Source: a virus. Taken from it: 64,000 nt of DNA. How positions within the stretch are numbered: the stretch's first letter is position 1; the number at the start of each line of letters is the position of its first letter. The position numbers and the translations under genes were made by a program. The DNA lies in IMG/VR virus record IMGVR_UViG_3300020578_000006, positions 124,001 to 188,000 of that record; one strand, written 5' to 3'. The notes under the pieces were generated by a model, which was not told the DNA's origin, did no database searches, and saw only the letters and a list, made by a program, of their open reading frames with translations. Of the stretch, positions 1 through 64,000 are shown in pieces.

Positions 1-403
1 AGCTGTAATATACTCCGTTTACCGTAAAATAAGAATATCTTGGTATAGTATAAATTCCTACTGGAAGCGAAGACGGGGCCGATGCTTTAAAGCTTAATAT
101 ACTAGACTGTGCACCTACCGGGTTATAGTTTAATGCCTTAACAATCTTGTTCATATTTTCATATAACTGAGATTGAGAGAACTGACTCTCACTACCTGTC
201 TTGTTCAAGTAAAATAATAAAACGTGATAACTGTAGGCTATAATATCTAGCAAACTATTAAAATTACTTCCTTCAAAAATTTGATCAGTAAACACCCCGC
301 CTTGAGAAAGACGGGATTGCATTAATGTTTTTAAAGATGTAGCATCGAATGCTGCATACGCATTAAACGGCAAGTTAAACTGATTGCTAGTCGTATTGTT
401 CAT
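1..403 (-). CDS. 6: Baseplate wedge protein gp6-like, partial
   Basis: The first 134 codons are present; the rest lies beyond base 1. The N-terminus carries FEGSNFNSLLDIIAYSYHV followed by YLNKTGSE, the segment that in T4 gp6 reads as SNFN.LLDIIAYN and a nearby FYLN. gp6 forms the ring that joins baseplate wedges around the hub and is a family relative of the P2 J protein. The ATG at 403 overlaps the stop of the gp25 gene (TAATG), as expected for an operon of wedge genes transcribed from the late box upstream of gene 25. Confidence 0.75.
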   Translation of the reverse strand, partial: MNNTTSNQFNLPFNAYAAFDATSLKTLMQSRLSQGGVFTDQIFEGSNFNSLLDIIAYSYHVLLFYLNKTGSESQFSQSQLYENMNKIVKALNYNPVGAQSSILSFKASAPSSLPVGIYTIPRYSYFTVNGVYYS

Positions 404-870
404 TAGTTAAAGTAGTATCCTGACTCAGATAAAACACCCTTTAAGGATACTCCTGTAATATTTAACGTCGGAACATTAATTATCATTATAATATTGTATT
501 GATTATTATCATTATCTAGCTGTATGTTAAGCTTTTGTAGTTGTATTCTAGGTTCAAATTTTTGTATTCCTTTAAGAATAGCCTCTCCTATAATTTGGCC
601 TTGTGTCTCTGAAACAGGTGTGAATAGATATTGTGTTAAATTTAAGCCATATAAAGGTGTAAGAATTTTTTGGCCAGGCATTGTTGTAAATAGATTAAAG
701 AGACTATTCTTTACCGCGCCTATATCTTCTGAAATTTGAATATCTTTTATCTCTCTGCGCTTTAAGAGTTGAGTATTCTTTGTGTAAGCGACTTTAAGAT
801 CTAATAGTAAATCCTTGTAAATAGGTGAAGATAATGGTGCGGAAATAGTATTTAAAACTATGGCTGCCAT
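403..870 (-). CDS. 25: Baseplate wedge protein gp25 (lysozyme-like fold)
   Basis: The product is 155 aa. The middle matches the GPW/gp25 family: an IGAVKNSLFNLFTT segment, then LTPLYGLNLTQYLF, and a C-terminal half alternating hydrophobic strands (QKLNIQLD, YNIIMIINVP). In T4, gp25 is the wedge component that contacts gp6 and the sheath and starts sheath polymerisation. An open frame continues upstream to 1059, but that part is unlike the family and overlaps a plus-strand gene. The ATG at 870 sits 5 nt after a TATAAATA late box, which fixes the start. It is the first gene of the gp25-gp6 operon. Confidence 0.85.
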   Translation of the reverse strand: MAAIVLNTISAPLSSPIYKDLLLDLKVAYTKNTQLLKRREIKDIQISEDIGAVKNSLFNLFTTMPGQKILTPLYGLNLTQYLFTPVSETQGQIIGEAILKGIQKFEPRIQLQKLNIQLDNDNNQYNIIMIINVPTLNITGVSLKGVLSESGYYFN

Positions 871-875
871 AGTAT

Positions 876-883
876 TATTTATA
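876..883 (-). promoter_or_regulatory. Late promoter box of gene 25
   Basis: TATAAATA on the minus strand, 5 nt before the ATG at 870. Faces the plus-strand late box at 906-913. Confidence 0.75.
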
Positions 884-905
884 CGGGGATATTTGTTCCT
901 TGAAA

Positions 906-913
906 CATAAATA
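906..913 (+). promoter_or_regulatory. Late promoter box
   Basis: CATAAATA, 5 nt before the ATG at 919, divergent from the gene 25 box. Confidence 0.65.
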
Positions 914-918
914 TAGAT

Positions 919-1521
919 ATGAATAAATTTACCGCTATCTACGAGTCTGCCATTCAACGCTACACTCGAGGTGGTTTTTTGACAGGAGATTTGGTAAAAT
1001 TTACAGAAAATGCATTTCGTGATGATTTCTTTAAAAAACAAGCGCCTAACTACATTCAAAAGGCTAAATCATTTAGCGAAAGCGGTTTAAACATAAGAGT
1101 TAGTGCTATAAAAGCAATAAGACCTACTATGCATTCTGGAAACATACAGAATGAAGCGGAATCATTTTTGGTGGATATAGTACAAGAGGTTGCACCTGGT
1201 TTATACAGAGAATTCATAACAGTACCTGCCCACGTTCTACAGCCTATCGATACCGGTATTAATCTAGCCCCAGTTCCAGATAGTCTAAAAAGACCCAATG
1301 ATACTTCTATCACACCTCACCCTGTTAGCTTGAAAGATGAAAACGAACTAATGCTTTCCCCTCACCGTCAAACACAAACAAGTGATATGGGCAACCACAA
1401 GGACTCAGAAGGTGATCGTAAGCTTAATAATGTAAATGTAAAAATACCTAGTTCACCGGCTAAAGGTGAGAACAGCCCAAGTGTAGAGAGCGGCACCCAC
1501 AGGTATCTTCCTAAGCGTTAA
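919..1521 (+). CDS. Putative internal virion protein, unknown function
   Basis: The product is 200 aa and I do not recognise a domain. The N-terminus MNKFTAIYE fits a gp21-type capsid-targeting peptide with a cleavable IYE-S site. It is followed by a well-structured stretch (TRGGFLTGDLVKF, then FFKKQAPNYIQKAKSF) and a polar, probably disordered C-terminal third rich in S, P, N and H. It has its own late box and is probably leaderless. It runs convergently into gene 44 with an 11-bp overlap. Late expression and the N-terminus suggest a packaged protein; this is inference. Confidence 0.7.
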   Translation: MNKFTAIYESAIQRYTRGGFLTGDLVKFTENAFRDDFFKKQAPNYIQKAKSFSESGLNIRVSAIKAIRPTMHSGNIQNEAESFLVDIVQEVAPGLYREFITVPAHVLQPIDTGINLAPVPDSLKRPNDTSITPHPVSLKDENELMLSPHRQTQTSDMGNHKDSEGDRKLNNVNVKIPSSPAKGENSPSVESGTHRYLPKR

Positions 1522-2443
1522 TTTCAGTTAACGCCAATACAAGACAATAAAAATTAATTTCTTGATCAACAACAAACGCGGATCTATACATATATTCCCC
1601 AATAGTTATCAACCATAGTTTCTTTTGTTGTTCGGATAATGAATAGTTACCCTCACAAACATTATCAAATAACGACTTCATAAGTAGACTGTAATCCCCG
1701 TGAAACGTCTCCTCATTTTCTATAACATGTTTTCTTGCATTAAATACTTTTTTACTAACAATAAACGTTATTAGTTTTATAATAAAGTCGTCCTTTACAT
1801 CAAGGGACGGTATAGTTAATATCCCTATAGTACTAAATTTTTGCAATTCATTAATACACTTTCGTATATCTGGAAAATATTTTCTAATTAACCCAATTAA
1901 CTTAACTTTATTTTCTTCATCAACTTTAATATTCTCAGCCTTTAGAATAGTATAACAACGCTTTACAACCTCTTGTAAGTTAGGCTCTAAATCTATAAAC
2001 TGGCACCTACTTTGAAGAGGTGCAATAACTTTGTGTTTGTAATTGCACGTTAAAATAAATCTACAGTGGCCGGCATATTCTTCCAATACATTTCTTAAGG
2101 AACGTTGCGCTTCAATTGAAGCCATTCCATCTATTTCATCTAGCAATACTATTTTTTTCTTACCGTTAAAACTCTTAGTTCTACTAAAACTAGTTATATC
2201 ATTTCTTACCGCGTCTATGCCTACTTCAGAGCAATTTTGATAGATGTATTCAGCCTCTAGTGTGTTAATAAGAACTTTTGATGTAGTTGTTTTGCCTATT
2301 CCTTGATGACCGCAGAACATTAAGTTAGGTATTTCATCATTCTTAATAAAAGATGTTAGTATTTTTCTAGTTTCTGAAGACAGTATAACCTCGTCTATAG
2401 TTTTAGGTCTGTATTTTTCAACCCAAAATTTATCTACATCCAT
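1511..2443 (-). CDS. 44: Sliding clamp loader large subunit gp44 (AAA+ ATPase)
   Basis: The product is 310 aa, close to T4 gp44 (319 aa). WVEKYRPKTIDEVIL opens the AAA+ module, Walker A is GHQGIGKT (about 45-52), Walker B is VLLDEIDG (about 95-102), and LQSRCQFID is the SRC arginine-finger motif of clamp loaders. It should load the gp45 clamp with a gp62-like partner that I do not see here. A GTG at 2476 could start 11 codons earlier, inside dut; I prefer the ATG at 2443, just after the dut stop with GGAAG upstream. It follows dut on one transcript. Confidence 0.92.
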   Translation of the reverse strand: MDVDKFWVEKYRPKTIDEVILSSETRKILTSFIKNDEIPNLMFCGHQGIGKTTTSKVLINTLEAEYIYQNCSEVGIDAVRNDITSFSRTKSFNGKKKIVLLDEIDGMASIEAQRSLRNVLEEYAGHCRFILTCNYKHKVIAPLQSRCQFIDLEPNLQEVVKRCYTILKAENIKVDEENKVKLIGLIRKYFPDIRKCINELQKFSTIGILTIPSLDVKDDFIIKLITFIVSKKVFNARKHVIENEETFHGDYSLLMKSLFDNVCEGNYSLSEQQKKLWLITIGEYMYRSAFVVDQEINFYCLVLALTEINA

Positions 2444-2444
2444 T

Positions 2445-2891
2445 TTATTTACCGCTACTTCCGAAGCCTTTTTCACCTCTGTCAGTTTGTTCTACTTGAC
2501 CCCACCCCACAACCATGTGAATATTATAATGAACGATTAATTGTGCAATTCTATCGCCTTTCTTCACTTCATATTGCTCTTGACGATGATTGTAAAGTAA
2601 TACCCCAAGATCTCCTCTGTAATTTTGATCTATGATCCCGGGGTGAGCTAAAATACCACTCTTAAAGCTAAGACCGGATCTAGATCCCACTTGCAACCAG
2701 TAGCCTGGCTCTAGATAGGCAAGTTTTAAACCAACTGGCACGACTGCTTGACCAAGCCCCGGTATAACCGTATTTTCTACCGCTGCTAAATCCCACCCAG
2801 AGTCAGTATCAAAGTTCTTTTTTGGTAATTGGGCATCTGGGTGAGTCTTTTCAAATTTAATAGCAGGTAAATAAGGTGGTAATGACGACAT
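2445..2891 (-). CDS. dut: dUTPase (dUTP diphosphatase)
   Basis: The product is 148 aa, the normal trimeric dUTPase length. All five motifs are in order: DSGWDLAA (1), RSGL (2), GIIDQNYRGDLGV (3, catalytic Asp and Tyr), KKGDRIAQLIV (4) and RGEKGFGSSG (5, P-loop-like tail). It hydrolyses dUTP to dUMP and PPi, keeping uracil out of phage DNA and feeding dTMP synthesis. The ATG at 2891 lies 6 nt after a TATAAT box, so the transcript is probably leaderless. Gene 44 follows directly. Confidence 0.95.
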   Translation of the reverse strand: MSSLPPYLPAIKFEKTHPDAQLPKKNFDTDSGWDLAAVENTVIPGLGQAVVPVGLKLAYLEPGYWLQVGSRSGLSFKSGILAHPGIIDQNYRGDLGVLLYNHRQEQYEVKKGDRIAQLIVHYNIHMVVGWGQVEQTDRGEKGFGSSGK

Positions 2892-2897
2892 ACCTAA

Positions 2898-2925
2898 ATT
2901 ATAAGGTATGGTATAATATTTTCAA
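2898..2925 (-). promoter_or_regulatory. Sigma70-like early promoter of dut-44
   Basis: TTGAAA (2925-2920), 16-nt spacer, TATAAT (2903-2898), then 6 nt to the dut ATG. It abuts the plus-strand late box at 2928-2935. Confidence 0.75.
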
Positions 2926-2927
2926 CG

Positions 2928-2935
2928 TATAAATA
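2928..2935 (+). promoter_or_regulatory. Late promoter box of gene 16-like ORF
   Basis: TATAAATA, 4 nt before the ATG at 2940 and 2 nt from the -35 of the opposing dut promoter. Confidence 0.75.
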
Positions 2936-2939
2936 TAGA

Positions 2940-3440
2940 ATGGAAGATAATGAATTTAGCGTTAATGACCTTATTAAAGAGCTTAATATAAACACTAAGG
3001 AGAATAAGGATAAGCTTAATAATGAAGAGTTTAATTTACCAAAGGACAAACTAGAAGACTTTGTATTGAGTAGTACTGGGAAGCTCGTTACACAAGGGCT
3101 TGATATTGTCGAAGGGGTAAAGGAATATGTTATGAACAACCCGGAAAGCCGAGAAGTTCAAGCATTAGCAGAGGCATTAAAGGCCGTAGCTAGTGCCTTG
3201 TCGGTTGTTAAGGATATTCACATTACACAGGTAAGAAGAGAAAGTGCAAAGGAATTAAAAACCATGGAAATAGAGGCTAGAAAAGAAATTAAACAGGAAG
3301 AAAATACAACCAAACTTTACATTACACGGGATGAGATTTTTAGGAAAATAATGGAAGATGCAAAGACTATAGAAGCAGAAGCCATTAATATCAATACAGC
3401 TACGCCTTCAGCACTCCCTGAGAAGTCAGAGAACTCGTAA
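2940..3440 (+). CDS. 16: Probable small terminase subunit gp16
   Basis: The product is 166 aa (T4 gp16 is 164 aa), acidic at the N-terminus and mainly alpha-helical. The centre (VMNNPESREVQALAEALKA, then LSVVKDIH) resembles the central helical hairpin of T4-like small terminases, where a similar NP/SPR...E/VFA...M stretch precedes a KLH or KDI helix. It is followed by a charged coiled coil. The small subunit oligomerises on DNA and regulates gp17. It is the only late gene on this strand here and overlaps the opposite-strand 280-aa gene by 41 bp. The call rests on architecture, not on a diagnostic motif. Confidence 0.55.
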   Translation: MEDNEFSVNDLIKELNINTKENKDKLNNEEFNLPKDKLEDFVLSSTGKLVTQGLDIVEGVKEYVMNNPESREVQALAEALKAVASALSVVKDIHITQVRRESAKELKTMEIEARKEIKQEENTTKLYITRDEIFRKIMEDAKTIEAEAININTATPSALPEKSENS

Positions 3441-4242
3441 CATCTTTTAACTGATTAAACAATAAATCTTGATTTAATTTGTTACCTTCTACGTCAACAG
3501 TAATGTTTACATTAGGAACAAACTGTAAATTATTAGAAGATGATCTAGGATTATAGTTTATGTAATACAAAATTACATTGTAAAGCTCTTTAAATTCTCC
3601 TTGTATTTTTTGTTGTATAGTGGGAGCAAGTTGTTTCATTCTTTTGAAATGCTCTGTATCAGGTATAAGGTTTTCCCCTTGAGCTTTAGTATTACTTTCT
3701 ACTTTGTTCTGAATGCTTTGAATGTTTTTTCTAAACACTAGATTAGTTTTTTTACTTAATTCAGAGTGTAAAAGTAAAGTGGCTGGGCTTATCTTATTTG
3801 ATAAAGTAGCACCATATCTAAAAGGCGAGAGAACAGATTCGCTATTAATATCACTAACAAGTTGTAATGAATCATCGAGATAGTTTTCTATTCTTGCTAA
3901 GCTTCCCATACAATCACTAAAGGATTTGTAGAATGTACCTTCACCTATTTTTATTCTTACTTGATTTTTTACTTCATCTATCGCGGTATCAAAAGTTTTT
4001 ATCCAATTAGCTGCAAATTGAGGAGACATTTTTTTCATCTGACCATCTAAATCTGCAAAAAAATCTCTTTGCGCCGTAATTACATCGTTTTGAACTTTAG
4101 TTAAATTATATTTTATACCAGTTTCTAATTCTTTAGAATAACTTTGAATAGTAGATAAAAAGTTACTTGCTTTGTTGTAAAATTCTTTTTTGTAAAAAAG
4201 ATTAATTTTGGTGAGAAACGGATCGATTGTTTGATTATTCAT
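3400..4242 (-). CDS. Unknown protein at the end of the baseplate hub operon
   Basis: The product is 280 aa, almost entirely alpha-helical with many charged and aromatic residues, and a C-terminal strand-like segment (FVPNVNITVDVEG). I recognise no family. It is the last gene of the baseplate block, and its ATG at 4242 overlaps the stop of the hub-like gene (ATGA), so it is translationally coupled to it. By position it could be a hub assembly factor or minor hub component such as T4 gp51 or gp28, but no sequence signature supports either. Confidence 0.6.
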   Translation of the reverse strand: MNNQTIDPFLTKINLFYKKEFYNKASNFLSTIQSYSKELETGIKYNLTKVQNDVITAQRDFFADLDGQMKKMSPQFAANWIKTFDTAIDEVKNQVRIKIGEGTFYKSFSDCMGSLARIENYLDDSLQLVSDINSESVLSPFRYGATLSNKISPATLLLHSELSKKTNLVFRKNIQSIQNKVESNTKAQGENLIPDTEHFKRMKQLAPTIQQKIQGEFKELYNVILYYINYNPRSSSNNLQFVPNVNITVDVEGNKLNQDLLFNQLKDVTSSLTSQGVLKA

Positions 4243-5747
4243 ATGGATTGTTGAGTGTTATTTGATTTGTCGTGTGTATAGGTTTTAACACCTATAATAT
4301 TATTGTAGTAACTACCTGAGGCAAACACATGTTCAACCGTTGTTGTCAAATACATACCTAACGATTTATTATCAAACTTATTGTCTGGGTAATTATCCCC
4401 TCTTGAAATTGTAAAAAATCTTCCTGGAGATCTTGCAACATTGCCTCTACATTTAAAAGATATAGCACTATTTAAAAACAAACTAGATATTAAAAATCTA
4501 TTTCTACCAGAATTAAGCCGTGCGTTAGAGTCTCTATTTGGATTAAATTTATTTACTACCACTTTCTTATCCATAAAAGTTTGATTCATAGGCAAATTCA
4601 TACTCGGTGAGCTATTTAAACCCCCTTTTTGAGTTCTAACAAAAAATTGCTTGTAAATTTGAAGATTTTTTTCAATATTATTTTCTTTAATATCTAAGCT
4701 AAAGGTTTTTTTGTTAACATCATATCCATGCACAATATGAGAAGTTAAATTATTAACTACGTCTGTGGGTGAGGGATCAACAAACTGAAAATTATCAACC
4801 GTAACATAATCAGGCATATCCAAAGAAAAAGGAGAGATAGGGGATCTTCTAATTTTATCTAAAGAAGAAGAACCGGCAGTCATTCTTCCTATTATAAACT
4901 GCTCGGTTAAAAGTGGCCCGCCAAGGTTACTTTCACCTAAATAACTATTTTTAAAAAATTCAGTAATTGGCACTAATGACCATTTATCTCTATCTTTCAT
5001 GAGTAGTGAAGGTGCATACTGATTAGACGCATCACTAACATGGTTGTCGAGCAAATAATGTAAATCATCTATTGCTTTATATTGAGCCGGGCTACTGTAA
5101 AATATCTTGGTTCCTCCTTTATCCCATTTACTTTCTTTGAATTGTAAGTTATAGTCTACTAAAGTAGTTTCAAGGAGCTTTTTTATTGCTTCACCTGTAT
5201 ACATACTACGTTCTTCATTCCCAGTACCTTTAGAGAATTTTCCTGTACTGAAATACGAGCTTTTTTCTTTAAGCATAAAATATGCATAGTCATGAAAATA
5301 TAGCTTTTTTAATTTAGAATTGTTATCGTAAATCAATTCCTCATAGTCATAAACTGAAAATACATAATTTAAGGATAGATCCGTGACCTTATTAGGTAAT
5401 TCATTTTCTATAGAAGGCTGAATACTAACAAGTAAAAAATCTCTTCCATCTCCTCTAAAATTATAACTGTTAAAATTGTTACTTACAGAACCATCTAAAT
5501 CGTTACCAAGGCTGTTAAATCCCTCTAGGGTATTAAGATCATTATTAAAAACTATATGACCTTCTGCATAAAAATTTGTCATTCTTTCTACAATTCTAAA
5601 ATCTGAGATAGCAGAAAAATTTATACGAACCATATCTCCATTTGTATTGAACAGTGTTACGTTAAATTTATAACGGTTATCTGTAATAGTTACTATAGAG
5701 GAATTTTCATTATCGATTCCTAAATTTTGAATTAGTGGGTTAATCAT
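4239..5747 (-). CDS. 27: Baseplate hub protein, gp27-like
   Basis: The product is 502 aa. The N-terminal part (about 30-150) is beta-rich (IVTITDNRYKFNVTLFN, DFRIVERMTNFYAEGHIVF), as in the first tube-like domain of hub proteins. The C-terminus (ISFKCRGNVARSPGRFFTI, then GMYLTTTVEHVFASGSYYN) has the pattern of gp27/gpD-type hubs, where a pG..f.i segment precedes a v.HvF..g.Y.n.i strand pair. It would join the tube to the central spike. It is coupled by ATGA overlaps to both neighbours. T4 gp27 is 391 aa, so this one is longer. Confidence 0.55.
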   Translation of the reverse strand: MINPLIQNLGIDNENSSIVTITDNRYKFNVTLFNTNGDMVRINFSAISDFRIVERMTNFYAEGHIVFNNDLNTLEGFNSLGNDLDGSVSNNFNSYNFRGDGRDFLLVSIQPSIENELPNKVTDLSLNYVFSVYDYEELIYDNNSKLKKLYFHDYAYFMLKEKSSYFSTGKFSKGTGNEERSMYTGEAIKKLLETTLVDYNLQFKESKWDKGGTKIFYSSPAQYKAIDDLHYLLDNHVSDASNQYAPSLLMKDRDKWSLVPITEFFKNSYLGESNLGGPLLTEQFIIGRMTAGSSSLDKIRRSPISPFSLDMPDYVTVDNFQFVDPSPTDVVNNLTSHIVHGYDVNKKTFSLDIKENNIEKNLQIYKQFFVRTQKGGLNSSPSMNLPMNQTFMDKKVVVNKFNPNRDSNARLNSGRNRFLISSLFLNSAISFKCRGNVARSPGRFFTISRGDNYPDNKFDNKSLGMYLTTTVEHVFASGSYYNNIIGVKTYTHDKSNNTQQSI

Positions 5748-6139
5748 TTTTTAAGCTGTTGAGTGATATCGTCTAGTAATTGTGGAATAAATTTAGGCTT
5801 AATTATATTAATTTTAGATCCAGCAGCGGGAAACTGTATAGGGTTAATTATGTTATTGGCTAATACAATCAACCACCACAAATTCACAGTTTCATACTCA
5901 TCATAACTTATAACTGTCCATGGTACTGATTTAGTCAGAGTAATGGTATAAAAGGTACCAGCGGCTAAAGGAGTAGGAATGTGTATACTATTAAGAATAT
6001 TATAAAATAAAAAATTTTCTGTTTTATCTTCAGTTTCAACAGGGTACATTCTAAAAATATTCTCATACATATAGTTTGATATTTGAGGTAAAACCTCAAG
6101 ATCATTATGAAAAAATCCAATGGTAGATAAACCTATCAT
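5744..6139 (-). CDS. 53: Baseplate wedge protein, gp53/LysM-like
   Basis: The product is 131 aa. The segment SYDEYETVNLWWLIVLANN followed by INPIQFP and a KINIIKP strand matches the LysM-like core of gp53-type wedge proteins, in which a short domain ends in a y..p..WWvI...N.i.dp pattern. In T4, gp53 binds gp6 and gp25 at the wedge interface. T4 gp53 is about 196 aa, so this is a minimal version. It is coupled by ATGA to the genes on both sides. Confidence 0.6.
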   Translation of the reverse strand: MIGLSTIGFFHNDLEVLPQISNYMYENIFRMYPVETEDKTENFLFYNILNSIHIPTPLAAGTFYTITLTKSVPWTVISYDEYETVNLWWLIVLANNIINPIQFPAAGSKINIIKPKFIPQLLDDITQQLKK

Positions 6140-7644
6140 TTAGGTGCAGCTCCCGGGGTACCATTAAATAAACCCAAATCTCTTAGTTCAGAGGAAACTC
6201 TATCTGTAAAGATGTCCGGGCTTAACGTATCAAGCATTGATTGCTGAATATTAGTTCCAAAAGACGCCAATGTACCTGCTTCATTAAACTGTCTTACGTT
6301 AGTCACAGAAATAACATTGTATTTGTCATAGAGCATAGAATATAAAAAGTTCTGAGATTCTCTGGTCAATGCTCTCAATCTAATAGTGACATCATACGCT
6401 TCTGGTATCTGTGTAACTATTTTTAAAAGACCAGAACCGTAAGGAACAGGAATTTCCATGGTTCTTACAGATCCTAAAAATGAAACTTTCATCTCTTCTA
6501 TGTAAGCATAAGGGTAATATCTAGTTCCAGGCATACTCACCTCATAAATTACCGGAGGATCAACTAGATCTCTACTTCTCCTGTTAGGTCTATTTTGATA
6601 CATTAGCATGAATAGTAATTGCCAATTCTTACAAACATCGTAGTAATTTGACCACCCGGTGTTAACAAGCGGGAAATTAAAGGATATAGCTTCACCAGTA
6701 TCCGTGCCAAAATCAAAAAATTTAGGTTTTTCTATATAAATGCCAGGTGCAGACATATCAGCATAGGCCCCGAAAGTAGTTGCAAGCTGAGGCAGGGTGT
6801 TAGAAAACATATCGTAAAGATCTCCCAATGGTCCAATAACTTGTTTTGGATCTATCATCGGGGTATTACTAAAAGAATTTTGAATATTATTCCAGTTATT
6901 AACAAAATAAGGAAACCTGTACATTATATTGGTGTCTTGAGTTAAATACAAGCCTTCATAAGCAAGAAGATACTTACTGGCTAAACTATCAACATCTAAG
7001 TTTATTCCAAAGCCTTTTTGAAGAAAATTTAATCCGAAATTTGCAATCCCTGTAATGCCTGATAATACCCCACTACCGCCTACAGCAGCCCCACCAAGCA
7101 TTCCACCTGCTCTCAAAACACCTGTTATTAACTCTGGTGCTGTAACAGCGGTAACAAGTCCCAGAGGACCGGCCCGGGAGACGAGCGCTCTAGCCGCAGG
7201 TGTAGCAGCTTCTGATAAAAACTTTCCTCCAAGCTTATCTACAGCGAAGGCACCCAGTAGTGAATCTGCTACTAACCCCATGAAAGGGTTAGCATCTTTT
7301 AGTCGTTGTAGGCCTGCTGCTGCATCTGCTGTAGAACCCTGCAATGCTAGACCGTAATATGCCGCTTGGGCAATAAACGCATTAGCCCTCAATCTCTTTT
7401 CTTTTAGTCTTATCTCCGGTATGTCTGTTCTGCCTCTTAAGGGGGTTGTTGTCCAGTTAAAATCATTAATAACGTCAAATAGTGAATAACTACTAATATT
7501 ATTTTTTATGTTACCGGCACCGCCTGTTGAAGTTTTTATAGCATAAGAGCTACCAGGTACTAGTCTTGGCGCTCCAGTACCGTTCCCTCTTATACCGGCC
7601 TGATAATTTTCAGAAAAGGAATAAAGTTGTGGTAATTGCTTCAT
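6136..7644 (-). CDS. Baseplate tail-tube-cap-like protein (gp48/gp54 type)
   Basis: The product is 502 aa. Residues about 100-220 are rich in Ala and Gly with hydrophobic helices; the C-terminal half has tube-fold strands (FDFGTDTGEAISFNFPLVN, YAYIEEMKVSFLGSVRTM, AYDVTIRLRALTRES) ending in a helix with FLYSMLYDKY. That strand order is typical of T4 gp48/gp54, which cap the baseplate and seed tube growth. T4 gp48 is 364 aa; the excess here is the Ala/Gly-rich insert. The ATG overlaps the stop of the upstream 500-aa gene. Confidence 0.5.
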   Translation of the reverse strand: MKQLPQLYSFSENYQAGIRGNGTGAPRLVPGSSYAIKTSTGGAGNIKNNISSYSLFDVINDFNWTTTPLRGRTDIPEIRLKEKRLRANAFIAQAAYYGLALQGSTADAAAGLQRLKDANPFMGLVADSLLGAFAVDKLGGKFLSEAATPAARALVSRAGPLGLVTAVTAPELITGVLRAGGMLGGAAVGGSGVLSGITGIANFGLNFLQKGFGINLDVDSLASKYLLAYEGLYLTQDTNIMYRFPYFVNNWNNIQNSFSNTPMIDPKQVIGPLGDLYDMFSNTLPQLATTFGAYADMSAPGIYIEKPKFFDFGTDTGEAISFNFPLVNTGWSNYYDVCKNWQLLFMLMYQNRPNRRSRDLVDPPVIYEVSMPGTRYYPYAYIEEMKVSFLGSVRTMEIPVPYGSGLLKIVTQIPEAYDVTIRLRALTRESQNFLYSMLYDKYNVISVTNVRQFNEAGTLASFGTNIQQSMLDTLSPDIFTDRVSSELRDLGLFNGTPGAAPK

Positions 7645-9143
7645 ATAGTAAATCCTGGGTAAGAACCTCTAGTATTCTTTATATCAATTATATTGCTCCC
7701 TGTCTGGTTTCTAATTTCATTTTTATAGTTATTTATCATACCAGAATTAATGGTATTGGCACCATTACTTTTACCTGCAAGCTGGGTATTAATTGTCGAT
7801 CCTCCTTGAATCCCCGGTATCATAGCAGCTATTTGATCTACAGTACCCTTTACACCTTCCATAGATACTCTAATTTCTTTTAAAACCGTGGTAATAGATT
7901 TTACAACTGCGTCTAAATTAGTATTAATTGCTTTTAATGTTTGTTCTGAAGGAGATGTAATTTCAGCAGGGGCTTGAGTAATTGGAATATTAAATTTTGA
8001 TGCTAATCCTGGTAATGTAGGTTGTTGACTGACATTAAAAATGTTAGATGTGACTGCTCCGGTTTCATTAGCTTGACCTGCAAGACCCTGAGATGTCCCC
8101 GCAGAGGGTTGAGTTGGTAATTCTTTCTTTAACCCAGATAAATTTTTAAAATTATCTATCATAGCTTGAATTACATCTATTTCCCCATTCTTTAAATTTG
8201 CATTAAGAGGAAGACTGGTAGCCGCTTTAGGTTCATTACCTGGTAATACGGGTTGTTCAGGGGCAACAGTATTAGATTCTGAAGCAGGCAAAGTTAAGTT
8301 GTTAGCTTGAGAAATCTCTGGTTTAGGTTGTACAGTTTGATCTGTTACAGGTAAACTCTTAGAAGGCTCTTCAAACGCTTTGTGCATGGGATGTTCTAGT
8401 AAATTATCTACCATTTTATCTATATTCTTCTGTGCCGGTTTGTTGTCTTCTGCTATTTTTAATGGTTCTTTTTTAACTGGTTCCTCTACAATACTTGGTG
8501 GCTCAGCTAAATGAGCCGTTTCCATTTTTAATCTTTTATCCAAATCAGTTATATCAGGGACATCTAGCTTTTTAGGCTCTACAACTACCTGTGGGTTGTT
8601 TTGCTGTTCTATAGGCTTTTCTGCTTGTTTGGTTATTTGCTCTGGCTTTACTTCTACAGCTTCTTTGACTGGCTCTTTTACAGGTTCTACAATTTTTTCT
8701 ATTGTCTTTTCTCTTATTACTTCTGGTTTGTTGGGTTCTACAGGCTTAACAGGCTGTTCTGGTTTAGAGTTCTCTGTAATAGAGGTGGAAGTATTATTAT
8801 TGATGTCTGTGCTTAAAGGTATAGATTTAGCCGCGCTACTGGTTGTAATGTTTAATTCTGATTCTGCAGGTTCTTTTGATACGGGTGCCTGTGGGGTATC
8901 AGCAAGAGGGGGGTTAATTACCTCTTTAGCTCCCGCTTCATCTTTTCTAAGCGCTACATTTACCGGTTCAATTTTTTTAAATTGAACTTTGTTAGCTCTT
9001 TTCTTAAATGCAGTTTCAAACTGTTCTAATTCATCTATACTTACATCTTCTAAATCTTCTCTAGGTACACCATATAATTTAGAATACATATCTTTAAAAG
9101 ATGATTCTGCCTTTTGTAAATTGTCTACTGAATCGTTTTCCAT
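7641..9143 (-). CDS. Large disordered P/E/K/V-rich tail or baseplate protein
   Basis: The product is 500 aa, unrecognised. Residues 1-60 are acidic and helical. About 65-310 is low-complexity, rich in Pro, Glu, Lys and Val (repeats such as EPVKEPVKEAVEVKPEQ), hence probably extended. About 390-450 contains a heptad-like helix (LDAVVKSITTVLKEIRVSM), and the end is Asn/Gly-rich. It lies between gp26-like and gp48-like genes, where T4 keeps its hub and tape-measure genes, so a spacer or tape-measure-like role is possible but unproven. The opposite strand gives long spurious frames because of the biased composition. Confidence 0.65.
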   Translation of the reverse strand: MENDSVDNLQKAESSFKDMYSKLYGVPREDLEDVSIDELEQFETAFKKRANKVQFKKIEPVNVALRKDEAGAKEVINPPLADTPQAPVSKEPAESELNITTSSAAKSIPLSTDINNNTSTSITENSKPEQPVKPVEPNKPEVIREKTIEKIVEPVKEPVKEAVEVKPEQITKQAEKPIEQQNNPQVVVEPKKLDVPDITDLDKRLKMETAHLAEPPSIVEEPVKKEPLKIAEDNKPAQKNIDKMVDNLLEHPMHKAFEEPSKSLPVTDQTVQPKPEISQANNLTLPASESNTVAPEQPVLPGNEPKAATSLPLNANLKNGEIDVIQAMIDNFKNLSGLKKELPTQPSAGTSQGLAGQANETGAVTSNIFNVSQQPTLPGLASKFNIPITQAPAEITSPSEQTLKAINTNLDAVVKSITTVLKEIRVSMEGVKGTVDQIAAMIPGIQGGSTINTQLAGKSNGANTINSGMINNYKNEIRNQTGSNIIDIKNTRGSYPGFTI

Positions 9144-9144
9144 A

Positions 9145-9972
9145 TTACAACGTTACAGCCTCCTTCTCACTATTAAAATTGTTCAAATATATATCACACT
9201 CAAACGGGGTAAGATTATTGATTGAATTAAGATCTATTCCTAATTTAGATAATAAAAAGTATTTTTTCTTATAAAAATTTTGTGCATAAGGAATAAAAAT
9301 TGCTTTTAAAAAATCAAATAATGTGTTATCTATAATATCAAATCTTACTGAATAAAATTCTTTGAGATTCTTATCATTTTTAAGAATATGTAAAGTATTA
9401 TAAAGACTTCTATATTTTTCTAAATGCTCTTTTAATTCATTTACTACATCCACAGGAATACTGTTAAAGAATCTTATTTTTTTATCTGTAGAAAATGCCT
9501 TAGGATAATATTTTTTATTATTCATATATACTCTAAAGATGTTTTCAAAGATATAATTTTCAGTATATAAATCTTTGGATGTTTTAAATTCTATTTTTAA
9601 ATCATCTAATTCTAATGTGGGTATTTCGTCCATTCCAATTTCAGATAAATTTGTTAAAGTATCAAATAAGCTAAAAGAAGCTAAGCATGGATTATTTTGT
9701 TGATCTTTTAAATTATAATGTAACATACTAGAGATAGAACTGGCCCTTAAAAACGTCAATATAAACCATTTATCAAATTTTGTTAATTTAGAATATATTT
9801 CTTTTTGAACTAAATTTTCTAGAACTATTTCATTGAATACAGAATTAATATTCTCATTATCTTCATTTAGCATATATTTGGTTAATACTTCCAATTGATA
9901 CATTTTTAATTCTGCTAATTTAAAATAATTTTTTAAGCTAGGAACCCAGCAATTGAGATAAAAGCTATTCAT
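9145..9972 (-). CDS. 26: Baseplate hub/assembly protein, gp26 family-like
   Basis: The product is 275 aa. The N-terminal third (FKLAELKMYQLEVLTKYML, then LTKFDKWFILTFLRASSIS) matches the T4_baseplate/gp26 family, in which a short strand and l..y..l..y helix are followed by LT.fDk.f.Ll.lR. T4 gp26 is a baseplate hub or hub-assembly component. The remainder is helical and Lys/Asn/Phe-rich. The ATG at 9972 overlaps the stop of the gp54-like gene. Longer than T4 gp26 (208 aa). Confidence 0.6.
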   Translation of the reverse strand: MNSFYLNCWVPSLKNYFKLAELKMYQLEVLTKYMLNEDNENINSVFNEIVLENLVQKEIYSKLTKFDKWFILTFLRASSISSMLHYNLKDQQNNPCLASFSLFDTLTNLSEIGMDEIPTLELDDLKIEFKTSKDLYTENYIFENIFRVYMNNKKYYPKAFSTDKKIRFFNSIPVDVVNELKEHLEKYRSLYNTLHILKNDKNLKEFYSVRFDIIDNTLFDFLKAIFIPYAQNFYKKKYFLLSKLGIDLNSINNLTPFECDIYLNNFNSEKEAVTL

Positions 9973-10910
9973 TAAAAGAATCCAGCAGGGTTAAGAACGC
10001 GAGTGGCAGCGTCTTGTAAAGGTGATACTTGGGGAGTATAGCTACCATTAATAATGCCGCTGACGTTGTTAATAATATCGGCAAGAGGAAAATACATACT
10101 GTTTTCTACTGTATAATTTGTGTACGCAAAATTTACATCATAAATTATTGCTTGGTCTGGCTCTCTGTAATCTAAATTTATATTGTTAATAAGTGTAGGT
10201 ACACAATTATAAAACTTATATACTTTTCTAGGTATTTGGCTTATGTTTTGATAGCTTCTCGTATAGCAAAGCAGTGTAATATTACACTTAATATTTCTGT
10301 AATCCTTTTGACCAGGTATATCGTTTGGGTATGCAACCATTCCTAAATGGCTAGCCAAAATAACCCAAGGCCTGAATACATTATCTACAATACTAGTATT
10401 GGTTTCAAGAAATCCTAATCTTAGTGGCGTTTGCGAATATCCTGTTCTATTTTCTGACATAACACCTTGCACAAACCCTCTGCTTTTACCGGTAGTACCA
10501 ATTGTTATGTCTCGAGTTGTAAAGGTTTCCTGGGGTATCATCGCAGTTTGGGCGAACACACACCCAATAACTTTTTGAAATGGAAAACTTGTTAATAATA
10601 TTTTTGCTTGATCAATATCATACCCTCTCTTACCTCCATCTGTTCGTTCCAATCTTTGTAATAGTTGAGAATTTAGCGCTCTCGGAAAAGAGTCAATAAC
10701 TGCGATCCATTGCGATTGTAAAGGTATACTTGTAAGCCAGCTTTGAAGTTGAAGTAGGAAATAATCTCTTGTACTGATTAGCGGTACACCGGGTATATTA
10801 AAACCCAGTAAATTAGTAATTTGAGGTTCAGATAAAGGGTTAGTACCGCGGCCGATACCTAAAACGTTATTAGTAAGACCTTGAAAGGCATTAGTAATAG
10901 GGTTATTCAT
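9972..10910 (-). CDS. 54: Baseplate tail-tube initiator-like protein (gp54-like)
   Basis: The product is 312 aa (T4 gp54 is 320 aa). A central YRNIKCNITLLCYTRSYQN strand pair leads to RKVYKFYNCVPTLIN and AIIYDVNFAYTNYTV, the two-strand pattern shared by gp19, gp48 and gp54 tube-fold proteins. It probably forms the ring on which the gp19 tube starts. It has its own late box 6 nt before the ATG and begins a chain of overlapping baseplate genes reaching 3400. gp48 is the alternative assignment. Confidence 0.55.
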   Translation of the reverse strand: MNNPITNAFQGLTNNVLGIGRGTNPLSEPQITNLLGFNIPGVPLISTRDYFLLQLQSWLTSIPLQSQWIAVIDSFPRALNSQLLQRLERTDGGKRGYDIDQAKILLTSFPFQKVIGCVFAQTAMIPQETFTTRDITIGTTGKSRGFVQGVMSENRTGYSQTPLRLGFLETNTSIVDNVFRPWVILASHLGMVAYPNDIPGQKDYRNIKCNITLLCYTRSYQNISQIPRKVYKFYNCVPTLINNINLDYREPDQAIIYDVNFAYTNYTVENSMYFPLADIINNVSGIINGSYTPQVSPLQDAATRVLNPAGFF

Positions 10911-10916
10911 CCCTAT

Positions 10917-10924
10917 TATTTATA
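10917..10924 (-). promoter_or_regulatory. Late promoter box of the baseplate chain
   Basis: TATAAATA on the minus strand, 6 nt before the ATG at 10910. Confidence 0.7.
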
Positions 10925-10936
10925 ATACAGATTTAA

Positions 10937-11482
10937 TTATGACTTACGAATGAAGTAATGATATGCCAAACCAACATCAAATGTAACGACATCACCCTTA
11001 CCACTAGAGAAATCATACTTAATACCACCAACTTCTCTAATACTAACACCAACAAGCTGATATTGAGCTACTTTTTCCATCTGTGAATCTAGTTGAACTA
11101 AGTCAATAGTGCTAGATTGGGTAGGTGTAAAATAGTTACCAGTGCTGTTAGTATCATTAAATGTATCGCGAGTCCAATCTTCAAACTTCTGTCTAAGATT
11201 GTTTTTAGCATCATTATAGAATGTTAATTGATAGTTTGCACTGTTGGGGTAGTTTACAACACCTGGAATATTGAAATTTAACCCCATGTAAGTTGTTGTA
11301 ACATTATTAATGGCACGCGCAGGTAGAGAAGCAGATCTAGCATACACTAGATCATCTTCACCAAATGTCTGTGTTGTGCCGCCTGGAGATATACTAAGCA
11401 CTCTAAAATGAATATCGCGTTGAAAGTCACGCGCAGAAGCTACTCTGTAAAAATCAGCAATTAATTGTTTTACGGCTGCCAT
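10937..11482 (-). CDS. 19: Tail tube protein gp19
   Basis: The product is 181 aa (T4 gp19 is 163 aa). The early ARSASLPARAINNVTTTYMGL segment matches the tube-protein loop with its A.slP.r.i.....yfG signature, followed by YQLTFYND and a C-terminal strand (VVTFDVGLAYHYFI) typical of gp19. Hexameric rings stack to form the inner tail tube through which DNA and internal proteins pass. It lies directly downstream of the sheath gene, as in T4, with its own AATAAATA box. Confidence 0.85.
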   Translation of the reverse strand: MAAVKQLIADFYRVASARDFQRDIHFRVLSISPGGTTQTFGEDDLVYARSASLPARAINNVTTTYMGLNFNIPGVVNYPNSANYQLTFYNDAKNNLRQKFEDWTRDTFNDTNSTGNYFTPTQSSTIDLVQLDSQMEKVAQYQLVGVSIREVGGIKYDFSSGKGDVVTFDVGLAYHYFIRKS

Positions 11483-11489
11483 AATGTAT

Positions 11490-11497
11490 TATTTATT
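11490..11497 (-). promoter_or_regulatory. Late promoter box of gene 19
   Basis: AATAAATA on the minus strand, 7 nt before the ATG at 11482. Confidence 0.65.
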
Positions 11498-11509
11498 CTC
11501 CATTATATT

Positions 11510-13900
11510 TTACGCTAGTAACTCCTGGAAGTTTTGACTTGTACGGGTAGCATAGAAGCTTACCAAGATAAACTCTGCTGTGCGTACTGGCTTGAGGTAG
11601 ATGTCCACCTTTAGCTCATTATTGTCAATTACATCAGGTGTATTGTTACGCTCATCACATATGATAAGGTAGTCATAAACACCTTCTGTATTCTTAGCAT
11701 TTTCAAAGATTGGTGTAATTGTATTTACAACTTGGGTACGCGTAAATAGTGTGTTAGGTTCAAACACGAAGTATTTAACCGTATCGCGTGTTGCAATTTC
11801 AAGATTTAAGAACAATCTACGCACATTAATACGATCAAACGCACTAGGTTTCTTTAAAAGTGTTTTCTGACCGTATATTACAAATCCTTCTACAGGGAAG
11901 AAAGCAACTGGATTTAAGCCAATCTTGTAAAGTTGATCTCTTTGCTTCATCTTTGGATATACACCAAGATCATTAACCCCTACTAATACCCCACGAGTAA
12001 ACCCAGCAGGGGCAAACCATGGCTGGAAGTTAGCATCTGTATTCCCCATAGCAGCAGCTGCAAAGCCACTAAATGGTACCCAAACTTGTCTATTTGTTAC
12101 TGGATCTAATACTTGAGCAACATTGGCGTATGTACAAGCATAGCTGGTATCGGTTAGTCCAAACTGATGTCTTAGCGGCCAGTAAATATGTTGACTAAAG
12201 TTAGTATTTGAAAATCCAGCTGCAGATGGATTTGGATCTAAACCAGCATTTGGACCAAATAGCTTAGCTGTATTGATAATCTTATTATTGTCACCCTGGA
12301 CAAAAATGTGTCTTAAGGCATCTAGAATAACCAAGAAATCTTTTCTTTGATTTTGAGCTTGATTAACAAATATACTAGCTACTGCATTGTAGTTAGCTCT
12401 AATAGCCAAGCCTTCTTCAGTAAGATTTTCACTGTTTGTTGTGTAAAACGCGCTTAATGCATTAAATGGTGTATTATCAATGTACGGACCGCACGCAGAA
12501 AGAGGTTTTCCAGCAAGTACTGATTGATTTGCAACATGCGCAAATATACTACCTAAGCCAGCTTCACAAGCAATATTAATTGGATGAAGATCTGGGTTTT
12601 CGACTAATTCAAACACTCTTTCAAGTTTTTGAGGTAGATTGCCGATGTCTTTATTAATAGCAATGGTATCAGTATAAACACCGAGGGGGAACAAGGAGTT
12701 TGTTGCACCGTTATCTGTTAAAGCTTGTTGTGCGTCTGCTGATGCAACACCAACACGGGTAATGTAGCTTGTGTTAGTATCTACAAAGCCAGGTACGTTG
12801 AAAGGTGATACTAGTCTTGGAGAGAGCATTCTTACCTTCTTCGTAGGAATACCATCACCGCCAAGCCATGTTGTACGGTTTTTGTTACTCAAGAAAGGAT
12901 TAACAAGAACTCTGATATTGGGTGAGTTTTGAGTGACGCTACCTAAGAAAAAGCTCTTTGCTGGTCCACCATTAGAATCAGCAATTTGTCTGTGATAGTC
13001 TAGTGAACCGACATAGCTCTCAGTAAGAACATAATCAAGAGCAATTACATCGGGTGAGAATACAGATTGACGTAGTTTAAATATTCCTAATGACAATGTA
13101 TCGTCGTACTCACGGGGGCTTAGATCGTAGTTAGAGATATTTTCCATTACTTCGCTAACGCTTGTACCGTCACCAAACTTAGTTGCACTTAGGGCAAAAT
13201 TTAATCTAGGTCTTGGAATATTTACGTAATTATAAACTGCTGTACTATTTGTACCGATACCCTGTACACCTAAAACACCATCAAAGGGAGTAGCAGGGTT
13301 GTTATTATTGTTATCAGTTAGTGCAACATAATAACCTTCAAACTTGTTGTTAACAGAAGTTTGAGATCTATTTAAAATAATTAGCCCCGCGCCTCCTAGT
13401 TTATCAAAAGTAAACGAAGGGGGTGATGTTAAAACTGTACTCGGATCATCAACCCAATTGATATCATCGTTTAATAAAGCTTGATATTGTTCTATGCTTA
13501 ATTCAAGATGAGTTGGTTTTCCAAACATGTAAACTGTATTTTCTGATAAACTCGTATTGATAGTGCCATAAGGCGCGGCCGGGTAAACTAAAGCACTGTA
13601 TTTCCATTCTGCAAAACCTTCACCTTTAGCAGTGCCGTAAGGTAGTCTGGAAACCTTTAGTTGAACTGGTGACTGTAGAACAGCCTTTACTGTATGGTAG
13701 AAATATCTTTCAGCCGCATTTGTTGGTGTACCGTAAATTTGTTCAAATTCGCTAATACTTGTAGGTTGAAGTACTTCGTCAACAGGTCCTTGATTAGAAA
13801 ACCCTGTGATAAAAACACTTGTACCTTGATTAACAACTGGTCTTAGTGTTAAATCTACTTCTCTAATTTCTACACCTGGACTTTGTATTGTTCTTGCCAT
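11510..13900 (-). CDS. 18: Contractile tail sheath protein gp18
   Basis: The product is 796 aa (T4 gp18 is 659 aa). The start (MARTIQSPGVEIREVDLT) and ITGFSNQGPVDEVL are the classic sheath N-terminus. The C-terminal core (FVIYGQKTLLKKPSAFDRI, then VRRLFLNLE and the FEPNTLFTRTQV segment) is the conserved sheath subtilisin-like domain region. Extra length lies in the central protruding domains. It is the only late gene here with a clear leader: a CATAAATA box 45 nt upstream and a GGAGG ribosome site at 13912-13916, fitting the need for very high expression. Confidence 0.95.
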   Translation of the reverse strand: MARTIQSPGVEIREVDLTLRPVVNQGTSVFITGFSNQGPVDEVLQPTSISEFEQIYGTPTNAAERYFYHTVKAVLQSPVQLKVSRLPYGTAKGEGFAEWKYSALVYPAAPYGTINTSLSENTVYMFGKPTHLELSIEQYQALLNDDINWVDDPSTVLTSPPSFTFDKLGGAGLIILNRSQTSVNNKFEGYYVALTDNNNNNPATPFDGVLGVQGIGTNSTAVYNYVNIPRPRLNFALSATKFGDGTSVSEVMENISNYDLSPREYDDTLSLGIFKLRQSVFSPDVIALDYVLTESYVGSLDYHRQIADSNGGPAKSFFLGSVTQNSPNIRVLVNPFLSNKNRTTWLGGDGIPTKKVRMLSPRLVSPFNVPGFVDTNTSYITRVGVASADAQQALTDNGATNSLFPLGVYTDTIAINKDIGNLPQKLERVFELVENPDLHPINIACEAGLGSIFAHVANQSVLAGKPLSACGPYIDNTPFNALSAFYTTNSENLTEEGLAIRANYNAVASIFVNQAQNQRKDFLVILDALRHIFVQGDNNKIINTAKLFGPNAGLDPNPSAAGFSNTNFSQHIYWPLRHQFGLTDTSYACTYANVAQVLDPVTNRQVWVPFSGFAAAAMGNTDANFQPWFAPAGFTRGVLVGVNDLGVYPKMKQRDQLYKIGLNPVAFFPVEGFVIYGQKTLLKKPSAFDRINVRRLFLNLEIATRDTVKYFVFEPNTLFTRTQVVNTITPIFENAKNTEGVYDYLIICDERNNTPDVIDNNELKVDIYLKPVRTAEFILVSFYATRTSQNFQELLA

Positions 13901-13911
13901 ATTAGATTAAA

Positions 13912-13916
13912 CCTCC
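13912..13916 (-). promoter_or_regulatory. Strong Shine-Dalgarno of sheath gene
   Basis: GGAGG on the minus strand 11 nt before the ATG at 13900. It stands out because most first genes in the window have no room for a leader. Confidence 0.75.
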
Positions 13917-13945
13917 AAGAGAAACTTTTTGACTCATATCATTTA

Positions 13946-13953
13946 TATTTATG
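13946..13953 (-). promoter_or_regulatory. Late promoter box of sheath gene
   Basis: CATAAATA on the minus strand, 45 nt before the sheath ATG, giving a leader of about 40 nt. Confidence 0.55.
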
Positions 13954-13991
13954 TGTTGTGCTGCTAACTTTTACAAAATTTTTATTCTTTT

Positions 13992-14576
13992 TTATAAAAG
14001 TGTCATCTTTAACTGATGATAAGCAAACTGAAAGCCACATTCCATTTCATTAGGGTCTCTATCATTATAATTAACACCCTCTAGACCTATAGGAAACGAA
14101 CGAATATAGTCAAATTTTACTGTTCTTTTATTGTATTCGTCCAAGCCATATATAGAGATGTCTGTCATATATTCTGGTGTATTAGAGTCTATATTAGGGT
14201 TTTTTGGGTCAAAAATACCTGTTGTGGCATTATTGAATATATCTAGCCATTTGTAAAGCACCCAATAGTTGTTAAATTGATTATCAACTGTAAAGCTTAC
14301 CTTAAGACTTGGAAAATCTGGTCTTGCATAAGAAGTTACCTTGAGTGTTTGTCCAGAATAAGGAAGTAAGACCGGTGGAACCTCTATAGGAGGTGCAACC
14401 GCACCCCATATACTAAACTGTAAAGTATTAAAATTTACTACGGAATTTCTTCTTGCAATCTCTGCAACTTTATCTTTTAAAATTGTAGGAATGGTTAGAA
14501 CCAAAATAAATTTATCCCTACGCTGCTTGTTAAAAGGGCTTTGAAAAATTGGAGTCTGATTTACAGGGGTCGCCAC
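13992..14576 (-). CDS. Second tail-tube-like protein (gp19 paralogue)
   Basis: The product is 194 aa with a GTG start 4 nt after a TATAAATA box. Strand pairs QTLKVTSYARPDFPSLKVSF and YMTDISIYGLDEYNK, then IRSFPIGLEGVNYND and a final FQFAYHQLKM, follow the gp19 tube fold, where a v.f..D ... y.l.g.fP..i segment is diagnostic. It lies between terminase and sheath, where T4 has no tube gene. It could be an alternative tube ring, a tail terminator (gp3/gp15 position) or a minor tube protein; the fold is better supported than the role. Confidence 0.6.
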   Translation of the reverse strand: MATPVNQTPIFQSPFNKQRRDKFILVLTIPTILKDKVAEIARRNSVVNFNTLQFSIWGAVAPPIEVPPVLLPYSGQTLKVTSYARPDFPSLKVSFTVDNQFNNYWVLYKWLDIFNNATTGIFDPKNPNIDSNTPEYMTDISIYGLDEYNKRTVKFDYIRSFPIGLEGVNYNDRDPNEMECGFQFAYHQLKMTLL

Positions 14577-16306
14577 GGATTATTTATACCTTTACTCGGA
14601 TCTCCCGGAAAATACCACCCCTGTTGTCTTAGGTCTTCTATTTCTGCATCTACAATTGGCATCTTGTCATCCATTACAACAGGTAAAATACTATTGTCGT
14701 TATTTTCTAATTTTTCATTTGAGTATACGCTAAACGGACTTATTACGCCTTTAATACCGTAATCTAGGCTCTTAATAACTTGTGGCCTGTCACAAGCGTC
14801 AAGAGATACAACATCAAAATATCTAACACATATTTCATTTTCCAATGCCATTAACGCCCATATTAATGCCATCACTCTATCATCCCAACTATCGGATCCC
14901 GGTCTTGCACCCCACGTATTATTCGGGTATCTAATAAAACTTTTTAATTCTCTCAAGGTATACGTATCACGAAGCTTTACAGCTTTAAGCTCGTTAACCC
15001 AATATCTCATATTCATTACCCCTCTATATTTGGTATTGGTATGAGAGTATATTCCTAACCGTTTTATTTTTTGAATATTATTTTCACCTGCTTTTGACCC
15101 CCACGATACTATATTTTCATATCTGTGAGTAAATTTTAATTGCTCTACTACTTGTGCACCACAACTATTTCTTTCTATTAATACAGGGGGTCTGCCCCAT
15201 TGATTCAAAACTTCCAGTAATTTGGCCGTAAACGAAAAAGGAATTGTATCTCTAGTATGATATATTGCTACCTGCTCTATAGACGTAAGATCTGTAACAT
15301 CCAAAATTTGAATTACACTTGCTGCCTCTCCGACCCCCTCGCTGATATCAACCCCAACTACATATAATCTTTCTTCTTTAGGTTCTTCCCAAACCAAATA
15401 TCTACCCTCATCAAATATAAATTCTGGCTCTCTTATTTCCCGGCTCAAAACCCCGAAAAGAGCTTCATCTACTGAACTTTCCCCTCCATGCAAAAATTCA
15501 TTTCCAAACTCTTGTGCAAACGCCTCCTGGCTTCCTAATGTCTTAATTGTATCGTTTTTCCATTTTTCATCTCTTCCGGGAATTTCCCACCAATCAATTC
15601 TTTCTGATTTCCAGTTATTATCTCCCGATTGTGCTCCAGCATATAGTTGATAAAATAAATTATCCGTTCCATTTGGAGTACTTGCTATAAAAATTTTAGA
15701 TTTTTTTGAACTTGAAATAATTGGATAGACAGATTCCCAGAATTTTTCTACAATATGATTATCGATAAAAGCCAACTCATCAAGAATAAGACAATTACAA
15801 CTATCACCTCTACCTGCATCACTACTTGTTGTACTAATACCAATACTACTACCATTAGTTAGAGTCATACTTGTCTGCCCATATTCTACAACTCCTGGTT
15901 TTAAAAAGTTAGGTAACATTTCATAAGCCATTCTAACTCTTTTAAAGATGTTTTTTGCAGTTTGTTCTTTATTAGCAACAATCAAAATTCTCTGATCGTC
16001 ATTAAAACATGCATTCCATAAACAATAAATGGTCATTAAAGTTGTTTTACCTATCTGTCTAGAAGCAAGTAATATTACAAACCTACCGTCTCTTAAACTT
16101 CTAAGAATTCTCTTTTGACAAGAATATAGCTTAATTTTTTCTTTTCCTCTATCTAGATTAATAATGTAGAAGTAATTTTCTGCAAAATGTAATAAGTTTT
16201 TCTTACATTTTTTTAATTCACTTATCATTTCTGCCGTATACTCATGCTTAGTATTGACGGTTGGTAATCTTTCATTACCTAGATAAAATTTCTCTTTTTT
16301 CTCCAT
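14561..16306 (-). CDS. 17: Large terminase subunit gp17 (packaging ATPase-nuclease)
   Basis: The product is 581 aa (T4 gp17 is 610 aa). Walker A is SRQIGKTT (82-89), Walker B NCLILDELAF (171-180, catalytic Glu), and the coupling motif IASTPNG is at about 208-213. The RNase H-like nuclease domain shows VVGVDISEG (first Asp), LIERNSCGA (Glu) and GSDSWDDRVMA (last Asp). It cuts concatemers and pumps DNA into the prohead. The start ATG at 16306 follows a TCTAAATA box by 6 nt. Its 3' end overlaps the tube-like gene by 16 bp. Confidence 0.97.
   Translation of the reverse strand: MEKKEKFYLGNERLPTVNTKHEYTAEMISELKKCKKNLLHFAENYFYIINLDRGKEKIKLYSCQKRILRSLRDGRFVILLASRQIGKTTLMTIYCLWNACFNDDQRILIVANKEQTAKNIFKRVRMAYEMLPNFLKPGVVEYGQTSMTLTNGSSIGISTTSSDAGRGDSCNCLILDELAFIDNHIVEKFWESVYPIISSSKKSKIFIASTPNGTDNLFYQLYAGAQSGDNNWKSERIDWWEIPGRDEKWKNDTIKTLGSQEAFAQEFGNEFLHGGESSVDEALFGVLSREIREPEFIFDEGRYLVWEEPKEERLYVVGVDISEGVGEAASVIQILDVTDLTSIEQVAIYHTRDTIPFSFTAKLLEVLNQWGRPPVLIERNSCGAQVVEQLKFTHRYENIVSWGSKAGENNIQKIKRLGIYSHTNTKYRGVMNMRYWVNELKAVKLRDTYTLRELKSFIRYPNNTWGARPGSDSWDDRVMALIWALMALENEICVRYFDVVSLDACDRPQVIKSLDYGIKGVISPFSVYSNEKLENNDNSILPVVMDDKMPIVDAEIEDLRQQGWYFPGDPSKGINNPWRPL
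14581..14588 (-). promoter_or_regulatory. Late promoter box inside the end of gene 17
   Basis: TATAAATA on the minus strand within the last codons of gene 17, 4 nt before the GTG at 14576. Confidence 0.7.
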
Positions 16307-16312
16307 TTAATA

Positions 16313-16320
16313 TATTTAGA
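16313..16320 (-). promoter_or_regulatory. Probable late box of gene 17
   Basis: TCTAAATA (one mismatch to TATAAATA) 6 nt before the ATG at 16306, back to back with the plus-strand box at 16323-16330. Confidence 0.5.
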
Positions 16321-16322
16321 GG

Positions 16323-16330
16323 TATAAATA
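16323..16330 (+). promoter_or_regulatory. Late promoter box
   Basis: TATAAATA, 5 nt before the ATG at 16336; divergent from the gene 17 box 2 nt away. Confidence 0.75.
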
Positions 16331-16335
16331 GATAT

Positions 16336-17280
16336 ATGACAAGAGTAAAAAGTATCAGCGATATTAGTCAGGTATATGAACAAATGTTAGAATCTAAAAA
16401 GGCTGATCAAACAAATACTCAGGAAGTAGTTGAGGAAAAAGCAGTTAAAAAGCTAGAATCATTTCCAAAAGCTACAGATAAAAAGGTTAACGTGGCAAAG
16501 ATTATGGCCAAGGGGTCTGATAAAAATGCTTTTGCACATAAAGATTCTGGGCCAGAGGCTGTATTAGGTGTTAATAAGAAAATTGTCGATCCAAAGACAG
16601 CAAAAAAGAATAATTACTTTGAACCAGAAAAATTTTCAGATAATACTAGAAAATTAGCTAAAGAGAATATAAATAATCATATGAAGTCAATTTTTGATAA
16701 ACTATATGAAGATGTAATTGGTAGCGACAAGCTCGATATCGGCTTACAAGCCGGTCCAGAAGGTGAAGCTACAGATGCTAAGGACCTCGATCTTAGCGGC
16801 GGTAGTGAAGATACCGTTACAGTAAAGCTTGATAGAGATTTAGCTCAAAAATTACATGATGCTCTTATGGATGTTCTTGGTGGTGAAGAAGAGCACGGTG
16901 ATGAAGATCTTGGTGATGAAGCCGCTCCTCTAGAAGATAAGGAAGAGGCTGAAGAAAAGAAGGAAGATAAGAAAGACGAAGCTGAAGAGGCTGAAGAAAA
17001 GAAGGAAGATAAGAAAGAAGTTGCCGGTGAAGGTACTGATCTTAAAGAAGTCTCCCCTAAGGCTGGTCAGTCTCTAGTAGGCCATGGCACAACACATGCT
17101 GGTAAAGTACCTACTGTTGGTAAGATCCGCGCTTCTGGCGGTAAGGCTAGCGGTGATGTAGCTGGTGTAGTTGATGGTAAGGGCAAAACCTTATCTCCCG
17201 CTGGTGGTCATGGCTTGACAAAGCCTGGTAGCATTAATGTAGGTGCTGCTGGTTACAAAGTTGGCGATTTTTTTAAATAA
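16336..17280 (+). CDS. Acidic Lys/Glu-repeat virion protein, unknown
   Basis: The product is 314 aa. The open frame extends upstream to 16261, but the late box 5 nt before 16336 fixes the start. The N-terminus (ISQVYEQMLESKK) has gp21-like VYE and MLE sites, and IFDKLYEDVIG near residue 120 is a second such motif. About 200-235 is a charged repeat (AEEKKEDKK units), encoded by an exact 35-bp DNA repeat. The C-terminus is Gly-rich, ending YKVGDFFK. Composition resembles scaffold or internal head proteins, but it does not match gp22 and lies away from head genes. Followed by a terminator. Confidence 0.75.
   Translation: MTRVKSISDISQVYEQMLESKKADQTNTQEVVEEKAVKKLESFPKATDKKVNVAKIMAKGSDKNAFAHKDSGPEAVLGVNKKIVDPKTAKKNNYFEPEKFSDNTRKLAKENINNHMKSIFDKLYEDVIGSDKLDIGLQAGPEGEATDAKDLDLSGGSEDTVTVKLDRDLAQKLHDALMDVLGGEEEHGDEDLGDEAAPLEDKEEAEEKKEDKKDEAEEAEEKKEDKKEVAGEGTDLKEVSPKAGQSLVGHGTTHAGKVPTVGKIRASGGKASGDVAGVVDGKGKTLSPAGGHGLTKPGSINVGAAGYKVGDFFK
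16942..17018 (+). repeat. Tandem direct repeat in coding sequence
   Basis: Two exact 35-bp copies (16942-16976 and 16984-17018) with a 42-bp period, encoding two 14-residue acidic/basic units (AEEKKEDKK core). Confidence 0.85.
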
Positions 17281-17302
17281 TTTAAAAGTAGCTTAAATAG
17301 AG

Positions 17303-17328
17303 AAGCCGTCAGTAATGACGGCTTTTTT
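17303..17328 (+). terminator. Rho-independent terminator
   Basis: Nine-bp stem AAGCCGTCA / TGACGGCTT with a GTAA loop, running into a T tract, right after the 314-aa gene. A late box starts 3 nt after it. Confidence 0.9.
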
Positions 17329-17330
17329 AT

Positions 17331-17338
17331 TATAAATA
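17331..17338 (+). promoter_or_regulatory. Late promoter box of the gene 14 operon
   Basis: TATAAATA, 5 nt before the GTG at 17344 and directly downstream of the terminator T tract. Confidence 0.75.
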
Positions 17339-17343
17339 ACATT

Positions 17344-17745
17344 GTGAGTCTCTTCGAAAAAGTATTTGTATCGCTTCTCGAAAAAGAATTAATAAATTCG
17401 GCCGCTACCTGGAATACCGGTATTATGCCAATTCATTATACCCCTCCACCCAAACCATTTCGACCTATGAATCCAGATAAACCAAGAGAAAGACATAGAA
17501 AAATTATTAAAGATCCTAAATTTAGAAAAAATGTTCAAACAGTACCTGACATGCACAAGGCAGATCCTACAGCAATAAGTGCGGTTACTAACGCAAGAGG
17601 TCAAAAATTATCTGAAGACGAATTAAAGCAAATATGTAGTAAGTATGGTATTTCTAGGCTTAACTCTAATTCACCTAAAAGCTTAGGTAATACAGGTAAA
17701 GTTTTAAAGTTTAGTCCAGAAATACAAGGATATGTAATTCAATGA
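17344..17745 (+). CDS. Putative internal or head-completion protein, unknown
   Basis: The product is 133 aa with a GTG start set by the late box. The N-terminus LFEKVFVSLLEKE fits a capsid-targeting peptide with an LLE site. The middle is basic and Pro-rich (PPPKPFRPMNPDKPRERHR) and resembles a nucleic-acid-binding tail. The C-terminus (LSEDELKQICSKYGISRLN) looks like a small helical domain. The neck gene 14 follows with an ATGA overlap; in T4 that place is held by gene 13, but length and sequence do not resemble gp13. Confidence 0.7.
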   Translation: MSLFEKVFVSLLEKELINSAATWNTGIMPIHYTPPPKPFRPMNPDKPRERHRKIIKDPKFRKNVQTVPDMHKADPTAISAVTNARGQKLSEDELKQICSKYGISRLNSNSPKSLGNTGKVLKFSPEIQGYVIQ

Positions 17746-18497
17746 GCATGGACAAATATACGGGGGTAAATTGTATTAGAAAATACCCCCTACAATATAC
17801 TACAAGCACGCTCCGATTTACAGATAAAGAAAACAATGAGTGTGAACGTCAATTATACAGCAATTACTGGAGAGAACAAATTGACCTTTACGGGCAAAAA
17901 GTTTTGTATTATAGACATACATACGACACTTTAAGTGCAGATAATATTTACGGGGAAATGCCATTAGCAAAATTCGAAGAGCCAAAATCCTTTATAATGT
18001 CAATAAGGTTAACAGAAAATGCATTAGTATTAAGTAAATTTGGATTTCAAAGTGACGATCAAGTTACAGCATATGTCCATATAAGTTCTTTTTACGCGGT
18101 TTACCCACCCAACATAGAACCTAAAGCTGGTGATGTTTTCAAGTTAGTAGAATATGGGAGTGATAGACCTGGGGAGCGGGACGGTAAAATGTTTGAAATA
18201 ACTGAACGTGTTGATGAAGATAACTCTCAAATAAACCCATTAATGGGCCATTACGTTTGGATGTTAAAGGCTAAGCGCTTTGATTATTCATTTGAGCCTA
18301 ATATTCAATTTGAAAAAGGAAGCAACCAAGTACAAGACACCCCAAAATATGGCACATTAAGCGCAGCTTTTACAACTCTACCTGGTTCTTTTGTTCAAAG
18401 AACAAGCAGTTACCCCGGTGATGCAAACACCACTAGCAAGGATAGAGTCTTTAATATGGATGTAAACGAAACGCTGGAATACGGCGGTTATTATTAA
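17742..18497 (+). CDS. 14: Neck (head-completion) protein gp14
   Basis: The product is 251 aa (T4 gp14 is 256 aa). IDLYGQKVLYYRHTYD, then ADNIYGEMP, SFIMSIRLTENALVLSKFG and DDQVTAYVHISSF match the conserved gp14 N-terminal half, and GKMFEITERVDED followed by NPLMGHYVWMLKAKRFDYS matches the second. gp13 and gp14 form the connector joined to the tail after packaging. Start ATG at 17742 overlaps the preceding stop. Its end overlaps a convergent minus-strand gene by 4 bp. Confidence 0.8.
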   Translation: MSMDKYTGVNCIRKYPLQYTTSTLRFTDKENNECERQLYSNYWREQIDLYGQKVLYYRHTYDTLSADNIYGEMPLAKFEEPKSFIMSIRLTENALVLSKFGFQSDDQVTAYVHISSFYAVYPPNIEPKAGDVFKLVEYGSDRPGERDGKMFEITERVDEDNSQINPLMGHYVWMLKAKRFDYSFEPNIQFEKGSNQVQDTPKYGTLSAAFTTLPGSFVQRTSSYPGDANTTSKDRVFNMDVNETLEYGGYY

Positions 18498-18838
18498 CCA
18501 GTTAAGTCTTCTGGAATTAACTCCGGCTCTACATCCTCTTCTTCAACAGGTTCATCTTTATCAATAAACTTAGGTATCGAAGTAAGGATAATATCTTTTT
18601 TAAATTCTTCTCTCTCTACATCAAGAACCATTGTTTCAAGCCGCTGTTCAATATACTTTTGAAAAGCTAATGGTTTAACCCAAAAGTCATCAGAAACCAT
18701 ATCAGTTTTTAGCTCTACAGCTTTACGTTCGACAAGATCTATAGCCTCAATCAGACAAAGCCATCTTGCATACTCCTCTTTTTTCATCTTAAAAGTCTTA
18801 GTATTGCCCTGTATAGTTATAATTTCTGGTGAATTCAT
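18494..18838 (-). CDS. Small acidic protein, unknown
   Basis: The product is 114 aa with a helical core (KEEYARWLCLIEAIDLVERK) and a strongly acidic C-terminal tail (EPVEEEDVEPELIPEDL). No family recognised. A sigma70-like promoter lies 6 nt before the ATG, so it is probably an early or middle gene inside a late region. Confidence 0.65.
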   Translation of the reverse strand: MNSPEIITIQGNTKTFKMKKEEYARWLCLIEAIDLVERKAVELKTDMVSDDFWVKPLAFQKYIEQRLETMVLDVEREEFKKDIILTSIPKFIDKDEPVEEEDVEPELIPEDLTG

Positions 18839-18844
18839 GTTTAA

Positions 18845-18873
18845 AGTATATAAAGAAATCTAATGAACGTCAA
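18845..18873 (-). promoter_or_regulatory. Sigma70-like promoter
   Basis: TTGACG (18873-18868), 17-nt spacer, TATACT (18850-18845), 6 nt to the ATG at 18838. Confidence 0.6.
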
Positions 18874-18878
18874 GCAAA

Positions 18879-19280
18879 TTATCTCAACTTACCTAATATA
18901 AACCCGGCAACTGCACAATAAAAAGTTACAACGTCAAACCCACACCCCGTCTTATACAATAGTCTAAACGTACTTCTCAATACGTCAAATGCCTCTTTAA
19001 CCAATAATATTTTTTCTGGCGATGTTTTGTCTTTATCATTTTCTTTTAGCTGTAATTTTAAAGACGTCTCTAGAGTGTCAAAAAAAGACTCTACTAACTC
19101 TGCTGTGGTTTTATTAATACCAGTAGAGCCTGCCAAAGCATTTTTATACGTTTTGTAAGGTAGTTGACCTTTTGAGAAAAAGAAATCATTAGCCACATTT
19201 CTTATTTTAGATAACTCTAGTGGGGTTTCTATACCAGATATAGGCATAATTTGACTTGATTGTACTTCTACATAGTTCAT
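18879..19280 (-). CDS. Unknown protein with C-terminal hydrophobic segment
   Basis: The product is 133 aa, mostly helical (ELVESFFDTLETSLKLQL, then FDVLRSTFRLLYKTG), ending with a short hydrophobic stretch (VTFYCAVAGFILGKLR) that could anchor to a membrane. No family recognised. Its ATG overlaps the stop of the upstream membrane protein, so the two are probably co-expressed and may act together at the membrane. Confidence 0.65.
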   Translation of the reverse strand: MNYVEVQSSQIMPISGIETPLELSKIRNVANDFFFSKGQLPYKTYKNALAGSTGINKTTAELVESFFDTLETSLKLQLKENDKDKTSPEKILLVKEAFDVLRSTFRLLYKTGCGFDVVTFYCAVAGFILGKLR

Positions 19281-19705
19281 TTTTCTACCTCACCTATTAA
19301 TTGCTGTTGTAATACTTGCTGTGCATCAGCTACAACAGGGATAGTAGCTATAGCCGTTTTTAAGTTAACATGCACATTAACTTGTTTTTTACACCCGGGG
19401 CACATATAATCATTCTTTTCATTCAATACAATAGGTACAAACGTCTGTACCGCTCTATCGCATGGACAGGTTACTACAGAACCTTGCTTACTTAATTCTG
19501 CTTCCCGGGCTATAGTTAATTTTTCAGCTTCTACAGCAAGTTTTTTTTCCGTTATGTCTCTGTAAAAATAAAAACCTACAAATTGTAATGCAGTAAAAAA
19601 ACCAAGCGCGCTAAAAAAATTAATTCCCAAAAAAGTAAAAGGCCAGGCAAGAACCGACCCAACAAGTATAGTTAACCCAGCGCTGGTTAAAAGCTTAAAT
19701 ACCAT
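19277..19705 (-). CDS. Two-helix membrane protein with zinc ribbon
   Basis: The product is 142 aa. Two hydrophobic segments (about 3-22 and 27-48) form a likely hairpin in the inner membrane, followed by a charged helix (KKLAVEAEKLTIAREAEL). CPCD at about 80 and CPGC at about 103 make a four-Cys zinc-ribbon-like pair. Function unknown. A TTGAAA/TATACT promoter 6 nt upstream marks it as an early or middle operon leader. Confidence 0.7.
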   Translation of the reverse strand: MVFKLLTSAGLTILVGSVLAWPFTFLGINFFSALGFFTALQFVGFYFYRDITEKKLAVEAEKLTIAREAELSKQGSVVTCPCDRAVQTFVPIVLNEKNDYMCPGCKKQVNVHVNLKTAIATIPVVADAQQVLQQQLIGEVEK

Positions 19706-19711
19706 GATATT

Positions 19712-19739
19712 AGTATAAATTACTCTTCTTTGTTTTCAA
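19712..19739 (-). promoter_or_regulatory. Sigma70-like promoter
   Basis: TTGAAA (19739-19734), 16-nt spacer, TATACT (19717-19712), 6 nt to the ATG at 19705. Confidence 0.7.
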
Positions 19740-20100
19740 CTATTTGATTAAGTTCTTCTGTACACGACACAATTATGTTTTGTATCTCGGCAATTTTTTC
19801 ATTTAACTGTCTTATAGCCTTTATGCTATTTTCGTTTTCTTTAATTACAGGGTAGGAAATACTACTGGCCATAAGACGTCTCATATCAGCGCACTTAACA
19901 AACAAATCGCCAAGAGCGTCTACAGCATTGTTTAAAGGAAACGGTAATTGCTTGGAAGCTTGAGTTCTATTTCTATATCTATTAACAATATCCGCAACTG
20001 TTATTACTTCTGGTTGTAAATCTCTTTTTGCTATTCCGCTAACCCATTGATTATAAAGCTTCATTGAATCTTCATTTAATACACTGGGTCGTTTCTTCAC
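19720..20100 (-). CDS. Unknown helical protein
   Basis: The product is 126 aa with a GTG start 4 nt after an AATAAATA late box. It is helical, with an acidic C-terminal coiled coil (IRQLNEKIAEIQNIIVSC). Late expression suggests a virion or assembly role. No family recognised, and the start has no capsid-targeting-like peptide. Confidence 0.65.
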   Translation of the reverse strand: MKKRPSVLNEDSMKLYNQWVSGIAKRDLQPEVITVADIVNRYRNRTQASKQLPFPLNNAVDALGDLFVKCADMRRLMASSISYPVIKENENSIKAIRQLNEKIAEIQNIIVSCTEELNQIVENKEE

Positions 20101-20104
20101 ATTA

Positions 20105-20112
20105 TATTTATT
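20105..20112 (-). promoter_or_regulatory. Late promoter box
   Basis: AATAAATA on the minus strand, 4 nt before the GTG at 20100; divergent from the box at 20127-20134. Confidence 0.65.
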
Positions 20113-20126
20113 ATTAGCATAGAATA

Positions 20127-20134
20127 AATAAATA
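20127..20134 (+). promoter_or_regulatory. Late promoter box
   Basis: AATAAATA, 5 nt before the ATG at 20140; an overlapping copy starts at 20123. Confidence 0.65.
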
Positions 20135-20139
20135 ATAAT

Positions 20140-20553
20140 ATGAGTTTATTTGCCAATCATTTTAACAGTATTTTAGAAGCAGACGAAGTAGATGTGAATG
20201 CTGCAGACACAGCAGCTGCCGAACAACAAGCGATGAAGCAGCAGCTTGACCCTACTACAGATCCAAAATCACTTAATGTAAATGTTCCTCCGGATCTAGA
20301 GGCTACTAAAGGTGCTCATACTGCCGCTCAAAAAAAATCATTAAATGAATGGATAGCAAAGATTTCAGAATTTATCAACTTCTTAAATGGTGTGGAAGGT
20401 AGTAGTGTTCAATCGCAGCTGGCTTCTGCAGGCTGTGACTCGTTGTTTGAAAAGGTTGCTTCTAGTGAAAAGAAAAGAATAGCCAGAGTTGCAATGGAGC
20501 TAAGCTCTCTTAACGAATCATTAAAGGGATACGTCATTTCAAACGACAGTTAA
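20140..20553 (+). CDS. Putative capsid-targeted internal protein
   Basis: The product is 137 aa. The N-terminus MSLFANHFNSILE-A has the form of a T4 capsid-targeting sequence cleaved at an LxE/IxE site. A polar Ala/Asp/Gln-rich linker follows to about residue 60, then a compact helical domain (LNEWIAKISEFINFLNG ... KKRIARVAMELSSLNES). Function unknown. Its end overlaps the primase gene by 4 bp, convergent. Confidence 0.7.
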   Translation: MSLFANHFNSILEADEVDVNAADTAAAEQQAMKQQLDPTTDPKSLNVNVPPDLEATKGAHTAAQKKSLNEWIAKISEFINFLNGVEGSSVQSQLASAGCDSLFEKVASSEKKRIARVAMELSSLNESLKGYVISNDS

Positions 20554-21581
20554 TTAAGTTTCGCCAACAACATAGTACCCTTTAATCCGTTGTAAGTATT
20601 GTCAGTAATAAACTTTTCCGATATTTCATATAGCTTGTGGTGAACACAAACATCATTAATATCTTTTAATCTTTTCAACTCAGACGGCCATATAAAAACT
20701 TTACAACCTTGCTTGAGTAAGAAATTAGTCTTCTTCTTACTTGCTTGATCTATACGCTGATTATCTAATACCCAAATTTGCTCTAAACTACTATATGGTT
20801 TAAGTTGTTCTTTTTGTTTGGGTGTAAACAAATCTCCTTTACCTTCATTAATACCTGCGACCGCTATACCATTTTTTATAAAACAAGCATCCAAAGGCCC
20901 TTCAGTAATGAACAAATATTTTTTATTAAGATCTACATTATTAATACCGAATAAAGTTTTTTCGCTATTTTGTTTTGAAAGATATTTTGGAAATGTGTTA
21001 TTAGGCGTTTCAATTAACGTTCGAGTTTGATAGTGTACGATCTTATTGCTTAAGTCATAAAATGGTATTACTAATCTATTCTTATGGATCTTATCTGTTA
21101 GACTAATCCAAAATGATTCTGGACGATTACAGGCTTTTTCTAAGCGCCGATCTGAAATGGTTTTCAATGCAGCCTGTATATATTTGTTAGTTTTGTAAAA
21201 TGATACTTGACTTACATCAGATAAATTAATACTATCTTCTGGTAGGGTATCGGTATTTAAAACTACTTGTGAGTCTTCGGCAATTTCCTGCTCGTATTCA
21301 ATACTAGGGTCAACAAATTGATTATTCTCCCTCATTATCTCAACATAAGATAAATTTGCCACGGTTTGAATCCATTTAACTGGTCTCATACTTAAACCAC
21401 AATTATGACAAAAGATTAAATTCTTTTTAACAATATAATATAATCTTCTTTTCTTTCCCCATGACTTGCCCTCTCTACAAACTGGACACCCACCGTAATA
21501 AGACTTCGTTGCTTTGTTATATTTTGGATAACCAGCGTATTGGTAAAATTTAGATACGATATAGTTCTCGTTTAACAGCAC
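20550..21581 (-). CDS. 61: DNA primase gp61-like
   Basis: The product is 343 aa (T4 gp61 is 342 aa). An N-terminal zinc ribbon is formed by CPVC at about 34 and CHNC at about 58. The TOPRIM core shows KYLFITEGPLDA (catalytic Glu) and IWVLDNQRID (the usual DxD region reads DNQ-x-x-D). It makes RNA pentamer primers with helicase gp41, encoded nearby. GTG start, 5 nt after TATAAT. Confidence 0.88.
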   Translation of the reverse strand: MLLNENYIVSKFYQYAGYPKYNKATKSYYGGCPVCREGKSWGKKRRLYYIVKKNLIFCHNCGLSMRPVKWIQTVANLSYVEIMRENNQFVDPSIEYEQEIAEDSQVVLNTDTLPEDSINLSDVSQVSFYKTNKYIQAALKTISDRRLEKACNRPESFWISLTDKIHKNRLVIPFYDLSNKIVHYQTRTLIETPNNTFPKYLSKQNSEKTLFGINNVDLNKKYLFITEGPLDACFIKNGIAVAGINEGKGDLFTPKQKEQLKPYSSLEQIWVLDNQRIDQASKKKTNFLLKQGCKVFIWPSELKRLKDINDVCVHHKLYEISEKFITDNTYNGLKGTMLLAKLN

Positions 21582-21586
21582 AACTT

Positions 21587-21614
21587 ATTATAAGATAGGA
21601 ACTTAAAAGATCAA
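21587..21614 (-). promoter_or_regulatory. Sigma70-like promoter of gene 61
   Basis: TTGATC (21614-21609), 16-nt spacer, TATAAT (21592-21587), 5 nt to the GTG at 21581. Confidence 0.75.
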
Positions 21615-21796
21615 TTAGTAGAAGGCTTTACATCTTCAATACTAACAACACCTTTACGAATAAAGGTACCGCTAGCCGGATCATACCAGTGAGCCTCTTT
21701 TACAATCTTATCTCCTACAATACGTTCAACTATCTTAGGCTCTACTGGTTGTCCGCTAATAGGGCTAGCAATCTTGCAAGGTCTGACAAAGTCCAT
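21611..21796 (-). CDS. Small unknown late protein
   Basis: The product is 61 aa, one small beta-rich domain (CKIASPISGQPVEPKIVER, then AHWYDPASGTFIRKGVV). The pattern looks like a compact binding module, but I do not recognise it. A TATAAATA box 6 nt upstream of the ATG makes it a late gene, monocistronic between early genes. Confidence 0.65.
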   Translation of the reverse strand: MDFVRPCKIASPISGQPVEPKIVERIVGDKIVKEAHWYDPASGTFIRKGVVSIEDVKPSTN

Positions 21797-21802
21797 ATAT
21801 TA

Positions 21803-21810
21803 TATTTATA
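21803..21810 (-). promoter_or_regulatory. Late promoter box
   Basis: TATAAATA on the minus strand, 6 nt before the ATG at 21796. Confidence 0.7.
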
Positions 21811-21825
21811 GGTTTATTATTATTT

Positions 21826-22119
21826 TCAACTAGATAAAGGTGCAATAAATGTAGTTGTAGAAGTTTTGCTTTTGTTGTACTGCGCTATACAAACAGAATA
21901 AACATCTGTGGGGAGTTTGGCCACATATGTAATTATGTCATTCTTTAGACCAGTTAAAAATGATTTCTTTGGAACCGCTCTAACTAACATCTTAGGTAAA
22001 CTGAGAAACTCATAATACAATCCATTGTCCTTTGCATAAACAAGGAATTCCCCTACATATAGACCTGTATTTACCGCGTAACACCCTCTATGGTGTGGCT
22101 TTTTACTTTGAAAGAACAT
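21826..22119 (-). CDS. Small unknown protein
   Basis: The product is 97 aa, taking the ATG at 22119; a TTG at 22137 could add six residues. Aromatic and beta-rich (TGLYVGEFLVYAKDNGLYY) with a basic centre. It overlaps the end of the reductase-like gene by 17 bp, so the two are coupled. No family recognised. Confidence 0.6.
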   Translation of the reverse strand: MFFQSKKPHHRGCYAVNTGLYVGEFLVYAKDNGLYYEFLSLPKMLVRAVPKKSFLTGLKNDIITYVAKLPTDVYSVCIAQYNKSKTSTTTFIAPLSS

Positions 22120-22972
22120 TTCTAGCAAACAACGCAATATCTCGTTCTAAAGATTGCATCGCGGGGGGTAATTCTAAGTTATAAAGTCTTAATTTTTCTG
22201 TACTTAATACACAGTTACTTCTATTAGCGACTGTATTTAAACTACCTATATCAATAAAATTCCACCCCGGGTTTTCTATTCCATTCTTCTTAAGAAGGTC
22301 AACTATTTCTTTGGCTTCAACACCACCCGGGTTTACTACATTTATTGGACCCGCTGGAATAGTCTTAAACAAATACAAGAATTTTGCAATAAATTGATTT
22401 AAATCTAAGGTGCTTGTTAAGCTATTTTTCAAGCTAATTAAATTATTATATTTGTAAATTTTATTGAGATAATTCTTTGATGCTAATGTACCGTCAAATG
22501 GCATTCTGATTCTTAAAATATAACCATAACAATTTTGAAAAATAGTTTCAGATGCATGCTTACATTTGCTGTAAAAACTGCTCACGTCACTATACAATCC
22601 AAAATTAGGCTCATCTTCTTCAGTAAATTCTTTCTCGTGACCTGTATAAATGCACCCGCTACTAATTTGAATAGTGGGTATCATAAACATATTTGTAGAT
22701 AGAACGATATTTCTTGGCACTATAACATTCCAAAACCAGCAGTCCTGTTTATGTTTTTCACAACCGTCAACATTAGGAAACCCCGTATACCCGGAACAGT
22801 TGATTACCGCTTCAAAATTGTTATTTTCTTTTAAGTACTTTTGTAAAGTAGCAGGAGAGGTGTAATCAAGCTGCGCCCTATTAAGAGATGTAACAGTAAA
22901 ATTATTAGATATTAAATGCTGCTCTAATGCGGCCCCTATGTAACCTTTACCAAGCAGAAGAATAGGTTTCAC
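22103..22972 (-). CDS. RmlD/epimerase-like NAD(P)-dependent sugar-nucleotide reductase
   Basis: The product is 289 aa with an extended SDR fold. The Rossmann motif GKGYIGA is at about 8-14, VINCSGYTG at about 57-65, the active-site pair is YSKCK (YxxxK) at about 134-138, and NVVNPGGVEAKEI closes the substrate domain. RmlD-type enzymes reduce dTDP-4-keto sugars. With eleven glycosyltransferases in the window, it probably supplies or alters a sugar nucleotide. GTG start overlapping the previous gene's stop. Confidence 0.75.
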   Translation of the reverse strand: MKPILLLGKGYIGAALEQHLISNNFTVTSLNRAQLDYTSPATLQKYLKENNNFEAVINCSGYTGFPNVDGCEKHKQDCWFWNVIVPRNIVLSTNMFMIPTIQISSGCIYTGHEKEFTEEDEPNFGLYSDVSSFYSKCKHASETIFQNCYGYILRIRMPFDGTLASKNYLNKIYKYNNLISLKNSLTSTLDLNQFIAKFLYLFKTIPAGPINVVNPGGVEAKEIVDLLKKNGIENPGWNFIDIGSLNTVANRSNCVLSTEKLRLYNLELPPAMQSLERDIALFARNVLSK

Positions 22973-23265
22973 TTATCTTCTTGCTGATTTATCGCATGAA
23001 ACAGAAACCTGTTAATAGCGGCGGATAATGCATCAGCATCCATCTGATTTTTTGCATGTATAAAACTAACCGGTGCCCCATTCATGTCGTAACCTATAAC
23101 TACAAACGCACTAAGGTACTCAGAAATCACGTTAGCTAAATTTTGAATATTTTTAGACTTTTCCGACTTGCTGAGCGCATGGTGCATCATGTAATCATTC
23201 ATTACAGACCTAATAAGATCCTCCATCTGGCCTTTTTGAATCTTTTTGGAATTATCCGGCTTCAT
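22969..23265 (-). CDS. Small unknown protein
   Basis: The product is 98 aa. The open frame extends to 23370 but overlaps the preceding gene; the ATG at 23265 has GGGGA about 8 nt upstream and lies just after that gene's stop. Helical N-terminus (QMEDLIRSVMNDYMMHHAL), then a strand (AFVVIGYDMNGAPVSFIHA). The pattern resembles small cyanophage hypotheticals; no function known. Confidence 0.6.
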   Translation of the reverse strand: MKPDNSKKIQKGQMEDLIRSVMNDYMMHHALSKSEKSKNIQNLANVISEYLSAFVVIGYDMNGAPVSFIHAKNQMDADALSAAINRFLFHAINQQEDK

Positions 23266-23281
23266 ACTATCCCCGTCGCTA

Positions 23282-23644
23282 TTATGTTTGCTTGGGTGCT
23301 TCACATGTATATTTAGGGCGCTCAGCATAATATGGTGTGTTTTTGGCATTGTTGTTAATACCTCTTTCAATAAGATATCTAATAATCACTTCAATACTAT
23401 CGGTTTTAATACAATAATTTTTGTTAATTCGAATACCACCGTCATTTAATTCAAACATTATATCGTTTAAAAAATCCTTATTCTGAAAGCAAGTAATAAA
23501 CAAGCTCGCGCCGCCTGGATCGACCAATACCGTCCATCTTCTTGGGTCGTGTGCACCATATCCATTGAATGTTTTTAAAACAATAAAACCGTTATCCCTA
23601 AGTCTCTTAACGAAATAACCTGGTGTTGTAATTTTGTTTTTCAT
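23282..23644 (-). CDS. Small unknown protein downstream of the clamp gene
   Basis: The product is 120 aa. The fold looks alpha/beta (GYFVKRLRDNGFIVLKTF, WTVLVDPGGASLFITCF). No family recognised. The ATG at 23644 overlaps the stop of gene 45, so it is translated from the clamp transcript. Confidence 0.6.
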   Translation of the reverse strand: MKNKITTPGYFVKRLRDNGFIVLKTFNGYGAHDPRRWTVLVDPGGASLFITCFQNKDFLNDIMFELNDGGIRINKNYCIKTDSIEVIIRYLIERGINNNAKNTPYYAERPKYTCEAPKQT

Positions 23645-24372
23645 TATTTTACTAGTGACGAAGCTATGTAACGTGTTTTAACAACTCCGTCTAAAAGTTG
23701 AAACATTATAACTCCTAATTTTGGATTAATTTTACACTCTAACTGCTTTACTCTCACACTACTAATTATTCGGATTAACTCAAAATTCAAGCATAAAGAT
23801 TCTAGCGGACTGCCAGTGTAATCCCCTAAAGGTAAGGAAATATTGTCAACATTATGTCTTGCTTTATCTGTTAAATCGCCATATATTTTACCATCCTGTG
23901 AGTAGATATATAACTTGTTACTTTCAGTTGCAAATGTAGAGCCTCTCAACAGATCAACTAACGACTTGTATTGTATGTTAAATGTTATAGGAAACGATAA
24001 GCTTGCAAGCTTAGAAACGTCGACTTTTGGGGGTATAATAATACCGTCTTCGAGTAGATGGTATTTAAACCTAATTTCTGGCCCTGAATAGCTAATATTA
24101 TTTTTATCAATTGTTAGAGTAAAATTATTATCTTGTACGCATTCTAAAGCCTTAATAACCTTTTTAATATCCGAAATGTTTAATCTTAAGGTTGTTTCGG
24201 TATCAAGCTCGGTATTATATGCAGAGTGCAATATAACGGAAGCGTCGGTTGTACTAACAACACTAGAAAACCCTTCACCGGTAACCGTTATTACGCAACT
24301 ATCATTTATCTTACTAAGAGGGAGTAAGAAGCCATTTAAAAAAAGCTTACGGTCTGGGATATGAACATTCAC
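23644..24372 (-). CDS. 45: DNA polymerase sliding clamp gp45
   Basis: The product is 242 aa (T4 gp45 is 228 aa). The sequence has the two-domain clamp layout: a first half with LRLNISDIKKVIKALECV and FTLTIDKNNISY strands, and a second with YKSLVDLLRGSTFATESNK and KIYGDLTDKARHNVDN, the typical v.d..n.ns...... end. It tethers polymerase gp43 to DNA and, in T4, activates late transcription with gp55 and gp33. GTG start 6 nt after a TATAAT box. Confidence 0.82.
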   Translation of the reverse strand: MNVHIPDRKLFLNGFLLPLSKINDSCVITVTGEGFSSVVSTTDASVILHSAYNTELDTETTLRLNISDIKKVIKALECVQDNNFTLTIDKNNISYSGPEIRFKYHLLEDGIIIPPKVDVSKLASLSFPITFNIQYKSLVDLLRGSTFATESNKLYIYSQDGKIYGDLTDKARHNVDNISLPLGDYTGSPLESLCLNFELIRIISSVRVKQLECKINPKLGVIMFQLLDGVVKTRYIASSLVK

Positions 24373-24378
24373 AGAAAT

Positions 24379-24406
24379 ATTATAACAAGAATATACTAGA
24401 AAGCAA
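24379..24406 (-). promoter_or_regulatory. Sigma70-like promoter of gene 45
   Basis: TTGCTT (24406-24401), 16-nt spacer, TATAAT (24384-24379), 6 nt to the GTG at 24372. Confidence 0.75.
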
Positions 24407-24408
24407 GA

Positions 24409-24819
24409 TTATGATTTGGATAGTTTATCAATAATTCTATCCAATTTATCTAAAATACGATCTAGTTTATTATTAACAATATCAGGAGTAATTTTTTGAT
24501 TAAAATCAAAGACTAATTGATTAGGGTCTTCAACTACTTCAGGTTGTTGTTTTTGCGGAGGCGGCGTAAAGGTAACAGTTACTTGACTATTGGCCGGGGC
24601 AGATACTGTTGCTGGTGATTGAGCCGGCTGTACTGCTGATTCAACCGTGGTTCTAAAAACATTTTCTAAATTAGTTCTATTACCAGAAACAAATTTAGAT
24701 GAACCTATAACGCTTTTATCAATATTTTTTAACTCTGCTAACGTAGTACCCAAAAGATTAATAATAGCCTCTTTTGCTTGAGGGCTATTCGGATCTAATG
24801 GTACAAGTGCATCAGACAT
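24409..24819 (-). CDS. Unknown protein with clamp-binding-like motif
   Basis: The product is 136 aa. A helical N-terminus (SPQAKEAIINLLGTTLAEL), a Pro/Gln/Val-rich linker at about 65-95, the short motif NQLVFDFNQ at about 103, and a C-terminal amphipathic coiled coil (NNKLDRILDKLDRIIDKL). QLVFDF resembles clamp-binding peptides. It sits between genes 32 and 45, so a role at the replisome or as a late co-activator (T4 gp33 function) is worth considering, without direct homology. Confidence 0.6.
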   Translation of the reverse strand: MSDALVPLDPNSPQAKEAIINLLGTTLAELKNIDKSVIGSSKFVSGNRTNLENVFRTTVESAVQPAQSPATVSAPANSQVTVTFTPPPQKQQPEVVEDPNQLVFDFNQKITPDIVNNKLDRILDKLDRIIDKLSKS

Positions 24820-24821
24820 TA

Positions 24822-25646
24822 TTAATTTTCGTCAAGCCCAGCAAGAAGCTTCTGAACGGTCTCATCTTCTAAGACTTCTTGTTCTGCTACTACCGGGGTG
24901 GCAGCTTCTACTCTCTTCGAAGGTGCTGGTGTAGACTCACTCTTGCAATAGTAATGCTCTTCTAGCATAGTCTTTAATTCATCATAACTCTTAACAGGAA
25001 ATACCGTTTCAAGTTCAAATGTATTTTTATAAATCTCGTCAGCTTTTTTCTTATCAACCCCTTCGATAGCCTTGGGCAAAGAGAACTTACTACTAACGTA
25101 AGTAGGAAAATCTCCTTGCTGCTCTACCTTAATCTTCAAACTAGAGCCCTTATCAGTAAGGTCAAAAATTCTAGCGCCAAGATCTTCAGCTCCTTCACCT
25201 TCAATAGCGTCGCTAATAATCTTATGAAGCTGCTTACCATATCGAACAATCATTGTCTTACCAGTATTTGCCTCGTTCACCGGGTCGTTAATAACATAAG
25301 CATTAACTAACCACTTTTCTGTTCTAAGAATTGCTCGGGCCTTGGCCTTATCTTCCTCTGTACCGGTCTTTAAGATGCGATAACGAGCCTCTGCAATAGG
25401 GTCTCTTTCACCGAAAGTGGTAGGGCTAATTGCAGAAACATATTGACCGGTTGCAAAGCTTGTCCACCCAAAAGTATAGTAGTGAAAAAATGTCTTAGCC
25501 GGTTCTTTTACATTAGGTAAAAGTCTGACGGTATAGGTATTCCCTACTTCAAGTTTAAGAATATCTTTATTTCTAGAAGAAGTATTGTTATTTTTTGCCA
25601 GTGCAGTCTTAATGCTCTCAAACATCGTATTGGTAATTGTACTCAT
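24822..25646 (-). CDS. 32: Single-stranded DNA-binding protein gp32
   Basis: The product is 274 aa (T4 gp32 is 301 aa). The core LEVGNTYTVRLLPNVKEP, KWLVNAYVINDPVN, GKTMIVRYGKQLHKIISDA and FPTYVSSKFSLPKAI follow gp32 block by block. An acidic C-terminal tail (LEDETVQKLLAGLDEN) is the protein-docking site. The T4 zinc ligands (H-C-C-C) are absent: the matching region reads SAISPTTFGERDPIAEA. It coats ssDNA in replication and recombination. Own promoter 7 nt before the ATG. Confidence 0.93.
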   Translation of the reverse strand: MSTITNTMFESIKTALAKNNNTSSRNKDILKLEVGNTYTVRLLPNVKEPAKTFFHYYTFGWTSFATGQYVSAISPTTFGERDPIAEARYRILKTGTEEDKAKARAILRTEKWLVNAYVINDPVNEANTGKTMIVRYGKQLHKIISDAIEGEGAEDLGARIFDLTDKGSSLKIKVEQQGDFPTYVSSKFSLPKAIEGVDKKKADEIYKNTFELETVFPVKSYDELKTMLEEHYYCKSESTPAPSKRVEAATPVVAEQEVLEDETVQKLLAGLDEN

Positions 25647-25653
25647 ATTAATT

Positions 25654-25681
25654 ATGATAATATGTCCTAACTAGAAATCAA
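25654..25681 (-). promoter_or_regulatory. Sigma70-like promoter of gene 32
   Basis: TTGATT (25681-25676), 16-nt spacer, TATCAT (25659-25654), 7 nt to the ATG at 25646. Confidence 0.65.
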
Positions 25682-26316
25682 GATTTATTTCCTAAAATCT
25701 TTTTCAACCCTTGCATTGCTAAGTATTTGGCAGTTTTACTAGAAAAATATTTTGTACGAAAAACAGGTATATTGTCGTAAATATCACCTAGTGTAAATCT
25801 TAGTAAGTCTGGATCGTTTTGCTGTAAGCACTTATCAAAGTTTTCAAATGCAAACAAATTATAAAGACTAATTTTTCTATCTTTTAAATGAGTTATAAAA
25901 GCATGTTGTACCCCATCTTTGAACAGGGGGTATTCCTGTACCGTTATTGCCTTGTCTTTGCAAAATTGTTTTATAAAAGCTAATCCCTTTGCAATACTGT
26001 TAAGGTGAAATTTGTCATCAGGCGGAAGAAGTAGTTTTTGCTTCATAGCTAAAGTGTATACTTTTATTGCATTTTGTGATGAATAAAACTTTAAATCAAA
26101 CCCGCTCTCACCTGGGTATATAGTATAAGGTGCAATAAAAAATTCGGCTAAATCAACACTATGATTTCTTGAAAAGAAATTTTTTAGTTTTAAAACATAC
26201 GGGTATGCCTCTGACGTTTCAAAATTGTCCCATTGTTTTCTAAACCTAAACGGTAAACCGCTCTTGGTTCTAGAAATTTTTAGAAACGTGTTATAAATTA
26301 TTTTTTCGGAAATCAT
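25678..26316 (-). CDS. 59: Helicase loader gp59-like
   Basis: The product is 212 aa (T4 gp59 is 217 aa), basic and helical. LKNFFSRNHSVDLAEFFIAPY corresponds to the conserved FfqkLa.k....ela.ffian region, and FHLNSIAKGLAFIKQFCKD to the following helix. gp59 loads gp41 onto gp32-coated forks. Its place immediately before gene 32 is the T4 order. Coupled to the upstream glycosyltransferase by ATGA. Confidence 0.7.
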   Translation of the reverse strand: MISEKIIYNTFLKISRTKSGLPFRFRKQWDNFETSEAYPYVLKLKNFFSRNHSVDLAEFFIAPYTIYPGESGFDLKFYSSQNAIKVYTLAMKQKLLLPPDDKFHLNSIAKGLAFIKQFCKDKAITVQEYPLFKDGVQHAFITHLKDRKISLYNLFAFENFDKCLQQNDPDLLRFTLGDIYDNIPVFRTKYFSSKTAKYLAMQGLKKILGNKS

Positions 26317-27029
26317 TTAAAATAATCAGCTAAATGCTTTAATTCATTTTCCCTATTCCACGAATTAGCCCCCACAATATTTGTTCTTCTAAAAAACTGC
26401 TTGTCACATATGGGTCTTTGTGAATTAGTTTTGGTAAATTTATGCTTTAAATAGAATTCAGCAGACCATATATCTGGATATGAAAAATACTGATCATCGT
26501 GTATAGTTTCTAATGCATAGTCAATGTCTGCGCAGTATGAAGCATCGTCCCAAGGCCACCAACCCTTTTCTTCAAACCAGCTAGTATTTATATCCAATAC
26601 ATTAAACCCGTTTGCATTGACTAGTGTGGTAGGGTTGCCAGAGCCGTCAAAATGCTCTATACAAAAATACGGTAAGCTTGTTGTTTTAGCAAAGTCCACA
26701 AGTTCATTATAAAGGCTTAAATCTTTTAAACAAGAAAAAGCATCATCTTGAATAAAAAAAAGTTTTCTTACACCTTTTTCCTTAAGCTTGGTTAAAGCTA
26801 GTTTTAAAGCGGCAGGATAATCCCCAGAGATAGTACCAAAAGTAAAATTAAAACCGTCAAGCAGTTTGCTGTTTTTAACATTATCAATGTACTCATTGGG
26901 TGAATTATGAAAAAGATATAAGTTTAAGTCTAGTAAATTTCTAAAATGTTTGTCGGATAAATCTTTAGATTTGTACTCAACTAATTCAAGCCTTTTATCC
27001 CCGTATGTAAAAGTTAAACTGCCAATCAT
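26313..27029 (-). CDS. GT-A-type glycosyltransferase-like protein
   Basis: The product is 238 aa. KLFFIQDDAFSCL supplies a DD metal-binding motif after a hydrophobic strand, and YPDIWSAEFYLKHKF plus the nearby acidic residues resemble the acceptor side of GT-A enzymes of large phages. It is inserted in the replication operon between genes 41 and 59. Donor and acceptor unknown. Confidence 0.6.
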   Translation of the reverse strand: MIGSLTFTYGDKRLELVEYKSKDLSDKHFRNLLDLNLYLFHNSPNEYIDNVKNSKLLDGFNFTFGTISGDYPAALKLALTKLKEKGVRKLFFIQDDAFSCLKDLSLYNELVDFAKTTSLPYFCIEHFDGSGNPTTLVNANGFNVLDINTSWFEEKGWWPWDDASYCADIDYALETIHDDQYFSYPDIWSAEFYLKHKFTKTNSQRPICDKQFFRRTNIVGANSWNRENELKHLADYFK

Positions 27030-27301
27030 TTTTTATGCTTATTCAAATATTTCATAATATATTTGCTTTTGCAAAGAGAAGGGTCAAATTCTAAAAATAT
27101 TCTTACCGCAGATACATCATCCTCTACATCCATCATGCTCTTAAAAAAATTTTTTATTGATGTATTTTGAAGAAAAAGAAGTAATATGTTAGCTAAATTA
27201 TATTTTTTATTGTAGCATATACAAACATAACTACAAAAACATCTAAAAAGGTGATCTGTTTCCTCGTGGTTAATGTTACTAAAATTCATTGATAATAACA
27301 T
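27026..27301 (-). CDS. Small unknown protein at the gene 33 position
   Basis: The product is 91 aa (a second ATG at 27289 would give 87). Helical and cysteine-bearing N-terminal half (HLFRCFCSYVCICYNKKYN), basic C-terminus (SKYIMKYLNKHKK). In T4 the late co-activator gene 33 precedes 59 and 32. Here a glycosyltransferase intervenes, and no gp33 signature can be seen, so this is only a positional candidate. Confidence 0.5.
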   Translation of the reverse strand: MLLSMNFSNINHEETDHLFRCFCSYVCICYNKKYNLANILLLFLQNTSIKNFFKSMMDVEDDVSAVRIFLEFDPSLCKSKYIMKYLNKHKK

Positions 27302-27326
27302 TTATACATCAATTTAACAAAATCCC

Positions 27327-28676
27327 TTATGAATTGTCGCTTAACACTGTCAGAGTCTTAGAAAACTGCATCGCTTCCGCACTTTCATTTACTGTTTCGT
27401 CTTCCGAAATAATTAAAGTATTGTAATCAATCTTTAAAGCAATACTACCAAAATTAGGTCCAAATCTATTTTTTGACATACCTACATTTATTATTCCAAG
27501 CTCCTTATCCTCATCTTTTTGCCATATTGATATAATAGCATCAGATGTTGTGGCTAAACCAATACTCTCAGAAATTGTTTCTAGACCGGGATTGTCTACA
27601 TTATAGCCAGATCTATTTAACTGAGTGGCAGTAACTATAGGACACATAACATCATAGCTAATCGCTCTAACCTGCTGAGCGGAGTATAAAATTCGTTCAT
27701 AACTATTATTACCAACAGGACTATGCAACAGATTTAAATAGTCGAGCACTATTAAATCAATTTTAATACCTTTTTGCATTAGTTTCTTAACATAGCTTTT
27801 CAATTGATGAGGTGTTAGGGTAGATGGAGGGAACTCTTTGATAAAAATTTTTGATTTTTTATCATTATGAATTTCCTTTATTACTTTCTTAAGAGAATCA
27901 GAATCCTCCTTTAAATGACTAAGAGGAATATTAGTAATTGAAGAAGAAAGTCTTCTTGCATACATTATTTCACTCATTTCAAGAGAAACTAACAATACAG
28001 TCTTACCTTGAAGAGCTACGTTAGTAGCTACGTTACCTAGAAAAATACTTTTACCAACATTAGTTTCACCTGCAAAAACATACATTGAGCGTCCATTCTC
28101 TAAAAACCCACCCCCAAGCTTATTATCTAACCATTTCCAACCAGTCTTAATGCAGGGATCTTCTCTATGTAGCTCTTCTATAAACCTATCTACTTCTGTA
28201 AAAATCTCTAAACCTAAATTTTGAGTTAAATTAACACCAACAGCTTTTTCCATTTTAGTTAAAAGATCAGATGTATTAAGTTGTTTATTATCTAGCTTCT
28301 CTGCTGCGTCTAATAAGGTATTGTATACGGCCTTTTCTTTTAAGAAAATTTCTGTATTTTCCACTAGCTCTTGTTTATTAAAATTTTTATCTATGTCAGA
28401 AAAAGAAAGAACAACCCTCTTAAAGCTTTCCTTTAAATCGTCCGAGGTTAGGTAGGCTTTTAACTCTGTATTAGTCGGTACAGTGCCATGTTGCTTAAAG
28501 AAACTTAATATAATTCTGACTACAGTACTAATATCCTTATCTTTAAAAAATTTTACATCCAAAAAATCAATAATAGAAGATAGATAAACCGGGTCCACTA
28601 AGCAGTTATATGCTACGATTTTCTCGTAATAGTCTAAATCTAAGGACCGCTTTTTAATTTCTGTATTCATTTCCAT
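27327..28676 (-). CDS. 41: Replicative DNA helicase gp41 (DnaB family)
   Basis: The product is 449 aa (T4 gp41 is 475 aa). RecA-like core: Walker A GETNVGKS (about 203-210), TVLLVSLEMSEIMYARR (H1a-type), Walker B IDLIVLDYLNLL and the arginine-finger strand SKNRFGPN near the end. A hexameric 5'-3' fork helicase partnered with primase gp61 and loader gp59. Start codon at 28676 or 28670 (two in-frame ATGs); both overlap the upstream glycosyltransferase. Confidence 0.95.
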   Translation of the reverse strand: MEMNTEIKKRSLDLDYYEKIVAYNCLVDPVYLSSIIDFLDVKFFKDKDISTVVRIILSFFKQHGTVPTNTELKAYLTSDDLKESFKRVVLSFSDIDKNFNKQELVENTEIFLKEKAVYNTLLDAAEKLDNKQLNTSDLLTKMEKAVGVNLTQNLGLEIFTEVDRFIEELHREDPCIKTGWKWLDNKLGGGFLENGRSMYVFAGETNVGKSIFLGNVATNVALQGKTVLLVSLEMSEIMYARRLSSSITNIPLSHLKEDSDSLKKVIKEIHNDKKSKIFIKEFPPSTLTPHQLKSYVKKLMQKGIKIDLIVLDYLNLLHSPVGNNSYERILYSAQQVRAISYDVMCPIVTATQLNRSGYNVDNPGLETISESIGLATTSDAIISIWQKDEDKELGIINVGMSKNRFGPNFGSIALKIDYNTLIISEDETVNESAEAMQFSKTLTVLSDNS

Positions 28677-29323
28677 TTTTCAATAAATTTCTTATTACTC
28701 TCGGTCCAATGTGAGTCATCTATATTTCTTAATCCCGGGCTTTGATGATACAATAAAACAGGCCACACACCTAATTTAAGCTTGTACGTGTTACATGTCA
28801 AGCAAAAATCTATATCGTAATGATGCCACATAAATCTTTCATCAAAGCGGGCCCCGGTCCCTCTTACCTTTTTTATATCTAAAGCTAAAAATACACCATC
28901 TAACAAAGTGACTCTAGCCGGTGAAGGTCCAAATTGTGTTATGTACATCAAATCACTATCATCTGCAAAATGACCTGCAAATCCTCTATAGTAATCTTTA
29001 GTCATCATCCAATGCCATAAATTCTTATCTTTAATAGTAGGGTTAAGGCCACCTGCAACACCAAGCACATCATACTTTCTCAAGCCTTCATGAAGGGTGC
29101 TAAGATTTGCATATTCTAGCGTTATATCATGATGACATAGAACAACAATATCATATTTGCTATTTTCTTTGTTGTTTATAATGCTGTTATAGTACTCCGG
29201 TAATCCGACCTTTTTATTGTTATAGACTATGTGTAAGTCTATATCCTTTAACTTCTTACAACTTTGCTCCAATAAGCAGTTTTCTTCTAATGGACTTACG
29301 GCGAAAATACCTATTTTACTCAC
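28667..29323 (-). CDS. Family 2-like glycosyltransferase
   Basis: The product is 218 aa. YDIVVLCHHDITLEYAN (HHD), VLGVAGGLNP, LLDGVFLALDIKK and FMWHHYDIDFCLTC match a GT-A subfamily common in T4-like cyanophages, with metal-binding DxD replaced by HHD and a terminal HhYDiDfc motif. GTG start 6 nt after a TATCAT box. It heads the gp41 to gp59 operon. Confidence 0.75.
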   Translation of the reverse strand: MSKIGIFAVSPLEENCLLEQSCKKLKDIDLHIVYNNKKVGLPEYYNSIINNKENSKYDIVVLCHHDITLEYANLSTLHEGLRKYDVLGVAGGLNPTIKDKNLWHWMMTKDYYRGFAGHFADDSDLMYITQFGPSPARVTLLDGVFLALDIKKVRGTGARFDERFMWHHYDIDFCLTCNTYKLKLGVWPVLLYHQSPGLRNIDDSHWTESNKKFIEKWK

Positions 29324-29329
29324 TAATAA

Positions 29330-29357
29330 ATGATAATTTATCGATATAAATAATCAA
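29330..29357 (-). promoter_or_regulatory. Sigma70-like promoter of the gene 41-59 operon
   Basis: TTGATT (29357-29352), 16-nt spacer, TATCAT (29335-29330), 6 nt to the GTG at 29323. The plus-strand late box 29345-29352 lies inside it. Confidence 0.65.
29345..29352 (+). promoter_or_regulatory. Late promoter box
   Basis: TATAAATA, 10 nt before the ATG at 29363, embedded in the opposing early promoter. Confidence 0.65.
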
Positions 29358-29362
29358 GTATT

Positions 29363-30241
29363 ATGGACTTAGATAGTAAGTTAATTTTTGAGGCATACTC
29401 TCAAGCTAAATCAAAAATCTTGACAGAAGCTCCTATAGAGATGTCTGGTGACATTACAACAGAGCCTATAACTCAAAAAACTATGCCTGGGCAAGGAAAA
29501 GCATATGGAGCTGGTGCAATTGCAAAGATTGCCGTAGCTACAAAAAAGACGGAGGAACAAATTGGAGAAGATATGGCAAACTTTATTAAAGGTCATCCTG
29601 AACTTACAAAAAAATTAATAGACAATAAAGAGCAACTATATTACCCTGGTGACCCACAAACTTTTATTAATGAGCTTGTACAGGGGAGAAAAGATTATCC
29701 ATCATTTACTCAAAAATTCGGAGTTGTTCGCTCTCAAGCAGGCTTTACTATAAACTATGTTTTAAACTATCTTTTAGGTGCAAAAAAGACAAAGGGTGGC
29801 CTGGTTATGGATGCAGCAAGAAAAAAAGAAGTAAAAGCCGCTAAAGCAGCAGCTGCTCCAAAAACAGAAACAGTTTTTGAAATTGATAAAGCTGTCAAAT
29901 TAGAAAACAAAGCATTAAGACCAATTGTAATGAGCCTACCTGATGATGATGTACCAGAAAAAGAAATTTTAGGCGTTCTAAAGACCGCTATCAACGAATA
30001 TAATGATCGTCCTGGTATTGAACCTCTAAAAATTAAATCTTTTGATTTGTTTGATATTTTAAAGACAGCTGGTGTAATTAAAGAAAAACAAGTTGAGAAA
30101 AAAGCTAAAGAAGGTGAAGGTTCGGGAGAAGTAGAGACAATAGACGAATACCCAGAAGGGGACGATGTTCATATGGCGGCTAAAGAGCTGTTTAATATTA
30201 GAAGTACCCCTGGGGACCCCAACTACGGAGATTTTAGTTAA
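29363..30241 (+). CDS. Putative capsid-targeted internal protein
   Basis: The product is 292 aa. The N-terminus has two gp21-type sites, LIFE-A near residue 10 and ILTE-A near 21. A folded region of about 50-130 (EEQIGEDMANFIKGHPELT, YPSFTQKFGVVRSQAGF) looks like a helical DNA-binding-type domain, followed by an Ala/Lys-rich stretch (KKEVKAAKAAAAPK) and an acidic C-terminus. Function unknown. Convergent overlap with the amidotransferase gene. Confidence 0.7.
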   Translation: MDLDSKLIFEAYSQAKSKILTEAPIEMSGDITTEPITQKTMPGQGKAYGAGAIAKIAVATKKTEEQIGEDMANFIKGHPELTKKLIDNKEQLYYPGDPQTFINELVQGRKDYPSFTQKFGVVRSQAGFTINYVLNYLLGAKKTKGGLVMDAARKKEVKAAKAAAAPKTETVFEIDKAVKLENKALRPIVMSLPDDDVPEKEILGVLKTAINEYNDRPGIEPLKIKSFDLFDILKTAGVIKEKQVEKKAKEGEGSGEVETIDEYPEGDDVHMAAKELFNIRSTPGDPNYGDFS

Positions 30242-30927
30242 GTAAAAAACGGACTGTTAAAATCAAAATTTGCCACTGAAGTTAATCCTTCTGTTGTGAG
30301 TTCATAGATCACACCCTCTTCTAAAGGTTCGCTGTTTTTAAATCTAACACTACTAAACTCATTTTCGAGCATATTTGCAAAAACTGTACTACCACATCTT
30401 GCTAAATTAACTTTCCTTTCATTGGTGTTTGCTATCCATAATCCGAAAGTACCTTCTAGTTGTGATAATGTTGAAACGATAACTTGAAGGGGATCAAACT
30501 CTCCTTCACCCGAGGCCTCTATAGTGTGTAGCATATATGGTATAATGCTCGAGTCTACTGGGTTCGGCCATTTAGGATTATATTCTTTTTTAATACTATC
30601 AAAGTTGGAAAGAACACCATTATGTGCCACTACCCAGTTTTCATATACAAATGGATGTGATGTTTCACGGGAGAATTTACGCTTGCTAGATGTAGGAGCT
30701 TGAGTGTGTCCGAGATAAAAATACGGCTGTATCTTTTGTTTTTTAATACTCTCATCCAACTCTTTGCTAGCGTCTTTCAAAGAAATGGATCCATTCCACC
30801 TATGAACAACTAAATCACTTGTTGTTGTAAAAATAACTAATGAAGTGGAAAAGCTACCCCTTTTTCTATTCAAATCATATAAATCGAGAAACGATTCTTT
30901 TTTTACAGCTCCAAATATACCGCACAT
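30238..30927 (-). CDS. Class II glutamine amidotransferase, probable partner of QueC
   Basis: The product is 229 aa. N-terminal nucleophile MCGIFGA (Cys2), the LGHTQAPTSS strand and VVAHNGVLSNF give the Ntn glutaminase signature. There is no synthase domain, so it must donate ammonia to a partner. It starts one base after the queC stop. In some archaea and in phage 9g, a Gat-QueC fusion makes archaeosine from preQ0; here the two halves seem to be separate, adjacent genes. Role by context is inference. Confidence 0.78.
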   Translation of the reverse strand: MCGIFGAVKKESFLDLYDLNRKRGSFSTSLVIFTTTSDLVVHRWNGSISLKDASKELDESIKKQKIQPYFYLGHTQAPTSSKRKFSRETSHPFVYENWVVAHNGVLSNFDSIKKEYNPKWPNPVDSSIIPYMLHTIEASGEGEFDPLQVIVSTLSQLEGTFGLWIANTNERKVNLARCGSTVFANMLENEFSSVRFKNSEPLEEGVIYELTTEGLTSVANFDFNSPFFT

Positions 30928-31671
30928 TTAATTATTATAGGTATCGTAGCTTATTATTCTACAGTTATATTTTTCCCAAACAGGCTTTAAGTCTTGTCTA
31001 TAGGGTAAGGGGTCAATATAACCTGCATTAGCAAAACCTTTAATTCTTAATGCACTACTCGGTGAATTTGCATCACATAAATTTTCACCAGAATAACAAG
31101 TATATGTTTTGCTAAATTTTACTTTTAGTCTTACGCCCTCCTTTACTATTTCAGCCTTATCCATTTCTATCAACGGTGCCTCTATTTTTATTCTTGTTTC
31201 TCGGTTCAACGCCAACACACCATTAATAGTAGGCAAAAATTCAGGACTTGCATCCCAATACCCGGCCAAACTATCTACTTTAGTTGCACCGTGATATACA
31301 ATACAAGCGCCTACAGCTTCTGCATAGGATGCAGCAATACTTAAAAATATCATATTACGATTAGGTACGTATGATTTTGGCTGAGCTTCTCCCGCTATCT
31401 GTCTTATATCAGGGGTCTCTATGTCATTGTTTGTAAGACTACTTGTGGGTGCAAGTTTCTTAATAAAAGACGTATCAATAGTCTGCCACTCTTTTATCTT
31501 AAGCTTTTCAACATGGTATTCAGCTAATTTTAATTCTCTTTTATGTCTTTGACCATAATCATATGAAAGTCCAAAAACGTTTTCTGATCCAAATTGCTCA
31601 ACAGCTTTGTACAGTATTACTGTACTGTCCATTCCTCCAGATATAGGAACTACAACCTTATTCTTTTTCAC
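30928..31671 (-). CDS. queC: 7-cyano-7-deazaguanine (preQ0) synthase QueC
   Basis: The product is 247 aa. PP-loop SGGMDST (11-17), YDYGQRHKREL, VPNRNMIFLSIA and YWDASPEFL are QueC blocks. QueC turns CDG and ammonia into preQ0. Only Cys192 and Cys199 of the usual four-Cys zinc cluster are present; the others are Asn/Ser (CDANSPSSALR). The GTG start overlaps the end of uvsX; GAGG lies about 11 nt upstream. Directly followed by a class II amidotransferase. Confidence 0.9.
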   Translation of the reverse strand: MKKNKVVVPISGGMDSTVILYKAVEQFGSENVFGLSYDYGQRHKRELKLAEYHVEKLKIKEWQTIDTSFIKKLAPTSSLTNNDIETPDIRQIAGEAQPKSYVPNRNMIFLSIAASYAEAVGACIVYHGATKVDSLAGYWDASPEFLPTINGVLALNRETRIKIEAPLIEMDKAEIVKEGVRLKVKFSKTYTCYSGENLCDANSPSSALRIKGFANAGYIDPLPYRQDLKPVWEKYNCRIISYDTYNN

Positions 31672-32740
31672 CTACATCCTCACCAGATACATTTCCATAC
31701 TTGTATGCAGTTTCAAGCTTTTTATCTAATAGAGGGATAAGCTCTTCATAGAACTTTGGCTCTTTAGTAAAGTTCTTAGCATATCCTAGCTTGGTACCGT
31801 CTGGTTTGGTGTAAGTAGAACCGGTTTGAATAATCAAACCATGGTTAACAGCCATCTCGAGCAACCCACTATATTTGTCGAGACCAGTTAAATAATTTAA
31901 ATTAATACTCGCTTCTAAGAAAGGCGGTACAAATCTATTTTTGACCGTTAGTGCACGAAGAGTGACACCGTTATAATTTTTAGCTTCAGGTAAAATAGCC
32001 TCATCTTCACTTTCTTGTTTTTCGTTCTTTTTAGCCAGCTGAACAATCACACTAGCCATGTATAGCGGGCCGCTTCCACCACTTTGATTTTGTACTAATG
32101 AAGGATATAGAGAGGCAGGATCACTATAAGTGTGATTAGTCATCAAAATAGGAACACCAGCTCTACCTGCCTTGTATGTAAGAAGACGTAACATGCTCTT
32201 AAGCCCCTTTGCTCTAGTGCCCATATCAGCAGCACTCTTGTCCTTCTCTACATCTGTTACTTCTTTACTACCGGCAAGATTACCTAGACTATCTAAACTG
32301 ATAATAAATTTACCCTGTAAATTGTTCTCAACAATACTATCTAAAAATGTACTAATTTGATTACGAGCATTTTCAATAGTATAGACAGGAACATATTTTG
32401 TTTTATCTGGATCCAAGCCTACCCCGGCTGTAGTTGTCTTATCGATAGCAAACTCAGTATCAAATATAACAGGTACAACACCTCTTTTCTGGGCTAAGCC
32501 TAAAATTTTATTAACAAGAAGAGTTTTACCGGTCTGTGAAGGGCCTGCAAAAATTGTTATGCGACCCTTAGGTATACCGCCCCCTCTTAATTTCCCAGAA
32601 ACAATGGCATTTAATGCATAGCAACCTGTATCATACCAAGTGTCTACATTACAAAGCGCATTTTCTGAAAGAAACGTAGCTTCAGGGTTTAAAGCATCTA
32701 GAGCCTTAAATGCTTTTGACAACAGCTCGTCTTGCTTCAT
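31658..32740 (-). CDS. uvsX: RecA-like recombinase UvsX
   Basis: The product is 360 aa (T4 UvsX is 391 aa). Walker A GPSQTGKT (about 66-73), GVVPVIFDTEFA, Walker B FIISLDSLGNL and the L2-type region MTNHTYSDP with SGGSGPLYMAS are in order. It forms filaments on ssDNA with UvsY and gp32 for strand invasion and recombination-dependent replication. Second gene of the operon from 33096, followed by queC. Confidence 0.95.
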   Translation of the reverse strand: MKQDELLSKAFKALDALNPEATFLSENALCNVDTWYDTGCYALNAIVSGKLRGGGIPKGRITIFAGPSQTGKTLLVNKILGLAQKRGVVPVIFDTEFAIDKTTTAGVGLDPDKTKYVPVYTIENARNQISTFLDSIVENNLQGKFIISLDSLGNLAGSKEVTDVEKDKSAADMGTRAKGLKSMLRLLTYKAGRAGVPILMTNHTYSDPASLYPSLVQNQSGGSGPLYMASVIVQLAKKNEKQESEDEAILPEAKNYNGVTLRALTVKNRFVPPFLEASINLNYLTGLDKYSGLLEMAVNHGLIIQTGSTYTKPDGTKLGYAKNFTKEPKFYEELIPLLDKKLETAYKYGNVSGEDVGEKE

Positions 32741-32742
32741 TA

Positions 32743-33096
32743 TTATTCGTCGAACAGCTTAATAACTGGTGCATCCTTGCCTTTGCCCTCGTTTACAGGC
32801 TTGACAGCTGCAAAAATTCTAGTATACTGCTCGGCAATCTTAGGTTCGAGCTTTACTGAAGAAGTAACAATACTACCCCTATTAAAGGTAAATTGAGCGC
32901 CGTCATTACGGGACTTTTCTTCAATAAATTCCTTAAAGAACATAGGAATCAATTGAACTTGCAATTGACCGGTTTGGCTAGGGCTAACATGCAACACAGC
33001 AGGGTTCTTAACAGTAAGACCGCTGTCATTGTCGCTGACTAGCTCACCTAAAATTGTTTGACCTACATGATTGACAAATACTGTAATATTACTCAT
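32743..33096 (-). CDS. Conserved small protein upstream of uvsX (Sm-like fold?)
   Basis: The product is 117 aa. A five-strand pattern (VGQTILGELVSDNDSGLTV, PAVLHVSP, QVQLIPMFFKEFI) resembles an Sm-like barrel, followed by FTFNRGSIVTSS and a C-terminal DAPVIKLFDE. Proteins of this type precede uvsX in marine T4-like phages, to my recollection, without known function. Own early promoter 6 nt before the ATG; first gene of the uvsX-queC-gat operon. Confidence 0.65.
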   Translation of the reverse strand: MSNITVFVNHVGQTILGELVSDNDSGLTVKNPAVLHVSPSQTGQLQVQLIPMFFKEFIEEKSRNDGAQFTFNRGSIVTSSVKLEPKIAEQYTRIFAAVKPVNEGKGKDAPVIKLFDE

Positions 33097-33102
33097 ATAG
33101 TT

Positions 33103-33130
33103 AATATAATATAATTTTTTGAAAAATCAA
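33103..33130 (-). promoter_or_regulatory. Sigma70-like promoter of the uvsX-queC operon
   Basis: TTGATT (33130-33125), 16-nt spacer, TATATT (33108-33103), 6 nt to the ATG at 33096. The -35 adjoins the end of gene 43. Confidence 0.65.
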
Positions 33131-35718
33131 GCACCTAAAAGTTGAAATAAATCACACTGTGTGGCTTCGCCCGGTTTACGGGGTGTCCAGTTGACAGACT
33201 CATAAAACCTTTCAACAGCACTAAAGATGATTTTATCAAACATTAATTCACTATCTGGTTGAAATATTTTACTAAATTCTTCTGGATAGTAATATTTGTA
33301 TGCAATTGCGTTTATACCATATCTATTAGGTTGCTTGACATAGAAGTATCTAATCTTATCACCGCTGGCAATCTGTTCGTACTTCTTTTCAATACCAAAT
33401 GTTCTAAGTAACAAATTATGATAATAAGCCGCCTTAACATGTAATGGCATGGACTTAACAGTTTTGAATCCATCACATCTGCCTGAATATTTTTCATATC
33501 CCTTCAAACCCATAACAAATGATATATCGCTTATTGGTAGCGTTTTGAACAAATCGTAAGTTTCAGCTATAATTTCATTTGTTTTTTGTTGGTTCTGAGT
33601 AAGTAGCATTGTTTCAACAATTTTCTTGGCTAAGGGTTTAATTGGATCTGGCATCGTGGTCCTAGCAATTTCAACACCGGTATATTTAAATTTTTTACAC
33701 GCTATACCCTCTTCGTCAAGCACATGAATTACATATCTCTTCTTCTGTAAGAACATTCCTACGTCACAGATAGCCTCTCTCTTAAACGTAATTCTACTGT
33801 CTATACTATTAAGATTCTTTTCACACCATGTTTTAATTTCAATATTAAGATGATGTTCAATTTCATCTACGAGTTTATAAAAATCTTGAGTTACTTTGAA
33901 ATTATTGTCAATGGCCGTAATACCTAGTTTTTTTACCAATGGTTCAAGTGAAATATAGCTTGAATCAGTATCATTATAAATAATAGGAGTATTTTGTGAA
34001 ATTTCTTCTTTTGTGAGATTGCCTTTTCTTTGTATAAAATCTTCTAGAATTTTATTACCCTGCTTAATAACAGCTTGACCTGTTAAAGTAATACTCCTTG
34101 CCAAGTCATCATCGCCAAGAGGAAAGACTTTATTGCCGAGCGCGCCATATACAGTATTAATAAAAATCTTAAATGTATGTTGCTTAATGTTTAATCTCGA
34201 TAATTCATCTTTTAAGGCTCTGTATGTTGGGTCTTTTTTATCGAGTGTGCTAAGTTGTTTTTTAATTTTTTTGTGTTCTTTTCTAACTAGAACTCTCAAT
34301 TTATAGTATTGATCAACCATCTCTGGAATAATACCTTTGTGCTTCTGACTAAAAAGTACTTTAGCCTTACTAATAGCTAGTTTTTCTGTTGTGACGAGCT
34401 TTGCAAATTTTGTCTTTGGTATTGTTACTGTTTTTCCGTTTACTTCTCTAATAGTAATATCTGTTTCTGTTTGCTGCTCTATAACCCCCATCTTAGTTTC
34501 TGGAGAAAGGTTTAATGTTATCATTACTGAGGGATATAGACTGTTTGCATCAAAACTAACTATGTATTTCTGAAACCCTCTTTTTGGGTCCCCTACATAT
34601 GCTCCCTCATTTTGCTTTCCGTCATCTTCACCTCTTACAAACGTAGGAATTTTACGATTTCTATATCTTGCACGAATAGCACAGGCTCCAATAATAACGC
34701 TCATACTACCCATAGCCGCTTCCATTGTCGTGAGCCCGGTATAACTTAACATTCTAAGTAGCTGAAAGTATTGTAATTTTTCTTCTAACTTAACAAGCAG
34801 ACGAACGTCCTGAACGTTATATTCAACAAACTTATCCCAATCCACATCTGCTAACTCACTTAAGTTTGAATTACCATAGTCTATTTTTGATTCTCCTAGC
34901 TCTGTGCGCGCTATGTTATCTAGTTTGTAATTTTCTCTTAATACTAAGCAGAACCGTTTATAGATGTCTAGGTAATCAAGACAAGATATTCCATCTATAA
35001 ACCAACGGGTCTGCTCTCTACCAAATTGACCTCTTAATGTTTTGCTATATACTCTTCCCATTGGGCTGAGTCGCCCTACAGTTTCATCATCAAATAACAC
35101 TCTTATACGATTAACTAGATAGGGTAAATCAAATAGAACTGAGTTCCAGCCCATTATTACATCTGGATAATCACTTTCAATAAACCCAATAAATTTGCTA
35201 AGCATTTCTTTTTCCGTTTTACAAAAAATAAATTTATGATCTGGTGTAATTTTTGCGTACGGTTTTGTGCCCCAAGTAACATATTTGTTGGAGAGACTGT
35301 CATGTATGGTAATTACATTGATACAGTGGTTGGCCTGTTCTACGATAGGAAAATCATCAACAGAATAAGTTTCAATATCTAAGAAGAATGTCTTTAGCTG
35401 ATTTTTAGAGAAATCCGCAGTCTCGTTGTGCTCCCAGAAATTATCAATTAAGAATTGTTGTGCAGGTGAAAGGTTTTCAAATACCCTAGTAATGCCTGAT
35501 TCTTTGAGATATTTTGATTTTTCAAATTGATTTTTAAATACTTTTTTCTTTAAGTTGGTATTAAAAATGCTAATAGCATCTTTAGCATTGTTAGACTCTA
35601 GATATATGTAGGGTTTATAAGTGGAATCTATAGCAATTCTATTACCGTTTGTATCCCAAGTAAATAGTCGTATTAACTCCTGTCTGGGGTCGTATGCTAT
35701 GTTTCTATACCCAATCAC
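33127..35718 (-). CDS. 43: Family B DNA polymerase gp43
   Basis: The product is 863 aa (T4 gp43 is 898 aa). Exonuclease motifs FFLDIETYS, GWNSVLFDLPYL and EYNVQDVRLL; polymerase motifs SFDANSLYPSV (A), KIFINTVYGALGN (B) and YNDTDSSY (C, with N for the usual G). The extreme C-terminus QCDLFQLLGA fits a clamp-binding peptide. GTG start at 35718, 6 nt after TATAAT. Replicates the phage genome with 3'-5' proofreading. Confidence 0.98.
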   Translation of the reverse strand: MIGYRNIAYDPRQELIRLFTWDTNGNRIAIDSTYKPYIYLESNNAKDAISIFNTNLKKKVFKNQFEKSKYLKESGITRVFENLSPAQQFLIDNFWEHNETADFSKNQLKTFFLDIETYSVDDFPIVEQANHCINVITIHDSLSNKYVTWGTKPYAKITPDHKFIFCKTEKEMLSKFIGFIESDYPDVIMGWNSVLFDLPYLVNRIRVLFDDETVGRLSPMGRVYSKTLRGQFGREQTRWFIDGISCLDYLDIYKRFCLVLRENYKLDNIARTELGESKIDYGNSNLSELADVDWDKFVEYNVQDVRLLVKLEEKLQYFQLLRMLSYTGLTTMEAAMGSMSVIIGACAIRARYRNRKIPTFVRGEDDGKQNEGAYVGDPKRGFQKYIVSFDANSLYPSVMITLNLSPETKMGVIEQQTETDITIREVNGKTVTIPKTKFAKLVTTEKLAISKAKVLFSQKHKGIIPEMVDQYYKLRVLVRKEHKKIKKQLSTLDKKDPTYRALKDELSRLNIKQHTFKIFINTVYGALGNKVFPLGDDDLARSITLTGQAVIKQGNKILEDFIQRKGNLTKEEISQNTPIIYNDTDSSYISLEPLVKKLGITAIDNNFKVTQDFYKLVDEIEHHLNIEIKTWCEKNLNSIDSRITFKREAICDVGMFLQKKRYVIHVLDEEGIACKKFKYTGVEIARTTMPDPIKPLAKKIVETMLLTQNQQKTNEIIAETYDLFKTLPISDISFVMGLKGYEKYSGRCDGFKTVKSMPLHVKAAYYHNLLLRTFGIEKKYEQIASGDKIRYFYVKQPNRYGINAIAYKYYYPEEFSKIFQPDSELMFDKIIFSAVERFYESVNWTPRKPGEATQCDLFQLLGA

Positions 35719-35724
35719 CTTAGT

Positions 35725-35752
35725 ATTATAATTGCAATTATGTACTTAGCAA
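35725..35752 (-). promoter_or_regulatory. Sigma70-like promoter of gene 43
   Basis: TTGCTA (35752-35747), 16-nt spacer, TATAAT (35730-35725), 6 nt to the GTG at 35718. A plus-strand AATAAATT (35751-35758) overlaps the -35. Confidence 0.75.
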
Positions 35753-35763
35753 TAAATTATTAT

Positions 35764-35967
35764 ATGGAGAAAATAATTCAATTCTTTGACCACAATTTAC
35801 CTTGTCCGAGTGAAATTCCTGATTGTGAAAAGAGAAGAGTTGAATATACAGAAAAATTAGATGCATTAAAGAGAAGTGGTGGGTGTACAAAGTGTGCAGA
35901 AAATAGAATTAAAAACGAGTTTATTCTTCAATTACAACACTTAATAAATACTAACCAACTCCGTTGA
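35764..35967 (+). CDS. Small Cys-containing protein
   Basis: The product is 67 aa, taking the ATG at 35764 (the frame opens at 35740). Four cysteines (LPC..., DC, then GGCTKC) could bind a metal; the C-terminus is a helix (NRIKNEFILQLQHLI). A degenerate late box AATAAATT ends 5 nt before the start. It overlaps the convergent glycosyltransferase end by 17 bp. Function unknown. Confidence 0.55.
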   Translation: MEKIIQFFDHNLPCPSEIPDCEKRRVEYTEKLDALKRSGGCTKCAENRIKNEFILQLQHLINTNQLR

Positions 35968-37177
35968 TTTTATTTAAAATTTTTCGTTCAGGGCTTCCGT
36001 ACGGGTGATTAAACAGTTCGTAATAAGTTTCAATATTATCCTCTAACCATCTTTGATCTGCATTTTTACGAGCCGCAGAACAAACATTCATGTATCTACC
36101 CTTCTTACTCAACACATCCCTAACCACCTTTATCATCTCGTCGCCTGTCTTAAATTTAAATTCGGCGTCTTTGTATGTGCAGAGATCTTGGCAAGCAATG
36201 GGAAGACCCAAGCAATTTGCCTCAATCCATTTTAAATCGGATTTGCTTTTATTAAACGTATTATCCTGTAGAGGCGCAACAAGCATATTCACTTTAAGAT
36301 TTTTTAGCTTTTCACCATAATTATACAGATTAACCCAAGGGTGAAACTCCACTAGGCCCCTCTCGACTAGAGGTCTTAGCGGTAGCGGAAACGCGCCTAA
36401 GAACACCCACTGAAATTCATTGTAAGTATCATATATTGCCTTAATAACGTGAGCAAAATCGTCATTTTGCTCTACTCTATTCTCAACATCAAAATGTGCG
36501 CCTGATCCTGCATATAAAATTCTTGGCTTGTTTTTATAGGTATCATAGTTCGAGCTGATACTCTTTTCATCATAAAACCTGCCTAGCCAGAACTTAGGAG
36601 GAAAGTTAGGAATAATTGTAATGTTTTTATGACCTGTTTTTTCCGCATAATAGTCTTTCATGAATTGACATGTAACAGTAATCTCATTGCAAAGAGACAT
36701 AATCTCCTGTGCATTTTTACGAATTTCGGGATCTACGAAAGCTGTTTTAAATTTATTGTAATCAGGTATGTCTTCATGAAATACTAAATCATCAATCTCA
36801 TATATAATTCTGAAACCGTGGTGTTGCGACACCTCTTTTAAGAATTTAACAAACTGCAGCTGTGAAGATGTAGCTTGTCTTTGAACTCTAACCACCTTAA
36901 CATTCTGGTACCATCTTGGGTCTAGAACCATCACTGTACTACCATGAACAGTCATCCGGCCAAAAGCATTAAGCAAATGCTCTGGCCAAAGCATTCTCCA
37001 AAATCCACAACCTGAATAATCTGCATAATATTGTATTGCTCTAGGTAAATTAACATCCGGAGGCGGTGAGTTATCTGGCTGTAGAACAGGCTTTTGTGGT
37101 GAGCTAGGTATGTTTAATGTACCGGCAAGACCAGATTGACGTAGTATTGGGGGTGTAAATTCTCCGGTGAAAAACAT
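35951..37177 (-). CDS. GT-B-type glycosyltransferase (family 4-like)
   Basis: The product is 408 aa. YADYSGCGFWRMLWP at the N-terminal domain, FRIIYEIDDLVFHED, ITIIPNFPPKFW and RILYAGSGAH lead into the C-terminal Rossmann domain with KSDLKWIEANCLGLPIACQD (E-G-x-P-type donor-binding region). Donor and target unknown. It is the last gene of the uvsY-uvsW-55-47-46 transcript. Confidence 0.8.
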   Translation of the reverse strand: MFFTGEFTPPILRQSGLAGTLNIPSSPQKPVLQPDNSPPPDVNLPRAIQYYADYSGCGFWRMLWPEHLLNAFGRMTVHGSTVMVLDPRWYQNVKVVRVQRQATSSQLQFVKFLKEVSQHHGFRIIYEIDDLVFHEDIPDYNKFKTAFVDPEIRKNAQEIMSLCNEITVTCQFMKDYYAEKTGHKNITIIPNFPPKFWLGRFYDEKSISSNYDTYKNKPRILYAGSGAHFDVENRVEQNDDFAHVIKAIYDTYNEFQWVFLGAFPLPLRPLVERGLVEFHPWVNLYNYGEKLKNLKVNMLVAPLQDNTFNKSKSDLKWIEANCLGLPIACQDLCTYKDAEFKFKTGDEMIKVVRDVLSKKGRYMNVCSAARKNADQRWLEDNIETYYELFNHPYGSPERKILNKINGVG

Positions 37178-37207
37178 TTGAATTAGATATTCCTTTTTTT
37201 ACAGAAA

Positions 37208-39010
37208 TCAAGTCCCTCGCGATAATAAAGTCGTTATACCGTTTCTTTTCTCCAATGTAATCAAATCCCCATTTACAAACTTGACACACTCTTTTCTATG
37301 GGAGATTATATAAATACCAAACGTATTTTTCGTAACAAACTCATTTAGCAAATTTAAAACTAACTCTACCCCGGTTTCATCTAAGCTAGTATCAAGCAAT
37401 TCATCATAAAATTGAATATTATAAAAGATATTTCCCTGAAGGCGAAGCATATCAATAAACGTAAACATTATTGCTAAATCTATAGCTTTTCTTTCTGCAC
37501 CGCTAAAATTAAAATAGCTTGTTAGTTTGCCCTTCTCATTAATAATTTGTTCTTCAAAATATTCATTAAAGGTTATAATAGCGGTTGAGTTTAGTTTTTT
37601 AAGATAATATGTTAGCTTGTTATTAAAGAGATCTAATATTCTTTTTACAATCAAGCTCTTAACACCTTCCTCGCTTACAATAAACTTAACCGTATCCATC
37701 AGATTTAACACGTGTTTTAGGCCTGTTACTTTATCTGTAAGGTCTTTTAATTTTTGATTAGCTTCAGTTATTGTTGATGTAAGAGATAAACTAGTGTCCG
37801 TTAGATGCTGCAAGTCTTGTGCTACCTGCTCGTTGTATTGGAGTAACTGAGCAATTCTCTTGGCGTCATGCTCTTTTTGCTGCTTCTGTAATTTGCCTTG
37901 ATGAATATTATTTTGCCCTGTCTTGATCGCATCGTTTATTTTTGTTTTTAAAATATTAAGCTCATTTATCTTTGTATCAAATGCCTTGATTTCTTTTTCT
38001 CTAGAAGAAATTTCATTCTTTAAGGTTGCTTTACTACTTTTGATATTGTCATGATCGAGGCGTGTAATATGTCTCAGGCATGTAGGACAAACATCTTTAT
38101 CTGTACCAATCTTACTCATCGTAGTAAAACAGATGTCATTAGTCGTTTCAAGAGCAGTCATTTGTTTACCTAATTCTTGAATTTGCTTATCACAATTTTC
38201 TAGCTTTGTAGTCAATAGCGATACATTTTTGGTTATCTCCTCTACATTTAATTCTTTCTCTGTATTATTTTTTGTATTAAGAACATTTAGTTCATTTGTA
38301 TTATCTACCTGTCTTTTTTCCAAAAGTACCTTTCTGGTAATATAATCATCGTGAGACTTTTTCTGTTGCTCGAGAAGCGTGTCTATTGATTTTTTAACTT
38401 CATCCTCTCTAGCACTTTCAATTTCATAATTTGATTTTATTTCTGATTGTTCATCTCTTAATTGAGAGAGCATTTTACTAAAAATTTCTAAATTAAAAAT
38501 ACTTTCTATAAATTTTCTTTTTTCTAGTTTCTTTTTAGCCATGAACGGTGTAGTGTTGTTAACTGTCATTACTACGCAATTTTGAAACAATTCAGAATTA
38601 CATCCAATTAAAGAAATAATATATTCTGTAGTATTAGCTATACTATCTCTTGTCACATCTCGTTGATTGTGAAAAAGATAACATCTGCTTGGCTCTAACG
38701 TTCTAACTATCTCATATTGATCAGTTTTCTTGCCGCTTGTTATATGAAAAGAAAGCGATACCTCGCAGGTTTGACCGGTGATATTATTAATAATAAACTC
38801 TTTTCTCAGCTCTCTAATTGTTGTACCAAACAAAGCAAAATGCATCGCATCAGGTACTGTACTCTTACCTACACCGTTTCTTCTATCTATTTGATCTCGG
38901 TTTATTCCTGTAATGCCATGTAGACCAGGTCTAAAATCAATTACAACAGGTGTATTACCCACACTTAAGAAGTTTTTTATTATTAATTTTTCAAAAATTA
39001 CTTTTTTCAT
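37208..39010 (-). CDS. 46: Recombination endonuclease subunit gp46 (Rad50/SbcC-like)
   Basis: The product is 600 aa (T4 gp46 is 560 aa). Walker A region RRNGVGKSTV (about 35-44), two long coiled-coil arms around the zinc hook CPTC (about 308), ABC signature FSGAERKAIDLA and Walker B IQFYDELLD. With gp47 it resects DNA ends for recombination-dependent replication and host DNA degradation. The ATG at 39010 (not the TTG at 39016) overlaps the gp47 stop as ATGA. Confidence 0.95.
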   Translation of the reverse strand: MKKVIFEKLIIKNFLSVGNTPVVIDFRPGLHGITGINRDQIDRRNGVGKSTVPDAMHFALFGTTIRELRKEFIINNITGQTCEVSLSFHITSGKKTDQYEIVRTLEPSRCYLFHNQRDVTRDSIANTTEYIISLIGCNSELFQNCVVMTVNNTTPFMAKKKLEKRKFIESIFNLEIFSKMLSQLRDEQSEIKSNYEIESAREDEVKKSIDTLLEQQKKSHDDYITRKVLLEKRQVDNTNELNVLNTKNNTEKELNVEEITKNVSLLTTKLENCDKQIQELGKQMTALETTNDICFTTMSKIGTDKDVCPTCLRHITRLDHDNIKSSKATLKNEISSREKEIKAFDTKINELNILKTKINDAIKTGQNNIHQGKLQKQQKEHDAKRIAQLLQYNEQVAQDLQHLTDTSLSLTSTITEANQKLKDLTDKVTGLKHVLNLMDTVKFIVSEEGVKSLIVKRILDLFNNKLTYYLKKLNSTAIITFNEYFEEQIINEKGKLTSYFNFSGAERKAIDLAIMFTFIDMLRLQGNIFYNIQFYDELLDTSLDETGVELVLNLLNEFVTKNTFGIYIISHRKECVKFVNGDLITLEKRNGITTLLSRGT

Positions 39011-40050
39011 TTGCAATTACTGTAAAGGGCTATTGTGTAATCTATTACTTCTTTTTTATTTTGTATATCAAGCATATTAACAAAATCAGTTATTGCTTGG
39101 GTTATATCTACACCACTTAAATCTACATCAGTTTGCCCAGCGTTACCAAATTTATCAAATACGGCTGACTGGTCTACAACTAGGCTTTGCGGTTTAAAGC
39201 CGCCTAGTTTAACAGTTATTTTTTCTAAATCATTATTATCAATAATCTTGTCTACAGCTAATTTAATAATATTATTTTTAAATAAATCTTTACCCCTTTG
39301 ATTGAAGTTATCTATCTTAATAAGTTCAGATAAATTCATCTTAATGTGTTTTGGGGATATTTCATTAGGGTAAAAAGTGTATGACGAATCTTTTAAATCA
39401 AGAATATAATAGCCCTTCGTTGTTTGTGTGTCACCGAAATCTAATTCAAACGGACAGCCAACATATAAGATAGTCCCATTATCATATTTTCTTTCCTCTC
39501 TTAAGTGAAAATGACCGGAGATAATTAAAGGGGCATAATTAAGCAATTCTTTTGACTTTATACCATCTTCACACATTTTATACGCATTCATTTTAAAACT
39601 TTCTATTTCAAAATGACCGAAAATAATATCGCACTGCTGTAATTCTTGTACTGTTGTACCCCAAGGGGCAAAGAACAATTCTTTGCCGCCAATTTGTTTT
39701 AAGCAAGGCTTATCAATTATTTCTATATTCTTTCTTCCATTTAATATACTAATACTATTCACCCTACTATCGTGCTTGTAAAAACAATCATGATTACCAG
39801 TTATCATTATAATATTAAAATCTTTAAATACGTCTAATATACTAGAAGCATGGTGAAGAGTGTTGACAGTGATTTCGCTTCTACTATGAAAAAAGTCACC
39901 ACAAAAAATAATATCAGTAATATCCTTATCAATCAATTCATTCTTTATCCAATTAGCCCAAGCTAAAGAAACGTCGTGCCACGTTGAGCTATTTAAATGA
40001 ACGCCCAGGTGTAAATCGGAAAATACAGCTATCTTAGAATTCTGCTTCAT
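39007..40050 (-). CDS. 47: Recombination endonuclease subunit gp47 (Mre11/SbcD-like)
   Basis: The product is 347 aa (T4 gp47 is 339 aa). Metallophosphatase motifs: SDLHLGVH (I), FCGDFFHSR (II), TGNHDCF (III), FGHFEIE and SGHFHLRE (IV-V). Nuclease partner of gp46. A perfect 16-bp palindrome (40054-40069) lies just upstream of its ATG and spans the end of gene 55. Confidence 0.95.
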   Translation of the reverse strand: MKQNSKIAVFSDLHLGVHLNSSTWHDVSLAWANWIKNELIDKDITDIIFCGDFFHSRSEITVNTLHHASSILDVFKDFNIIMITGNHDCFYKHDSRVNSISILNGRKNIEIIDKPCLKQIGGKELFFAPWGTTVQELQQCDIIFGHFEIESFKMNAYKMCEDGIKSKELLNYAPLIISGHFHLREERKYDNGTILYVGCPFELDFGDTQTTKGYYILDLKDSSYTFYPNEISPKHIKMNLSELIKIDNFNQRGKDLFKNNIIKLAVDKIIDNNDLEKITVKLGGFKPQSLVVDQSAVFDKFGNAGQTDVDLSGVDITQAITDFVNMLDIQNKKEVIDYTIALYSNCK

Positions 40051-40053
40051 TAA

Positions 40054-40069
40054 TAACGCTTAAGCGTTA
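40054..40069. promoter_or_regulatory. Perfect 16-bp palindrome at the 55/47 junction
   Basis: TAACGCTTAAGCGTTA, covering the gene 55 stop and ending 3 nt before the gene 47 ATG on the minus strand. Could form an mRNA hairpin over the gene 47 ribosome site, or bind a dimeric protein. Confidence 0.5.
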
Positions 40070-40677
40070 CTTTGATTATATACACTATTATCTAAAACTC
40101 CATGGTCTTTTGTAAAGACCCTAATTCCTGTCTCTTCTTCATCTCTATTAATAAGACTATCATAATTACGCTCTCTGAAGTCGGCAATTATTTGATGATG
40201 CTTCTTTTCTTTTTTAATTCTGCTAATAAATGCGTGAAAAGCAATAGTTGTAAAATAACTAAAAGGACTAAAGCCGTGGTCAAGTTTAAACTTTTTATAT
40301 TTTAAAGCCTGATACATTTTGACTATAGCGTCGCCCATCATTTCATCTCTATAGCTATAATTAATAAAATTAGGGGCAAACGATAGCCCGTAAGCAATTC
40401 TTTTTATTGCATCAGCAAGATAATCTGTAAGGTTATTAGATTTATAGTACTTACGAATTTCGTCCTCGAACTGCTTACTATTTACATAGTGCGGCTTCTC
40501 AGAAGGTTTTAGTTTTTTAGTAGTATTTTTAGTAGCGGAAGGCTCTACTTCACCGGTAATAGAGGCTACTACTGTCTTAATTAACTTATCATCAGGTACT
40601 GTATCATCTAGTTCAATCTTTTTAGACTTTGCTAGTTGTTTATCTTTTTTAAGCTTCTGAGGTTTTTTCTTTATCAT
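40060..40677 (-). CDS. 55: Late-transcription sigma factor gp55
   Basis: The product is 205 aa (T4 gp55 is 185 aa). The core YSYRDEMMGDAIVKMYQAL, then FSPFSYFTTIAFHAFISRI, is the reduced sigma region 2 of gp55, which recognises TATAAATA. A Lys-rich N-terminal extension (about 1-60) adds length. Directs host RNA polymerase to the late boxes seen throughout the window, with the gp45 clamp. Middle of the uvsY-uvsW-55-47-46 operon. Confidence 0.92.
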   Translation of the reverse strand: MIKKKPQKLKKDKQLAKSKKIELDDTVPDDKLIKTVVASITGEVEPSATKNTTKKLKPSEKPHYVNSKQFEDEIRKYYKSNNLTDYLADAIKRIAYGLSFAPNFINYSYRDEMMGDAIVKMYQALKYKKFKLDHGFSPFSYFTTIAFHAFISRIKKEKKHHQIIADFRERNYDSLINRDEEETGIRVFTKDHGVLDNSVYNQSNA

Positions 40678-40693
40678 AAATCGTATTCTTTAC

Positions 40694-42163
40694 TTATACT
40701 TTTTCGGTCAACGTTTTTATAACGAAAGGTATTTTTTCCTGTGAATATAACGCTTGCCTCTTTAATTCATGGCGTTTACCGTATGTAAATTGATCTGCTA
40801 AGTCTATAATGTGTAATTTTTCCTTATTAGCATGTAATCTTAAGCCTCTACCTATACTTTGAATAATACGAACTTTAGCTTTGCCGCCACCTGCAAACAC
40901 AATATAATGTAGGTTCTTTATATTAATACCAGTACTAAAGATTTTACTAATAGCCACGCACACAATATTATTATTACGTTCCATTAAATCCCTTATTTTT
41001 TCTCTGTCATCTACTTCAACATCCCCCCTGATAAAGAAAATTTTCTTTCTTGAACAAATAGCTGTCAAAGTGTTGTATAGCTCTTCACCATGTCTTATGT
41101 AGTCGATTAACACTAACACATTATTTGGCGCATTGTTACATATAGAACCAATTGTATTGTTCCTAAAAGTGTTGGTAAACAAAAACTCAAGCTCTGTTCT
41201 ATATTTTTCTGATGGATTAGAGCTCTCTATATCATAGTTAGGTCGGTTATTATAATTTAATTGAATGGCAGTCACTAGAACGTTCGATACAAATCTTTCT
41301 TCGCGAAGCTGAAAACTATTTTTTTCATATATAATGGGCCCAATTTTACCTATAATATTCCATTGATCTAATTTTTCTTCTGGTAGCGTACCGGTAAATC
41401 CAAATCTAATATTAGTTTTAATATTTTTTAAAATTTTATTAATTTGATTTCCTCTTCTCGCTTTATGAATCTCATCAAACAACAATACATCAATATTACT
41501 AAGCCAACTTAAATCTGATTTTTCCGATTGTAAGATACCCAAATTAGCTATGATTACATTTGCACCTAAATCTAAATTATCATTACCTGTCCACTTGCTA
41601 CAGAAAAAAGGAACATTGTAGTTTTTAAAATCACTATAGGTTTGTGAGACTAATCCCAAGTCAGGTACAATTAAAAGACATTTAAAATTTTTATTAAAAT
41701 TAAAAAAGTTTGACAACAAAGAGGCCATAATGAGTGTTTTACCGCCTGCAGTCGCTAAAACCACCACGCCTCTACCTGAATCTAAACATTTAGTAACAAT
41801 AGCCTTTTGATAATTTCTTAGTTGCAGAGACAGATTATCATAAGGCTGATTAGTATAATGAATACTCTTTTGATAAGTGGTTGGACCGGGAATAATACTA
41901 TCTAAAAAAGTTTTTGAAGCTTTTATCTGATCCTTCGTACAAAAATTATTTTGTAGTAAAAATTTAGCTATTTCAAAAAATAAACATGGATCTACCTTGC
42001 CAGCGGGAGTTATAGCATACGTTCGTGAAGGAATAAACCGCCCTCTCATTCTTGCAAACCTAGCACCTTCATTTTTAACAGAGAAATGCTCTCTTATATC
42101 GTTAAAAAAATCACCAGAAAGCACCCCATACTCACCTCCCTTATTCAAGTCAAAATATACCAT
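40694..42163 (-). CDS. uvsW: Recombination helicase UvsW
   Basis: The product is 489 aa (T4 UvsW is 503 aa). SF2 motifs: GVVVLATAGGKTLIM (I), VDVLLFDEIHKARR (II, DEIH), FGFTGTLPEE (III), VLVLIDYIRHGEEL and QSIGRGLRLH (VI). Unwinds branched recombination intermediates and R-loops, shifting replication from origins to recombination. Starts on the TAATG overlap with uvsY. Confidence 0.95.
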   Translation of the reverse strand: MVYFDLNKGGEYGVLSGDFFNDIREHFSVKNEGARFARMRGRFIPSRTYAITPAGKVDPCLFFEIAKFLLQNNFCTKDQIKASKTFLDSIIPGPTTYQKSIHYTNQPYDNLSLQLRNYQKAIVTKCLDSGRGVVVLATAGGKTLIMASLLSNFFNFNKNFKCLLIVPDLGLVSQTYSDFKNYNVPFFCSKWTGNDNLDLGANVIIANLGILQSEKSDLSWLSNIDVLLFDEIHKARRGNQINKILKNIKTNIRFGFTGTLPEEKLDQWNIIGKIGPIIYEKNSFQLREERFVSNVLVTAIQLNYNNRPNYDIESSNPSEKYRTELEFLFTNTFRNNTIGSICNNAPNNVLVLIDYIRHGEELYNTLTAICSRKKIFFIRGDVEVDDREKIRDLMERNNNIVCVAISKIFSTGINIKNLHYIVFAGGGKAKVRIIQSIGRGLRLHANKEKLHIIDLADQFTYGKRHELKRQALYSQEKIPFVIKTLTEKV

Positions 42164-42558
42164 TACATGGTCTCCATCTTTAATAACTCTATTAGATTCT
42201 TTATATCAAAACCAATACTATGAATAGTCTTCTCAACACGTTCTAGAAATTCAACAACACTCTCTCTTTCCTTAATCTCTAAGTTAAGATCTGCAACAGC
42301 TGAGTGTCGTTCCGCAGCCTCTTTAAGAGAGGGGTATGTCATTTTTACAGGAGACTCTGCCTTTACCGCTTCGATTACGGAAGACACTAAAATGTTTTTT
42401 TTCTTAGTTAGCTCTATAAGCTCACTTTTCTCTAACATCAAGCGAGACACCCATTTTGCTTTTTTACCGGGTAGTGTTAATGCTGCCTCTTTGAGGTTAA
42501 GCTCATCTAGCTTTACATCTTCTTCTAGCTCTGCTACATATTTTTGCAGTAAAGTCAT
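42163..42558 (-). CDS. uvsY: Recombination mediator UvsY-like
   Basis: The product is 131 aa (T4 UvsY is 137 aa). The helical layout matches UvsY: an opening L..ELE.DVKLD.L.L.EA, a KW...... segment (KKAKWVSRLMLEKSEL), a central linker, and a final GFDIKNLIELLKME where T4 has GFAIKHIQDMRAFE. It loads UvsX on gp32-covered ssDNA. It adjoins uvsW as in T4 and heads the operon running to gene 46. Confidence 0.78.
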   Translation of the reverse strand: MTLLQKYVAELEEDVKLDELNLKEAALTLPGKKAKWVSRLMLEKSELIELTKKKNILVSSVIEAVKAESPVKMTYPSLKEAAERHSAVADLNLEIKERESVVEFLERVEKTIHSIGFDIKNLIELLKMETM

Positions 42559-42565
42559 AAATATG

Positions 42566-42593
42566 ATTGTAATACCTTATAGTGAAAAATCAA
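42566..42593 (-). promoter_or_regulatory. Sigma70-like promoter of the uvsY operon
   Basis: TTGATT (42593-42588), 16-nt spacer, TACAAT (42571-42566), 7 nt to the ATG at 42558. Confidence 0.65.
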
Positions 42594-42595
42594 TC

Positions 42596-42811
42596 ATGAT
42601 AACATTTAAACAATTTGTAATGAATGAAGAAAATGTAGCCGGGGACGGAGGTGTTTTTGGATCAGCTGCTAGTATGGGACATGGAGGTGATGTCGGCAAT
42701 ACTGATTTTTACGCACCCGGTGCAGCATTTTTGGCCAAACCTCTTTTTAAAGTAAAAGGCAAAAAAAATAAAATACTTGTACAAAGAAGAAATAAGTTTA
42801 AATACTTCTGA
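42596..42811 (+). CDS. Small capsid-targeted-like protein
   Basis: The product is 71 aa, taking the ATG at 42596 (the frame is open much further upstream over uvsY). MITFKQFVMNE-E is a close analogue of the T4 internal protein leader MKTYQEFIAE. The mature part is Gly-rich (GDGGVFGSAASMGHGGDVG) with a very basic C-terminus (VKGKKNKILVQRRNKFKYF) suited to DNA binding. Overlaps the GIY-YIG-like gene by TGATG. Confidence 0.7.
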   Translation: MITFKQFVMNEENVAGDGGVFGSAASMGHGGDVGNTDFYAPGAAFLAKPLFKVKGKKNKILVQRRNKFKYF

Positions 42812-43227
42812 TGGACCTAGGTCATTGGATTTTAAAAGAGGGTATATCTTTTAATGAATCGTCATTTGGATTCATTTATGAGATATGCAATACAGTTACA
42901 GGTAGAAAATATGTAGGTAAAAAGCAATGTCAGAGTAAACTAAAGCGTAAACCCTTAAAGGGCAAGAAAAATAAAAGAATAGAAATAAAAGAGTCTGATT
43001 GGAAAAGCTATACAGGGTCGTCAAAAGAGCTTAATGAAGATATTGAAAAGTACGGTAAAGACAAATTTACTTTTACTATATTACATGCATGTGGGTCTAA
43101 ATGGGAATTAGGATATAGAGAAATAAAAGAGCAGATAGAAAGAGATGTAATCTTAAGAGATGATTATTATAATGGCATTCTAAATGTCAGGATAGGGACG
43201 CCGCCTAAGAATTTTAGTATTGACTAG
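42811..43227 (+). CDS. GIY-YIG-type nuclease-like protein
   Basis: The product is 138 aa. FGFIYEICNTVTGRKYVGKKQ reads as the GIY...YIG strand pair (here FIY and YVG), followed by the ESDWKSYTGSSKELNEDI motif and the FTFTILHACGSKWEL segment of the phage GIY-YIG subfamily. A late two-gene unit with the 71-aa protein. Could be a packaged or free-standing endonuclease. Terminator-like stem at its end. Confidence 0.7.
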   Translation: MDLGHWILKEGISFNESSFGFIYEICNTVTGRKYVGKKQCQSKLKRKPLKGKKNKRIEIKESDWKSYTGSSKELNEDIEKYGKDKFTFTILHACGSKWELGYREIKEQIERDVILRDDYYNGILNVRIGTPPKNFSID

Positions 43228-43240
43228 TACTAAAATTCTT
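43207..43240 (+). terminator. Rho-independent terminator
   Basis: Perfect 13-bp inverted repeat (43207-43219 with 43228-43240), 8-nt loop, then TTATAATTT. The left arm is inside the last codons of the GIY-YIG-like gene. Confidence 0.7.
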
Positions 43241-43253
43241 TTATAATTTAAAG

Positions 43254-43787
43254 ATGAGAGGAGTTTATTTTGAAGATAAAAACCTTGGCATACGATTTGC
43301 AAGTTGTCAAGTTATTTTTGATAGGGAAATAGAGCCACAATTGACAGAGGATGTTATTAAGTATGGGCTTGAAAAGAATAATCGTTTAAAAAGACAGTTT
43401 ATAGTATACAGGGTGGCCTCGTTTTTTACAGATTCTCTTGGTAATAGTATCAATGTTAAGACTGTTTTCTTGCTTCCAACAAAAATAATCTCTCAACATT
43501 TTAGCGGAGAAGATATTTTTATATACAACAGTTTTAGAAATATTTTTAATATTTTATCAATTAATTTTCTTAATACAGATTTATCTCAAGCAGACTTTCA
43601 GAACATACTTGGCAAGAATACGGGAGAAAGTAAAGAACTTAAAGCAAGAATAACTAATAATTTATATAAGCGCGGTACACCTAACCTTACAAAACTCTAT
43701 TCTTATCTTAAGAAATACAAAATACATAAGCTACAAGAGGATATATCTCAAAACATTAAGATCAAATTAGGGTTGTTTGTAGCATAA
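43254..43787 (+). CDS. Unknown protein
   Basis: The product is 177 aa: a beta-rich first half (GIRFASCQVIFDREIEPQL, VKTVFLLPTKIIS), then helices and a Lys-rich end (TKLYSYLKKYKIHKLQEDI). It follows the terminator, with no clear late box or TTGATT-class promoter; readthrough is possible. No family recognised. Confidence 0.6.
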   Translation: MRGVYFEDKNLGIRFASCQVIFDREIEPQLTEDVIKYGLEKNNRLKRQFIVYRVASFFTDSLGNSINVKTVFLLPTKIISQHFSGEDIFIYNSFRNIFNILSINFLNTDLSQADFQNILGKNTGESKELKARITNNLYKRGTPNLTKLYSYLKKYKIHKLQEDISQNIKIKLGLFVA

Positions 43788-43790
43788 ATA
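43783..43790 (+). promoter_or_regulatory. Late promoter box
   Basis: CATAAATA at the stop of the 177-aa gene, 7 nt before the ATG at 43798. Confidence 0.6.
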
Positions 43791-43797
43791 TAATATA

Positions 43798-44154
43798 ATG
43801 AAGTTTTTAGCTAAGCTAGCAGAAGAATATAATAAACTAGAAGTTGAAAAGCCTCAATGGGTGGAAGAATATGTTACACCCACAACACCATCTTCAACAG
43901 TTGCAACCACACCCTCTACATCAATAACAGGTACTAAGCCAGGTAGTAATCTAGGTAAAGCCATACAAGACACTCTTGATGTTCAAATTGACCCGGAATT
44001 GGCTAAGAAAAAAGAAGAATTAGATAATGTTTATAAGCAAGTAGCGGATGCCCTTAAGAAAAAGGCAATGGACGCAACAAATAAGCTTAAACAAACATCG
44101 AGTGAATTAGCCGCTACCCCAACGACAGCAGTGCCGTCGGTTCCAGCGGTATGA
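43798..44154 (+). CDS. Putative capsid-targeted internal protein
   Basis: The product is 118 aa. MKFLAKLAE-E is a capsid-targeting-like start with an LAE site. Then a Thr/Pro/Ser-rich linker (about 28-55) and a Lys/Glu-rich coiled coil (PELAKKKEELDNVYKQVADA). No enzymatic domain. Coupled to the next gene by ATGA. Confidence 0.68.
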   Translation: MKFLAKLAEEYNKLEVEKPQWVEEYVTPTTPSSTVATTPSTSITGTKPGSNLGKAIQDTLDVQIDPELAKKKEELDNVYKQVADALKKKAMDATNKLKQTSSELAATPTTAVPSVPAV

Positions 44155-44495
44155 AATTTAATAAATTACTAGAAACAAAATATAGAGAGCTTTTCGAGCA
44201 AGTACCTCCTCAAGATTTAAACATACCTGCTCCGGAAGCTCCTGTAGCTGCACCGGCGCCGGCTGCTGCTGTTCCTCCAGCTGAACCGCCTCAGCAGAAG
44301 CCATTAACACCTGAAGGCGAAGTATTTTTAATTAATCTTATCCGTAAAGCCTTGTTTATGAACCCTGATGATCTAGGATTAAAGACAATTAAGGAGTTAC
44401 CAGAAGTAAATGCAAAAAACGCGTCTGAGATTTTAGATAAGATTGTCAAGTTAATGCAAGTAGAAGCTATTGATTTGGATGTAAATACGAAATAA
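44151..44495 (+). CDS. Putative capsid-targeted internal protein
   Basis: The product is 114 aa. MKFNKLLE-T and RELFE-Q give two possible gp21 sites. About 25-52 is an Ala/Pro-rich linker (PEAPVAAPAPAAAVPPAEPP); the C-terminal half is a small helical domain (FLINLIRKALFMNPDDLGL, ILDKIVKLMQVEAIDL). Function unknown. Confidence 0.68.
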   Translation: MKFNKLLETKYRELFEQVPPQDLNIPAPEAPVAAPAPAAAVPPAEPPQQKPLTPEGEVFLINLIRKALFMNPDDLGLKTIKELPEVNAKNASEILDKIVKLMQVEAIDLDVNTK

Positions 44496-44549
44496 TTAAA
44501 AAGTATTCTAATACTATTGACGTTATTACTAATAAGGAAGTTGGTGGTC

Positions 44550-44557
44550 AATAAATA
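44550..44557 (+). promoter_or_regulatory. Late promoter box
   Basis: AATAAATA, 5 nt before the ATG at 44563. Confidence 0.7.
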
Positions 44558-44562
44558 ATATT

Positions 44563-45447
44563 ATGAATAGGGACATTAAGTTATTGTTTGAGGCTTATAA
44601 TAGTATTAAAGAGGCAGAAGATACTAACATAGACACCTTTCATAAAGAATTGGCCAAACAATGGGCTAGTTTATTCTTAGATAAATTACATGAGTATCCT
44701 ATTACCAGTAGATCGGCACACTTAGAAAGATTGCTTGATGGTTCATTAGAAGTTTTTAAGAAGTATATTCTAGATGATATTAAATCTAAAAAACTATCTT
44801 ATTTAAAGGCAGACGCTTTTTCAAAAAGCGAAGATGCTCAAAGCATTGTAAAAAAATTCACAGTAGTAAGTGGAGGTGTAGATAACACCAGTGATGTAGG
44901 TTTTGATTTGAGTGAAGTGGACCACGAGCAAGCCCAGAGCTTGCAAGATGTAGTAGACAGAACAATTGAAGACATGGAGAATGATGAAGATTTTGCAGAT
45001 ACTTTTCCTCAAGAATACAGAGAATTTAAGAACAATATGTTTATTATGTCCACCGATAGTGGTGATTTTGTGGCTGTACTTCCAGGGCATTTAGACGAGA
45101 AGCAAGTATTTGCAAAATTGGCATCAGCTTTCAGTGAAGATAAAAAAGGCCTATCAGATCAAGAATATCACCAAGCCCGTAAATTTGGGCTTGAAAGCGC
45201 AGGAGAAGTGGTCGGTAAAGGCCCTATAAAGATTCAGCTGACTAAAGACCAGACTTTATTATGCACAAGAGATGGACGGGAGCAAGAAGTAAAGTTCGTT
45301 AAAGGTGTTATATTTAATTGTGATGAATGGGTAGGGGATTATTATCATTGTGAATCAAAGAAATATGGTGGTGTTGCCGTATTTCCTCCAGACATTAAGC
45401 TATTAAGCGCCCCAGAGGGCACAATTACTCATCTAACTCCAGAGTAA
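44563..45447 (+). CDS. Putative capsid-targeted internal protein
   Basis: The product is 294 aa. MNRDIKLLFE-A matches the leader type of the 292-aa protein at 29363 (SKLIFE-A). The mature part is acidic, with a helical domain (about 20-95), an acidic linker and an alpha/beta end (FIMSTDSGDFVAVLPGHLD, YYHCESKKYGGVAVFPPDI). No family recognised. It immediately precedes the nuclease-NTase-ligase operon. Confidence 0.7.
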   Translation: MNRDIKLLFEAYNSIKEAEDTNIDTFHKELAKQWASLFLDKLHEYPITSRSAHLERLLDGSLEVFKKYILDDIKSKKLSYLKADAFSKSEDAQSIVKKFTVVSGGVDNTSDVGFDLSEVDHEQAQSLQDVVDRTIEDMENDEDFADTFPQEYREFKNNMFIMSTDSGDFVAVLPGHLDEKQVFAKLASAFSEDKKGLSDQEYHQARKFGLESAGEVVGKGPIKIQLTKDQTLLCTRDGREQEVKFVKGVIFNCDEWVGDYYHCESKKYGGVAVFPPDIKLLSAPEGTITHLTPE

Positions 45448-45483
45448 ATGTAAAGGTTTACCTGTTTACTTAGTTTATTAACA

Positions 45484-45491
45484 TATAAATA
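45484..45491 (+). promoter_or_regulatory. Late promoter box of the nuclease-NTase-ligase operon
   Basis: TATAAATA, 4 nt before the GTG at 45496. Confidence 0.75.
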
Positions 45492-45495
45492 ACAA

Positions 45496-46665
45496 GTGGC
45501 TTACATATCCCTAAAAGACCTATATTTTGAAGACGTAGCCGGCATAACTGTGCCTCCGCTGCCTAGACAACAGGTAAATACACCCCCGGTCAAAGTTTTT
45601 GTGCCGGGTGATGAATATGTACCTCAAACACCGTGGACAGAATACGATATATCTCCAGATTTATTTCAAAAAACAGCAGGTGGGGATAAGGAAGGTACTG
45701 GTAGAGGAGAATACAGTATAGCATGTATATTGTATGGGTTCAAGACTAAGGAACAAGTGGATAAAGCATCTGGTAGAATTATACAAGGCGGGGGAGCTTC
45801 TTTTGACGTGGTAGGACCAGATAAACGCAAGTATGAGGTAAAAGAATTAACTAAAGCTGTACGTACAGGAACGGAAGGAACCGGGGTTTTTACAGATATC
45901 CTTAATTCGACAATAGAATTGTTAGATGCTATACTAAAGGAATTTAATACGCTAGACGCCCAGGGTAAGCAGACCATAAACAATATGATTCTAAATAGCA
46001 ATACAGTAAAAAGCACTATTCTTAACAGAAAAAGTCAAAAGGGACATTTTGACGCTATTAAAGACAGGTGGAGCTTAGATGAATATTTAAATGACATAAA
46101 GCGTAAAGCCCCAAGAGAGCTCTCTAAAGGTATTCTTATTTCTCCTATTTTAAATTTAGGTCAATATAAAGAAGAGCGCCCTTACGTAATTTTTTCCTTA
46201 AAACAATTAGTTGATGTATTAAACGAGATTGCCTCTACACAAGTCGCAACAGGCAATGAAGAAGGTACACCTAATCCAGCTGTAAGGGATATCGCCGATA
46301 CTATCAATAAACATTACAGCGTACAAGGTGATGAGAAAGAAAAAGAATTTTTCAAAAAAGAGGCAGAGAAAATTGATAGGGCATTAATTCAAAAGAGATG
46401 TAAGGAATTTAAAAAATGTACTGATGAATTATCTTTTAGAAAGCAAATAATAGCACTTAATTTGTCAGGAATGCTTAAGCTAATTCAAGATAAAACTCAA
46501 GATATTGTTGAGAATTTATTTCCAAATGATGGGTTATTTGCAGTAAACAGCCAAGGCTTTCAATACATTCCGCATAGTAAGTTAAATACCTATCTTGCTT
46601 TTGATACAATAAGTTCAGGAAGTGTAAAGATCAAGCAAAAAATAGCTAGTAATGAAACCATTTAA
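45496..46665 (+). CDS. Putative capsid-targeted PD-(D/E)XK nuclease-like protein
   Basis: The product is 389 aa with a GTG start fixed by the late box. The start VAYISLKDLYFE-D is leader-like. RGEYSIACIL (Glu72), GASFDVVG (Asp104) and KYEVKEL (Glu114, Lys116) follow the E...D...ExK order of PD-(D/E)XK nucleases. The rest is helical and Lys-rich. A late, possibly co-injected nuclease. The catalytic reading is from motif spacing only. The next gene starts inside its last codons. Confidence 0.6.
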   Translation: MAYISLKDLYFEDVAGITVPPLPRQQVNTPPVKVFVPGDEYVPQTPWTEYDISPDLFQKTAGGDKEGTGRGEYSIACILYGFKTKEQVDKASGRIIQGGGASFDVVGPDKRKYEVKELTKAVRTGTEGTGVFTDILNSTIELLDAILKEFNTLDAQGKQTINNMILNSNTVKSTILNRKSQKGHFDAIKDRWSLDEYLNDIKRKAPRELSKGILISPILNLGQYKEERPYVIFSLKQLVDVLNEIASTQVATGNEEGTPNPAVRDIADTINKHYSVQGDEKEKEFFKKEAEKIDRALIQKRCKEFKKCTDELSFRKQIIALNLSGMLKLIQDKTQDIVENLFPNDGLFAVNSQGFQYIPHSKLNTYLAFDTISSGSVKIKQKIASNETI

Positions 46666-47278
46666 ACAATTTCTTACAGAACAAAATGGTAGTAGTATAG
46701 GTTTTTTTCCTGGAGCATTTAAACCGCCTCACAAAGGCCATTTTGATACTGCAAAACAAGCTGCAACAATTAATGATGCAGCAGTAATTTTAGTTTCAAA
46801 AATAGATAGAGATAACATATCAGCCGACGACTCAATGTTTGTCTGGGAGACTTATAAACAGTATCTACCAAAAAACTTGTATGTGTTTTCAGTTCAAGGG
46901 TCCCCTGTTTTAACTATATATCAAATTACAGACATCCTTAACAATGGTGTTTTTACCCCCACACCTAGAGCCCCTACCCCTCTACCTGCGGCAACAGAAA
47001 TAGCAGATTTGTTAAGAAAGTTTAACCCACCTTACAGTGTTAACCTTTATGCAAGTCAAGAAGATACAGAAAGATTTAAATCATTCTATGGACCAAGTAA
47101 AGAGATTTTCCAAGGAAAAAACGTACAAAGTATTGCTATGAAAGATATTTCTCGACTAGCGTCTGCGACAGATGCACGTGCAGCATTGTTAAAAAATAAT
47201 GCAAAGGGGTTTCATTCTTTATTACCAAATATTGCAGATCAAAGTAAAGAGGCTATCTTTAATCGATTAAAAAAATGA
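46652..47278 (+). CDS. Capsid-targeted-like HxGH nucleotidyltransferase
   Basis: The product is 208 aa. MKPFKQFLTE-Q is nearly the T4 internal-protein leader. FFPGAFKPPHKGH (HxGH at 27-30) is the cytidylyltransferase/NMN adenylyltransferase signature, and ISRLASATDARAAL resembles the C-terminal ISsT..R motif. It transfers a nucleotidyl group; the substrate (NMN, pantetheine phosphate, sugar phosphate or other) cannot be read. Overlaps both neighbours. Confidence 0.78.
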   Translation: MKPFKQFLTEQNGSSIGFFPGAFKPPHKGHFDTAKQAATINDAAVILVSKIDRDNISADDSMFVWETYKQYLPKNLYVFSVQGSPVLTIYQITDILNNGVFTPTPRAPTPLPAATEIADLLRKFNPPYSVNLYASQEDTERFKSFYGPSKEIFQGKNVQSIAMKDISRLASATDARAALLKNNAKGFHSLLPNIADQSKEAIFNRLKK

Positions 47279-48636
47279 AATCTTTTAAACAATTCTTGCT
47301 CAAAGAGCAAATTATAAAAGAAGAGCGTACTTCTTATTTTTCACCACATCTCTCACATTTAGAAGACTTAGCTGTAGAGAACGGTAAAGCAGGATTTAAA
47401 GATTTTCTGACACATGTAAATTTAATTTCTAAAAAGATTCAAGGCTACGAATCAGAGCAAGAAATTAATGCAAAAATAGATGGAAGCCCTGCTATTTTGT
47501 TTGGTATTGATCCAAAAACTAAGACTTTTTTTATATCATTAAAATATGTAGTGGATGAATCTACCGATACAATAAAAGAAAATGCAAAACTCTTTCATAC
47601 ATCAGAAGAGATAGATCAAGCTATGTCGGATAGACCAGATTTTGCATCTAGGCTTAAAAATTTATTAGAGCAGTTAACACCAGCTTATGATAATTCTGGG
47701 TTAATATATCAAGGTGATGTTTTATACGCTAGTCAAGAAGATAAAAAAAGAGTGAAAATAGGTACAGAAGAGTTTATTACTTTTGAACCAAACACTATAA
47801 TGTATGCTATTCCTATGGATGATAAATCAGAACTATTTCATAAAGTATTAAACTCTTCAGTGGGGGTAGTTGTTCATGATAGTTTTAAAGGGGTAGTAGA
47901 TAAAGAATCGGGGATAATAAAACTTGTACCGGCGTCTAAAAACATTGACAGTTTGATTGCTAGTAGTACAAATTCAAAAGCATTCATAAAAGGTAGCAAT
48001 TATCGTACTTTTGCTTTTGATATACCCGATAAATTTTTTGATAATCTTAATACACTTATAGTGGACGCTAGTAAGCATATAAACTCTATTTCTGATGAAT
48101 TTAATAATGAATATGTGTCGCCTGGTAGGGGGGCGCCTTCTAGCCAAATCCTAGATATGTTAAAGCGCTATTTAAATAAGCAACTTGACCTAGAGGACTC
48201 AGGACTGTTTGGGGCAGCAAAGACTAGCGGTAGATTAAACTTTAATGCATTTTACAAGGGGTTTCAACAATATGTTGAGTCGCAGATAACAAAAGGTATA
48301 GAAGGACTTGGACCTAAGGGTCAAGCCCAACGCCAGCAAAGACTTAGTATTGTTCAAAGCTTTTTACAGAACAACGCAGCTAATTTTGAGCATCTATTAA
48401 CAGCTACCTTTGAGATGGTAAAAATTAAGTACCTTATTTTTAATATACTGTCTCAACTAGATACTAAGCTAACACAGCATGCTTTTTACAGACTTCCCGA
48501 TGGCTCGTATGTTAAAACAAAAGATGAAGGCTATGTTTTGTTTGCTGGTAATAATCAAGTAAAGATTGTAGATAGAGTAGATTTTTCTAAGATGAACCGC
48601 TTAGTTGGCGGTAGGCGCAGAACCCTTATTACCTGA
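47275..48636 (+). CDS. Capsid-targeted-like KxDG nucleotidyltransferase (ligase fold)
   Basis: The product is 453 aa. Leader MKSFKQFLLKE-Q. The ligase superfamily motifs appear in order: KIDGSPA (motif I, Lys67), LIYQGDVLYA (III-like), DEGYVLF (IV, Glu418) and VKIVDR (V, Lys430). This matches a family I recall as DUF6267 in T4-like marine phages. It could be a polynucleotide ligase or another covalent nucleotidyl enzyme. Start ATGA-overlaps the NTase gene; its end overlaps a convergent gene by 36 bp. Confidence 0.72.
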   Translation: MKSFKQFLLKEQIIKEERTSYFSPHLSHLEDLAVENGKAGFKDFLTHVNLISKKIQGYESEQEINAKIDGSPAILFGIDPKTKTFFISLKYVVDESTDTIKENAKLFHTSEEIDQAMSDRPDFASRLKNLLEQLTPAYDNSGLIYQGDVLYASQEDKKRVKIGTEEFITFEPNTIMYAIPMDDKSELFHKVLNSSVGVVVHDSFKGVVDKESGIIKLVPASKNIDSLIASSTNSKAFIKGSNYRTFAFDIPDKFFDNLNTLIVDASKHINSISDEFNNEYVSPGRGAPSSQILDMLKRYLNKQLDLEDSGLFGAAKTSGRLNFNAFYKGFQQYVESQITKGIEGLGPKGQAQRQQRLSIVQSFLQNNAANFEHLLTATFEMVKIKYLIFNILSQLDTKLTQHAFYRLPDGSYVKTKDEGYVLFAGNNQVKIVDRVDFSKMNRLVGGRRRTLIT

Positions 48637-49215
48637 TTCGTTAATAGCATTTAATGCTTCAAGATTAAAAATTGTTTGGCGTAATACAGATTCTAGAACT
48701 TCTTTACCCTCACCGTACAGCATATCTCTTATTTTAGATACTATTTTTAATTCATGTGAATTTTCATCTGCATCAAACTCACCGTCTTTTCTAAATTTGT
48801 TATATTCAAGATAGTTTTTAACACTCTCAATATAGCTTGCAGCTAATGTAATTTTACTGAATACCCAAGGTTCTAAATCTTGATTGTCTTTTAGTAGATT
48901 GTAAAGAGCTTTTGACCCGTTATGAATTTTATATAGTTCGTTCTTTGCCATATCAGCTTCAGATTCACCAGAACCGGTAGAGGGTTCAACAGGGGTAATT
49001 TTTGAAGAATCTTCACAATTTTCACTATTTTTACACTGTAAACAATCTTCACCATCTTCACACCCACAAGATTTTTTATTAAGCTTTATTACTGTTGATG
49101 TGTTATTGGAAGGTACCATATTCGTGGTTTCGGCCGCGGGGCCCAGGTTTAATTCATTAACTACAATCTGGGTATAAGCTTCGGAAATTTTTTCTAATTC
49201 ACCTTTTCTGCTCAT
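48601..49215 (-). CDS. Putative capsid-targeted protein with Cys cluster
   Basis: The product is 204 aa. The start SRKGELEKISE-A offers an ISE site, and VVNELN a second. A Cys cluster (CGCEDGEDCLQC, then ENC) at about 50-67 probably binds zinc or another metal. The C-terminal half is helical (WVFSKITLAASYIESVKNY). A similar Cys pattern occurs after the amber stop at 52244. Own late box 6 nt before the ATG. Confidence 0.68.
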   Translation of the reverse strand: MSRKGELEKISEAYTQIVVNELNLGPAAETTNMVPSNNTSTVIKLNKKSCGCEDGEDCLQCKNSENCEDSSKITPVEPSTGSGESEADMAKNELYKIHNGSKALYNLLKDNQDLEPWVFSKITLAASYIESVKNYLEYNKFRKDGEFDADENSHELKIVSKIRDMLYGEGKEVLESVLRQTIFNLEALNAINESGNKGSAPTAN

Positions 49216-49221
49216 TTTATA

Positions 49222-49229
49222 TATTTATT
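49222..49229 (-). promoter_or_regulatory. Late promoter box
   Basis: AATAAATA on the minus strand, 6 nt before the ATG at 49215; 2 nt from the opposing box. Confidence 0.65.
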
Positions 49230-49231
49230 CA

Positions 49232-49239
49232 AATAAATA
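49232..49239 (+). promoter_or_regulatory. Late promoter box
   Basis: AATAAATA, 8 nt before the ATG at 49248. Confidence 0.6.
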
Positions 49240-49247
49240 CATAATAT

Positions 49248-49664
49248 ATGCGTAGTTACAAAGAATTTTTCTATGAACAAATACTAGGGGCTACGGAAGG
49301 TATTACTATTCAACATGTTGGAAACGTTAGAGCCACTGTAGACACTGGTAACAGCGGTTATAATGTACTTCATGCAGAAATAATTGATGGTGCAAAAGAG
49401 GGACATGTAAAATTTAAAACAGTAAACGACAAAGTGTTAGAATTGCCTGTAAAAGAGTTTATAACGGTATCCGGAAATAATAATACCAACGATAGACCAG
49501 TAGTAGAGTTAGACTGTAGCTTGGGCCAAGAACAATTTAATAAAGTTCCTTTCAGCCTTGCGGACAGAAGTCAGCAAGATACCCCTGTTCTCTTAAGTAA
49601 AGATTTTATAAAATTAAATGGCGGTGTTGTTAATGTTAATATTAACAGCGAAATTAAAAAATAA
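49248..49664 (+). CDS. Capsid-targeted-like retropepsin-fold aspartic protease
   Basis: The product is 138 aa. MRSYKEFFYE-Q is a leader of the T4 internal-protein type. VRATVDTGNSGYNVLHA carries a DTG catalytic triad (32-34), HVKFKTVND and RPVVELDCSLG follow, and FSLADRSQQDTPVLLSKDF matches the family of RimK-associated retropepsin-like proteases, where fsL.DRs...yPvLlGr is diagnostic. Possible roles: virion maturation, or cutting a host protein after injection. Confidence 0.72.
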   Translation: MRSYKEFFYEQILGATEGITIQHVGNVRATVDTGNSGYNVLHAEIIDGAKEGHVKFKTVNDKVLELPVKEFITVSGNNNTNDRPVVELDCSLGQEQFNKVPFSLADRSQQDTPVLLSKDFIKLNGGVVNVNINSEIKK

Positions 49665-49950
49665 CATTGCTTACCCCTATACAACTTAAGACATATCTTA
49701 AATTGTATGCGTTAATTTTATCTACCACACACACGGTAGGTGAGTAAACAAATTCACTATCAACCCTCATTCCGATCTCTTCCCCAGGTAACAAAATATC
49801 ATCCACATAGTCCATAGCCCCTCTTCTTTTTAAAAAAGAATAATATGGGTCTTTCGGCTCACCTTCTACAATTACATTATAATGACAAAACTCGTGTGCA
49901 TAAAAGGTAAGATCTCTAAAACAAGAAATACTGGAAGGAGGATTAACCAA
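49654..49950 (-). CDS. Small unknown protein
   Basis: The product is up to 98 aa. The start is uncertain: the frame opens with TTG at 49950, with GGGGAG directly before it, and the next ATG is 45 codons further in. DLTFYAHEFCHYNVIVEG and VDDILLPGEEIGMRVD look like a genuine small fold. It overlaps the protease gene end by 11 bp. No family recognised. Confidence 0.5.
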   Translation of the reverse strand: MVNPPSSISCFRDLTFYAHEFCHYNVIVEGEPKDPYYSFLKRRGAMDYVDDILLPGEEIGMRVDSEFVYSPTVCVVDKINAYNLRYVLSCIGVSNVIF

Positions 49951-49991
49951 CTCCCCGCGTATAATTAAATTACACTAATTATTTAGTCAAA

Positions 49992-50648
49992 TTAGATTAA
50001 TTTTCGGTTTTGTGCGAACTCAATAAACTTGTAAAATTCGTTTCTAGAATTATCTTTATCATCTAGAAAAGCACCAGACATTCTTGCGGTACGCATAGTT
50101 GAATCATGTCTAATGCCACGGTTAGAGCAGCATGTGTGAGCGGCCTCAATCATAACAGCTACTCCTTTATTCTTAATACAAACTTCATCAATATACTTGT
50201 GAATTTGCATTGTAAGGTTTTCTTGTACTTGAGGGCGACGAGAAAACCAATCCACAATACGATTTAATTTACTCAATCCAATCACCTTACCGTCCTTTGC
50301 AGGAATATAAGCAACGTGGGCAAACCCCATAAAAGGTGCGTGGTGGTGTGAGCAGAGCGATGTAACTTTAATATTGGTTTGAGATACAATACCATCATAC
50401 TTATCTACATTATCAAACGCGGTAATCTTAGGCGGCTCACTATAACATCCCCAGGCAAAGTCTTCTACAAATGCCTTAGCAACCCTAAAGGGGGTGTTGG
50501 CACTATTTGGATCGTTTCTCCAATCATAACCCAAAGCGTCCATGTATGCTTCATACGCGGCCGCGGCCTTTAGTATAATTTGATTTCTCTCTTCCTCGGA
50601 ATGTGGATGGTTATGATTGGCAAAAGCTAGCTTTTTCTTATTAAACAT
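49992..50648 (-). CDS. folE: GTP cyclohydrolase I FolE
   Basis: The product is 218 aa. VTSLCSHHHAPFMGFAHVAY and AHTCCSNRG supply the zinc ligands (Cys, His, Cys), and GLSKLNRIVDWFSRRPQVQE is the conserved active-site block. It converts GTP to dihydroneopterin triphosphate, the first step towards preQ0 (and folate). With QueD, QueE and QueC it completes a route from GTP to preQ0. ATG 6 nt after TATAAT. Confidence 0.95.
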   Translation of the reverse strand: MFNKKKLAFANHNHPHSEEERNQIILKAAAAYEAYMDALGYDWRNDPNSANTPFRVAKAFVEDFAWGCYSEPPKITAFDNVDKYDGIVSQTNIKVTSLCSHHHAPFMGFAHVAYIPAKDGKVIGLSKLNRIVDWFSRRPQVQENLTMQIHKYIDEVCIKNKGVAVMIEAAHTCCSNRGIRHDSTMRTARMSGAFLDDKDNSRNEFYKFIEFAQNRKLI

Positions 50649-50654
50649 ATTATT

Positions 50655-50681
50655 ATTATATCAATAATGTTAGATAATCAA
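50655..50681 (-). promoter_or_regulatory. Sigma70-like promoter of folE
   Basis: TTGATT (50681-50676), 15-nt spacer, TATAAT (50660-50655), 6 nt to the ATG at 50648. The plus-strand late box starts at the next base, 50682. Confidence 0.75.
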
Positions 50682-50689
50682 GATAAATA
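50682..50689 (+). promoter_or_regulatory. Late promoter box
   Basis: GATAAATA, 12 nt before the ATG at 50702, adjoining the folE -35. Confidence 0.5.
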
Positions 50690-50701
50690 ATCAAACATTC
50701 T

Positions 50702-52027
50702 ATGTTAAACAAATTAATAGAAAATACCTTTAAGAACACACGTTTAAAGCGAGTTAGGGTAAAGTCTGATCCGTCAATACCGCCTGTGTTTGGATATGAA
50801 AATGTAAGCTGTTTTGAAGGTTATGTACTTGAGGAATGTGGTGAAGGTATGGTGAACGTTTATATTATAAATGCTCCACCAGCAGCAGATCCTATCCAGC
50901 AAGTAAGTGTAGCGCAATTAGAGCCGGTTGAAACAATATCTGCTACTCCTCAAATTTCAGATATAAAAACAGCACTTTTAAGAGCCTTAATCAAAGCAGG
51001 TCATGGAGAAGAGACCCCTGTCTATAATCAGATTAGAAATACTAGTAGTATAGATTTTATAAAAGCTTTTTTAGCCCAAGCCAATATTAGTATAGAGGAT
51101 TTAATGGCAATTAATAATGAAAGCACTCTTCTGCCTTCTCCTTCAGCTGATGAAGATGTAAAAATTAAAAATAAAGCAGAAGATATATTTGGAACCCGCG
51201 AAGGTAAATTTGATAGGTTATTAAAGGCTACGGGTAAAGGTTTAAATCTTTTAACTAAAACAGTAGGTGCAGGTGCAGAGCTGGTCCTAGGAAAGGATAA
51301 TATAGTTGCAAGAGTTAACAGGTTTTTAAAATCTTTTGAAATAGGTGATCTTGTTGATATTAAAAAAGTAACCGATAGGGCTAGAACAAAGGACTATTCA
51401 CATTTACCTTACAATAATGAACCTGTTGTAATAACAGGCTTACCAAAGTTATCTTATCAGAAATATAATGAGGTTAAATACCAATTAATGGGTAGAATAA
51501 AAAATGTAAAGCTTTCCACCGACGGTATAATGTATGTTGTTGGGGATATACAACCAGAGTTAAATAAGATAAAAAAAATATTGTTAGATTTTACCTATCT
51601 TGATAACCCTTCTAAGGTAGGCAAAATTATTTTTGAAGATGTTGAGGGGGCAAGATTTTACAATAGGGGTACTATTGTATATTCTAATAGTGTGTGGTTG
51701 GTCAAGTTAGGTTCTCTAAACATTAACGATAAAACATCGGAGAATAAGAAAGATAATGCTTTCATAGCGGCCTCAATAAATCTTCTTAAAGAATCTTTAG
51801 GCACTAATTATGACGATTTGGCTAGAAGACCAGATTACAGTCTTATAGTAATTGAGGTTGCTATAGAGCTTAAGAAGCATAACCCGGAGACTATGGCGCA
51901 AATTGGAAAGTTTTTTAAGGAATATCTCCCCAAACAAGAAGAATATTTTAAATTATCAACAGATGAAAAGATAAATAGTATTAGAGGTTATTTAAAAAAG
52001 TTTAAGGAAACAACAAATGCCATCTAA
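50702..52027 (+). CDS. Unknown late protein, possible virion component
   Basis: The product is 441 aa. MLNKLIE-N is a short leader-like start. An N-terminal beta domain (PPVFGYENVSCFEGYVLEE, VNVYIINAP), a linker, a helical segment (about 165-215) and a C-terminal alpha/beta region (YNEVKYQLMGRIKNVKL, VWLVKLGSLNIND). No family recognised; the repeated surface-like strands suggest a structural role. Overlaps the DUF3008-like gene. Confidence 0.65.
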   Translation: MLNKLIENTFKNTRLKRVRVKSDPSIPPVFGYENVSCFEGYVLEECGEGMVNVYIINAPPAADPIQQVSVAQLEPVETISATPQISDIKTALLRALIKAGHGEETPVYNQIRNTSSIDFIKAFLAQANISIEDLMAINNESTLLPSPSADEDVKIKNKAEDIFGTREGKFDRLLKATGKGLNLLTKTVGAGAELVLGKDNIVARVNRFLKSFEIGDLVDIKKVTDRARTKDYSHLPYNNEPVVITGLPKLSYQKYNEVKYQLMGRIKNVKLSTDGIMYVVGDIQPELNKIKKILLDFTYLDNPSKVGKIIFEDVEGARFYNRGTIVYSNSVWLVKLGSLNINDKTSENKKDNAFIAASINLLKESLGTNYDDLARRPDYSLIVIEVAIELKKHNPETMAQIGKFFKEYLPKQEEYFKLSTDEKINSIRGYLKKFKETTNAI

Positions 52028-52244
52028 AACAGAAAAACAGAAGAGATTTTTTGGTGCCGTTATGGGGGCGAAGAAGGGTCAGTCTAAAGTTTCCGGTAAA
52101 GCAAGAGAAGTTGCCAAAGAAATGCCTAAAAAAGAAATTAAAAAGTACTTAAAAAAAGAAAATTTTGATAATGTGGTTAATCATTTACTAGAGAAATTCT
52201 TTAAAGAAGGTATGACATTAGAAAAGAATTACACCTGTAAATAG
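52017..52244 (+). CDS. DUF3008-like small basic protein ending at an in-frame amber
   Basis: The product is 75 aa. SKTEKQKRFFGAVMGAKKG and AREVAKEMPKKEIKKYLKK match small PSKs.kQrrfmG.v proteins (DUF3008-like, from memory). It ends at TAG (52242-52244), but the same frame stays open for 21 further codons to TGA at 52308-52310, adding a Cys-rich tail (NCDCDGCSDCIENQSSA). Either the TAG is a recent mutation, or it is read through to make a longer form. Confidence 0.68.
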   Translation: MPSKTEKQKRFFGAVMGAKKGQSKVSGKAREVAKEMPKKEIKKYLKKENFDNVVNHLLEKFFKEGMTLEKNYTCK

Positions 52245-52310
52245 GCTAAAGAAAAGAATTGTGATTGTGATGGTTGTTCAGATTGTATCGAAAATCAGTC
52301 TAGCGCTTGA
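52245..52310 (+). other. Cys-rich in-frame extension behind the amber codon
   Basis: Twenty-one sense codons in frame with the preceding gene, four Cys in a CxCxxCxxC pattern, stop TGA. The -35 of the queD promoter overlaps its last codon. Confidence 0.5.
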
Positions 52311-52334
52311 TTTATCACTATAAGTTAATATACT
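52307..52334 (+). promoter_or_regulatory. Sigma70-like promoter of queD
   Basis: TTGATT (52307-52312), 16-nt spacer, TATACT (52329-52334), 6 nt to the ATG at 52341. Confidence 0.72.
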
Positions 52335-52340
52335 ATATAG

Positions 52341-52994
52341 ATGTCATTTCAATTTGAAAGTACAAAAATTATTGATTTAGGTAGTTGTGCGTTTAGACAA
52401 TGGAGAGCTGATAGTCATTGTAAGTTTATTCATGGCTACAGGCTGCAAGCTAAATTCTGGTTTGGTTGTAACAATTTAGACGAAAAGAATTGGGTTGTAG
52501 ATTTTGGAGGTTTAAAGCAATTAAAATTAACTTTAGAGAAACAGTTTGATCACACATTATGCATTGCTGGTGATGATCCTTTATTAGAAGATTTTAAAAA
52601 CCTACATAACAAAGGTGCTGTTGATTTAAGAATTATGCCAACAGGTGTAGGTATAGAGCGTACAGCACAATGGTGTTTTATAAATGCTGACATTATTATA
52701 AGATCCCAGACAAATAATAGATGTTGGGTTGAAAGAGTAGAGGTATGGGAGCATGATAAAAATTCTGCTATTGTAACGCGAGACTATGTTACAGTACCAC
52801 AACATGATCCTTATGTTTCAGAGAAACATAATGCAGAACAATTTGAACTACCTTTTCAACCACAGGCTACCACGGTTGCTGCTCCTGCTCCAGAGATACA
52901 AAACGCAGTTACAAGGAGTAATGCAGCTGCGGTCGGTAATGAAATGTCTACCGGTTGGGGCAATCCATTTGGTGGTACTAGCTGGGGTTCTTAA
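52341..52994 (+). CDS. queD: 6-carboxytetrahydropterin synthase QueD-like
   Basis: The product is 217 aa. FRQWRADSHCKFIHGY corresponds to the Cys and HGH active-site region of the QueD/PTPS family, but the HGH His is Tyr. VVDFGGLKQLKLTLEKQFDH and PTGVGIERTAQWCF are the conserved second half. Converts dihydroneopterin triphosphate to 6-carboxytetrahydropterin. A 50-residue Pro/Ala/Gly tail is phage-specific. Early promoter; end overlaps phoH, convergent. Confidence 0.85.
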   Translation: MSFQFESTKIIDLGSCAFRQWRADSHCKFIHGYRLQAKFWFGCNNLDEKNWVVDFGGLKQLKLTLEKQFDHTLCIAGDDPLLEDFKNLHNKGAVDLRIMPTGVGIERTAQWCFINADIIIRSQTNNRCWVERVEVWEHDKNSAIVTRDYVTVPQHDPYVSEKHNAEQFELPFQPQATTVAAPAPEIQNAVTRSNAAAVGNEMSTGWGNPFGGTSWGS

Positions 52995-53715
52995 TAGTCT
53001 TAACTATAGAAACTATAAACTTTAGTAGCTTGCTCCTGGTAATATCGTCTTCGGTAAAGTGAAACGTTTCAATACCATGTTCCTTGCTGTTTTCACAACT
53101 GAAAGCTTTCATAAAACTCTGAAAGCCAGATTTAGGAATATCAGATTGCAAGGAATCACCAATAACAAATAACTTACAACCCTTACCAAATCTAGTTAGA
53201 ATTGTTGTTAATTCATTATGCTCTAGATTTTGTGCCTCATCAACAATTACCACATTGTTGGAAAACGTTGCTCCTCGTAAAAAATTAACAGGTATACATT
53301 TTAAATATTCATTCTCAAAGAGTATATTAGCTATTTGCTTACCCACAAGCTCATCACATTTTTCTACTAATGGTATGCTCCATGGCTTAAACTTATCGTC
53401 TACCTCCCCCGGTAAACTACCTAGTTTTCTAGAAGCTGATTCAACAATACTCCGTATATACACAATTTCATCTGCCTTTCGCTCTTTAAGTAATGTTAAG
53501 GCAACATACACAGCAAGATATGTTTTTGAGCTTCCTGCTGGTCCATCTGCAAAAATGATGTTTGTTTTATCATCAAAAGCCTTCTCTGCAAAAGCTTTGT
53601 GATGTTCATTTAAATGAAACTTTTGATCAATTTTAAAATTTAGAAGAATATCAGACTTAATGAGTTTTTCTTCAAATTTAGCAGCCTTTCTGGCTGCTCT
53701 AGCCATCTTAGACAT
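52978..53715 (-). CDS. phoH: PhoH-like ATPase
   Basis: The product is 245 aa. Walker A GPAGSSKTY (about 58-66), EIVYIRSIVESASRKLGSLP, Walker B VVIVDEAQN and IGDSLQSDIP are the PhoH-family signature. PhoH-like genes are common in marine phages; the biochemical role is unsettled (an RNA helicase-like function is suggested). Here a late-type AATAAATA box lies 6 nt before the ATG. Confidence 0.9.
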   Translation of the reverse strand: MSKMARAARKAAKFEEKLIKSDILLNFKIDQKFHLNEHHKAFAEKAFDDKTNIIFADGPAGSSKTYLAVYVALTLLKERKADEIVYIRSIVESASRKLGSLPGEVDDKFKPWSIPLVEKCDELVGKQIANILFENEYLKCIPVNFLRGATFSNNVVIVDEAQNLEHNELTTILTRFGKGCKLFVIGDSLQSDIPKSGFQSFMKAFSCENSKEHGIETFHFTEDDITRSKLLKFIVSIVKTIKNPS

Positions 53716-53721
53716 CTGTAT

Positions 53722-53729
53722 TATTTATT
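53722..53729 (-). promoter_or_regulatory. Late promoter box of phoH
   Basis: AATAAATA on the minus strand, 6 nt before the ATG at 53715; 11 nt from the queE -35 on the other strand. Confidence 0.6.
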
Positions 53730-53740
53730 CAAAATCTACA

Positions 53741-53768
53741 TTGATTAATGCAAAGTTAACCTTATAAT
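53741..53768 (+). promoter_or_regulatory. Sigma70-like promoter of queE (best consensus)
   Basis: TTGATT (53741-53746), 16-nt spacer, TATAAT (53763-53768), 6 nt to the ATG at 53775. Confidence 0.82.
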
Positions 53769-53774
53769 AATACT

Positions 53775-54521
53775 ATGTCTTTAGATACAACAATATTTTT
53801 AAGTGATGATAAGGTTTTTTATACAATAGAAGGGGAAGGCGAATATGTAGGTCACCCATCGGTGTTTATGAGATTATCGATGTGTAATTTAACGTGTAAA
53901 GGGTTTGCTTCTGCTGATTCACCTCACGGGTGCGATAGCTTTATAAGTTGGTCAGTAAAAAATCATTTTAAAATTAAAGACATTTTAGATTTACTGGATA
54001 ATGAGGGGTATACAAAGCATTTACGTGAAGGGGCCATCTGGAAGATTACAGGGGGTGAGCCTCTAATTCAACAGAAAAACCTATTAGAACTGGTTAGAGA
54101 GTTTGCTAAGCGTAATGGGTTTATACCAAAAATAGATTTTGAGACTAATGCAACTATTCAACCTTTAGATGACTGGACAGCATACCGGGTAACATATACA
54201 ACCTCTCCAAAGCTATCTAATAACGGTGACCCAGAAGAAAAGCGCTATAAACCTGCCGTACTTAAATGGCACGTTAGTGCCGGTTCCGGATTCAAATTTG
54301 TAATTAACGAGCAAAAAGACTTAGACGAAGTATATGAGAAGTATATCAACCACCCAGATATATTGTTGCCAAGACATAGAGTATGGTTAATGCCGTGTTG
54401 TGGTAGTAGGCAAGAGCATACAGAAAAAGCTTCTATGGTAGCAGAATTATGTAAAACACATGATATGAAATTTAGTCCAAGGTTGCAGCTAGTAATTTGG
54501 GATAAAGCATTAAAAGTATAG
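53775..54521 (+). CDS. queE: 7-carboxy-7-deazaguanine synthase QueE (radical SAM)
   Basis: The product is 248 aa. YTIEGEGEYVGHPSVFMRLS leads into the Fe-S cysteines CNLTC...HGC, WKITGGEPL is the SAM-binding GGEP motif, and IDFETNAT the next core strand. The cysteine spacing is CX3CX11C, unlike the usual CX3CX2C, as in divergent QueE forms. Makes the deazaguanine ring from carboxytetrahydropterin. Strong early promoter. Confidence 0.9.
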   Translation: MSLDTTIFLSDDKVFYTIEGEGEYVGHPSVFMRLSMCNLTCKGFASADSPHGCDSFISWSVKNHFKIKDILDLLDNEGYTKHLREGAIWKITGGEPLIQQKNLLELVREFAKRNGFIPKIDFETNATIQPLDDWTAYRVTYTTSPKLSNNGDPEEKRYKPAVLKWHVSAGSGFKFVINEQKDLDEVYEKYINHPDILLPRHRVWLMPCCGSRQEHTEKASMVAELCKTHDMKFSPRLQLVIWDKALKV

Positions 54522-54549
54522 TTGATTTTTTATACTCTTTATTTAAATT
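54522..54549 (+). promoter_or_regulatory. Sigma70-like promoter (weak -10)
   Basis: TTGATT (54522-54527), 16-nt spacer, TAAATT (54544-54549), 5 nt to the ATG at 54555. Confidence 0.5.
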
Positions 54550-54554
54550 AACTT

Positions 54555-54752
54555 ATGAACGTAAACATCGATGTAACTATTTCTGGTGAAAATGGTGGTG
54601 ATGAATCATTTAGAGTACTATTAAATCAGGATGAACTTACCAATATTATTAAAACTGAAGGTCTAGAAGCTGGTAATAAGGCATTAGATACTTTTGTAGA
54701 TAAGTTTGTATTGCAGTTTAAGTCTAAGCTTGCTTCTGTTATCAATCGCTAA
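54555..54752 (+). CDS. Small unknown protein
   Basis: The product is 65 aa. Two strands (NVNIDVTISGENGGDESFRV) and two helices (DELTNIIKTEGLEAGNKAL, TFVDKFVLQFKSKLASVI). A well-formed small early gene with no recognised family. Confidence 0.62.
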   Translation: MNVNIDVTISGENGGDESFRVLLNQDELTNIIKTEGLEAGNKALDTFVDKFVLQFKSKLASVINR

Positions 54753-54756
54753 TTAT

Positions 54757-54764
54757 AATAAATA
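54757..54764 (+). promoter_or_regulatory. Late promoter box
   Basis: AATAAATA, 4 nt before a GTG at 54769; this spacing chooses the GTG over the in-frame TTG at 54766. Confidence 0.68.
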
Positions 54765-54768
54765 ATTG

Positions 54769-55638
54769 GTGATTCTTAATAAGTTTGATAAGAAAGCAAA
54801 CGAAATTTTACAAATTTTACAAGAGAACCCTGCGGCCGCAGCGGTTGCTATACCCGCATTAACTAAAGTGGCCCCGTGGGTAGCAGGTCTTTTTTCTGTA
54901 TTAGTAGGAACCCTGGTCGGTGTGGGGGGTGGTGCTTGGGCGCCTCCATTACCGACTCCAACAGAAACAGATGTAAAACCTGAAATAGATAAAAATAAGC
55001 CTAAAACATATCCACCCTTAGTTCCTCCAATACCTTCAACTAATGCACCAGATGTAGTTGGTGGTAGTACCCCTGGGGTTTCTCCAGCACCAGATGTAGT
55101 CGGGGGTACGCCTGAAATTTCTGCACCGGCGCCAGCAGGTGTAAAAACACCTGATGCAGCACAACCAGTACCAGTAGATCAAGCAGTGCCAGTAGATCAA
55201 GCAGTTCCTGTTGATCGATCAATTACTAATACTGCACAAAATGTTGGTGCTAAAGAAAAAGAAATTGCTGTAGCCAAAGATGCTGTACAAGATAAAACGG
55301 CTGGTCAAGCACCTATCGTAGCCCCACCACCACAATTAAAATTTTCTAAAACAGGCAATTTTAAATTAGAACGTCCAGAAGAAGGGTTTCCTAACTACCA
55401 ATCACTAACACCTTATGCTATGGGACAATCCTATACTGACAACTCTAATCTATCACCTAATAGTGTGTGGAAGCAAGTTATGAAAGGTAAGCAGCCCATA
55501 GAAGAGCTTCCCGCTGATATGCAGTCCCCTGAAGAAGTGGCCCAAAGATTTAAGAAGTGGAAAGCAGATCAAAAGAAAAGAAAATACGAGGCCCCTGGTG
55601 CTTTTGGTGGTTTAGTCGGGGAACCCAATCTAGATTAA
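54769..55638 (+). CDS. Capsid-targeted-like protein with a membrane segment
   Basis: The product is 289 aa. The start ANEILQILQE-N has the LQE site. Behind it lies a hydrophobic stretch of about 35 residues (APWVAGLFSVLVGTLVGVGG), long enough to cross a membrane. A long Pro/Val/Ala-rich linker contains PVDQAV repeats (18-bp DNA units), and a charged C-terminal domain (about 200-289) ends GGLVGEPNLD. A late protein that could be injected and insert into the host membrane. Function unknown. Confidence 0.7.
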   Translation: MILNKFDKKANEILQILQENPAAAAVAIPALTKVAPWVAGLFSVLVGTLVGVGGGAWAPPLPTPTETDVKPEIDKNKPKTYPPLVPPIPSTNAPDVVGGSTPGVSPAPDVVGGTPEISAPAPAGVKTPDAAQPVPVDQAVPVDQAVPVDRSITNTAQNVGAKEKEIAVAKDAVQDKTAGQAPIVAPPPQLKFSKTGNFKLERPEEGFPNYQSLTPYAMGQSYTDNSNLSPNSVWKQVMKGKQPIEELPADMQSPEEVAQRFKKWKADQKKRKYEAPGAFGGLVGEPNLD

Positions 55639-55658
55639 TTACAATTATATTATAAAAT
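55631..55658 (+). promoter_or_regulatory. Possible sigma70-like promoter (weak)
   Basis: TAGATT (55631-55636), 16-nt spacer, TAAAAT (55653-55658), 5 nt to the ATG at 55664. Confidence 0.35.
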
Positions 55659-55663
55659 AAGAT

Positions 55664-56359
55664 ATGCGTATAGCTTTTAGCGGAGCCGCTTGTACAGGTA
55701 AAACAACAACAATTAGCGCCTTTTTAGCCAAATGGCCAAATTACAAGTCTCCAGAAACTTCATACAGAACATTAATATCAAATAATAAGCATAGTAAGAG
55801 AACAGATAAAAAGATTCAACGTAGTATTTTGCAGTTTATGGTAGATCAACAAAAAGGATATACCTTACATGATAATATTGTTTATGATAGGTGTGGGCTT
55901 GATAACGTAGTATATTCGCTATGGTGCCATGATAAGGGTATAAAAGGGTTTAACAAGCAATATATAGATGAATCAATAGAACTTGTAAAAGAGAGTATGA
56001 GAACCTTGGATATTATATTTCTATCAACCAGAGATTTAATGGGACCTATAGTCAATAATAATATAAGAGAAGTTGACCCAGAGTTTGTTATGGAAACTGA
56101 TAATATTTTTAGGGCTATTTACAGTCAGCTTCTATCAACAGGTGCTTCACCCTTCTTTCCTCCTCACGATAGCCCGGGGCTAATTGAACTTAAAGGGACA
56201 ACAGAAGAAAGAATAGATCTTATTAGTATGTATATTACCCCAGAAGGTAGTATGTATGGTGAAGAACAAAGCCTAGTAAATATGGATGAAATCGCCAAAA
56301 TGGAAAGCCTTCTAAGAGAACAAAAAGGGTTAGCTGCTAAAGAAAAAGGTATTTTGTAA
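55664..56359 (+). CDS. NadR-like P-loop kinase/NTPase (AAA_28 type)
   Basis: The product is 231 aa. Walker A SGAACTGKTT (6-15), then NIVYDRCGLDNVVYSLWC, the family's DRG-type lid and base motif. AAA_28 includes the ribosylnicotinamide kinase domain of NadR and deoxynucleoside kinase-like proteins. Some phages use such kinases for NAD+ rebuilding; I cannot tell the substrate. Acidic C-terminal tail. Confidence 0.7.
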   Translation: MRIAFSGAACTGKTTTISAFLAKWPNYKSPETSYRTLISNNKHSKRTDKKIQRSILQFMVDQQKGYTLHDNIVYDRCGLDNVVYSLWCHDKGIKGFNKQYIDESIELVKESMRTLDIIFLSTRDLMGPIVNNNIREVDPEFVMETDNIFRAIYSQLLSTGASPFFPPHDSPGLIELKGTTEERIDLISMYITPEGSMYGEEQSLVNMDEIAKMESLLREQKGLAAKEKGIL

Positions 56360-56365
56360 TAAATA
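56358..56365 (+). promoter_or_regulatory. Late promoter box
   Basis: AATAAATA overlapping the stop of the kinase gene, 5 nt before the ATG at 56371. Confidence 0.65.
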
Positions 56366-56370
56366 TCTTA

Positions 56371-56601
56371 ATGTTATTTGATAAAAATTACAATTTTATA
56401 ATGGAAAGTTTTAAGTCAATTAAAACCATTCATAGACTGTTTTATCCAAGAAACTTTAATCTATCTGAAGAATTTATAAATTCTTTTCGAAAAGAATATG
56501 CAAGGTTAAAGTCAATGAATATTGATGATAGAAGAATTTTACAGAAAATGATTAAGGCGCTACCCTTTCATAAGGATAACGTAAATATTAATACTCTATA
56601 A
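56371..56601 (+). CDS. Small late protein with leader-like start
   Basis: The product is 76 aa. MLFDKNYNFIME-S contains an IME site. The rest is basic and helical (SFKSIKTIHRLFY, RILQKMIKALPFH), suggesting a small nucleic-acid-binding internal protein. Overlaps the adhesin gene end by 14 bp, convergent. Confidence 0.62.
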   Translation: MLFDKNYNFIMESFKSIKTIHRLFYPRNFNLSEEFINSFRKEYARLKSMNIDDRRILQKMIKALPFHKDNVNINTL

Positions 56602-57415
56602 TAACAACCCCGGCTGCTCCACTACCACCAGCACCGCTTGCAGAACCTCCACCACCGCCGGCTCCCGTATTATCTGAACCGTTTTGACCGCTCACGTTAC
56701 TACCATTACCACCGCGACCGGCTCCTGAGCCCATAAACCCTGGTCCGCCTCGTCCGCCTGCAGCAAACGCCGCAGTACTCCCCGCAATACCATTTTCACC
56801 AGAAGAGCCTGCTAAAGGTATATCACCACCAGACCCTGCTAATCCCCCTGCCCCACCGGCGACCGCACCTCCAGCAGACCCAACAGTGCCACCAGAACCT
56901 CCCGGTGCTATAACCTGTGTTTCTCCTGTAACCGTAAAGGTGGACTGACCGCCTGCTGCAGCTGCAGCACCACCGGCGCCAACCACATAAGAATATGTTT
57001 TACCTCTTACATTTGTAAAATATTTTATGTTTGTACTGCCCCCGCCACCACCACCTCCAGCTCCTGAGCTGCTGGAGCCGCCTCCACCTCCCCCGCCACC
57101 TACTATAGTCACCTTAATATTGTTAACACCGGCGGGAAATGTTACACCGGATGCTGACCCCCCACCAGTAGGTGCGTATCTAATAACAGTGGTAAACCCT
57201 GGTTGGCGAGACTCTACCGTAGCACTCAAGGTATTAACCCGACTACTAATAGTGGCTACAGATGTATAAAAACTAGTATTGTTTGGCCCTATTACAAAAT
57301 CTTTAAAATCTATAATGTTTGTGCCTGTACTATTTTCAACAATAAGATAATTGCCGTTGACAATTTCCTCTATTTGGTTTAACTCTTTAATATTAACCTT
57401 GTTAAACGTCGACAT
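56588..57415 (-). CDS. Glycine-rich tail fibre tip/adhesin-like protein
   Basis: The product is 275 aa. An N-terminal region of about 90 residues (NKVNIKELNQIEEIVNGNY) resembles a fibre attachment part. From about 105 onwards the sequence is dominated by Gly tracts (VGGGGGGGGSSSSGAGG) alternating with Ala/Ser, ending GAAGVVIIEY. Poly-Gly sandwich domains are known from gp38-type adhesins of T-even phages such as S16. Probably contacts the host surface. Late box 6 nt before the ATG. Confidence 0.72.
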   Translation of the reverse strand: MSTFNKVNIKELNQIEEIVNGNYLIVENSTGTNIIDFKDFVIGPNNTSFYTSVATISSRVNTLSATVESRQPGFTTVIRYAPTGGGSASGVTFPAGVNNIKVTIVGGGGGGGGSSSSGAGGGGGGGSTNIKYFTNVRGKTYSYVVGAGGAAAAAGGQSTFTVTGETQVIAPGGSGGTVGSAGGAVAGGAGGLAGSGGDIPLAGSSGENGIAGSTAAFAAGGRGGPGFMGSGAGRGGNGSNVSGQNGSDNTGAGGGGGSASGAGGSGAAGVVIIEY

Positions 57416-57421
57416 ATCAGT

Positions 57422-57429
57422 TATTTATT
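57422..57429 (-). promoter_or_regulatory. Late promoter box of the adhesin gene
   Basis: AATAAATA on the minus strand, 6 nt before the ATG at 57415. Confidence 0.65.
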
Positions 57430-57442
57430 ACTTTAGATATAG

Positions 57443-57469
57443 TTGCAATACAATTATTTTTAATATAAT
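57443..57469 (+). promoter_or_regulatory. Sigma70-like promoter of the glycosyltransferase island
   Basis: TTGCAA (57443-57448), 15-nt spacer, TATAAT (57464-57469), 6 nt to the ATG at 57476. Confidence 0.65.
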
Positions 57470-57475
57470 AAACGT

Positions 57476-58285
57476 ATGACGGGTGTAGGAATTGTAACAT
57501 GTAATCGACCGAAATTTTTTCTTAAATGCTTTAGAACTATTCCCAAAGATGTTGAGCTTGTTGTAGTTAATGACGGTTCGAAATTTGAAGATTGGGAGAG
57601 ACTATTAAACGAAAGACCTTTTAAATTTATACAAAACGAACAAAATCTAGGCGTAGGCAAATCAAAAAATAAGCTGCTTAAAGCGTTGCTTGAAAAGGGT
57701 TGCACAGATCTTTTTTTAATTGAGGATGATATTATAGTTAAAGATCCAGAGGTATTCAATGAATATATTAGAGCCAAAGACATAACAGGTATACAGCACT
57801 TTAATTTTGGATATCATGGCCCGGCTAATAAGGGAAATATATCCGGTGGTGCACCAACACCTCGATATATTATAGATTACGGTGATATAAAGATAGCATT
57901 TAATGCACACAGTGTTGGTGCTTTTTGTTATTATTCGAAAGCATGTTTAGATAAAGCAGGCTTAATAGATGAAGACTATACAAATGCTTTTGAACATGTT
58001 GATCATGATTATAGAATTTTTAAAGTTGGTATGGGGGCACCCTACTGGCATTTTCCGGATATAGCAAATAGTATGGATTATTTAGATGAAATAGAATGTT
58101 CAGAAAAAAGTAGTGCAATAAGACCGAGAACAGATTGGCGGTCAAATATAGAGCACGGGGTAAAGCTTTTCAAAGAGAAGCATGGTTATTTACCCGCTTG
58201 GCAAGGTGCAGTTCCAGATATGGATGAAAAGAAAGTTAGAAGAATTTTAAAAGACCTGCAACGCTTTTACGCAAAGAGAGATTAA
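57476..58285 (+). CDS. Family 2-like glycosyltransferase
   Basis: The product is 269 aa. GVGIVTCNRPKFFLKCF, LVVVNDGSKFEDW, QNLGVGKSKNKLLKALL and LFLIEDDIIVKDP (EDD metal site) form the GT-A core; NAFEHVDHDYRIFK is the acceptor-side acidic motif. Cytoplasmic sugar transferase, target unknown. First gene of the island, directly abutting the next. Confidence 0.82.
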   Translation: MTGVGIVTCNRPKFFLKCFRTIPKDVELVVVNDGSKFEDWERLLNERPFKFIQNEQNLGVGKSKNKLLKALLEKGCTDLFLIEDDIIVKDPEVFNEYIRAKDITGIQHFNFGYHGPANKGNISGGAPTPRYIIDYGDIKIAFNAHSVGAFCYYSKACLDKAGLIDEDYTNAFEHVDHDYRIFKVGMGAPYWHFPDIANSMDYLDEIECSEKSSAIRPRTDWRSNIEHGVKLFKEKHGYLPAWQGAVPDMDEKKVRRILKDLQRFYAKRD

Positions 58286-59170
58286 ATGCCAGCTAATAAA
58301 AAGATTGCTTTCGGGGTAAATTTGTTCGGTAAATCAGTTCGAACTGATTTATGTATAGAATCACTTCTTGTAGTAAAAAGCAAATATCCAGATATTATAG
58401 ACTTATACAATATTCAATTTGAAGACAAAGCTATCAAAGGTAGAGAGCATCCGGGTATAAAAACCCTATTTGTATTAAAAGAATCTAATAAAGACTATGT
58501 AAAAGAATCAACACGGACTATACCTATGTTGAGAGAAGTTTTTGATAAATTAGCTGATTTAAATTATGAATATTTTGCATTTACTAATGATGATATTATA
58601 ATTTCGGACAGACTAATAAAAGTTTTCTTAGAGACAGACTACGATTCATGGCCAGCGAGTAGGCTGGCCATTGAGCCTATTTTTACTTTATCTGAACCAA
58701 TTTCAGGCGATCATTATCAGGTTGCAGGTTTTGATACATTTATTTTTAAGACTTCTTGGTGGAAAAAGAAACGATTAGAGTTTCCGAATTATATCCTAGG
58801 CCATCCTTGTTGGGATGTACATTACGCTACATTATGCTTAAGGCATGGAAAATCTAAATTCTGTAACGACTGGCCACCACCCACCTTTCATATAAAACAC
58901 GGCGGGGGAGATCAATACTCCACACTGGAAGTAGATTATAATAATAGTTTATACTGGGTACCCTGTAGATTTGATGTTGATATGTGGCATCACTACCTCT
59001 TTAATGTCTTACTAGTGAGACCAGGTATAAATTATTGGACGCCGCATAAAAATGAAGCTGAATTAGAGAAGGTCTGTTTCAATGATACTTGGTTTAAAAC
59101 GAATTATTGGTCTTATTCGGGTGCGCAAGCAGCTGCACAAGCACAACTTTTAAAAAGTTTCTACCAATAA
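58286..59170 (+). CDS. GT-A-like glycosyltransferase
   Basis: The product is 294 aa. YEYFAFTNDDIIISDRLIK has the NDD metal site after a strand; VAGFDTFIFKTSWWKKKRL and LGHPCWDVHYATLCLRHGK resemble acceptor-side motifs of capsule or LPS-type transferases. Specificity unknown. The start follows the previous stop with no gap; the end overlaps the convergent GT-D-like gene by 10 bp. Confidence 0.65.
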   Translation: MPANKKIAFGVNLFGKSVRTDLCIESLLVVKSKYPDIIDLYNIQFEDKAIKGREHPGIKTLFVLKESNKDYVKESTRTIPMLREVFDKLADLNYEYFAFTNDDIIISDRLIKVFLETDYDSWPASRLAIEPIFTLSEPISGDHYQVAGFDTFIFKTSWWKKKRLEFPNYILGHPCWDVHYATLCLRHGKSKFCNDWPPPTFHIKHGGGDQYSTLEVDYNNSLYWVPCRFDVDMWHHYLFNVLLVRPGINYWTPHKNEAELEKVCFNDTWFKTNYWSYSGAQAAAQAQLLKSFYQ

Positions 59171-60027
59171 GTTCCACCCTCAATCTTCATATAACCCTCC
59201 GGCGTCTCTTCAGCAGAAGGCCTTACCCAGGCATTATTATAAAAATGATTAAAAATTCTCATTTGTTCCCATCTTTTACCTTTTATACCAAATAACATTT
59301 GAAGTGCCCCGCCTAAATGTACTGCTTGTTTATTCATATTTTTGGCAAAAGCTGCTAGCGGTAATGATGATGCGCCTGTACCTATCAATGCTACATCGTA
59401 ATCAGCTTGAAACATTTGATATTTGATATCATCGATCATTTCTTTCCATGTTAGATATTTGTTCTTATCACCAGTAATAGCCTTACTTGTCGGGTGAAAA
59501 ATTGTTTTTAAATCAAATTGCGGGAGTACTTCCGGATTTCGCCAGATACTCAATCTATTTGAATATTGTTTTTTTATCGTTTCGGTAAAAGGGCTTATAA
59601 CCAAAACTCGCTTATCCTTTAGAAGACTAGTCCAAGGCAATCCATGATAAAAAGATTCTAATGATTGAAGATCAACCAATACACTGGAAGGATTTCTGCT
59701 TTTTATAAATCTTAGTTCAAAATCCCCTAATCCATTATTCCAAGGTGAAATAATATCTGTAGCTGTTACCGCGTCGGATAGTTGTTCACAAAAATATATT
59801 CTAGCCTCTTCTGTCTGAGGAAAGACCCCAGCATTAACAAAAATTTCATTTACAACTGTCGGGTTCCAGGAAATTGGGCTTTGATTGTGATGTTTGGCAA
59901 AAAAATAATTGTACGCACACATTAATTCGGCATTACCTATCTTACCTATACACAACGGTTTACCAGTTTTTAAAGCCTCATATATTTCCACACCGCCTTC
60001 CAAAAAGTTTAACACTTTAAAATCCAT
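59161..60027 (-). CDS. GT-D-fold glycosyltransferase-like protein
   Basis: The product is 288 aa. CIGKIGNAELMCAYNYF corresponds to the RfGDGEl opening of GT-D (DUF1792-type) enzymes, and DVALIGTGASSLPLAAFAK, then VHLGGALQMLFGIKGKRWE, to the conserved C-terminal G.ga....a......a.h.GG..q.lfG region. The only minus-strand member of the island; no clear promoter. Confidence 0.7.
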   Translation of the reverse strand: MDFKVLNFLEGGVEIYEALKTGKPLCIGKIGNAELMCAYNYFFAKHHNQSPISWNPTVVNEIFVNAGVFPQTEEARIYFCEQLSDAVTATDIISPWNNGLGDFELRFIKSRNPSSVLVDLQSLESFYHGLPWTSLLKDKRVLVISPFTETIKKQYSNRLSIWRNPEVLPQFDLKTIFHPTSKAITGDKNKYLTWKEMIDDIKYQMFQADYDVALIGTGASSLPLAAFAKNMNKQAVHLGGALQMLFGIKGKRWEQMRIFNHFYNNAWVRPSAEETPEGYMKIEGGTYW

Positions 60028-60050
60028 ACTTTATTTTAATGTATATATCA

Positions 60051-60078
60051 TTGAAATCCATTGATTATGATATAAAAT
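60051..60078 (+). promoter_or_regulatory. Sigma70-like promoter
   Basis: TTGAAA (60051-60056), 16-nt spacer, TAAAAT (60073-60078), 6 nt to the GTG at 60085. Confidence 0.62.
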
Positions 60079-60084
60079 TAATAA

Positions 60085-60816
60085 GTGAAGACTGTACTGG
60101 TAAGCTTTGCAAACGAGCGTTTTTTTCGCAGTCAAGGCATGTTAGTTGAATCTGGTAAAAAGTATTTTTCCGGACATGCCTCTTATACAATAGACTTGCT
60201 CAATAATGAATTTAAGGACAAAAATAAGCATATCTTACAGCAACCTAGAGGGTGTGGTTATTGGCTATGGAAACCATATATTATACTCAATACATTAAAC
60301 CTTCTCAAAGACGGTGATTTGGTGTTTTATGTAGATAGTGGTAATTTAATAATAAATGATCCAAAGCCTGTAATAGATCTTTGTTTAAAAGAAGAAACCG
60401 GTATTTTATTATTTGAGAATAGAGATGGTGCACCCCCAGGGACAATATGGAAAAATTACATGTGGACAAAATATGATTGTTTTGAACGTATGGGCTGTAC
60501 AGGTGAAAAATATACAGAGGGCAATCAAATAGATGGTTCATACATCATAGTGCAGAAGAATAAGTTTTCTGTTAAGTTTTTTAACGAATATTTAAAATGG
60601 TGTGAAACTGATGAAATTATTACCGATTTGCCAAGCAAAAAGCCAAACCACAAAGATTACAAAGACCACAGGCACGATCAATCCATTCTTTCGCTTTTGG
60701 CTATTAAGTATAATATTACTTTAGCAAGAGAACCATCTGAGTGGGGTAATTCTTATATAACTGAAAAATATGATTACCCTCAATTATTTCAACATCATAG
60801 AGGTTTAATATGTTAG
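60085..60816 (+). CDS. Capsule-synthesis-like glycosyltransferase
   Basis: The product is 243 aa with a GTG start 6 nt after the promoter. QPRGCGYWLWKPYIILNTL and DGDLVFYVDSGNLI (DSG metal site) are typical of a GT32/capsular polysaccharide-type family; HDQSILSLLAIKYNI is its C-terminal motif. Specificity unknown. Heads a five-gene run with short overlaps. Confidence 0.78.
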   Translation: MKTVLVSFANERFFRSQGMLVESGKKYFSGHASYTIDLLNNEFKDKNKHILQQPRGCGYWLWKPYIILNTLNLLKDGDLVFYVDSGNLIINDPKPVIDLCLKEETGILLFENRDGAPPGTIWKNYMWTKYDCFERMGCTGEKYTEGNQIDGSYIIVQKNKFSVKFFNEYLKWCETDEIITDLPSKKPNHKDYKDHRHDQSILSLLAIKYNITLAREPSEWGNSYITEKYDYPQLFQHHRGLIC

Positions 60817-61499
60817 AAGAAAAATTTTATGTAAGGTCACATATGGGTCTAGGTGACATGATATTATGTAACGCTATCGTACGTAATATATGTAAAAAAT
60901 ATAAAAACGTTGTCACTTTCGTAAAGCCTGAATATGAAAAAAGTATTAAGTTTATGTATAGGGACATACCTAACCTAGAATTGATTGTGATTAATGAGTG
61001 TGATATTGATAAACTTTTAGATACAGTAGATGTAAAAAATAAAATATGGCTTGGTTTTGGTAATATAGAGCATCTATTAGAAAAATATAGGTTTGATGAA
61101 TGTTTTTATAGGCAGGTTGGCTTAAAATACGAGCGCAGATGGACAGATTTTTATGTAGAGAGAGATAAAATATCAGAAGAAAATCTTTTTAGTAAAAGCG
61201 GCCTAGTGAAAGGAGAATATATTTTTATTCATGATGACAAGGAGAGGGGGCTCTTGATACCTGACAAGATGCTACCTCAAGGGATTACACATTACAGGCC
61301 AGATAGAGCGGTTGAAAATATATTTGATTACTGTACTATAATTGAAAATGCCAAGCAAATCCATGTTATGGATAGTTGTTTTAAGCATATTGCAGATTCT
61401 CTTGACTTAACTAATGAGTTGTACTATCATGTTTATTTACGAAGTAATCGTAATCACAACGTTACCAATAGTAGATTGAGCTGGAATTATATTATATGA
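60810..61499 (+). CDS. GT-B/heptosyltransferase-like protein
   Basis: The product is 229 aa. The start RSHMGLGDMILCNAIVRNI is the glycine-rich loop of GT9-type enzymes (h.GlGD.i...ai), and YIFIHDDKERG plus the IENAKQIHVMDSCFKHIAD region corresponds to the second Rossmann domain (i..A......S...H.A). Shorter than bacterial heptosyltransferases (about 320 aa). Overlaps both neighbours. Confidence 0.7.
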   Translation: MLEEKFYVRSHMGLGDMILCNAIVRNICKKYKNVVTFVKPEYEKSIKFMYRDIPNLELIVINECDIDKLLDTVDVKNKIWLGFGNIEHLLEKYRFDECFYRQVGLKYERRWTDFYVERDKISEENLFSKSGLVKGEYIFIHDDKERGLLIPDKMLPQGITHYRPDRAVENIFDYCTIIENAKQIHVMDSCFKHIADSLDLTNELYYHVYLRSNRNHNVTNSRLSWNYII

Positions 61500-62323
61500 A
61501 AATTACAGCTGGTATGATTGTTTTTAATGCAGAAAAATTTGCTCCAGTTGGTATGCTTCAGGCTCAGTTGGAACAGTTATATTTTCTTGCAGATCAAATA
61601 GTTATCGTAGAAGGTGCAACAAAATCAGATAATAAAACCCATTATTTTGATGGTGATGCAACCTGGTGTACTGAGGATGGTAAGTCTAATGATAGTACTG
61701 TTAGTATTATCAAGAATTTTCCAGATCCTCAAAATAAGATTATTTTAGTAGAAGCAAAAGGATTCTGGAATGGTAAAACACAAATGTGTAATGAGTGGAG
61801 CAAAGTAGCCAATGGTGATTACATCTGGCAAATCGATGTAGATGAATTTTATCACAAAAAAGATATATTGAAAATAAAAAATATATTGCAAAAGTATGAG
61901 CCTAATGCAGTACATTTTTTTGCAAATCATTTTTGGGGAGATTATTTTAATTGTATAGATGAATCCTGCCCCTACACATGGGGAAACAATTTACCTTGGA
62001 GACGTATTTTTAGACACAAACCAGGAAGCAAGTGGCAGAGCCACGAACCACCTGTATATTTGTTACCAGATGGAACAGATTGCAATACCTTGCAATTGAT
62101 ACCAAGAGAGGAAACACTAAAGGTTGGATTGAAAATGTTTCACTATTCTTATGTAACACCAGAGCAAATTAGTTTTAAAGCCCGTTTCTATAAGCAATCT
62201 TGGACGGAGCAAACATATAAAGATTGGTTAGTAGATAAAGCTACACCTGTTAATGGTTCTTCTACAAAACCTTTTACAGGTCAGCACCCTGAGTGGCTTA
62301 CCAAAATTATACCTATAAAATAA
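61496..62323 (+). CDS. Family 2-like glycosyltransferase
   Basis: The product is 275 aa. ITAGMIVFNAEKFAPVGML, QIVIVEGATKSDNK and DYIWQIDVDEFYHKKDI (DVDE metal site) form the GT-A core; PWRRIFRHKPGSKWQSHEP is an acceptor-side segment. Specificity unknown. ATGA overlap with the upstream gene. Confidence 0.8.
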   Translation: MKITAGMIVFNAEKFAPVGMLQAQLEQLYFLADQIVIVEGATKSDNKTHYFDGDATWCTEDGKSNDSTVSIIKNFPDPQNKIILVEAKGFWNGKTQMCNEWSKVANGDYIWQIDVDEFYHKKDILKIKNILQKYEPNAVHFFANHFWGDYFNCIDESCPYTWGNNLPWRRIFRHKPGSKWQSHEPPVYLLPDGTDCNTLQLIPREETLKVGLKMFHYSYVTPEQISFKARFYKQSWTEQTYKDWLVDKATPVNGSSTKPFTGQHPEWLTKIIPIK

Positions 62324-62326
62324 TTT

Positions 62327-62935
62327 ATGACCGATTTAACAACTTTTGTAATGCATCATTCTCCTTTAGGTTATAGAAAAGAAGCTCTTCTAAATGATCT
62401 AAAAGCTGTTTCTTTTCCATACAAAACTGTATGGGTAGAAAGCTTTCCACCATCTCTTTTTCAAGGTACTAATAAAATTACGGCTGGGGAAATGTCTCTT
62501 TCGTTTAAACATTATCATTCATTTTGTACCCAATTAGAAAATAATATAGATGTCGCGCTTTATATTGAAGATGATGTTGCGTTACTAAGTGTGCCTAACG
62601 CTATAGAATTTATAGAGACATGTATTAAGGAAATGAAAGAAACTGATGGAGATATTTGTTGGGTAGGTGGTGTGCATTACCTAGGCATTAGAGAGCCTGA
62701 GATAAGCGGTAAACACCTATATTATAGAGAGGATTATACTACAAGATGTACTCATGCGTTTCTAGTAAATAAAAAATGTATCCCAACTATACTTTCAAAT
62801 TATCATTTTCAAAACCAGGTTGATATAATGTTAAATACAATAATATCTACACAAAAACTAAAAAATAGTTGGACTAGTCCGTTTTTTGATCAAAAAAGTC
62901 ATTATGATTCGAATTGGAAATGCTCAGTTAAATGA
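62327..62935 (+). CDS. GT25-like glycosyltransferase
   Basis: The product is 202 aa. ITAGEMSLSFKHYHSF and VALYIEDDVALLS (EDD) match the LPS biosynthesis GT25 pattern (T.gEigc..SH...w ... .liLEDD), and TRCTHAFLVNKKCI the following block. Short for the family. Coupled by ATGA to the last member of the island. Confidence 0.72.
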   Translation: MTDLTTFVMHHSPLGYRKEALLNDLKAVSFPYKTVWVESFPPSLFQGTNKITAGEMSLSFKHYHSFCTQLENNIDVALYIEDDVALLSVPNAIEFIETCIKEMKETDGDICWVGGVHYLGIREPEISGKHLYYREDYTTRCTHAFLVNKKCIPTILSNYHFQNQVDIMLNTIISTQKLKNSWTSPFFDQKSHYDSNWKCSVK

Positions 62936-63549
62936 CCCCATCCTTTCGAGCTGTCTCTTATACATACGGTAATATTCCTTCAGAAGTTGTTGAATATCAA
63001 AAAAAAGTTTTTGATTTTCTAAATTTGCCTATCGATCAATATATAGGTGGGTACGATCATGGTCAGTTTTTAGAAAAAATCTTAACAGAGGCGAAAACAG
63101 ATTATACTATATTTTTTGACATAGACTGTATTCCATTAGTACCTAATTTTGATTCTATTATACAAGAGGAATTATTAAAAGAAGAATGTTTAATTGGTAT
63201 TGAGCAGACGGGCCATCCGAGATATCATATATATGCCGGGCCAGGGTGTATGGGATTATCTTCTAATTTGTATAAAAAATTAGAATCCCCTCAGTTAAAT
63301 CAAAACTTTAGAAGTGATGTTGCTGAAGAGTTGACTTGGCGATGTGAAGAGAGGGCAATTAAAGTAAAGTTTTTTAAGGTGTCAAGTATTGAGCAACCTA
63401 AATGGCGATTAGGTTATGATAGAGAGTTTGGAATAGGGACTACTTACAAATATAGTAATATAGACGTATTATATCATCAGTTTGAAATTAGATACAATTA
63501 CGGCAATTTTATAGAAAAATGTAAGTCAATACTAGGGACAAGTACTTAA
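62932..63549 (+). CDS. GT-A-like glycosyltransferase
   Basis: The product is 205 aa. YTIFFDIDCIPLVP provides a DID metal site, with GPGCMGLSSNLYKKLE and VAEELTWRCEERAIKVKFF downstream; a family of small phage and bacterial transferases has this layout. Specificity unknown. Last gene of the plus-strand island; the tail-fibre-like gene converges on it. Confidence 0.65.
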   Translation: MTPSFRAVSYTYGNIPSEVVEYQKKVFDFLNLPIDQYIGGYDHGQFLEKILTEAKTDYTIFFDIDCIPLVPNFDSIIQEELLKEECLIGIEQTGHPRYHIYAGPGCMGLSSNLYKKLESPQLNQNFRSDVAEELTWRCEERAIKVKFFKVSSIEQPKWRLGYDREFGIGTTYKYSNIDVLYHQFEIRYNYGNFIEKCKSILGTST

Positions 63550-63553
63550 TATT

Positions 63554-64000
63554 TTAAATTACTTGAAATTCTATTGTGTAATTTGTATTTGCCCCTAATT
63601 GCTGCACTCGCATAGTATAAGAGCCTTGATTATAGGGAGCAGAAGCGGTAAGAATTTCTTGATTTATGTTACCGGGTCCAAAGTGTTGTTGTGCTAGCAT
63701 TTGATCTGGATTATCTCCTGCTGTCCATTGAGACCCTGATTGAATTCCCAACCATGCTACATTATCTACTGAATTGTAATTCCTAAGTATAATTTTATTT
63801 AATATCTTATTATTCCCTACATTAAAGGTAAAATAATCACTATTTCCAGCTACAGAAGCAACAACTAAGCCATTACCAGTGTTTAAAGTTACAGGTGTAG
63901 GAACAAGTGCTATGTTTGAAAAAGGACCATTAATATTTTCTGCCCATATTGTATAACTAGGAGGCTCGGGGGAAGGTGATGGAGGGCAAGCACTTAAGAA
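63554..64000 (-). CDS. Tail-fibre-like protein with PPC-type C-terminal domain, partial
   Basis: Only the C-terminal 148 codons lie in the window; the frame is open through base 64000. A Pro-rich linker (PPSPSPEPPSYTIWAEN) is followed by a beta domain whose SDYFTFNVGNNKILNKIIL, WLGIQSGSQW and GSYTMRVQQLGANTNYTIE strands match pre-peptidase C-terminal (PPC)-like domains, which bind surfaces or carbohydrate. Position next to glycosyltransferases and the Gly-rich adhesin suggests a host-recognition protein. Confidence 0.65.
   Translation of the reverse strand, partial: FLSACPPSPSPEPPSYTIWAENINGPFSNIALVPTPVTLNTGNGLVVASVAGNSDYFTFNVGNNKILNKIILRNYNSVDNVAWLGIQSGSQWTAGDNPDQMLAQQHFGPGNINQEILTASAPYNQGSYTMRVQQLGANTNYTIEFQVI

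Follow-up and report, generated by a model that had tools for sequence, protein, structure and literature searches.

In engineered fusions, the capsid-targeting sequence of bacteriophage T4 has served to deliver EcoRI and staphylococcal nuclease. The natural passengers of this route are the internal proteins IPI, IPII and IPIII, together with Alt, which are targeted to the capsid, cleaved by gp21 and ejected; among them, IPI acts against a restriction enzyme and Alt is itself an enzyme that is injected (PMC9026906). According to mutagenesis of IPIII, residues 4 and 7 serve targeting, and processing depends on residues 8 and 10 (review PMC9026906). A further system close to the locus described here is the NMNAT or cytidylyltransferase reported in virions of the cyanophages S-SM1, S-CBWM1, S-SZBM1, S-SCSM1 and S-CREM2, which belongs to the enzyme family of gene 2 (below) and is encoded beside DUF6267 in several phages; in their accessible parts, the published accounts mention neither a targeting leader, nor the link to DUF6267, nor the nuclease-like protein encoded upstream.

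The locus under study is a three-gene operon of a 230-kb phage, located in a window of 64,000 nucleotides (IMG/VR virus record IMGVR_UViG_3300020578_000006, positions 124,001 to 188,000). We consider it probable that the operon encodes an injected capsid cargo, that is, enzymes whose leaders are cleaved, which are ejected with the DNA and which act on nucleic acid. The features concerned are the following (positions within the window):

45484-45491, plus strand: T4-type late promoter box TATAAATA, ending four bases 5' of the GTG of gene 1
45496-46665, plus strand: gene 1, 389 aa, GTG start, predicted PD-(D/E)XK-type nuclease, hypervariable
45496-45531, plus strand: gene 1 leader MAYISLKDLYFE, an atypical candidate capsid-targeting sequence with candidate cleavage after E12
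46652-47278, plus strand: gene 2, 208 aa, HxGH nucleotidyltransferase (NMNAT / cytidylyltransferase superfamily)
46652-46681, plus strand: gene 2 leader MKPFKQFLTE, which agrees exactly, position for position, with the T4 capsid-targeting sequence
47275-48636, plus strand: gene 3, 453 aa, DUF6267, predicted covalent nucleotidyltransferase of RNA-ligase type
47275-47307, plus strand: gene 3 leader MKSFKQFLLKE, capsid-targeting-like; one inserted residue precedes Glu
44563-45447, plus strand: neighbouring late gene with a leader of a second class, MNRDIKLLFEAY, and a body without assigned family
49248-49664, plus strand: neighbouring late gene with the exact capsid-targeting-like leader MRSYKEFFYE and a retropepsin-like peptidase domain

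An earlier sequence-only reading had described three overlapping genes behind one late box; the open reading frames, the overlaps (14 bases between genes 1 and 2, 4 bases between genes 2 and 3) and the box are all present, as is every residue it had named in the three proteins. Late expression of the operon is predicted from the box and from a genome-wide association: a TAAATA box lies at most 22 nt from the start in 12 of the 14 leader genes of this genome, as against 63 of the remaining 298 ORFs (Fisher p = 1e-6). A TAAATA-type box likewise precedes the GTG in the gene 1 homologues of loci L014 and L006, while in other contigs the association of late box and leader was not seen (3/25 vs 59/354).

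For the leaders a strict pattern was adopted, with aromatic residues at positions 4 and 7, an aliphatic residue at 8 and Glu at 10, as in T4 IPIII; it was derived from the published T4 mutagenesis and replaced looser patterns tried earlier. Among 1832 possible starts in the T4 stretch scanned, it retrieved IPII and IPIII only; in the present phage four of 2345 possible starts match, gene 2 included, and in S-SM1 the sole match is the cytidyltransferase SSM1_190. The leader of gene 3 fits the targeting pattern with F4, F7 and L8, its Glu being shifted to position 11. The leader of gene 1, lacking the aromatics, fails the strict pattern; its residues L6-x-x-L9-Y10-x-E12 are spaced in the same way as Y4-x-x-F7-I8-x-E10 of T4 IPIII. 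Ten of its 12 residues are identical in the L006 homologue, compared with 17 of the next 53 (32%), and E12 is invariant across three homologues. Of the 312 ORFs of the genome, 5 carry the leader class of genes 2 and 3, where shuffled N-termini would give 0.5, and nine carry the second class (0.008 expected). The capsid-targeting-like leaders claimed by the sequence-only reading thus hold exactly for gene 2 and nearly for gene 3, whereas gene 1 carries a conserved leader of a different type; leaders do exist on all three genes, but the definition given, a hydrophobic peptide ending in xE, was too loose. The gene at 49248-49664 matches NF052264 (RloA3-type) with E 2e-9, under the curated cut-off, and Pfam Zn_protease with E 6e-8, above the cut-off. 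Furthermore, the genome encodes a Peptidase_S77, the gp21-type prohead protease, at 100462-100908 of G000 (E 5.5e-36).

By curated family, gene 2 is an HxGH nucleotidyltransferase: it scores 30.9 bits against TIGR00125, for which the curated NCBIfam cut-off is 27.7, and carries the motifs H27-K-G-H30 and S171-A-T-D-A-R176. Other matches are CTP_transf_like (E 8e-4) and the PHROG cytidyltransferases, and the best weak profile matches are to the NMNAT, NadR and CoaD families.

Gene 3 belongs to Pfam DUF6267 (PF19782; E 1.6e-48 over residues 25-441, 166 bits against a gathering threshold of 27), and its motifs follow the order found in ligases, with K67-I-D-G, Q146-G-D-V, E418-G419 and K430. Since 66 relatives, mostly only 24-30% identical, all retain K67, D69, G70, Q146-G-D148, E418, G419, K430 and R434, the motif residues stand above chance. 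The AF2 model (pLDDT 86, pTM 0.83) retrieved RNA ligases from BFVD as the first named folds outside DUF6267, and in the PDB list, too, most of the best places go to RNA ligases (E about 0.06, TM about 0.2), the E values against RNA-ligase folds spanning 0.002-0.3 overall. Hhalign comparison with T4 RnlB, RnlA, DNA ligase and gp23 gave no significant match, nor did a profile search of the PDB; in a ranking against decoy profiles T4 RnlA came 6-8 of 138 and RnlB lower, neither significant, and hmmscan of all 66 DUF6267 members returned no ligase family. The motifs and the weak fold match lead us to predict that gene 3 is a covalent nucleotidyltransferase of RNA-ligase type. Structure prediction, which the sequence-only reading had proposed as a check, gave RNA ligases as the nearest named folds for gene 3, if weakly, and no usable model for gene 1.

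The leader directly precedes the conserved H[LM]xHxED in 59 of 83 scored DUF6267 N-termini from related loci. Cyanophage copies begin at H[LM]xHxED and mostly lack a leader, so that packaging is not part of the core function of DUF6267. On the DUF6267 tree, where the gene 3 of the window forms a long branch, leader presence switches about eight times and is strongly clustered; the covariation between leaders of DUF6267 and those of the adjacent protein (24/6/4/8, p = 0.009) is for this reason partly a matter of shared descent.

Many marine T4 relatives carry a set of predicted nuclease, ligase-like and nucleotide-transferring genes, most with T4-type leaders; the sequence-only reading had advised looking for the gene order in other marine phages. 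Eighty loci retrieved by a leader-bearing nuclease alone hold DUF6267 in 70 and a nucleotidyltransferase in 51 cases. Culturable phages with the leader-tagged cassette include Methylophilales phage Melnitz and Stenotrophomonas phage DLP6. The nucleotidyltransferase and DUF6267 are moreover fused in both orders (L047 as against L051, L071 and L089), which, together with the conservation of the cassette, argues for a joint function. This bears on a possible role in NAD or nucleotide counter-defence, in which, upon entry, an NMNAT-like enzyme would replenish NAD+ or a related dinucleotide, and nuclease and ligase-like protein would be separate cargo sharing the packaging route only. The NMNAT-like annotation, the repeated detection in cyanophage virions and the weak matches of gene 2 agree with such a role; given the fusions and the conserved cassette, we regard it as unlikely in this form.

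Packaging itself is best documented for gene 2. Published mass spectrometry of purified virions detected its homologue in S-SM1, S-SZBM1, S-SCSM1 and S-CREM2, with a leader on all four, these data stemming from cyanophages distant from the present phage and covering no detection of a DUF6267 protein. In S-SM1 virions it is the family T4-GC190, that of SSM1_190, which was detected (PMC3037559); exact leaders are found on the NMNAT of S-SCSM1 (MKSFLQFLKE) and the cytidylyltransferase of S-CREM2 (MKNFSSFLTE). In the adjacent trio of S-SZBM1 (upstream protein, 445 aa; DUF6267, 397 aa; cytidyltransferase, 362 aa), only the cytidyltransferase bears a leader and only the cytidyltransferase is in the published virion list, which names neither of its two leaderless neighbours; the list also holds an unrelated leaderless protein of 457 aa. 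SSCSM1_90, a virion protein of S-SCSM1 with the motif PADIY..GVSLKK, belongs to the largest family of the slot upstream of DUF6267 (E 2e-79).

One should recall in this context that CsCl-purified virions may contain contaminants, as their authors state (PMC10665884, PMC9602691). The warning would suit a cassette that is not injected and instead serves the phage DNA while it replicates within the infected cell, by trimming and sealing its ends, by recombination or by repair, with leaders that bind another phage protein (of the prohead core or the replisome) and virion material that is carry-over. The location of the cassette in P-HM2, S-RIM32, S-SM1 and S-SZBM1, where it adjoins the replication genes gp43, uvsX, gp41 or mazG and DUF6267 is leaderless, would suit it as well. 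Such a role is nevertheless rather improbable in view of the fit of the leader to the experimentally mapped T4 targeting positions, the leaders on every virion-detected homologue as opposed to the unlisted leaderless neighbours in S-SZBM1, and the late box at which the operon begins here. We take the packaging of gene 2 to be well supported, and that of genes 1 and 3 to be likely. The packaging route suggested by the sequence-only reading gains from the prohead protease gene and the four virion detections, with the exception that the leader of gene 1 differs in type.

Gene 1 shows E72, D104 and E114-V-K116 in PD-(D/E)XK order. These four residues do not vary among homologues that share 76-79% and 41-45% identity and, because they persist in a homologue only 45% identical, stand above chance; besides the leader, they and the motif GxGRGE...FD..GP....YEVKEL form the best conserved region. 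The slot upstream of DUF6267 is occupied by several families that are unrelated by BLAST and often PD-(D/E)XK-like, a D..[ES]xK motif being found in 15 of 57 upstream neighbours as against 9 of 398 genes taken as background (p = 3e-9). With a profile of the DUF6267-linked nucleases, gene 1 and its orthologue rank 1-2 of 191 genome proteins with the catalytic residues in register (raw hhalign E 0.004-0.02); with HMMER gene 1 ranks 10 of about 313, which is not significant. It has no match in Pfam, PHROG or NCBIfam, a tblastn search of 50,697 phage records yielded nothing, scans of viral contigs gave near relatives only, and the AF2 model from a three-sequence alignment (pLDDT 35) offers no usable fold. 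A weak match to Pfam PDDEXK_13 was discarded, as it covers residues 282-367, outside the motif. Catalytic residues and genomic slot thus point to a predicted PD-(D/E)XK-like nuclease, and it seems improbable that gene 1 is instead a fast-evolving inhibitor or core protein with a coincidental E/D/ExK pattern, as its hypervariability (shared with T4 internal proteins), missing family match and failed model might suggest, since these residues and motif are its best conserved part besides the leader and the slot holds other proteins of the same signature in many phages. Of the enzyme classes named by the sequence-only reading, that of gene 2 is supported by curated family, that of gene 3 has motifs and a weak fold match on its side, and that of gene 1 residues and slot only.

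For an injected cargo, we infer cleavage sites, injection, substrates and targets as follows. Late in infection, the three proteins would be synthesised with targeting peptides at their N-termini and be taken up into the prohead core. The gp21-type protease would then trim the leaders after E10 (gene 2), E11 (gene 3) and probably E12 (gene 1). The mature enzymes would leave the head together with the DNA. In the new cell, the fast-evolving nuclease of gene 1 may cut nucleic acid, the ligase-like DUF6267 protein may adenylylate or seal ends, and the gene 2 enzyme may make or regenerate a dinucleotide cofactor, possibly NAD+, which would serve the ligase or counter an NAD-depleting defence. Only tentatively do we extend this to marine T4-like phages at large, which might package and inject a conserved cut-and-seal cassette for nucleic acid, in which the nuclease slot is hypervariable, the RNA-ligase-like DUF6267 enzyme is constant and an NMNAT-like partner recycles the cofactor of the latter, for host attack or counter-defence in the first minutes of infection.

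A capsid-targeting leader may account for the entry of the recurrent, unexplained NMNAT-like protein into cyanophage virions, and predicts, from sequence alone, other packaged enzymes. Hundreds of cyanophage records contain DUF6267, a family of unknown function that gains a predicted ligase-type role and a partner. The internal proteins of marine T4-type phages may accordingly include nucleic-acid-processing enzymes, beyond inhibitors and ADP-ribosyltransferases.

In comparison with PD-(D/E)XK nucleases, gene 1 has E, D and ExK in the same order, and many other upstream-slot proteins share D..SxK or D..ExK; unlike those nucleases, the upstream-slot proteins have no match above any curated Pfam cut-off. 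With T4 RNA ligase 1 and other covalent nucleotidyltransferases, gene 3 shares the order of KxDG, motif IV (EGYVA) and the motif V Lys, as well as a weak likeness of fold, but it differs in a large helical insertion, the N-terminus HLEHLED, a QGD instead of the customary motif III, and the lack of a significant sequence-profile match. The T4 internal proteins IPI, IPII, IPIII and Alt resemble the present system in leader length and key positions, in the protease gene, in late expression as predicted here, and in the conserved leader on a variable body, whereas the candidate cargo of the present operon consists of a predicted nuclease, a nucleotidyltransferase of the HxGH type and a ligase-like protein. 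We know of no comparable packaged set in T4, and see in the operon a new cargo for the known T4 mechanism.

Three overlapping genes downstream of a TATAAATA box form the operon, and every residue cited for them in the sequence-only reading was found in the sequence:

45496-46665, gene 1, predicted nuclease, overlapping gene 2 by 14 bases
46652-47278, gene 2, HxGH nucleotidyltransferase, overlapping gene 3 by 4 bases
47275-48636, gene 3, DUF6267 protein

In the window and the whole record, TAAATA late boxes often lie just ~5-12 nt 5' of start codons (e.g. 45484-45496), and many late mRNAs would be almost leaderless if the T4 initiation rule holds here. At 42811-43227 a SegE-type GIY-YIG endonuclease is encoded, whose best PHROG carries the label NAD synthetase, likely a mislabel.

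A gp21-type prohead protease (Peptidase_S77) is encoded in the 229,717-base IMG/VR virus record, of which the window makes up bases 124001-188000. In T4 IPIII, targeting is governed by residues 4 and 7 of the leader and processing by residues 8 and 10 (PMC9026906). The strict pattern M..[FY]..[FY][ILFV].E occurs at 2 of 1832 possible starts in 150 kb of T4, namely IPII and IPIII, and at 4 of 2345 in the record. All four are first starts; two lie beyond the window, and the other two are those of gene 2 and the gene at 49248. The leader of gene 3 is of the gene 2 type with one additional residue. Among genes of related loci a looser pattern was seen in 105 of 1327 (2.7 expected). Of the DUF6267 proteins scored in these loci, 59 of 83 have a leader that ends immediately before a conserved H[LM]xHxED, at which the leaderless cyanophage copies begin. 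A second leader class, MNxDSxLIFEAY, is carried by nine ORFs (0.008 expected from shuffling), all directly 3' of TAAATA boxes and otherwise different, with no confident Pfam match among the bodies scanned; as in IPIII, most have Glu at position 10. They include:

29363-30241 and 44563-45447, in the window
7470-8949, 17031-18284 and 215102-216833, in whole-record coordinates

The 49248 gene (49248-49664), with its exact capsid-targeting-like leader, encodes a retropepsin-like peptidase (RloA3/RimB-like). An exact leader of this kind (MVSYRQFIKE) also stands, beyond the window, on a Peptidase M15/VanY-like protein (whole-record 15636-16286); this is a packaged wall enzyme or else a caution that proteins other than cargo can bear the leader.

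Published cyanophage virion lists bear on packaging. S-SM1 virions were found to contain the gene 2 homologue T4-GC190 (PMC3037559), and the N-terminus of the S-SM1 copy, MKKFSAFLNE, is the sole strict-pattern match in that genome. The lists further contain a 362-aa cytidylyltransferase of S-SZBM1 (MRFRQFIIE), the NMNAT of S-SCSM1 (MKSFLQFLKE) and a cytidylyltransferase of S-CREM2 (MKNFSSFLTE), so that four of four virion-detected gene 2 homologues examined bear a leader, small numbers for which co-purification is possible. The S-SCSM1 list also includes a D-Ala-D-Ala carboxypeptidase and SSCSM1_90, a member of the largest upstream-slot family (E 2e-79). Two neighbouring proteins without leaders, the DUF6267 (397 aa) and the upstream protein (445 aa), are absent from the S-SZBM1 list; one leaderless module neighbour (457 aa) is present.

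The DUF6267 gene of cyanophages and further T4-like phages is preceded by that of an upstream protein and followed by that of an HxGH enzyme, whereas in the window the HxGH gene lies 5' of DUF6267; fusions of the two exist in both orders (L047; L051, L071 and L089). The upstream proteins belong to many families unjoined by BLAST, and they carry D..[ES]xK signatures far more often than background genes do (15/57 vs 9/398, p = 3e-9). Of 80 loci retrieved with a leader-bearing nuclease family alone, 70 also encode DUF6267 and 51 the HxGH enzyme. Leaderless upstream-slot proteins with a D..SxK signature adjoin DUF6267 in S-SM1 (SSM1_188, L207:2092-2925) and the Vibrio straboviral phage EniLVp02 (L208:2994-3893). 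HAD-type phosphatases with a DIDDTL motif, three of the five with a clear leader, also adjoin DUF6267 and would fit end-healing prior to ligation:

L060:8399-9016
L067:5608-6210
L108:10530-11339
L098:8275-8874
L101:10682-11368

Beyond near-identical contigs, gene 1 has database relatives only in L014 (76-79% identical) and L006 (6182-7378, 41-45%), contigs closely related to the window across the remainder of the locus. Genes 2 and 3 of L006 are 88% and 95% identical to those of the window and the surrounding genes mostly 81-98%; by this comparison the gene 1 position is a hypervariable slot. Against L006, the leader (10/12 identical) and the block with E72, D104 and E114-x-K116 (38/60) are retained, and the stretch between them (17/53) is not conserved. 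The catalytic residues align in register with GxGPGE...D...YEVK, the motif of a leader-bearing nuclease family 5' of DUF6267 in other phages, and gene 1 and its orthologue rank as the top two of 191 genome proteins against that family's profile, at weak raw scores. From these alignments gene 1 is likely, not proven, to be a nuclease.

Gene 3 is a DUF6267 protein along its full length (Pfam E 1.6e-48), an uncharacterised family on which the literature search found no paper. When viral contigs were searched with an alignment of six sequences, 588 related stretches were obtained, and 80 of these were kept. In an alignment of 66 members, most of which share 24-30% identity with gene 3, the columns without variation include K67, D69 and G70 (motif I, KxDG), Q146-G-D148, E418 and G419 (motif IV), and K430 and R434 (motif V region). 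AF2 gave a good model (pLDDT 86, pTM 0.83); RNA ligases make up 9 of its 13 top PDB matches (probability 0.2-0.8, E 0.06-0.34) and are the next named BFVD matches (E about 0.002) after its own family, which includes cytidyltransferase fusions. The predicted protein is termed ligase-like, the name ligase being withheld because profile tests against T4 ligases gave nothing significant and the RNA-ligase fold matches are weak. Gene 2 scores above the NCBIfam cut-off of TIGR00125 (adenylyl/cytidylyltransferase domain), and its nearest module relative in the set examined, L112, shares the PPHKGH variant next to DUF6267.

Packaging is graded as highly probable for gene 2, probable for gene 3 and somewhat favoured for gene 1; joint nucleic-acid processing by the set after injection is a tentative proposal, slightly less probable than not. 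No description of the leader or the cassette was found in the literature searched, most subscription papers and preprints lying outside its scope. NMNAT-like proteins in virions are already known, and the packaging mechanism is that of T4; what is new is the cargo and its spread, predictable from sequence.

What the first reader, a model, noticed from the sequence alone, without database searches (positions are those of the whole stretch)
49248..49664. Capsid-targeted-like retropepsin (DTG) protease
Seen: leader MRSYKEFFYE, then DTGNSG at 32-37 and SLADRSQQDTPVLL. Known: RimK-associated retropepsin-like proteins share the DRS..(Y)PvLlG motif. Inference: an aspartic protease inside the capsid, acting in maturation or on host proteins after injection; aspartic proteases are rare in phages.
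Basis: partly seen in the sequence, partly recalled or inferred. Interest (0 to 1): 0.66.

Follow-up and report, generated by a model that had tools for sequence, protein, structure and literature searches.

The report
Head-targeted phage polyglutamate-type protease
A large T4-like phage carries a small protease of the same fold as HIV protease, related to bacterial enzymes that trim strings of glutamate off proteins, with a front tag like the one T4 uses to load proteins into its head, so it is probably packed in the virus particle and delivered into the next host cell.

Summary
The 138-aa ORF at 49248-49664 (+) is a PF05618 protein (33.1 bits, cut-off 27). Its predicted fold is a retropepsin: RloA, RloA2 and Lpg0085 Z 14-15, HIV protease Z about 9. 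The leader MRSYKEFFYE resembles the capsid-targeting sequence of T4 IPI-III. That motif starts 5 of 334 predicted proteins of this phage against 0.005 expected, and also fronts two unrelated neighbouring enzymes. The record encodes a T4-type S77 prohead protease. The catalytic Asp and the two arginines inferred to match RloA's key polyglutamate contacts (R114, R137) are invariant in 63 distinct phage domains. At least 363 viral stretches carry the domain: alone, fused behind a RimK-like ATP-grasp (reverse of bacterial RimBK), or behind a nucleotidyltransferase plus RimK. All 13 standalone and 23 of 25 two-domain proteins bear such leaders. YerA41's two-domain homologue is annotated as a structural protein after virion proteomics. 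The window phage and eight standalone records show no RimK, and no glutamate run exceeds four in its predicted proteome. Most likely it is a packaged, injected polyglutamate peptidase acting on a host polyglutamylated protein. Packaging, activity and target are inferred, not shown.

The parts
49248..49664 (+). Gene for the 138-aa retropepsin-like protein, PF05618 (RimB/RloA superfamily)
49248..49277 (+). Leader MRSYKEFFYE, T4-type capsid-targeting sequence; predicted prohead-protease cut after E10, just where the folded domain begins (residues 1-9 pLDDT below 50; structural matches start at residue 9)
   Evidence: the cut site is inferred
49341..49349 (+). Catalytic D32-T33-G34; Asp and Gly invariant in 63 distinct phage domains, Thr in 62 (Ser in one)
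49494..49496 (+). R83, equivalent of RloA R114 (polyglutamate contact), invariant 63/63
   Evidence: mapping inferred from the alignment and from the 23-residue spacing in 9g58/9g59
49566..49568 (+). R107, equivalent of RloA R137 (polyglutamate contact), invariant 63/63
   Evidence: mapping inferred as for R83
49231..49239 (+). AAATAAATA, T4 late-promoter-like element 8 bases before the start codon; a divergent TATTTAT at 49222-49228 lies before the gene at 48601-49215 on the - strand
   Evidence: sequence resemblance only
46652..47278 (+). Conserved neighbour: HxGH cytidylyltransferase-like protein with the same kind of leader (MKPFKQFLTE)
47275..48636 (+). Conserved neighbour: DUF6267 protein with invariant K-I-D-G (ligase-like) and the same kind of leader (MKSFKQFLLKE)

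Best explanation
The gene encodes a homodimeric aspartic protease of the RimB/RloA type. It is made late, drawn into the prohead core by its N-terminal leader, freed of the leader by the T4-type prohead protease (cut after E10) and packaged in the head with other leader-bearing enzymes. On infection it enters the cell with the DNA and hydrolyses glutamate chains on a host protein that has been polyglutamylated after translation; ribosomal protein S6/RpsF, the only well-defined RimB substrate, is the first candidate. Confidence by step: retropepsin fold and RimB/RloA superfamily 0.97; head-targeted 0.85; polyglutamate specificity 0.7; acts in the new host rather than in the head 0.55. The first step is shown by computation; the others are inferred.
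For: Family and fold: PF05618 above cut-off; profile matches to RloA2 9g59 (3.8e-10), 2pma (4.7e-9) and RloA 9g58 (6.5e-9) over nearly the whole domain; AlphaFold2 model pLDDT 76.5, pTM 0.71; Z 15.4/14.6/14.4 to 2pma/9g59/9g58 and about 9 to HIV protease. Head targeting: leader like T4 IPI MKTFKEF and IPII/III MKTYQEFIAEA; 5 of 334 starts against 0.005 expected; same leader on two unrelated adjacent enzymes in about 13 relatives; S77 prohead protease in this record and in all four standalone-type records of 92 kb or more; leaders in 13/13 standalone and 23/25 RimK-fused proteins against 55/473 internal blocks; YerA41_066, a RimK-retropepsin homologue, is annotated 'structural protein' by a group that found 63 particle-associated proteins by LC-MS/MS. 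T4 internal proteins with such leaders are injected (PMC12373910). Specificity: D32, R83 and R107 invariant in 63/63 distinct domains; in RloA R114A and R137A had the strongest effect. Host target: longest Glu run in the predicted proteome is 4, RimB needs about 5-6 and RloA 8 contiguous Glu, and no RimK was found.
Against: No virion proteomics for this phage and no activity test. K46 of RloA, a third polyglutamate contact, is K in 57 of 63 phage domains but T30 in the window's own subclade, so specificity may have shifted. Asn follows DTG instead of the Ala usual in retropepsins and RloA. The host is unknown, so whether it has RimK or polyglutamylated S6 is unknown. YerA41's own N-terminus does not look like the T4 leader, and its proteome table could not be opened.
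Confidence: 0.45

Rival explanations
1. It works inside the prohead: packaged with the core, it helps digest acidic scaffold or leader-bearing core proteins during head maturation, as a second maturation protease beside the S77 enzyme.
For: Leader and late-promoter-like element place it in head assembly; the record has one strongly Glu-rich protein, 10 Glu in a 20-residue stretch, record 140261-141280 = window 16261-17280.
Against: No predicted protein has more than four Glu in a row; RimB and RloA need longer uninterrupted runs, and Arg within or beside the run reduced or abolished RloA cutting. An S77 protease already does T4-type maturation.
Confidence: 0.25
2. The leader notwithstanding, it acts in the cytoplasm of the cell where it is made, late in infection, on ribosomes or other polyglutamylated host proteins; packaging is incidental or absent.
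For: RimB acts on ribosomal protein RpsF in the cytoplasm; some cyanophage RimK homologues lack any leader.
Against: The leader is kept in all 13 distinct standalone proteins and in two unrelated neighbours, which needs a reason; the YerA41 homologue is annotated as a virion protein.
Confidence: 0.15
3. It is a protease with a different substrate: the RimB fold has been re-used in this subclade, which shows no RimK and lacks the K46-equivalent lysine, to cut some non-polyglutamate sequence, for example a host defence protein.
For: T30 replaces K in the window's subclade; no RimK in the eight standalone-type records searched nor in this one; T4 internal proteins commonly counter host restriction.
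Against: Both arginines with the strongest effect in RloA are invariant.
Confidence: 0.12
4. It is a catalytically dead binding or structural domain.
For: None direct; small head proteins can be structural (general knowledge).
Against: The DTG motif was found in all 21 relatives recovered without seeding on it; active-site Arg invariant; purifying selection.
Confidence: 0.03

Closest known systems
RimB (Pseudomonas fluorescens retropepsin that removes polyglutamate from RpsF; PMC11957791)
   Same: Same Pfam family, DTG active site, single domain without a secretion signal; RimK link seen in most phage relatives
   Different: NCBIfam RimB equivalog score only 18 bits against a cut-off of 200; DTGN instead of DTGA; no RimK detected in this phage; T4-type leader
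RloA, RloA2, RloA3 (periplasmic retropepsins, PDB 9g58 and 9g59; PMC12239564) and Lpg0085 (2pma)
   Same: Closest solved structures (Z 14-15, 25-27% identity); the two key polyglutamate-binding arginines
   Different: RloA has a signal peptide and functions in the periplasm; this has a capsid-targeting-like leader; K46 equivalent is Thr
Bacterial RimBK hybrid (Desulfotalea psychrophila; PMC11957791)
   Same: The same two domains on one chain in most phage relatives
   Different: Bacterial order is RimB then RimK; phage order is RimK then retropepsin, behind a leader and sometimes a nucleotidyltransferase
T4 internal proteins IPI, IPII, IPIII and Alt
   Same: Short N-terminal leader, S77 prohead protease in the same genome, presumed injection
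   Different: IPI-III are nuclease inhibitors and Alt an ADP-ribosyltransferase; none is a protease
Retroviral proteases (HIV-1 PR, clan AA family A2)
   Same: Fold and DTG (Z about 9)
   Different: About 10% identity; much closer to the bacterial RimB/RloA family than to retroviral enzymes

Membership tests
Retropepsin-type aspartic protease (clan AA) | D-[TS]-G active-site motif in a single-domain protein | tested here: met
   DTG at residues 32-34; Asp and Gly invariant in 63/63 distinct phage domains, Thr in 62 with Ser in one; DTG present in 21/21 relatives found without seeding on DTG
Retropepsin-type aspartic protease (clan AA) | Retropepsin fold | tested here: met
   AF2 model, HIV protease Z about 9 over 94 residues, RloA Z 14-15 over 113-118
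Retropepsin-type aspartic protease (clan AA) | Homodimer sharing one active site; D32-dependent proteolysis | not testable with these tools
   No multimer prediction and no assay available
Retropepsin-type aspartic protease (clan AA) | Ala after DTG (typical of retroviral proteases and RloA, PMC12239564) | tested here: not met
   Asn; 62 of 63 phage domains have Asn. A typical, not strictly defining, feature
PF05618 (RimB/RloA superfamily) | Score above the curated cut-off | tested here: met
   33.1 bits against 27; 32.5 bits in the genome search
PF05618 (RimB/RloA superfamily) | Polyglutamate-contacting residues K46, R114, R137 of RloA | tested here: inconclusive
   R83 and R107 match and are invariant; K46 equivalent is T30 here though K in 57 of 63 relatives
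RimB equivalog (NCBIfam NF052261) | Score above the equivalog cut-off; rimK partner in the genome | tested here: not met
   18.1 bits against 200; no RimK match in the record, which may be incomplete
RloA (NCBIfam NF052262-NF052264) | Score above the equivalog/exception cut-offs; signal peptide | tested here: not met
   37.3 bits against 210 for RloA3, lower for RloA and RloA2; leader is MRSYKEFFYE, not a hydrophobic signal peptide (by eye)
T4-type capsid-targeted internal protein | About 10-residue N-terminal capsid-targeting sequence shared by otherwise unrelated proteins | tested here: met
   Match to T4 IPI-III; 5 of 334 starts against 0.005 expected; on three unrelated folds in relatives
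T4-type capsid-targeted internal protein | S77 prohead protease in the same genome | tested here: met
   5.5e-36 at record position 100462-100908; also in relatives
T4-type capsid-targeted internal protein | Protein present, leader-cleaved, in the virion and injected | not testable with these tools
   Only indirect: YerA41 homologue annotated 'structural protein'

The most novel reading that the evidence does not exclude
T4-like and related phages carry a packaged polyglutamate-editing system in the head: most as a RimK ligase fused in front of a retropepsin, the order opposite to the bacterial hybrid, and this lineage as the eraser alone, delivered at the moment of infection to reset glutamate tails on host ribosomal protein S6 or another polyglutamylated protein, in the way T4 Alt resets RNA polymerase.
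Probability: 0.35. Interest if true: 0.82.

Novelty: new variant of a known kind. Interest (0 to 1): 0.63.

Why it matters
RimB and RloA were characterised as polyglutamate-specific retropepsins in two 2025 papers on bacteria, and the search of open-access papers found none that describes them in phages. A head-targeted version in many phages, usually fused to the RimK ligase in a new order, points to ribosome or protein polyglutamylation as a target of injected phage proteins. It gives a defined residue-level test: D32, R83 and R107, a polyglutamate reporter, and S6 tails after infection. It would also mean that proteases of HIV-protease fold travel in phage heads.

Tried and rejected
Listeria-named phage hits: rejected as chance, E 0.4, lying over secA in an unverified wastewater contig. 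PDB 8prj and other 'Bagel' rows: rejected, a 20-residue repeat match with no significant domain. DTGNS conservation within the A1 scan: not used alone as evidence because that pattern seeded the scan; a scan seeded on the C-terminal half was run instead. Search for cellular DTGNS relatives in GTDB contigs: 22 pattern matches, none related; this only says that the pattern is not found there with a related domain, not that cellular ancestors are absent. RimK in this phage: not found by Pfam profile or by the phage RimK-retropepsin protein. Phage-encoded polyglutamate substrate: not found, longest run four. In-capsid maturation as the main role: kept only as a rival. A loose leader pattern fits only 2 of 8 of the large nucleotidyltransferase-RimK-retropepsin proteins, so packaging is less well supported for those. 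The ligase fold of the DUF6267 neighbour: top Foldseek rows are RNA ligases but E is 0.03-0.09, not significant.

Full report
What was checked. The stated ORF exists exactly at 49248-49664 on the + strand, 138 aa from ATG. The window is positions 124001-188000 of a 229,717-base IMG/VR virus record. The record has a T4-type S77 prohead protease (5.5e-36 at 100462-100908), so a T4-like head assembly pathway is present.

What the protein is. Pfam PF05618 matches at 33.1 bits, cut-off 27. NCBIfam RimB and RloA models match weakly, far under their equivalog cut-offs (18-37 bits against 200-280), so it is a distant member of that superfamily and is not filed as RimB or RloA. A profile of 24 phage domains finds the RloA2, Lpg0085 and RloA structures at 3.8e-10, 4.7e-9 and 6.5e-9. 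The AlphaFold2 model (pLDDT 76.5, pTM 0.71) aligns to 2pma, 9g59 and 9g58 with Z 15.4, 14.6 and 14.4 (rmsd 1.8-2.3 over 113-118 residues) and to HIV protease with Z about 9.

Active site and specificity. The Asp and Gly of DTG are invariant in 63 distinct phage domains, and Thr in all but one. Because DTGNS seeded one scan, an independent scan seeded on the C-terminal half was run: 25 relatives, and DTG in all 21 examined. In Pseudomonas aeruginosa RloA, K46, R92, R114 and R137 hold polyglutamate, and R114A and R137A had the strongest effects (PMC12239564). By the alignments to 9g58 and 9g59 and the 23-residue spacing of the two arginines, R114 and R137 correspond to R83 and R107 here (inference; the sequence of that RloA itself was not in hand). 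Both are invariant in 63/63 phage domains. K46 corresponds to a K in 57 of 63, but to T30 in the window's own subclade. RimB needs about five or six contiguous Glu (PMC11957791) and RloA eight.

The leader. MRSYKEFFYE resembles T4 IPI (MKTFKEF) and IPII/IPIII (MKTYQEFIAEA). A motif for this leader opens 5 of 334 predicted proteins of the record but occurs once in 67,060 internal windows. The two genes upstream, an HxGH cytidylyltransferase-like protein and a DUF6267 protein with an invariant KIDG, are unrelated to it and to each other, yet carry the same leader in about 13 relatives. The order HxGH, KIDG, reverse gene, retropepsin, with a GTP cyclohydrolase gene just beyond wherever the locus reaches it, is kept across the 17 relative loci compared, with the retropepsin at 58-100% identity. 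The model is disordered over residues 1-9 and the structural matches begin at residue 9, so the predicted cut after E10 would release the folded domain almost exactly. A T4-late-promoter-like AAATAAATA lies 8 bases before the start codon, and similar elements precede the relatives' genes. T4 proteins with such leaders are packaged and injected (PMC12373910; PMC9958956).

The wider family. Three architectures were read: the domain alone (about 134-138 aa); a RimK-like ATP-grasp followed by the domain (about 450-476 aa, including Pelagibacter phage Mosig and Yersinia phage YerA41); and a nucleotidyltransferase, RimK and the domain in one chain of about 960-1390 aa. They form three groups in a tree, with moderate support and no root. 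In the bacterial RimBK hybrid RimB stands in front of RimK (PMC11957791); in the phage proteins the order is the reverse. A loose leader pattern is present in 13/13 distinct standalone, 23/25 two-domain and 2/8 three-domain proteins, against 55 of 473 internal blocks. YerA41_066 is annotated as a structural protein by authors who report 63 particle-associated proteins by LC-MS/MS; the supporting table could not be opened. Two bacterial plasmid homologues that were read have DTGA and no such leader. S77 proteases were found in all four standalone-type records of 92 kb or more and in some fused-type records. RimK was found in 4/4 fused-type records tested and in none of the eight standalone-type records nor in this one; the records may be incomplete.

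Most likely mechanism. A late-made, head-packaged and injected polyglutamate peptidase. Because no predicted protein of the record has more than four Glu in a row, a phage-encoded polyglutamate substrate is unlikely, and a post-translationally polyglutamylated host protein such as S6/RpsF is the better candidate. Shown by computation: family, fold, active-site and arginine conservation, leader statistics, synteny, prohead protease. Inferred: packaging, leader cleavage, injection, activity, target. The main open points are the T30 substitution, the unknown host and the lack of virion data for this phage.

Place among known things. It works like RimB/RloA as far as sequence can tell, is a member of PF05618, fails the RimB and RloA equivalog tests, and meets the sequence tests of a T4-type internal head protein. 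No paper on a phage-encoded member was found in the open-access searches, although some phage entries in sequence databases are already named 'ATP-dependant zinc protease' or 'putative protease'.

Noticed in passing
window 47275-48636: DUF6267/phrog_455 protein with invariant K67-I-D69-G70 and a C-terminal KDEGYVLF...VKIVDR, like motifs of covalent nucleotidyltransferases (RNA/DNA ligases); carries a capsid-targeting-like leader. Foldseek's top rows are RNA ligases but not significant.
   Followed up: partly
window 46652-47278: HxGH cytidylyltransferase-like protein with a capsid-targeting-like leader; a nucleotidyltransferase of similar type is fused to RimK and the retropepsin in other phages.
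   Followed up: partly
record G000, e.g. window 29363-30241 and 44563-45447: A second leader type, MNxDSxLIFEAY, opens about nine otherwise different proteins of the record and probably marks another set of head proteins.
   Followed up: no
record G000; window e.g. 49222-49239: TAAATAA or TATAAATA lies within 40 bases upstream of 54 of 334 predicted starts, often only a few bases before the start codon, as if T4-type late promoters gave nearly leaderless mRNAs.
   Followed up: no
L038:4348-7581, L058:4366-7356 and similar: Proteins of about 960-1390 aa joining a nucleotidyltransferase, a RimK-like ligase, the retropepsin and DUF3140/DUF6321 regions in one chain.
   Followed up: partly
L021:2761-3420 (LR756504.1, 636-kb phage): A huge phage encodes a 219-aa protein ending in a DSGA-type retropepsin domain with both conserved arginines.
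   Followed up: partly
window 16261-17280: Strongly Glu- and Lys-rich predicted protein (10 Glu in 20 residues), next to the terminase gene; a possible scaffold or core protein.
   Followed up: no
window 30238-31671, 49992-50648, 52341-52994, 53775-54521: Genes that look by eye like a 7-deazaguanine pathway (QueC-like, GTP cyclohydrolase, QueD-like, QueE-like), suggesting modified DNA; only the GTP cyclohydrolase was tested.
   Followed up: no
L135:1477-2355, L136:1477-2355: Cyanophage RimK-only proteins (S-RIM8, S-RIM32) have no capsid-targeting-like leader, unlike the Melnitz and Mosig proteins.
   Followed up: partly
window 57476-63549: A run of glycosyltransferase-like genes follows the conserved block (by eye).
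   Followed up: no
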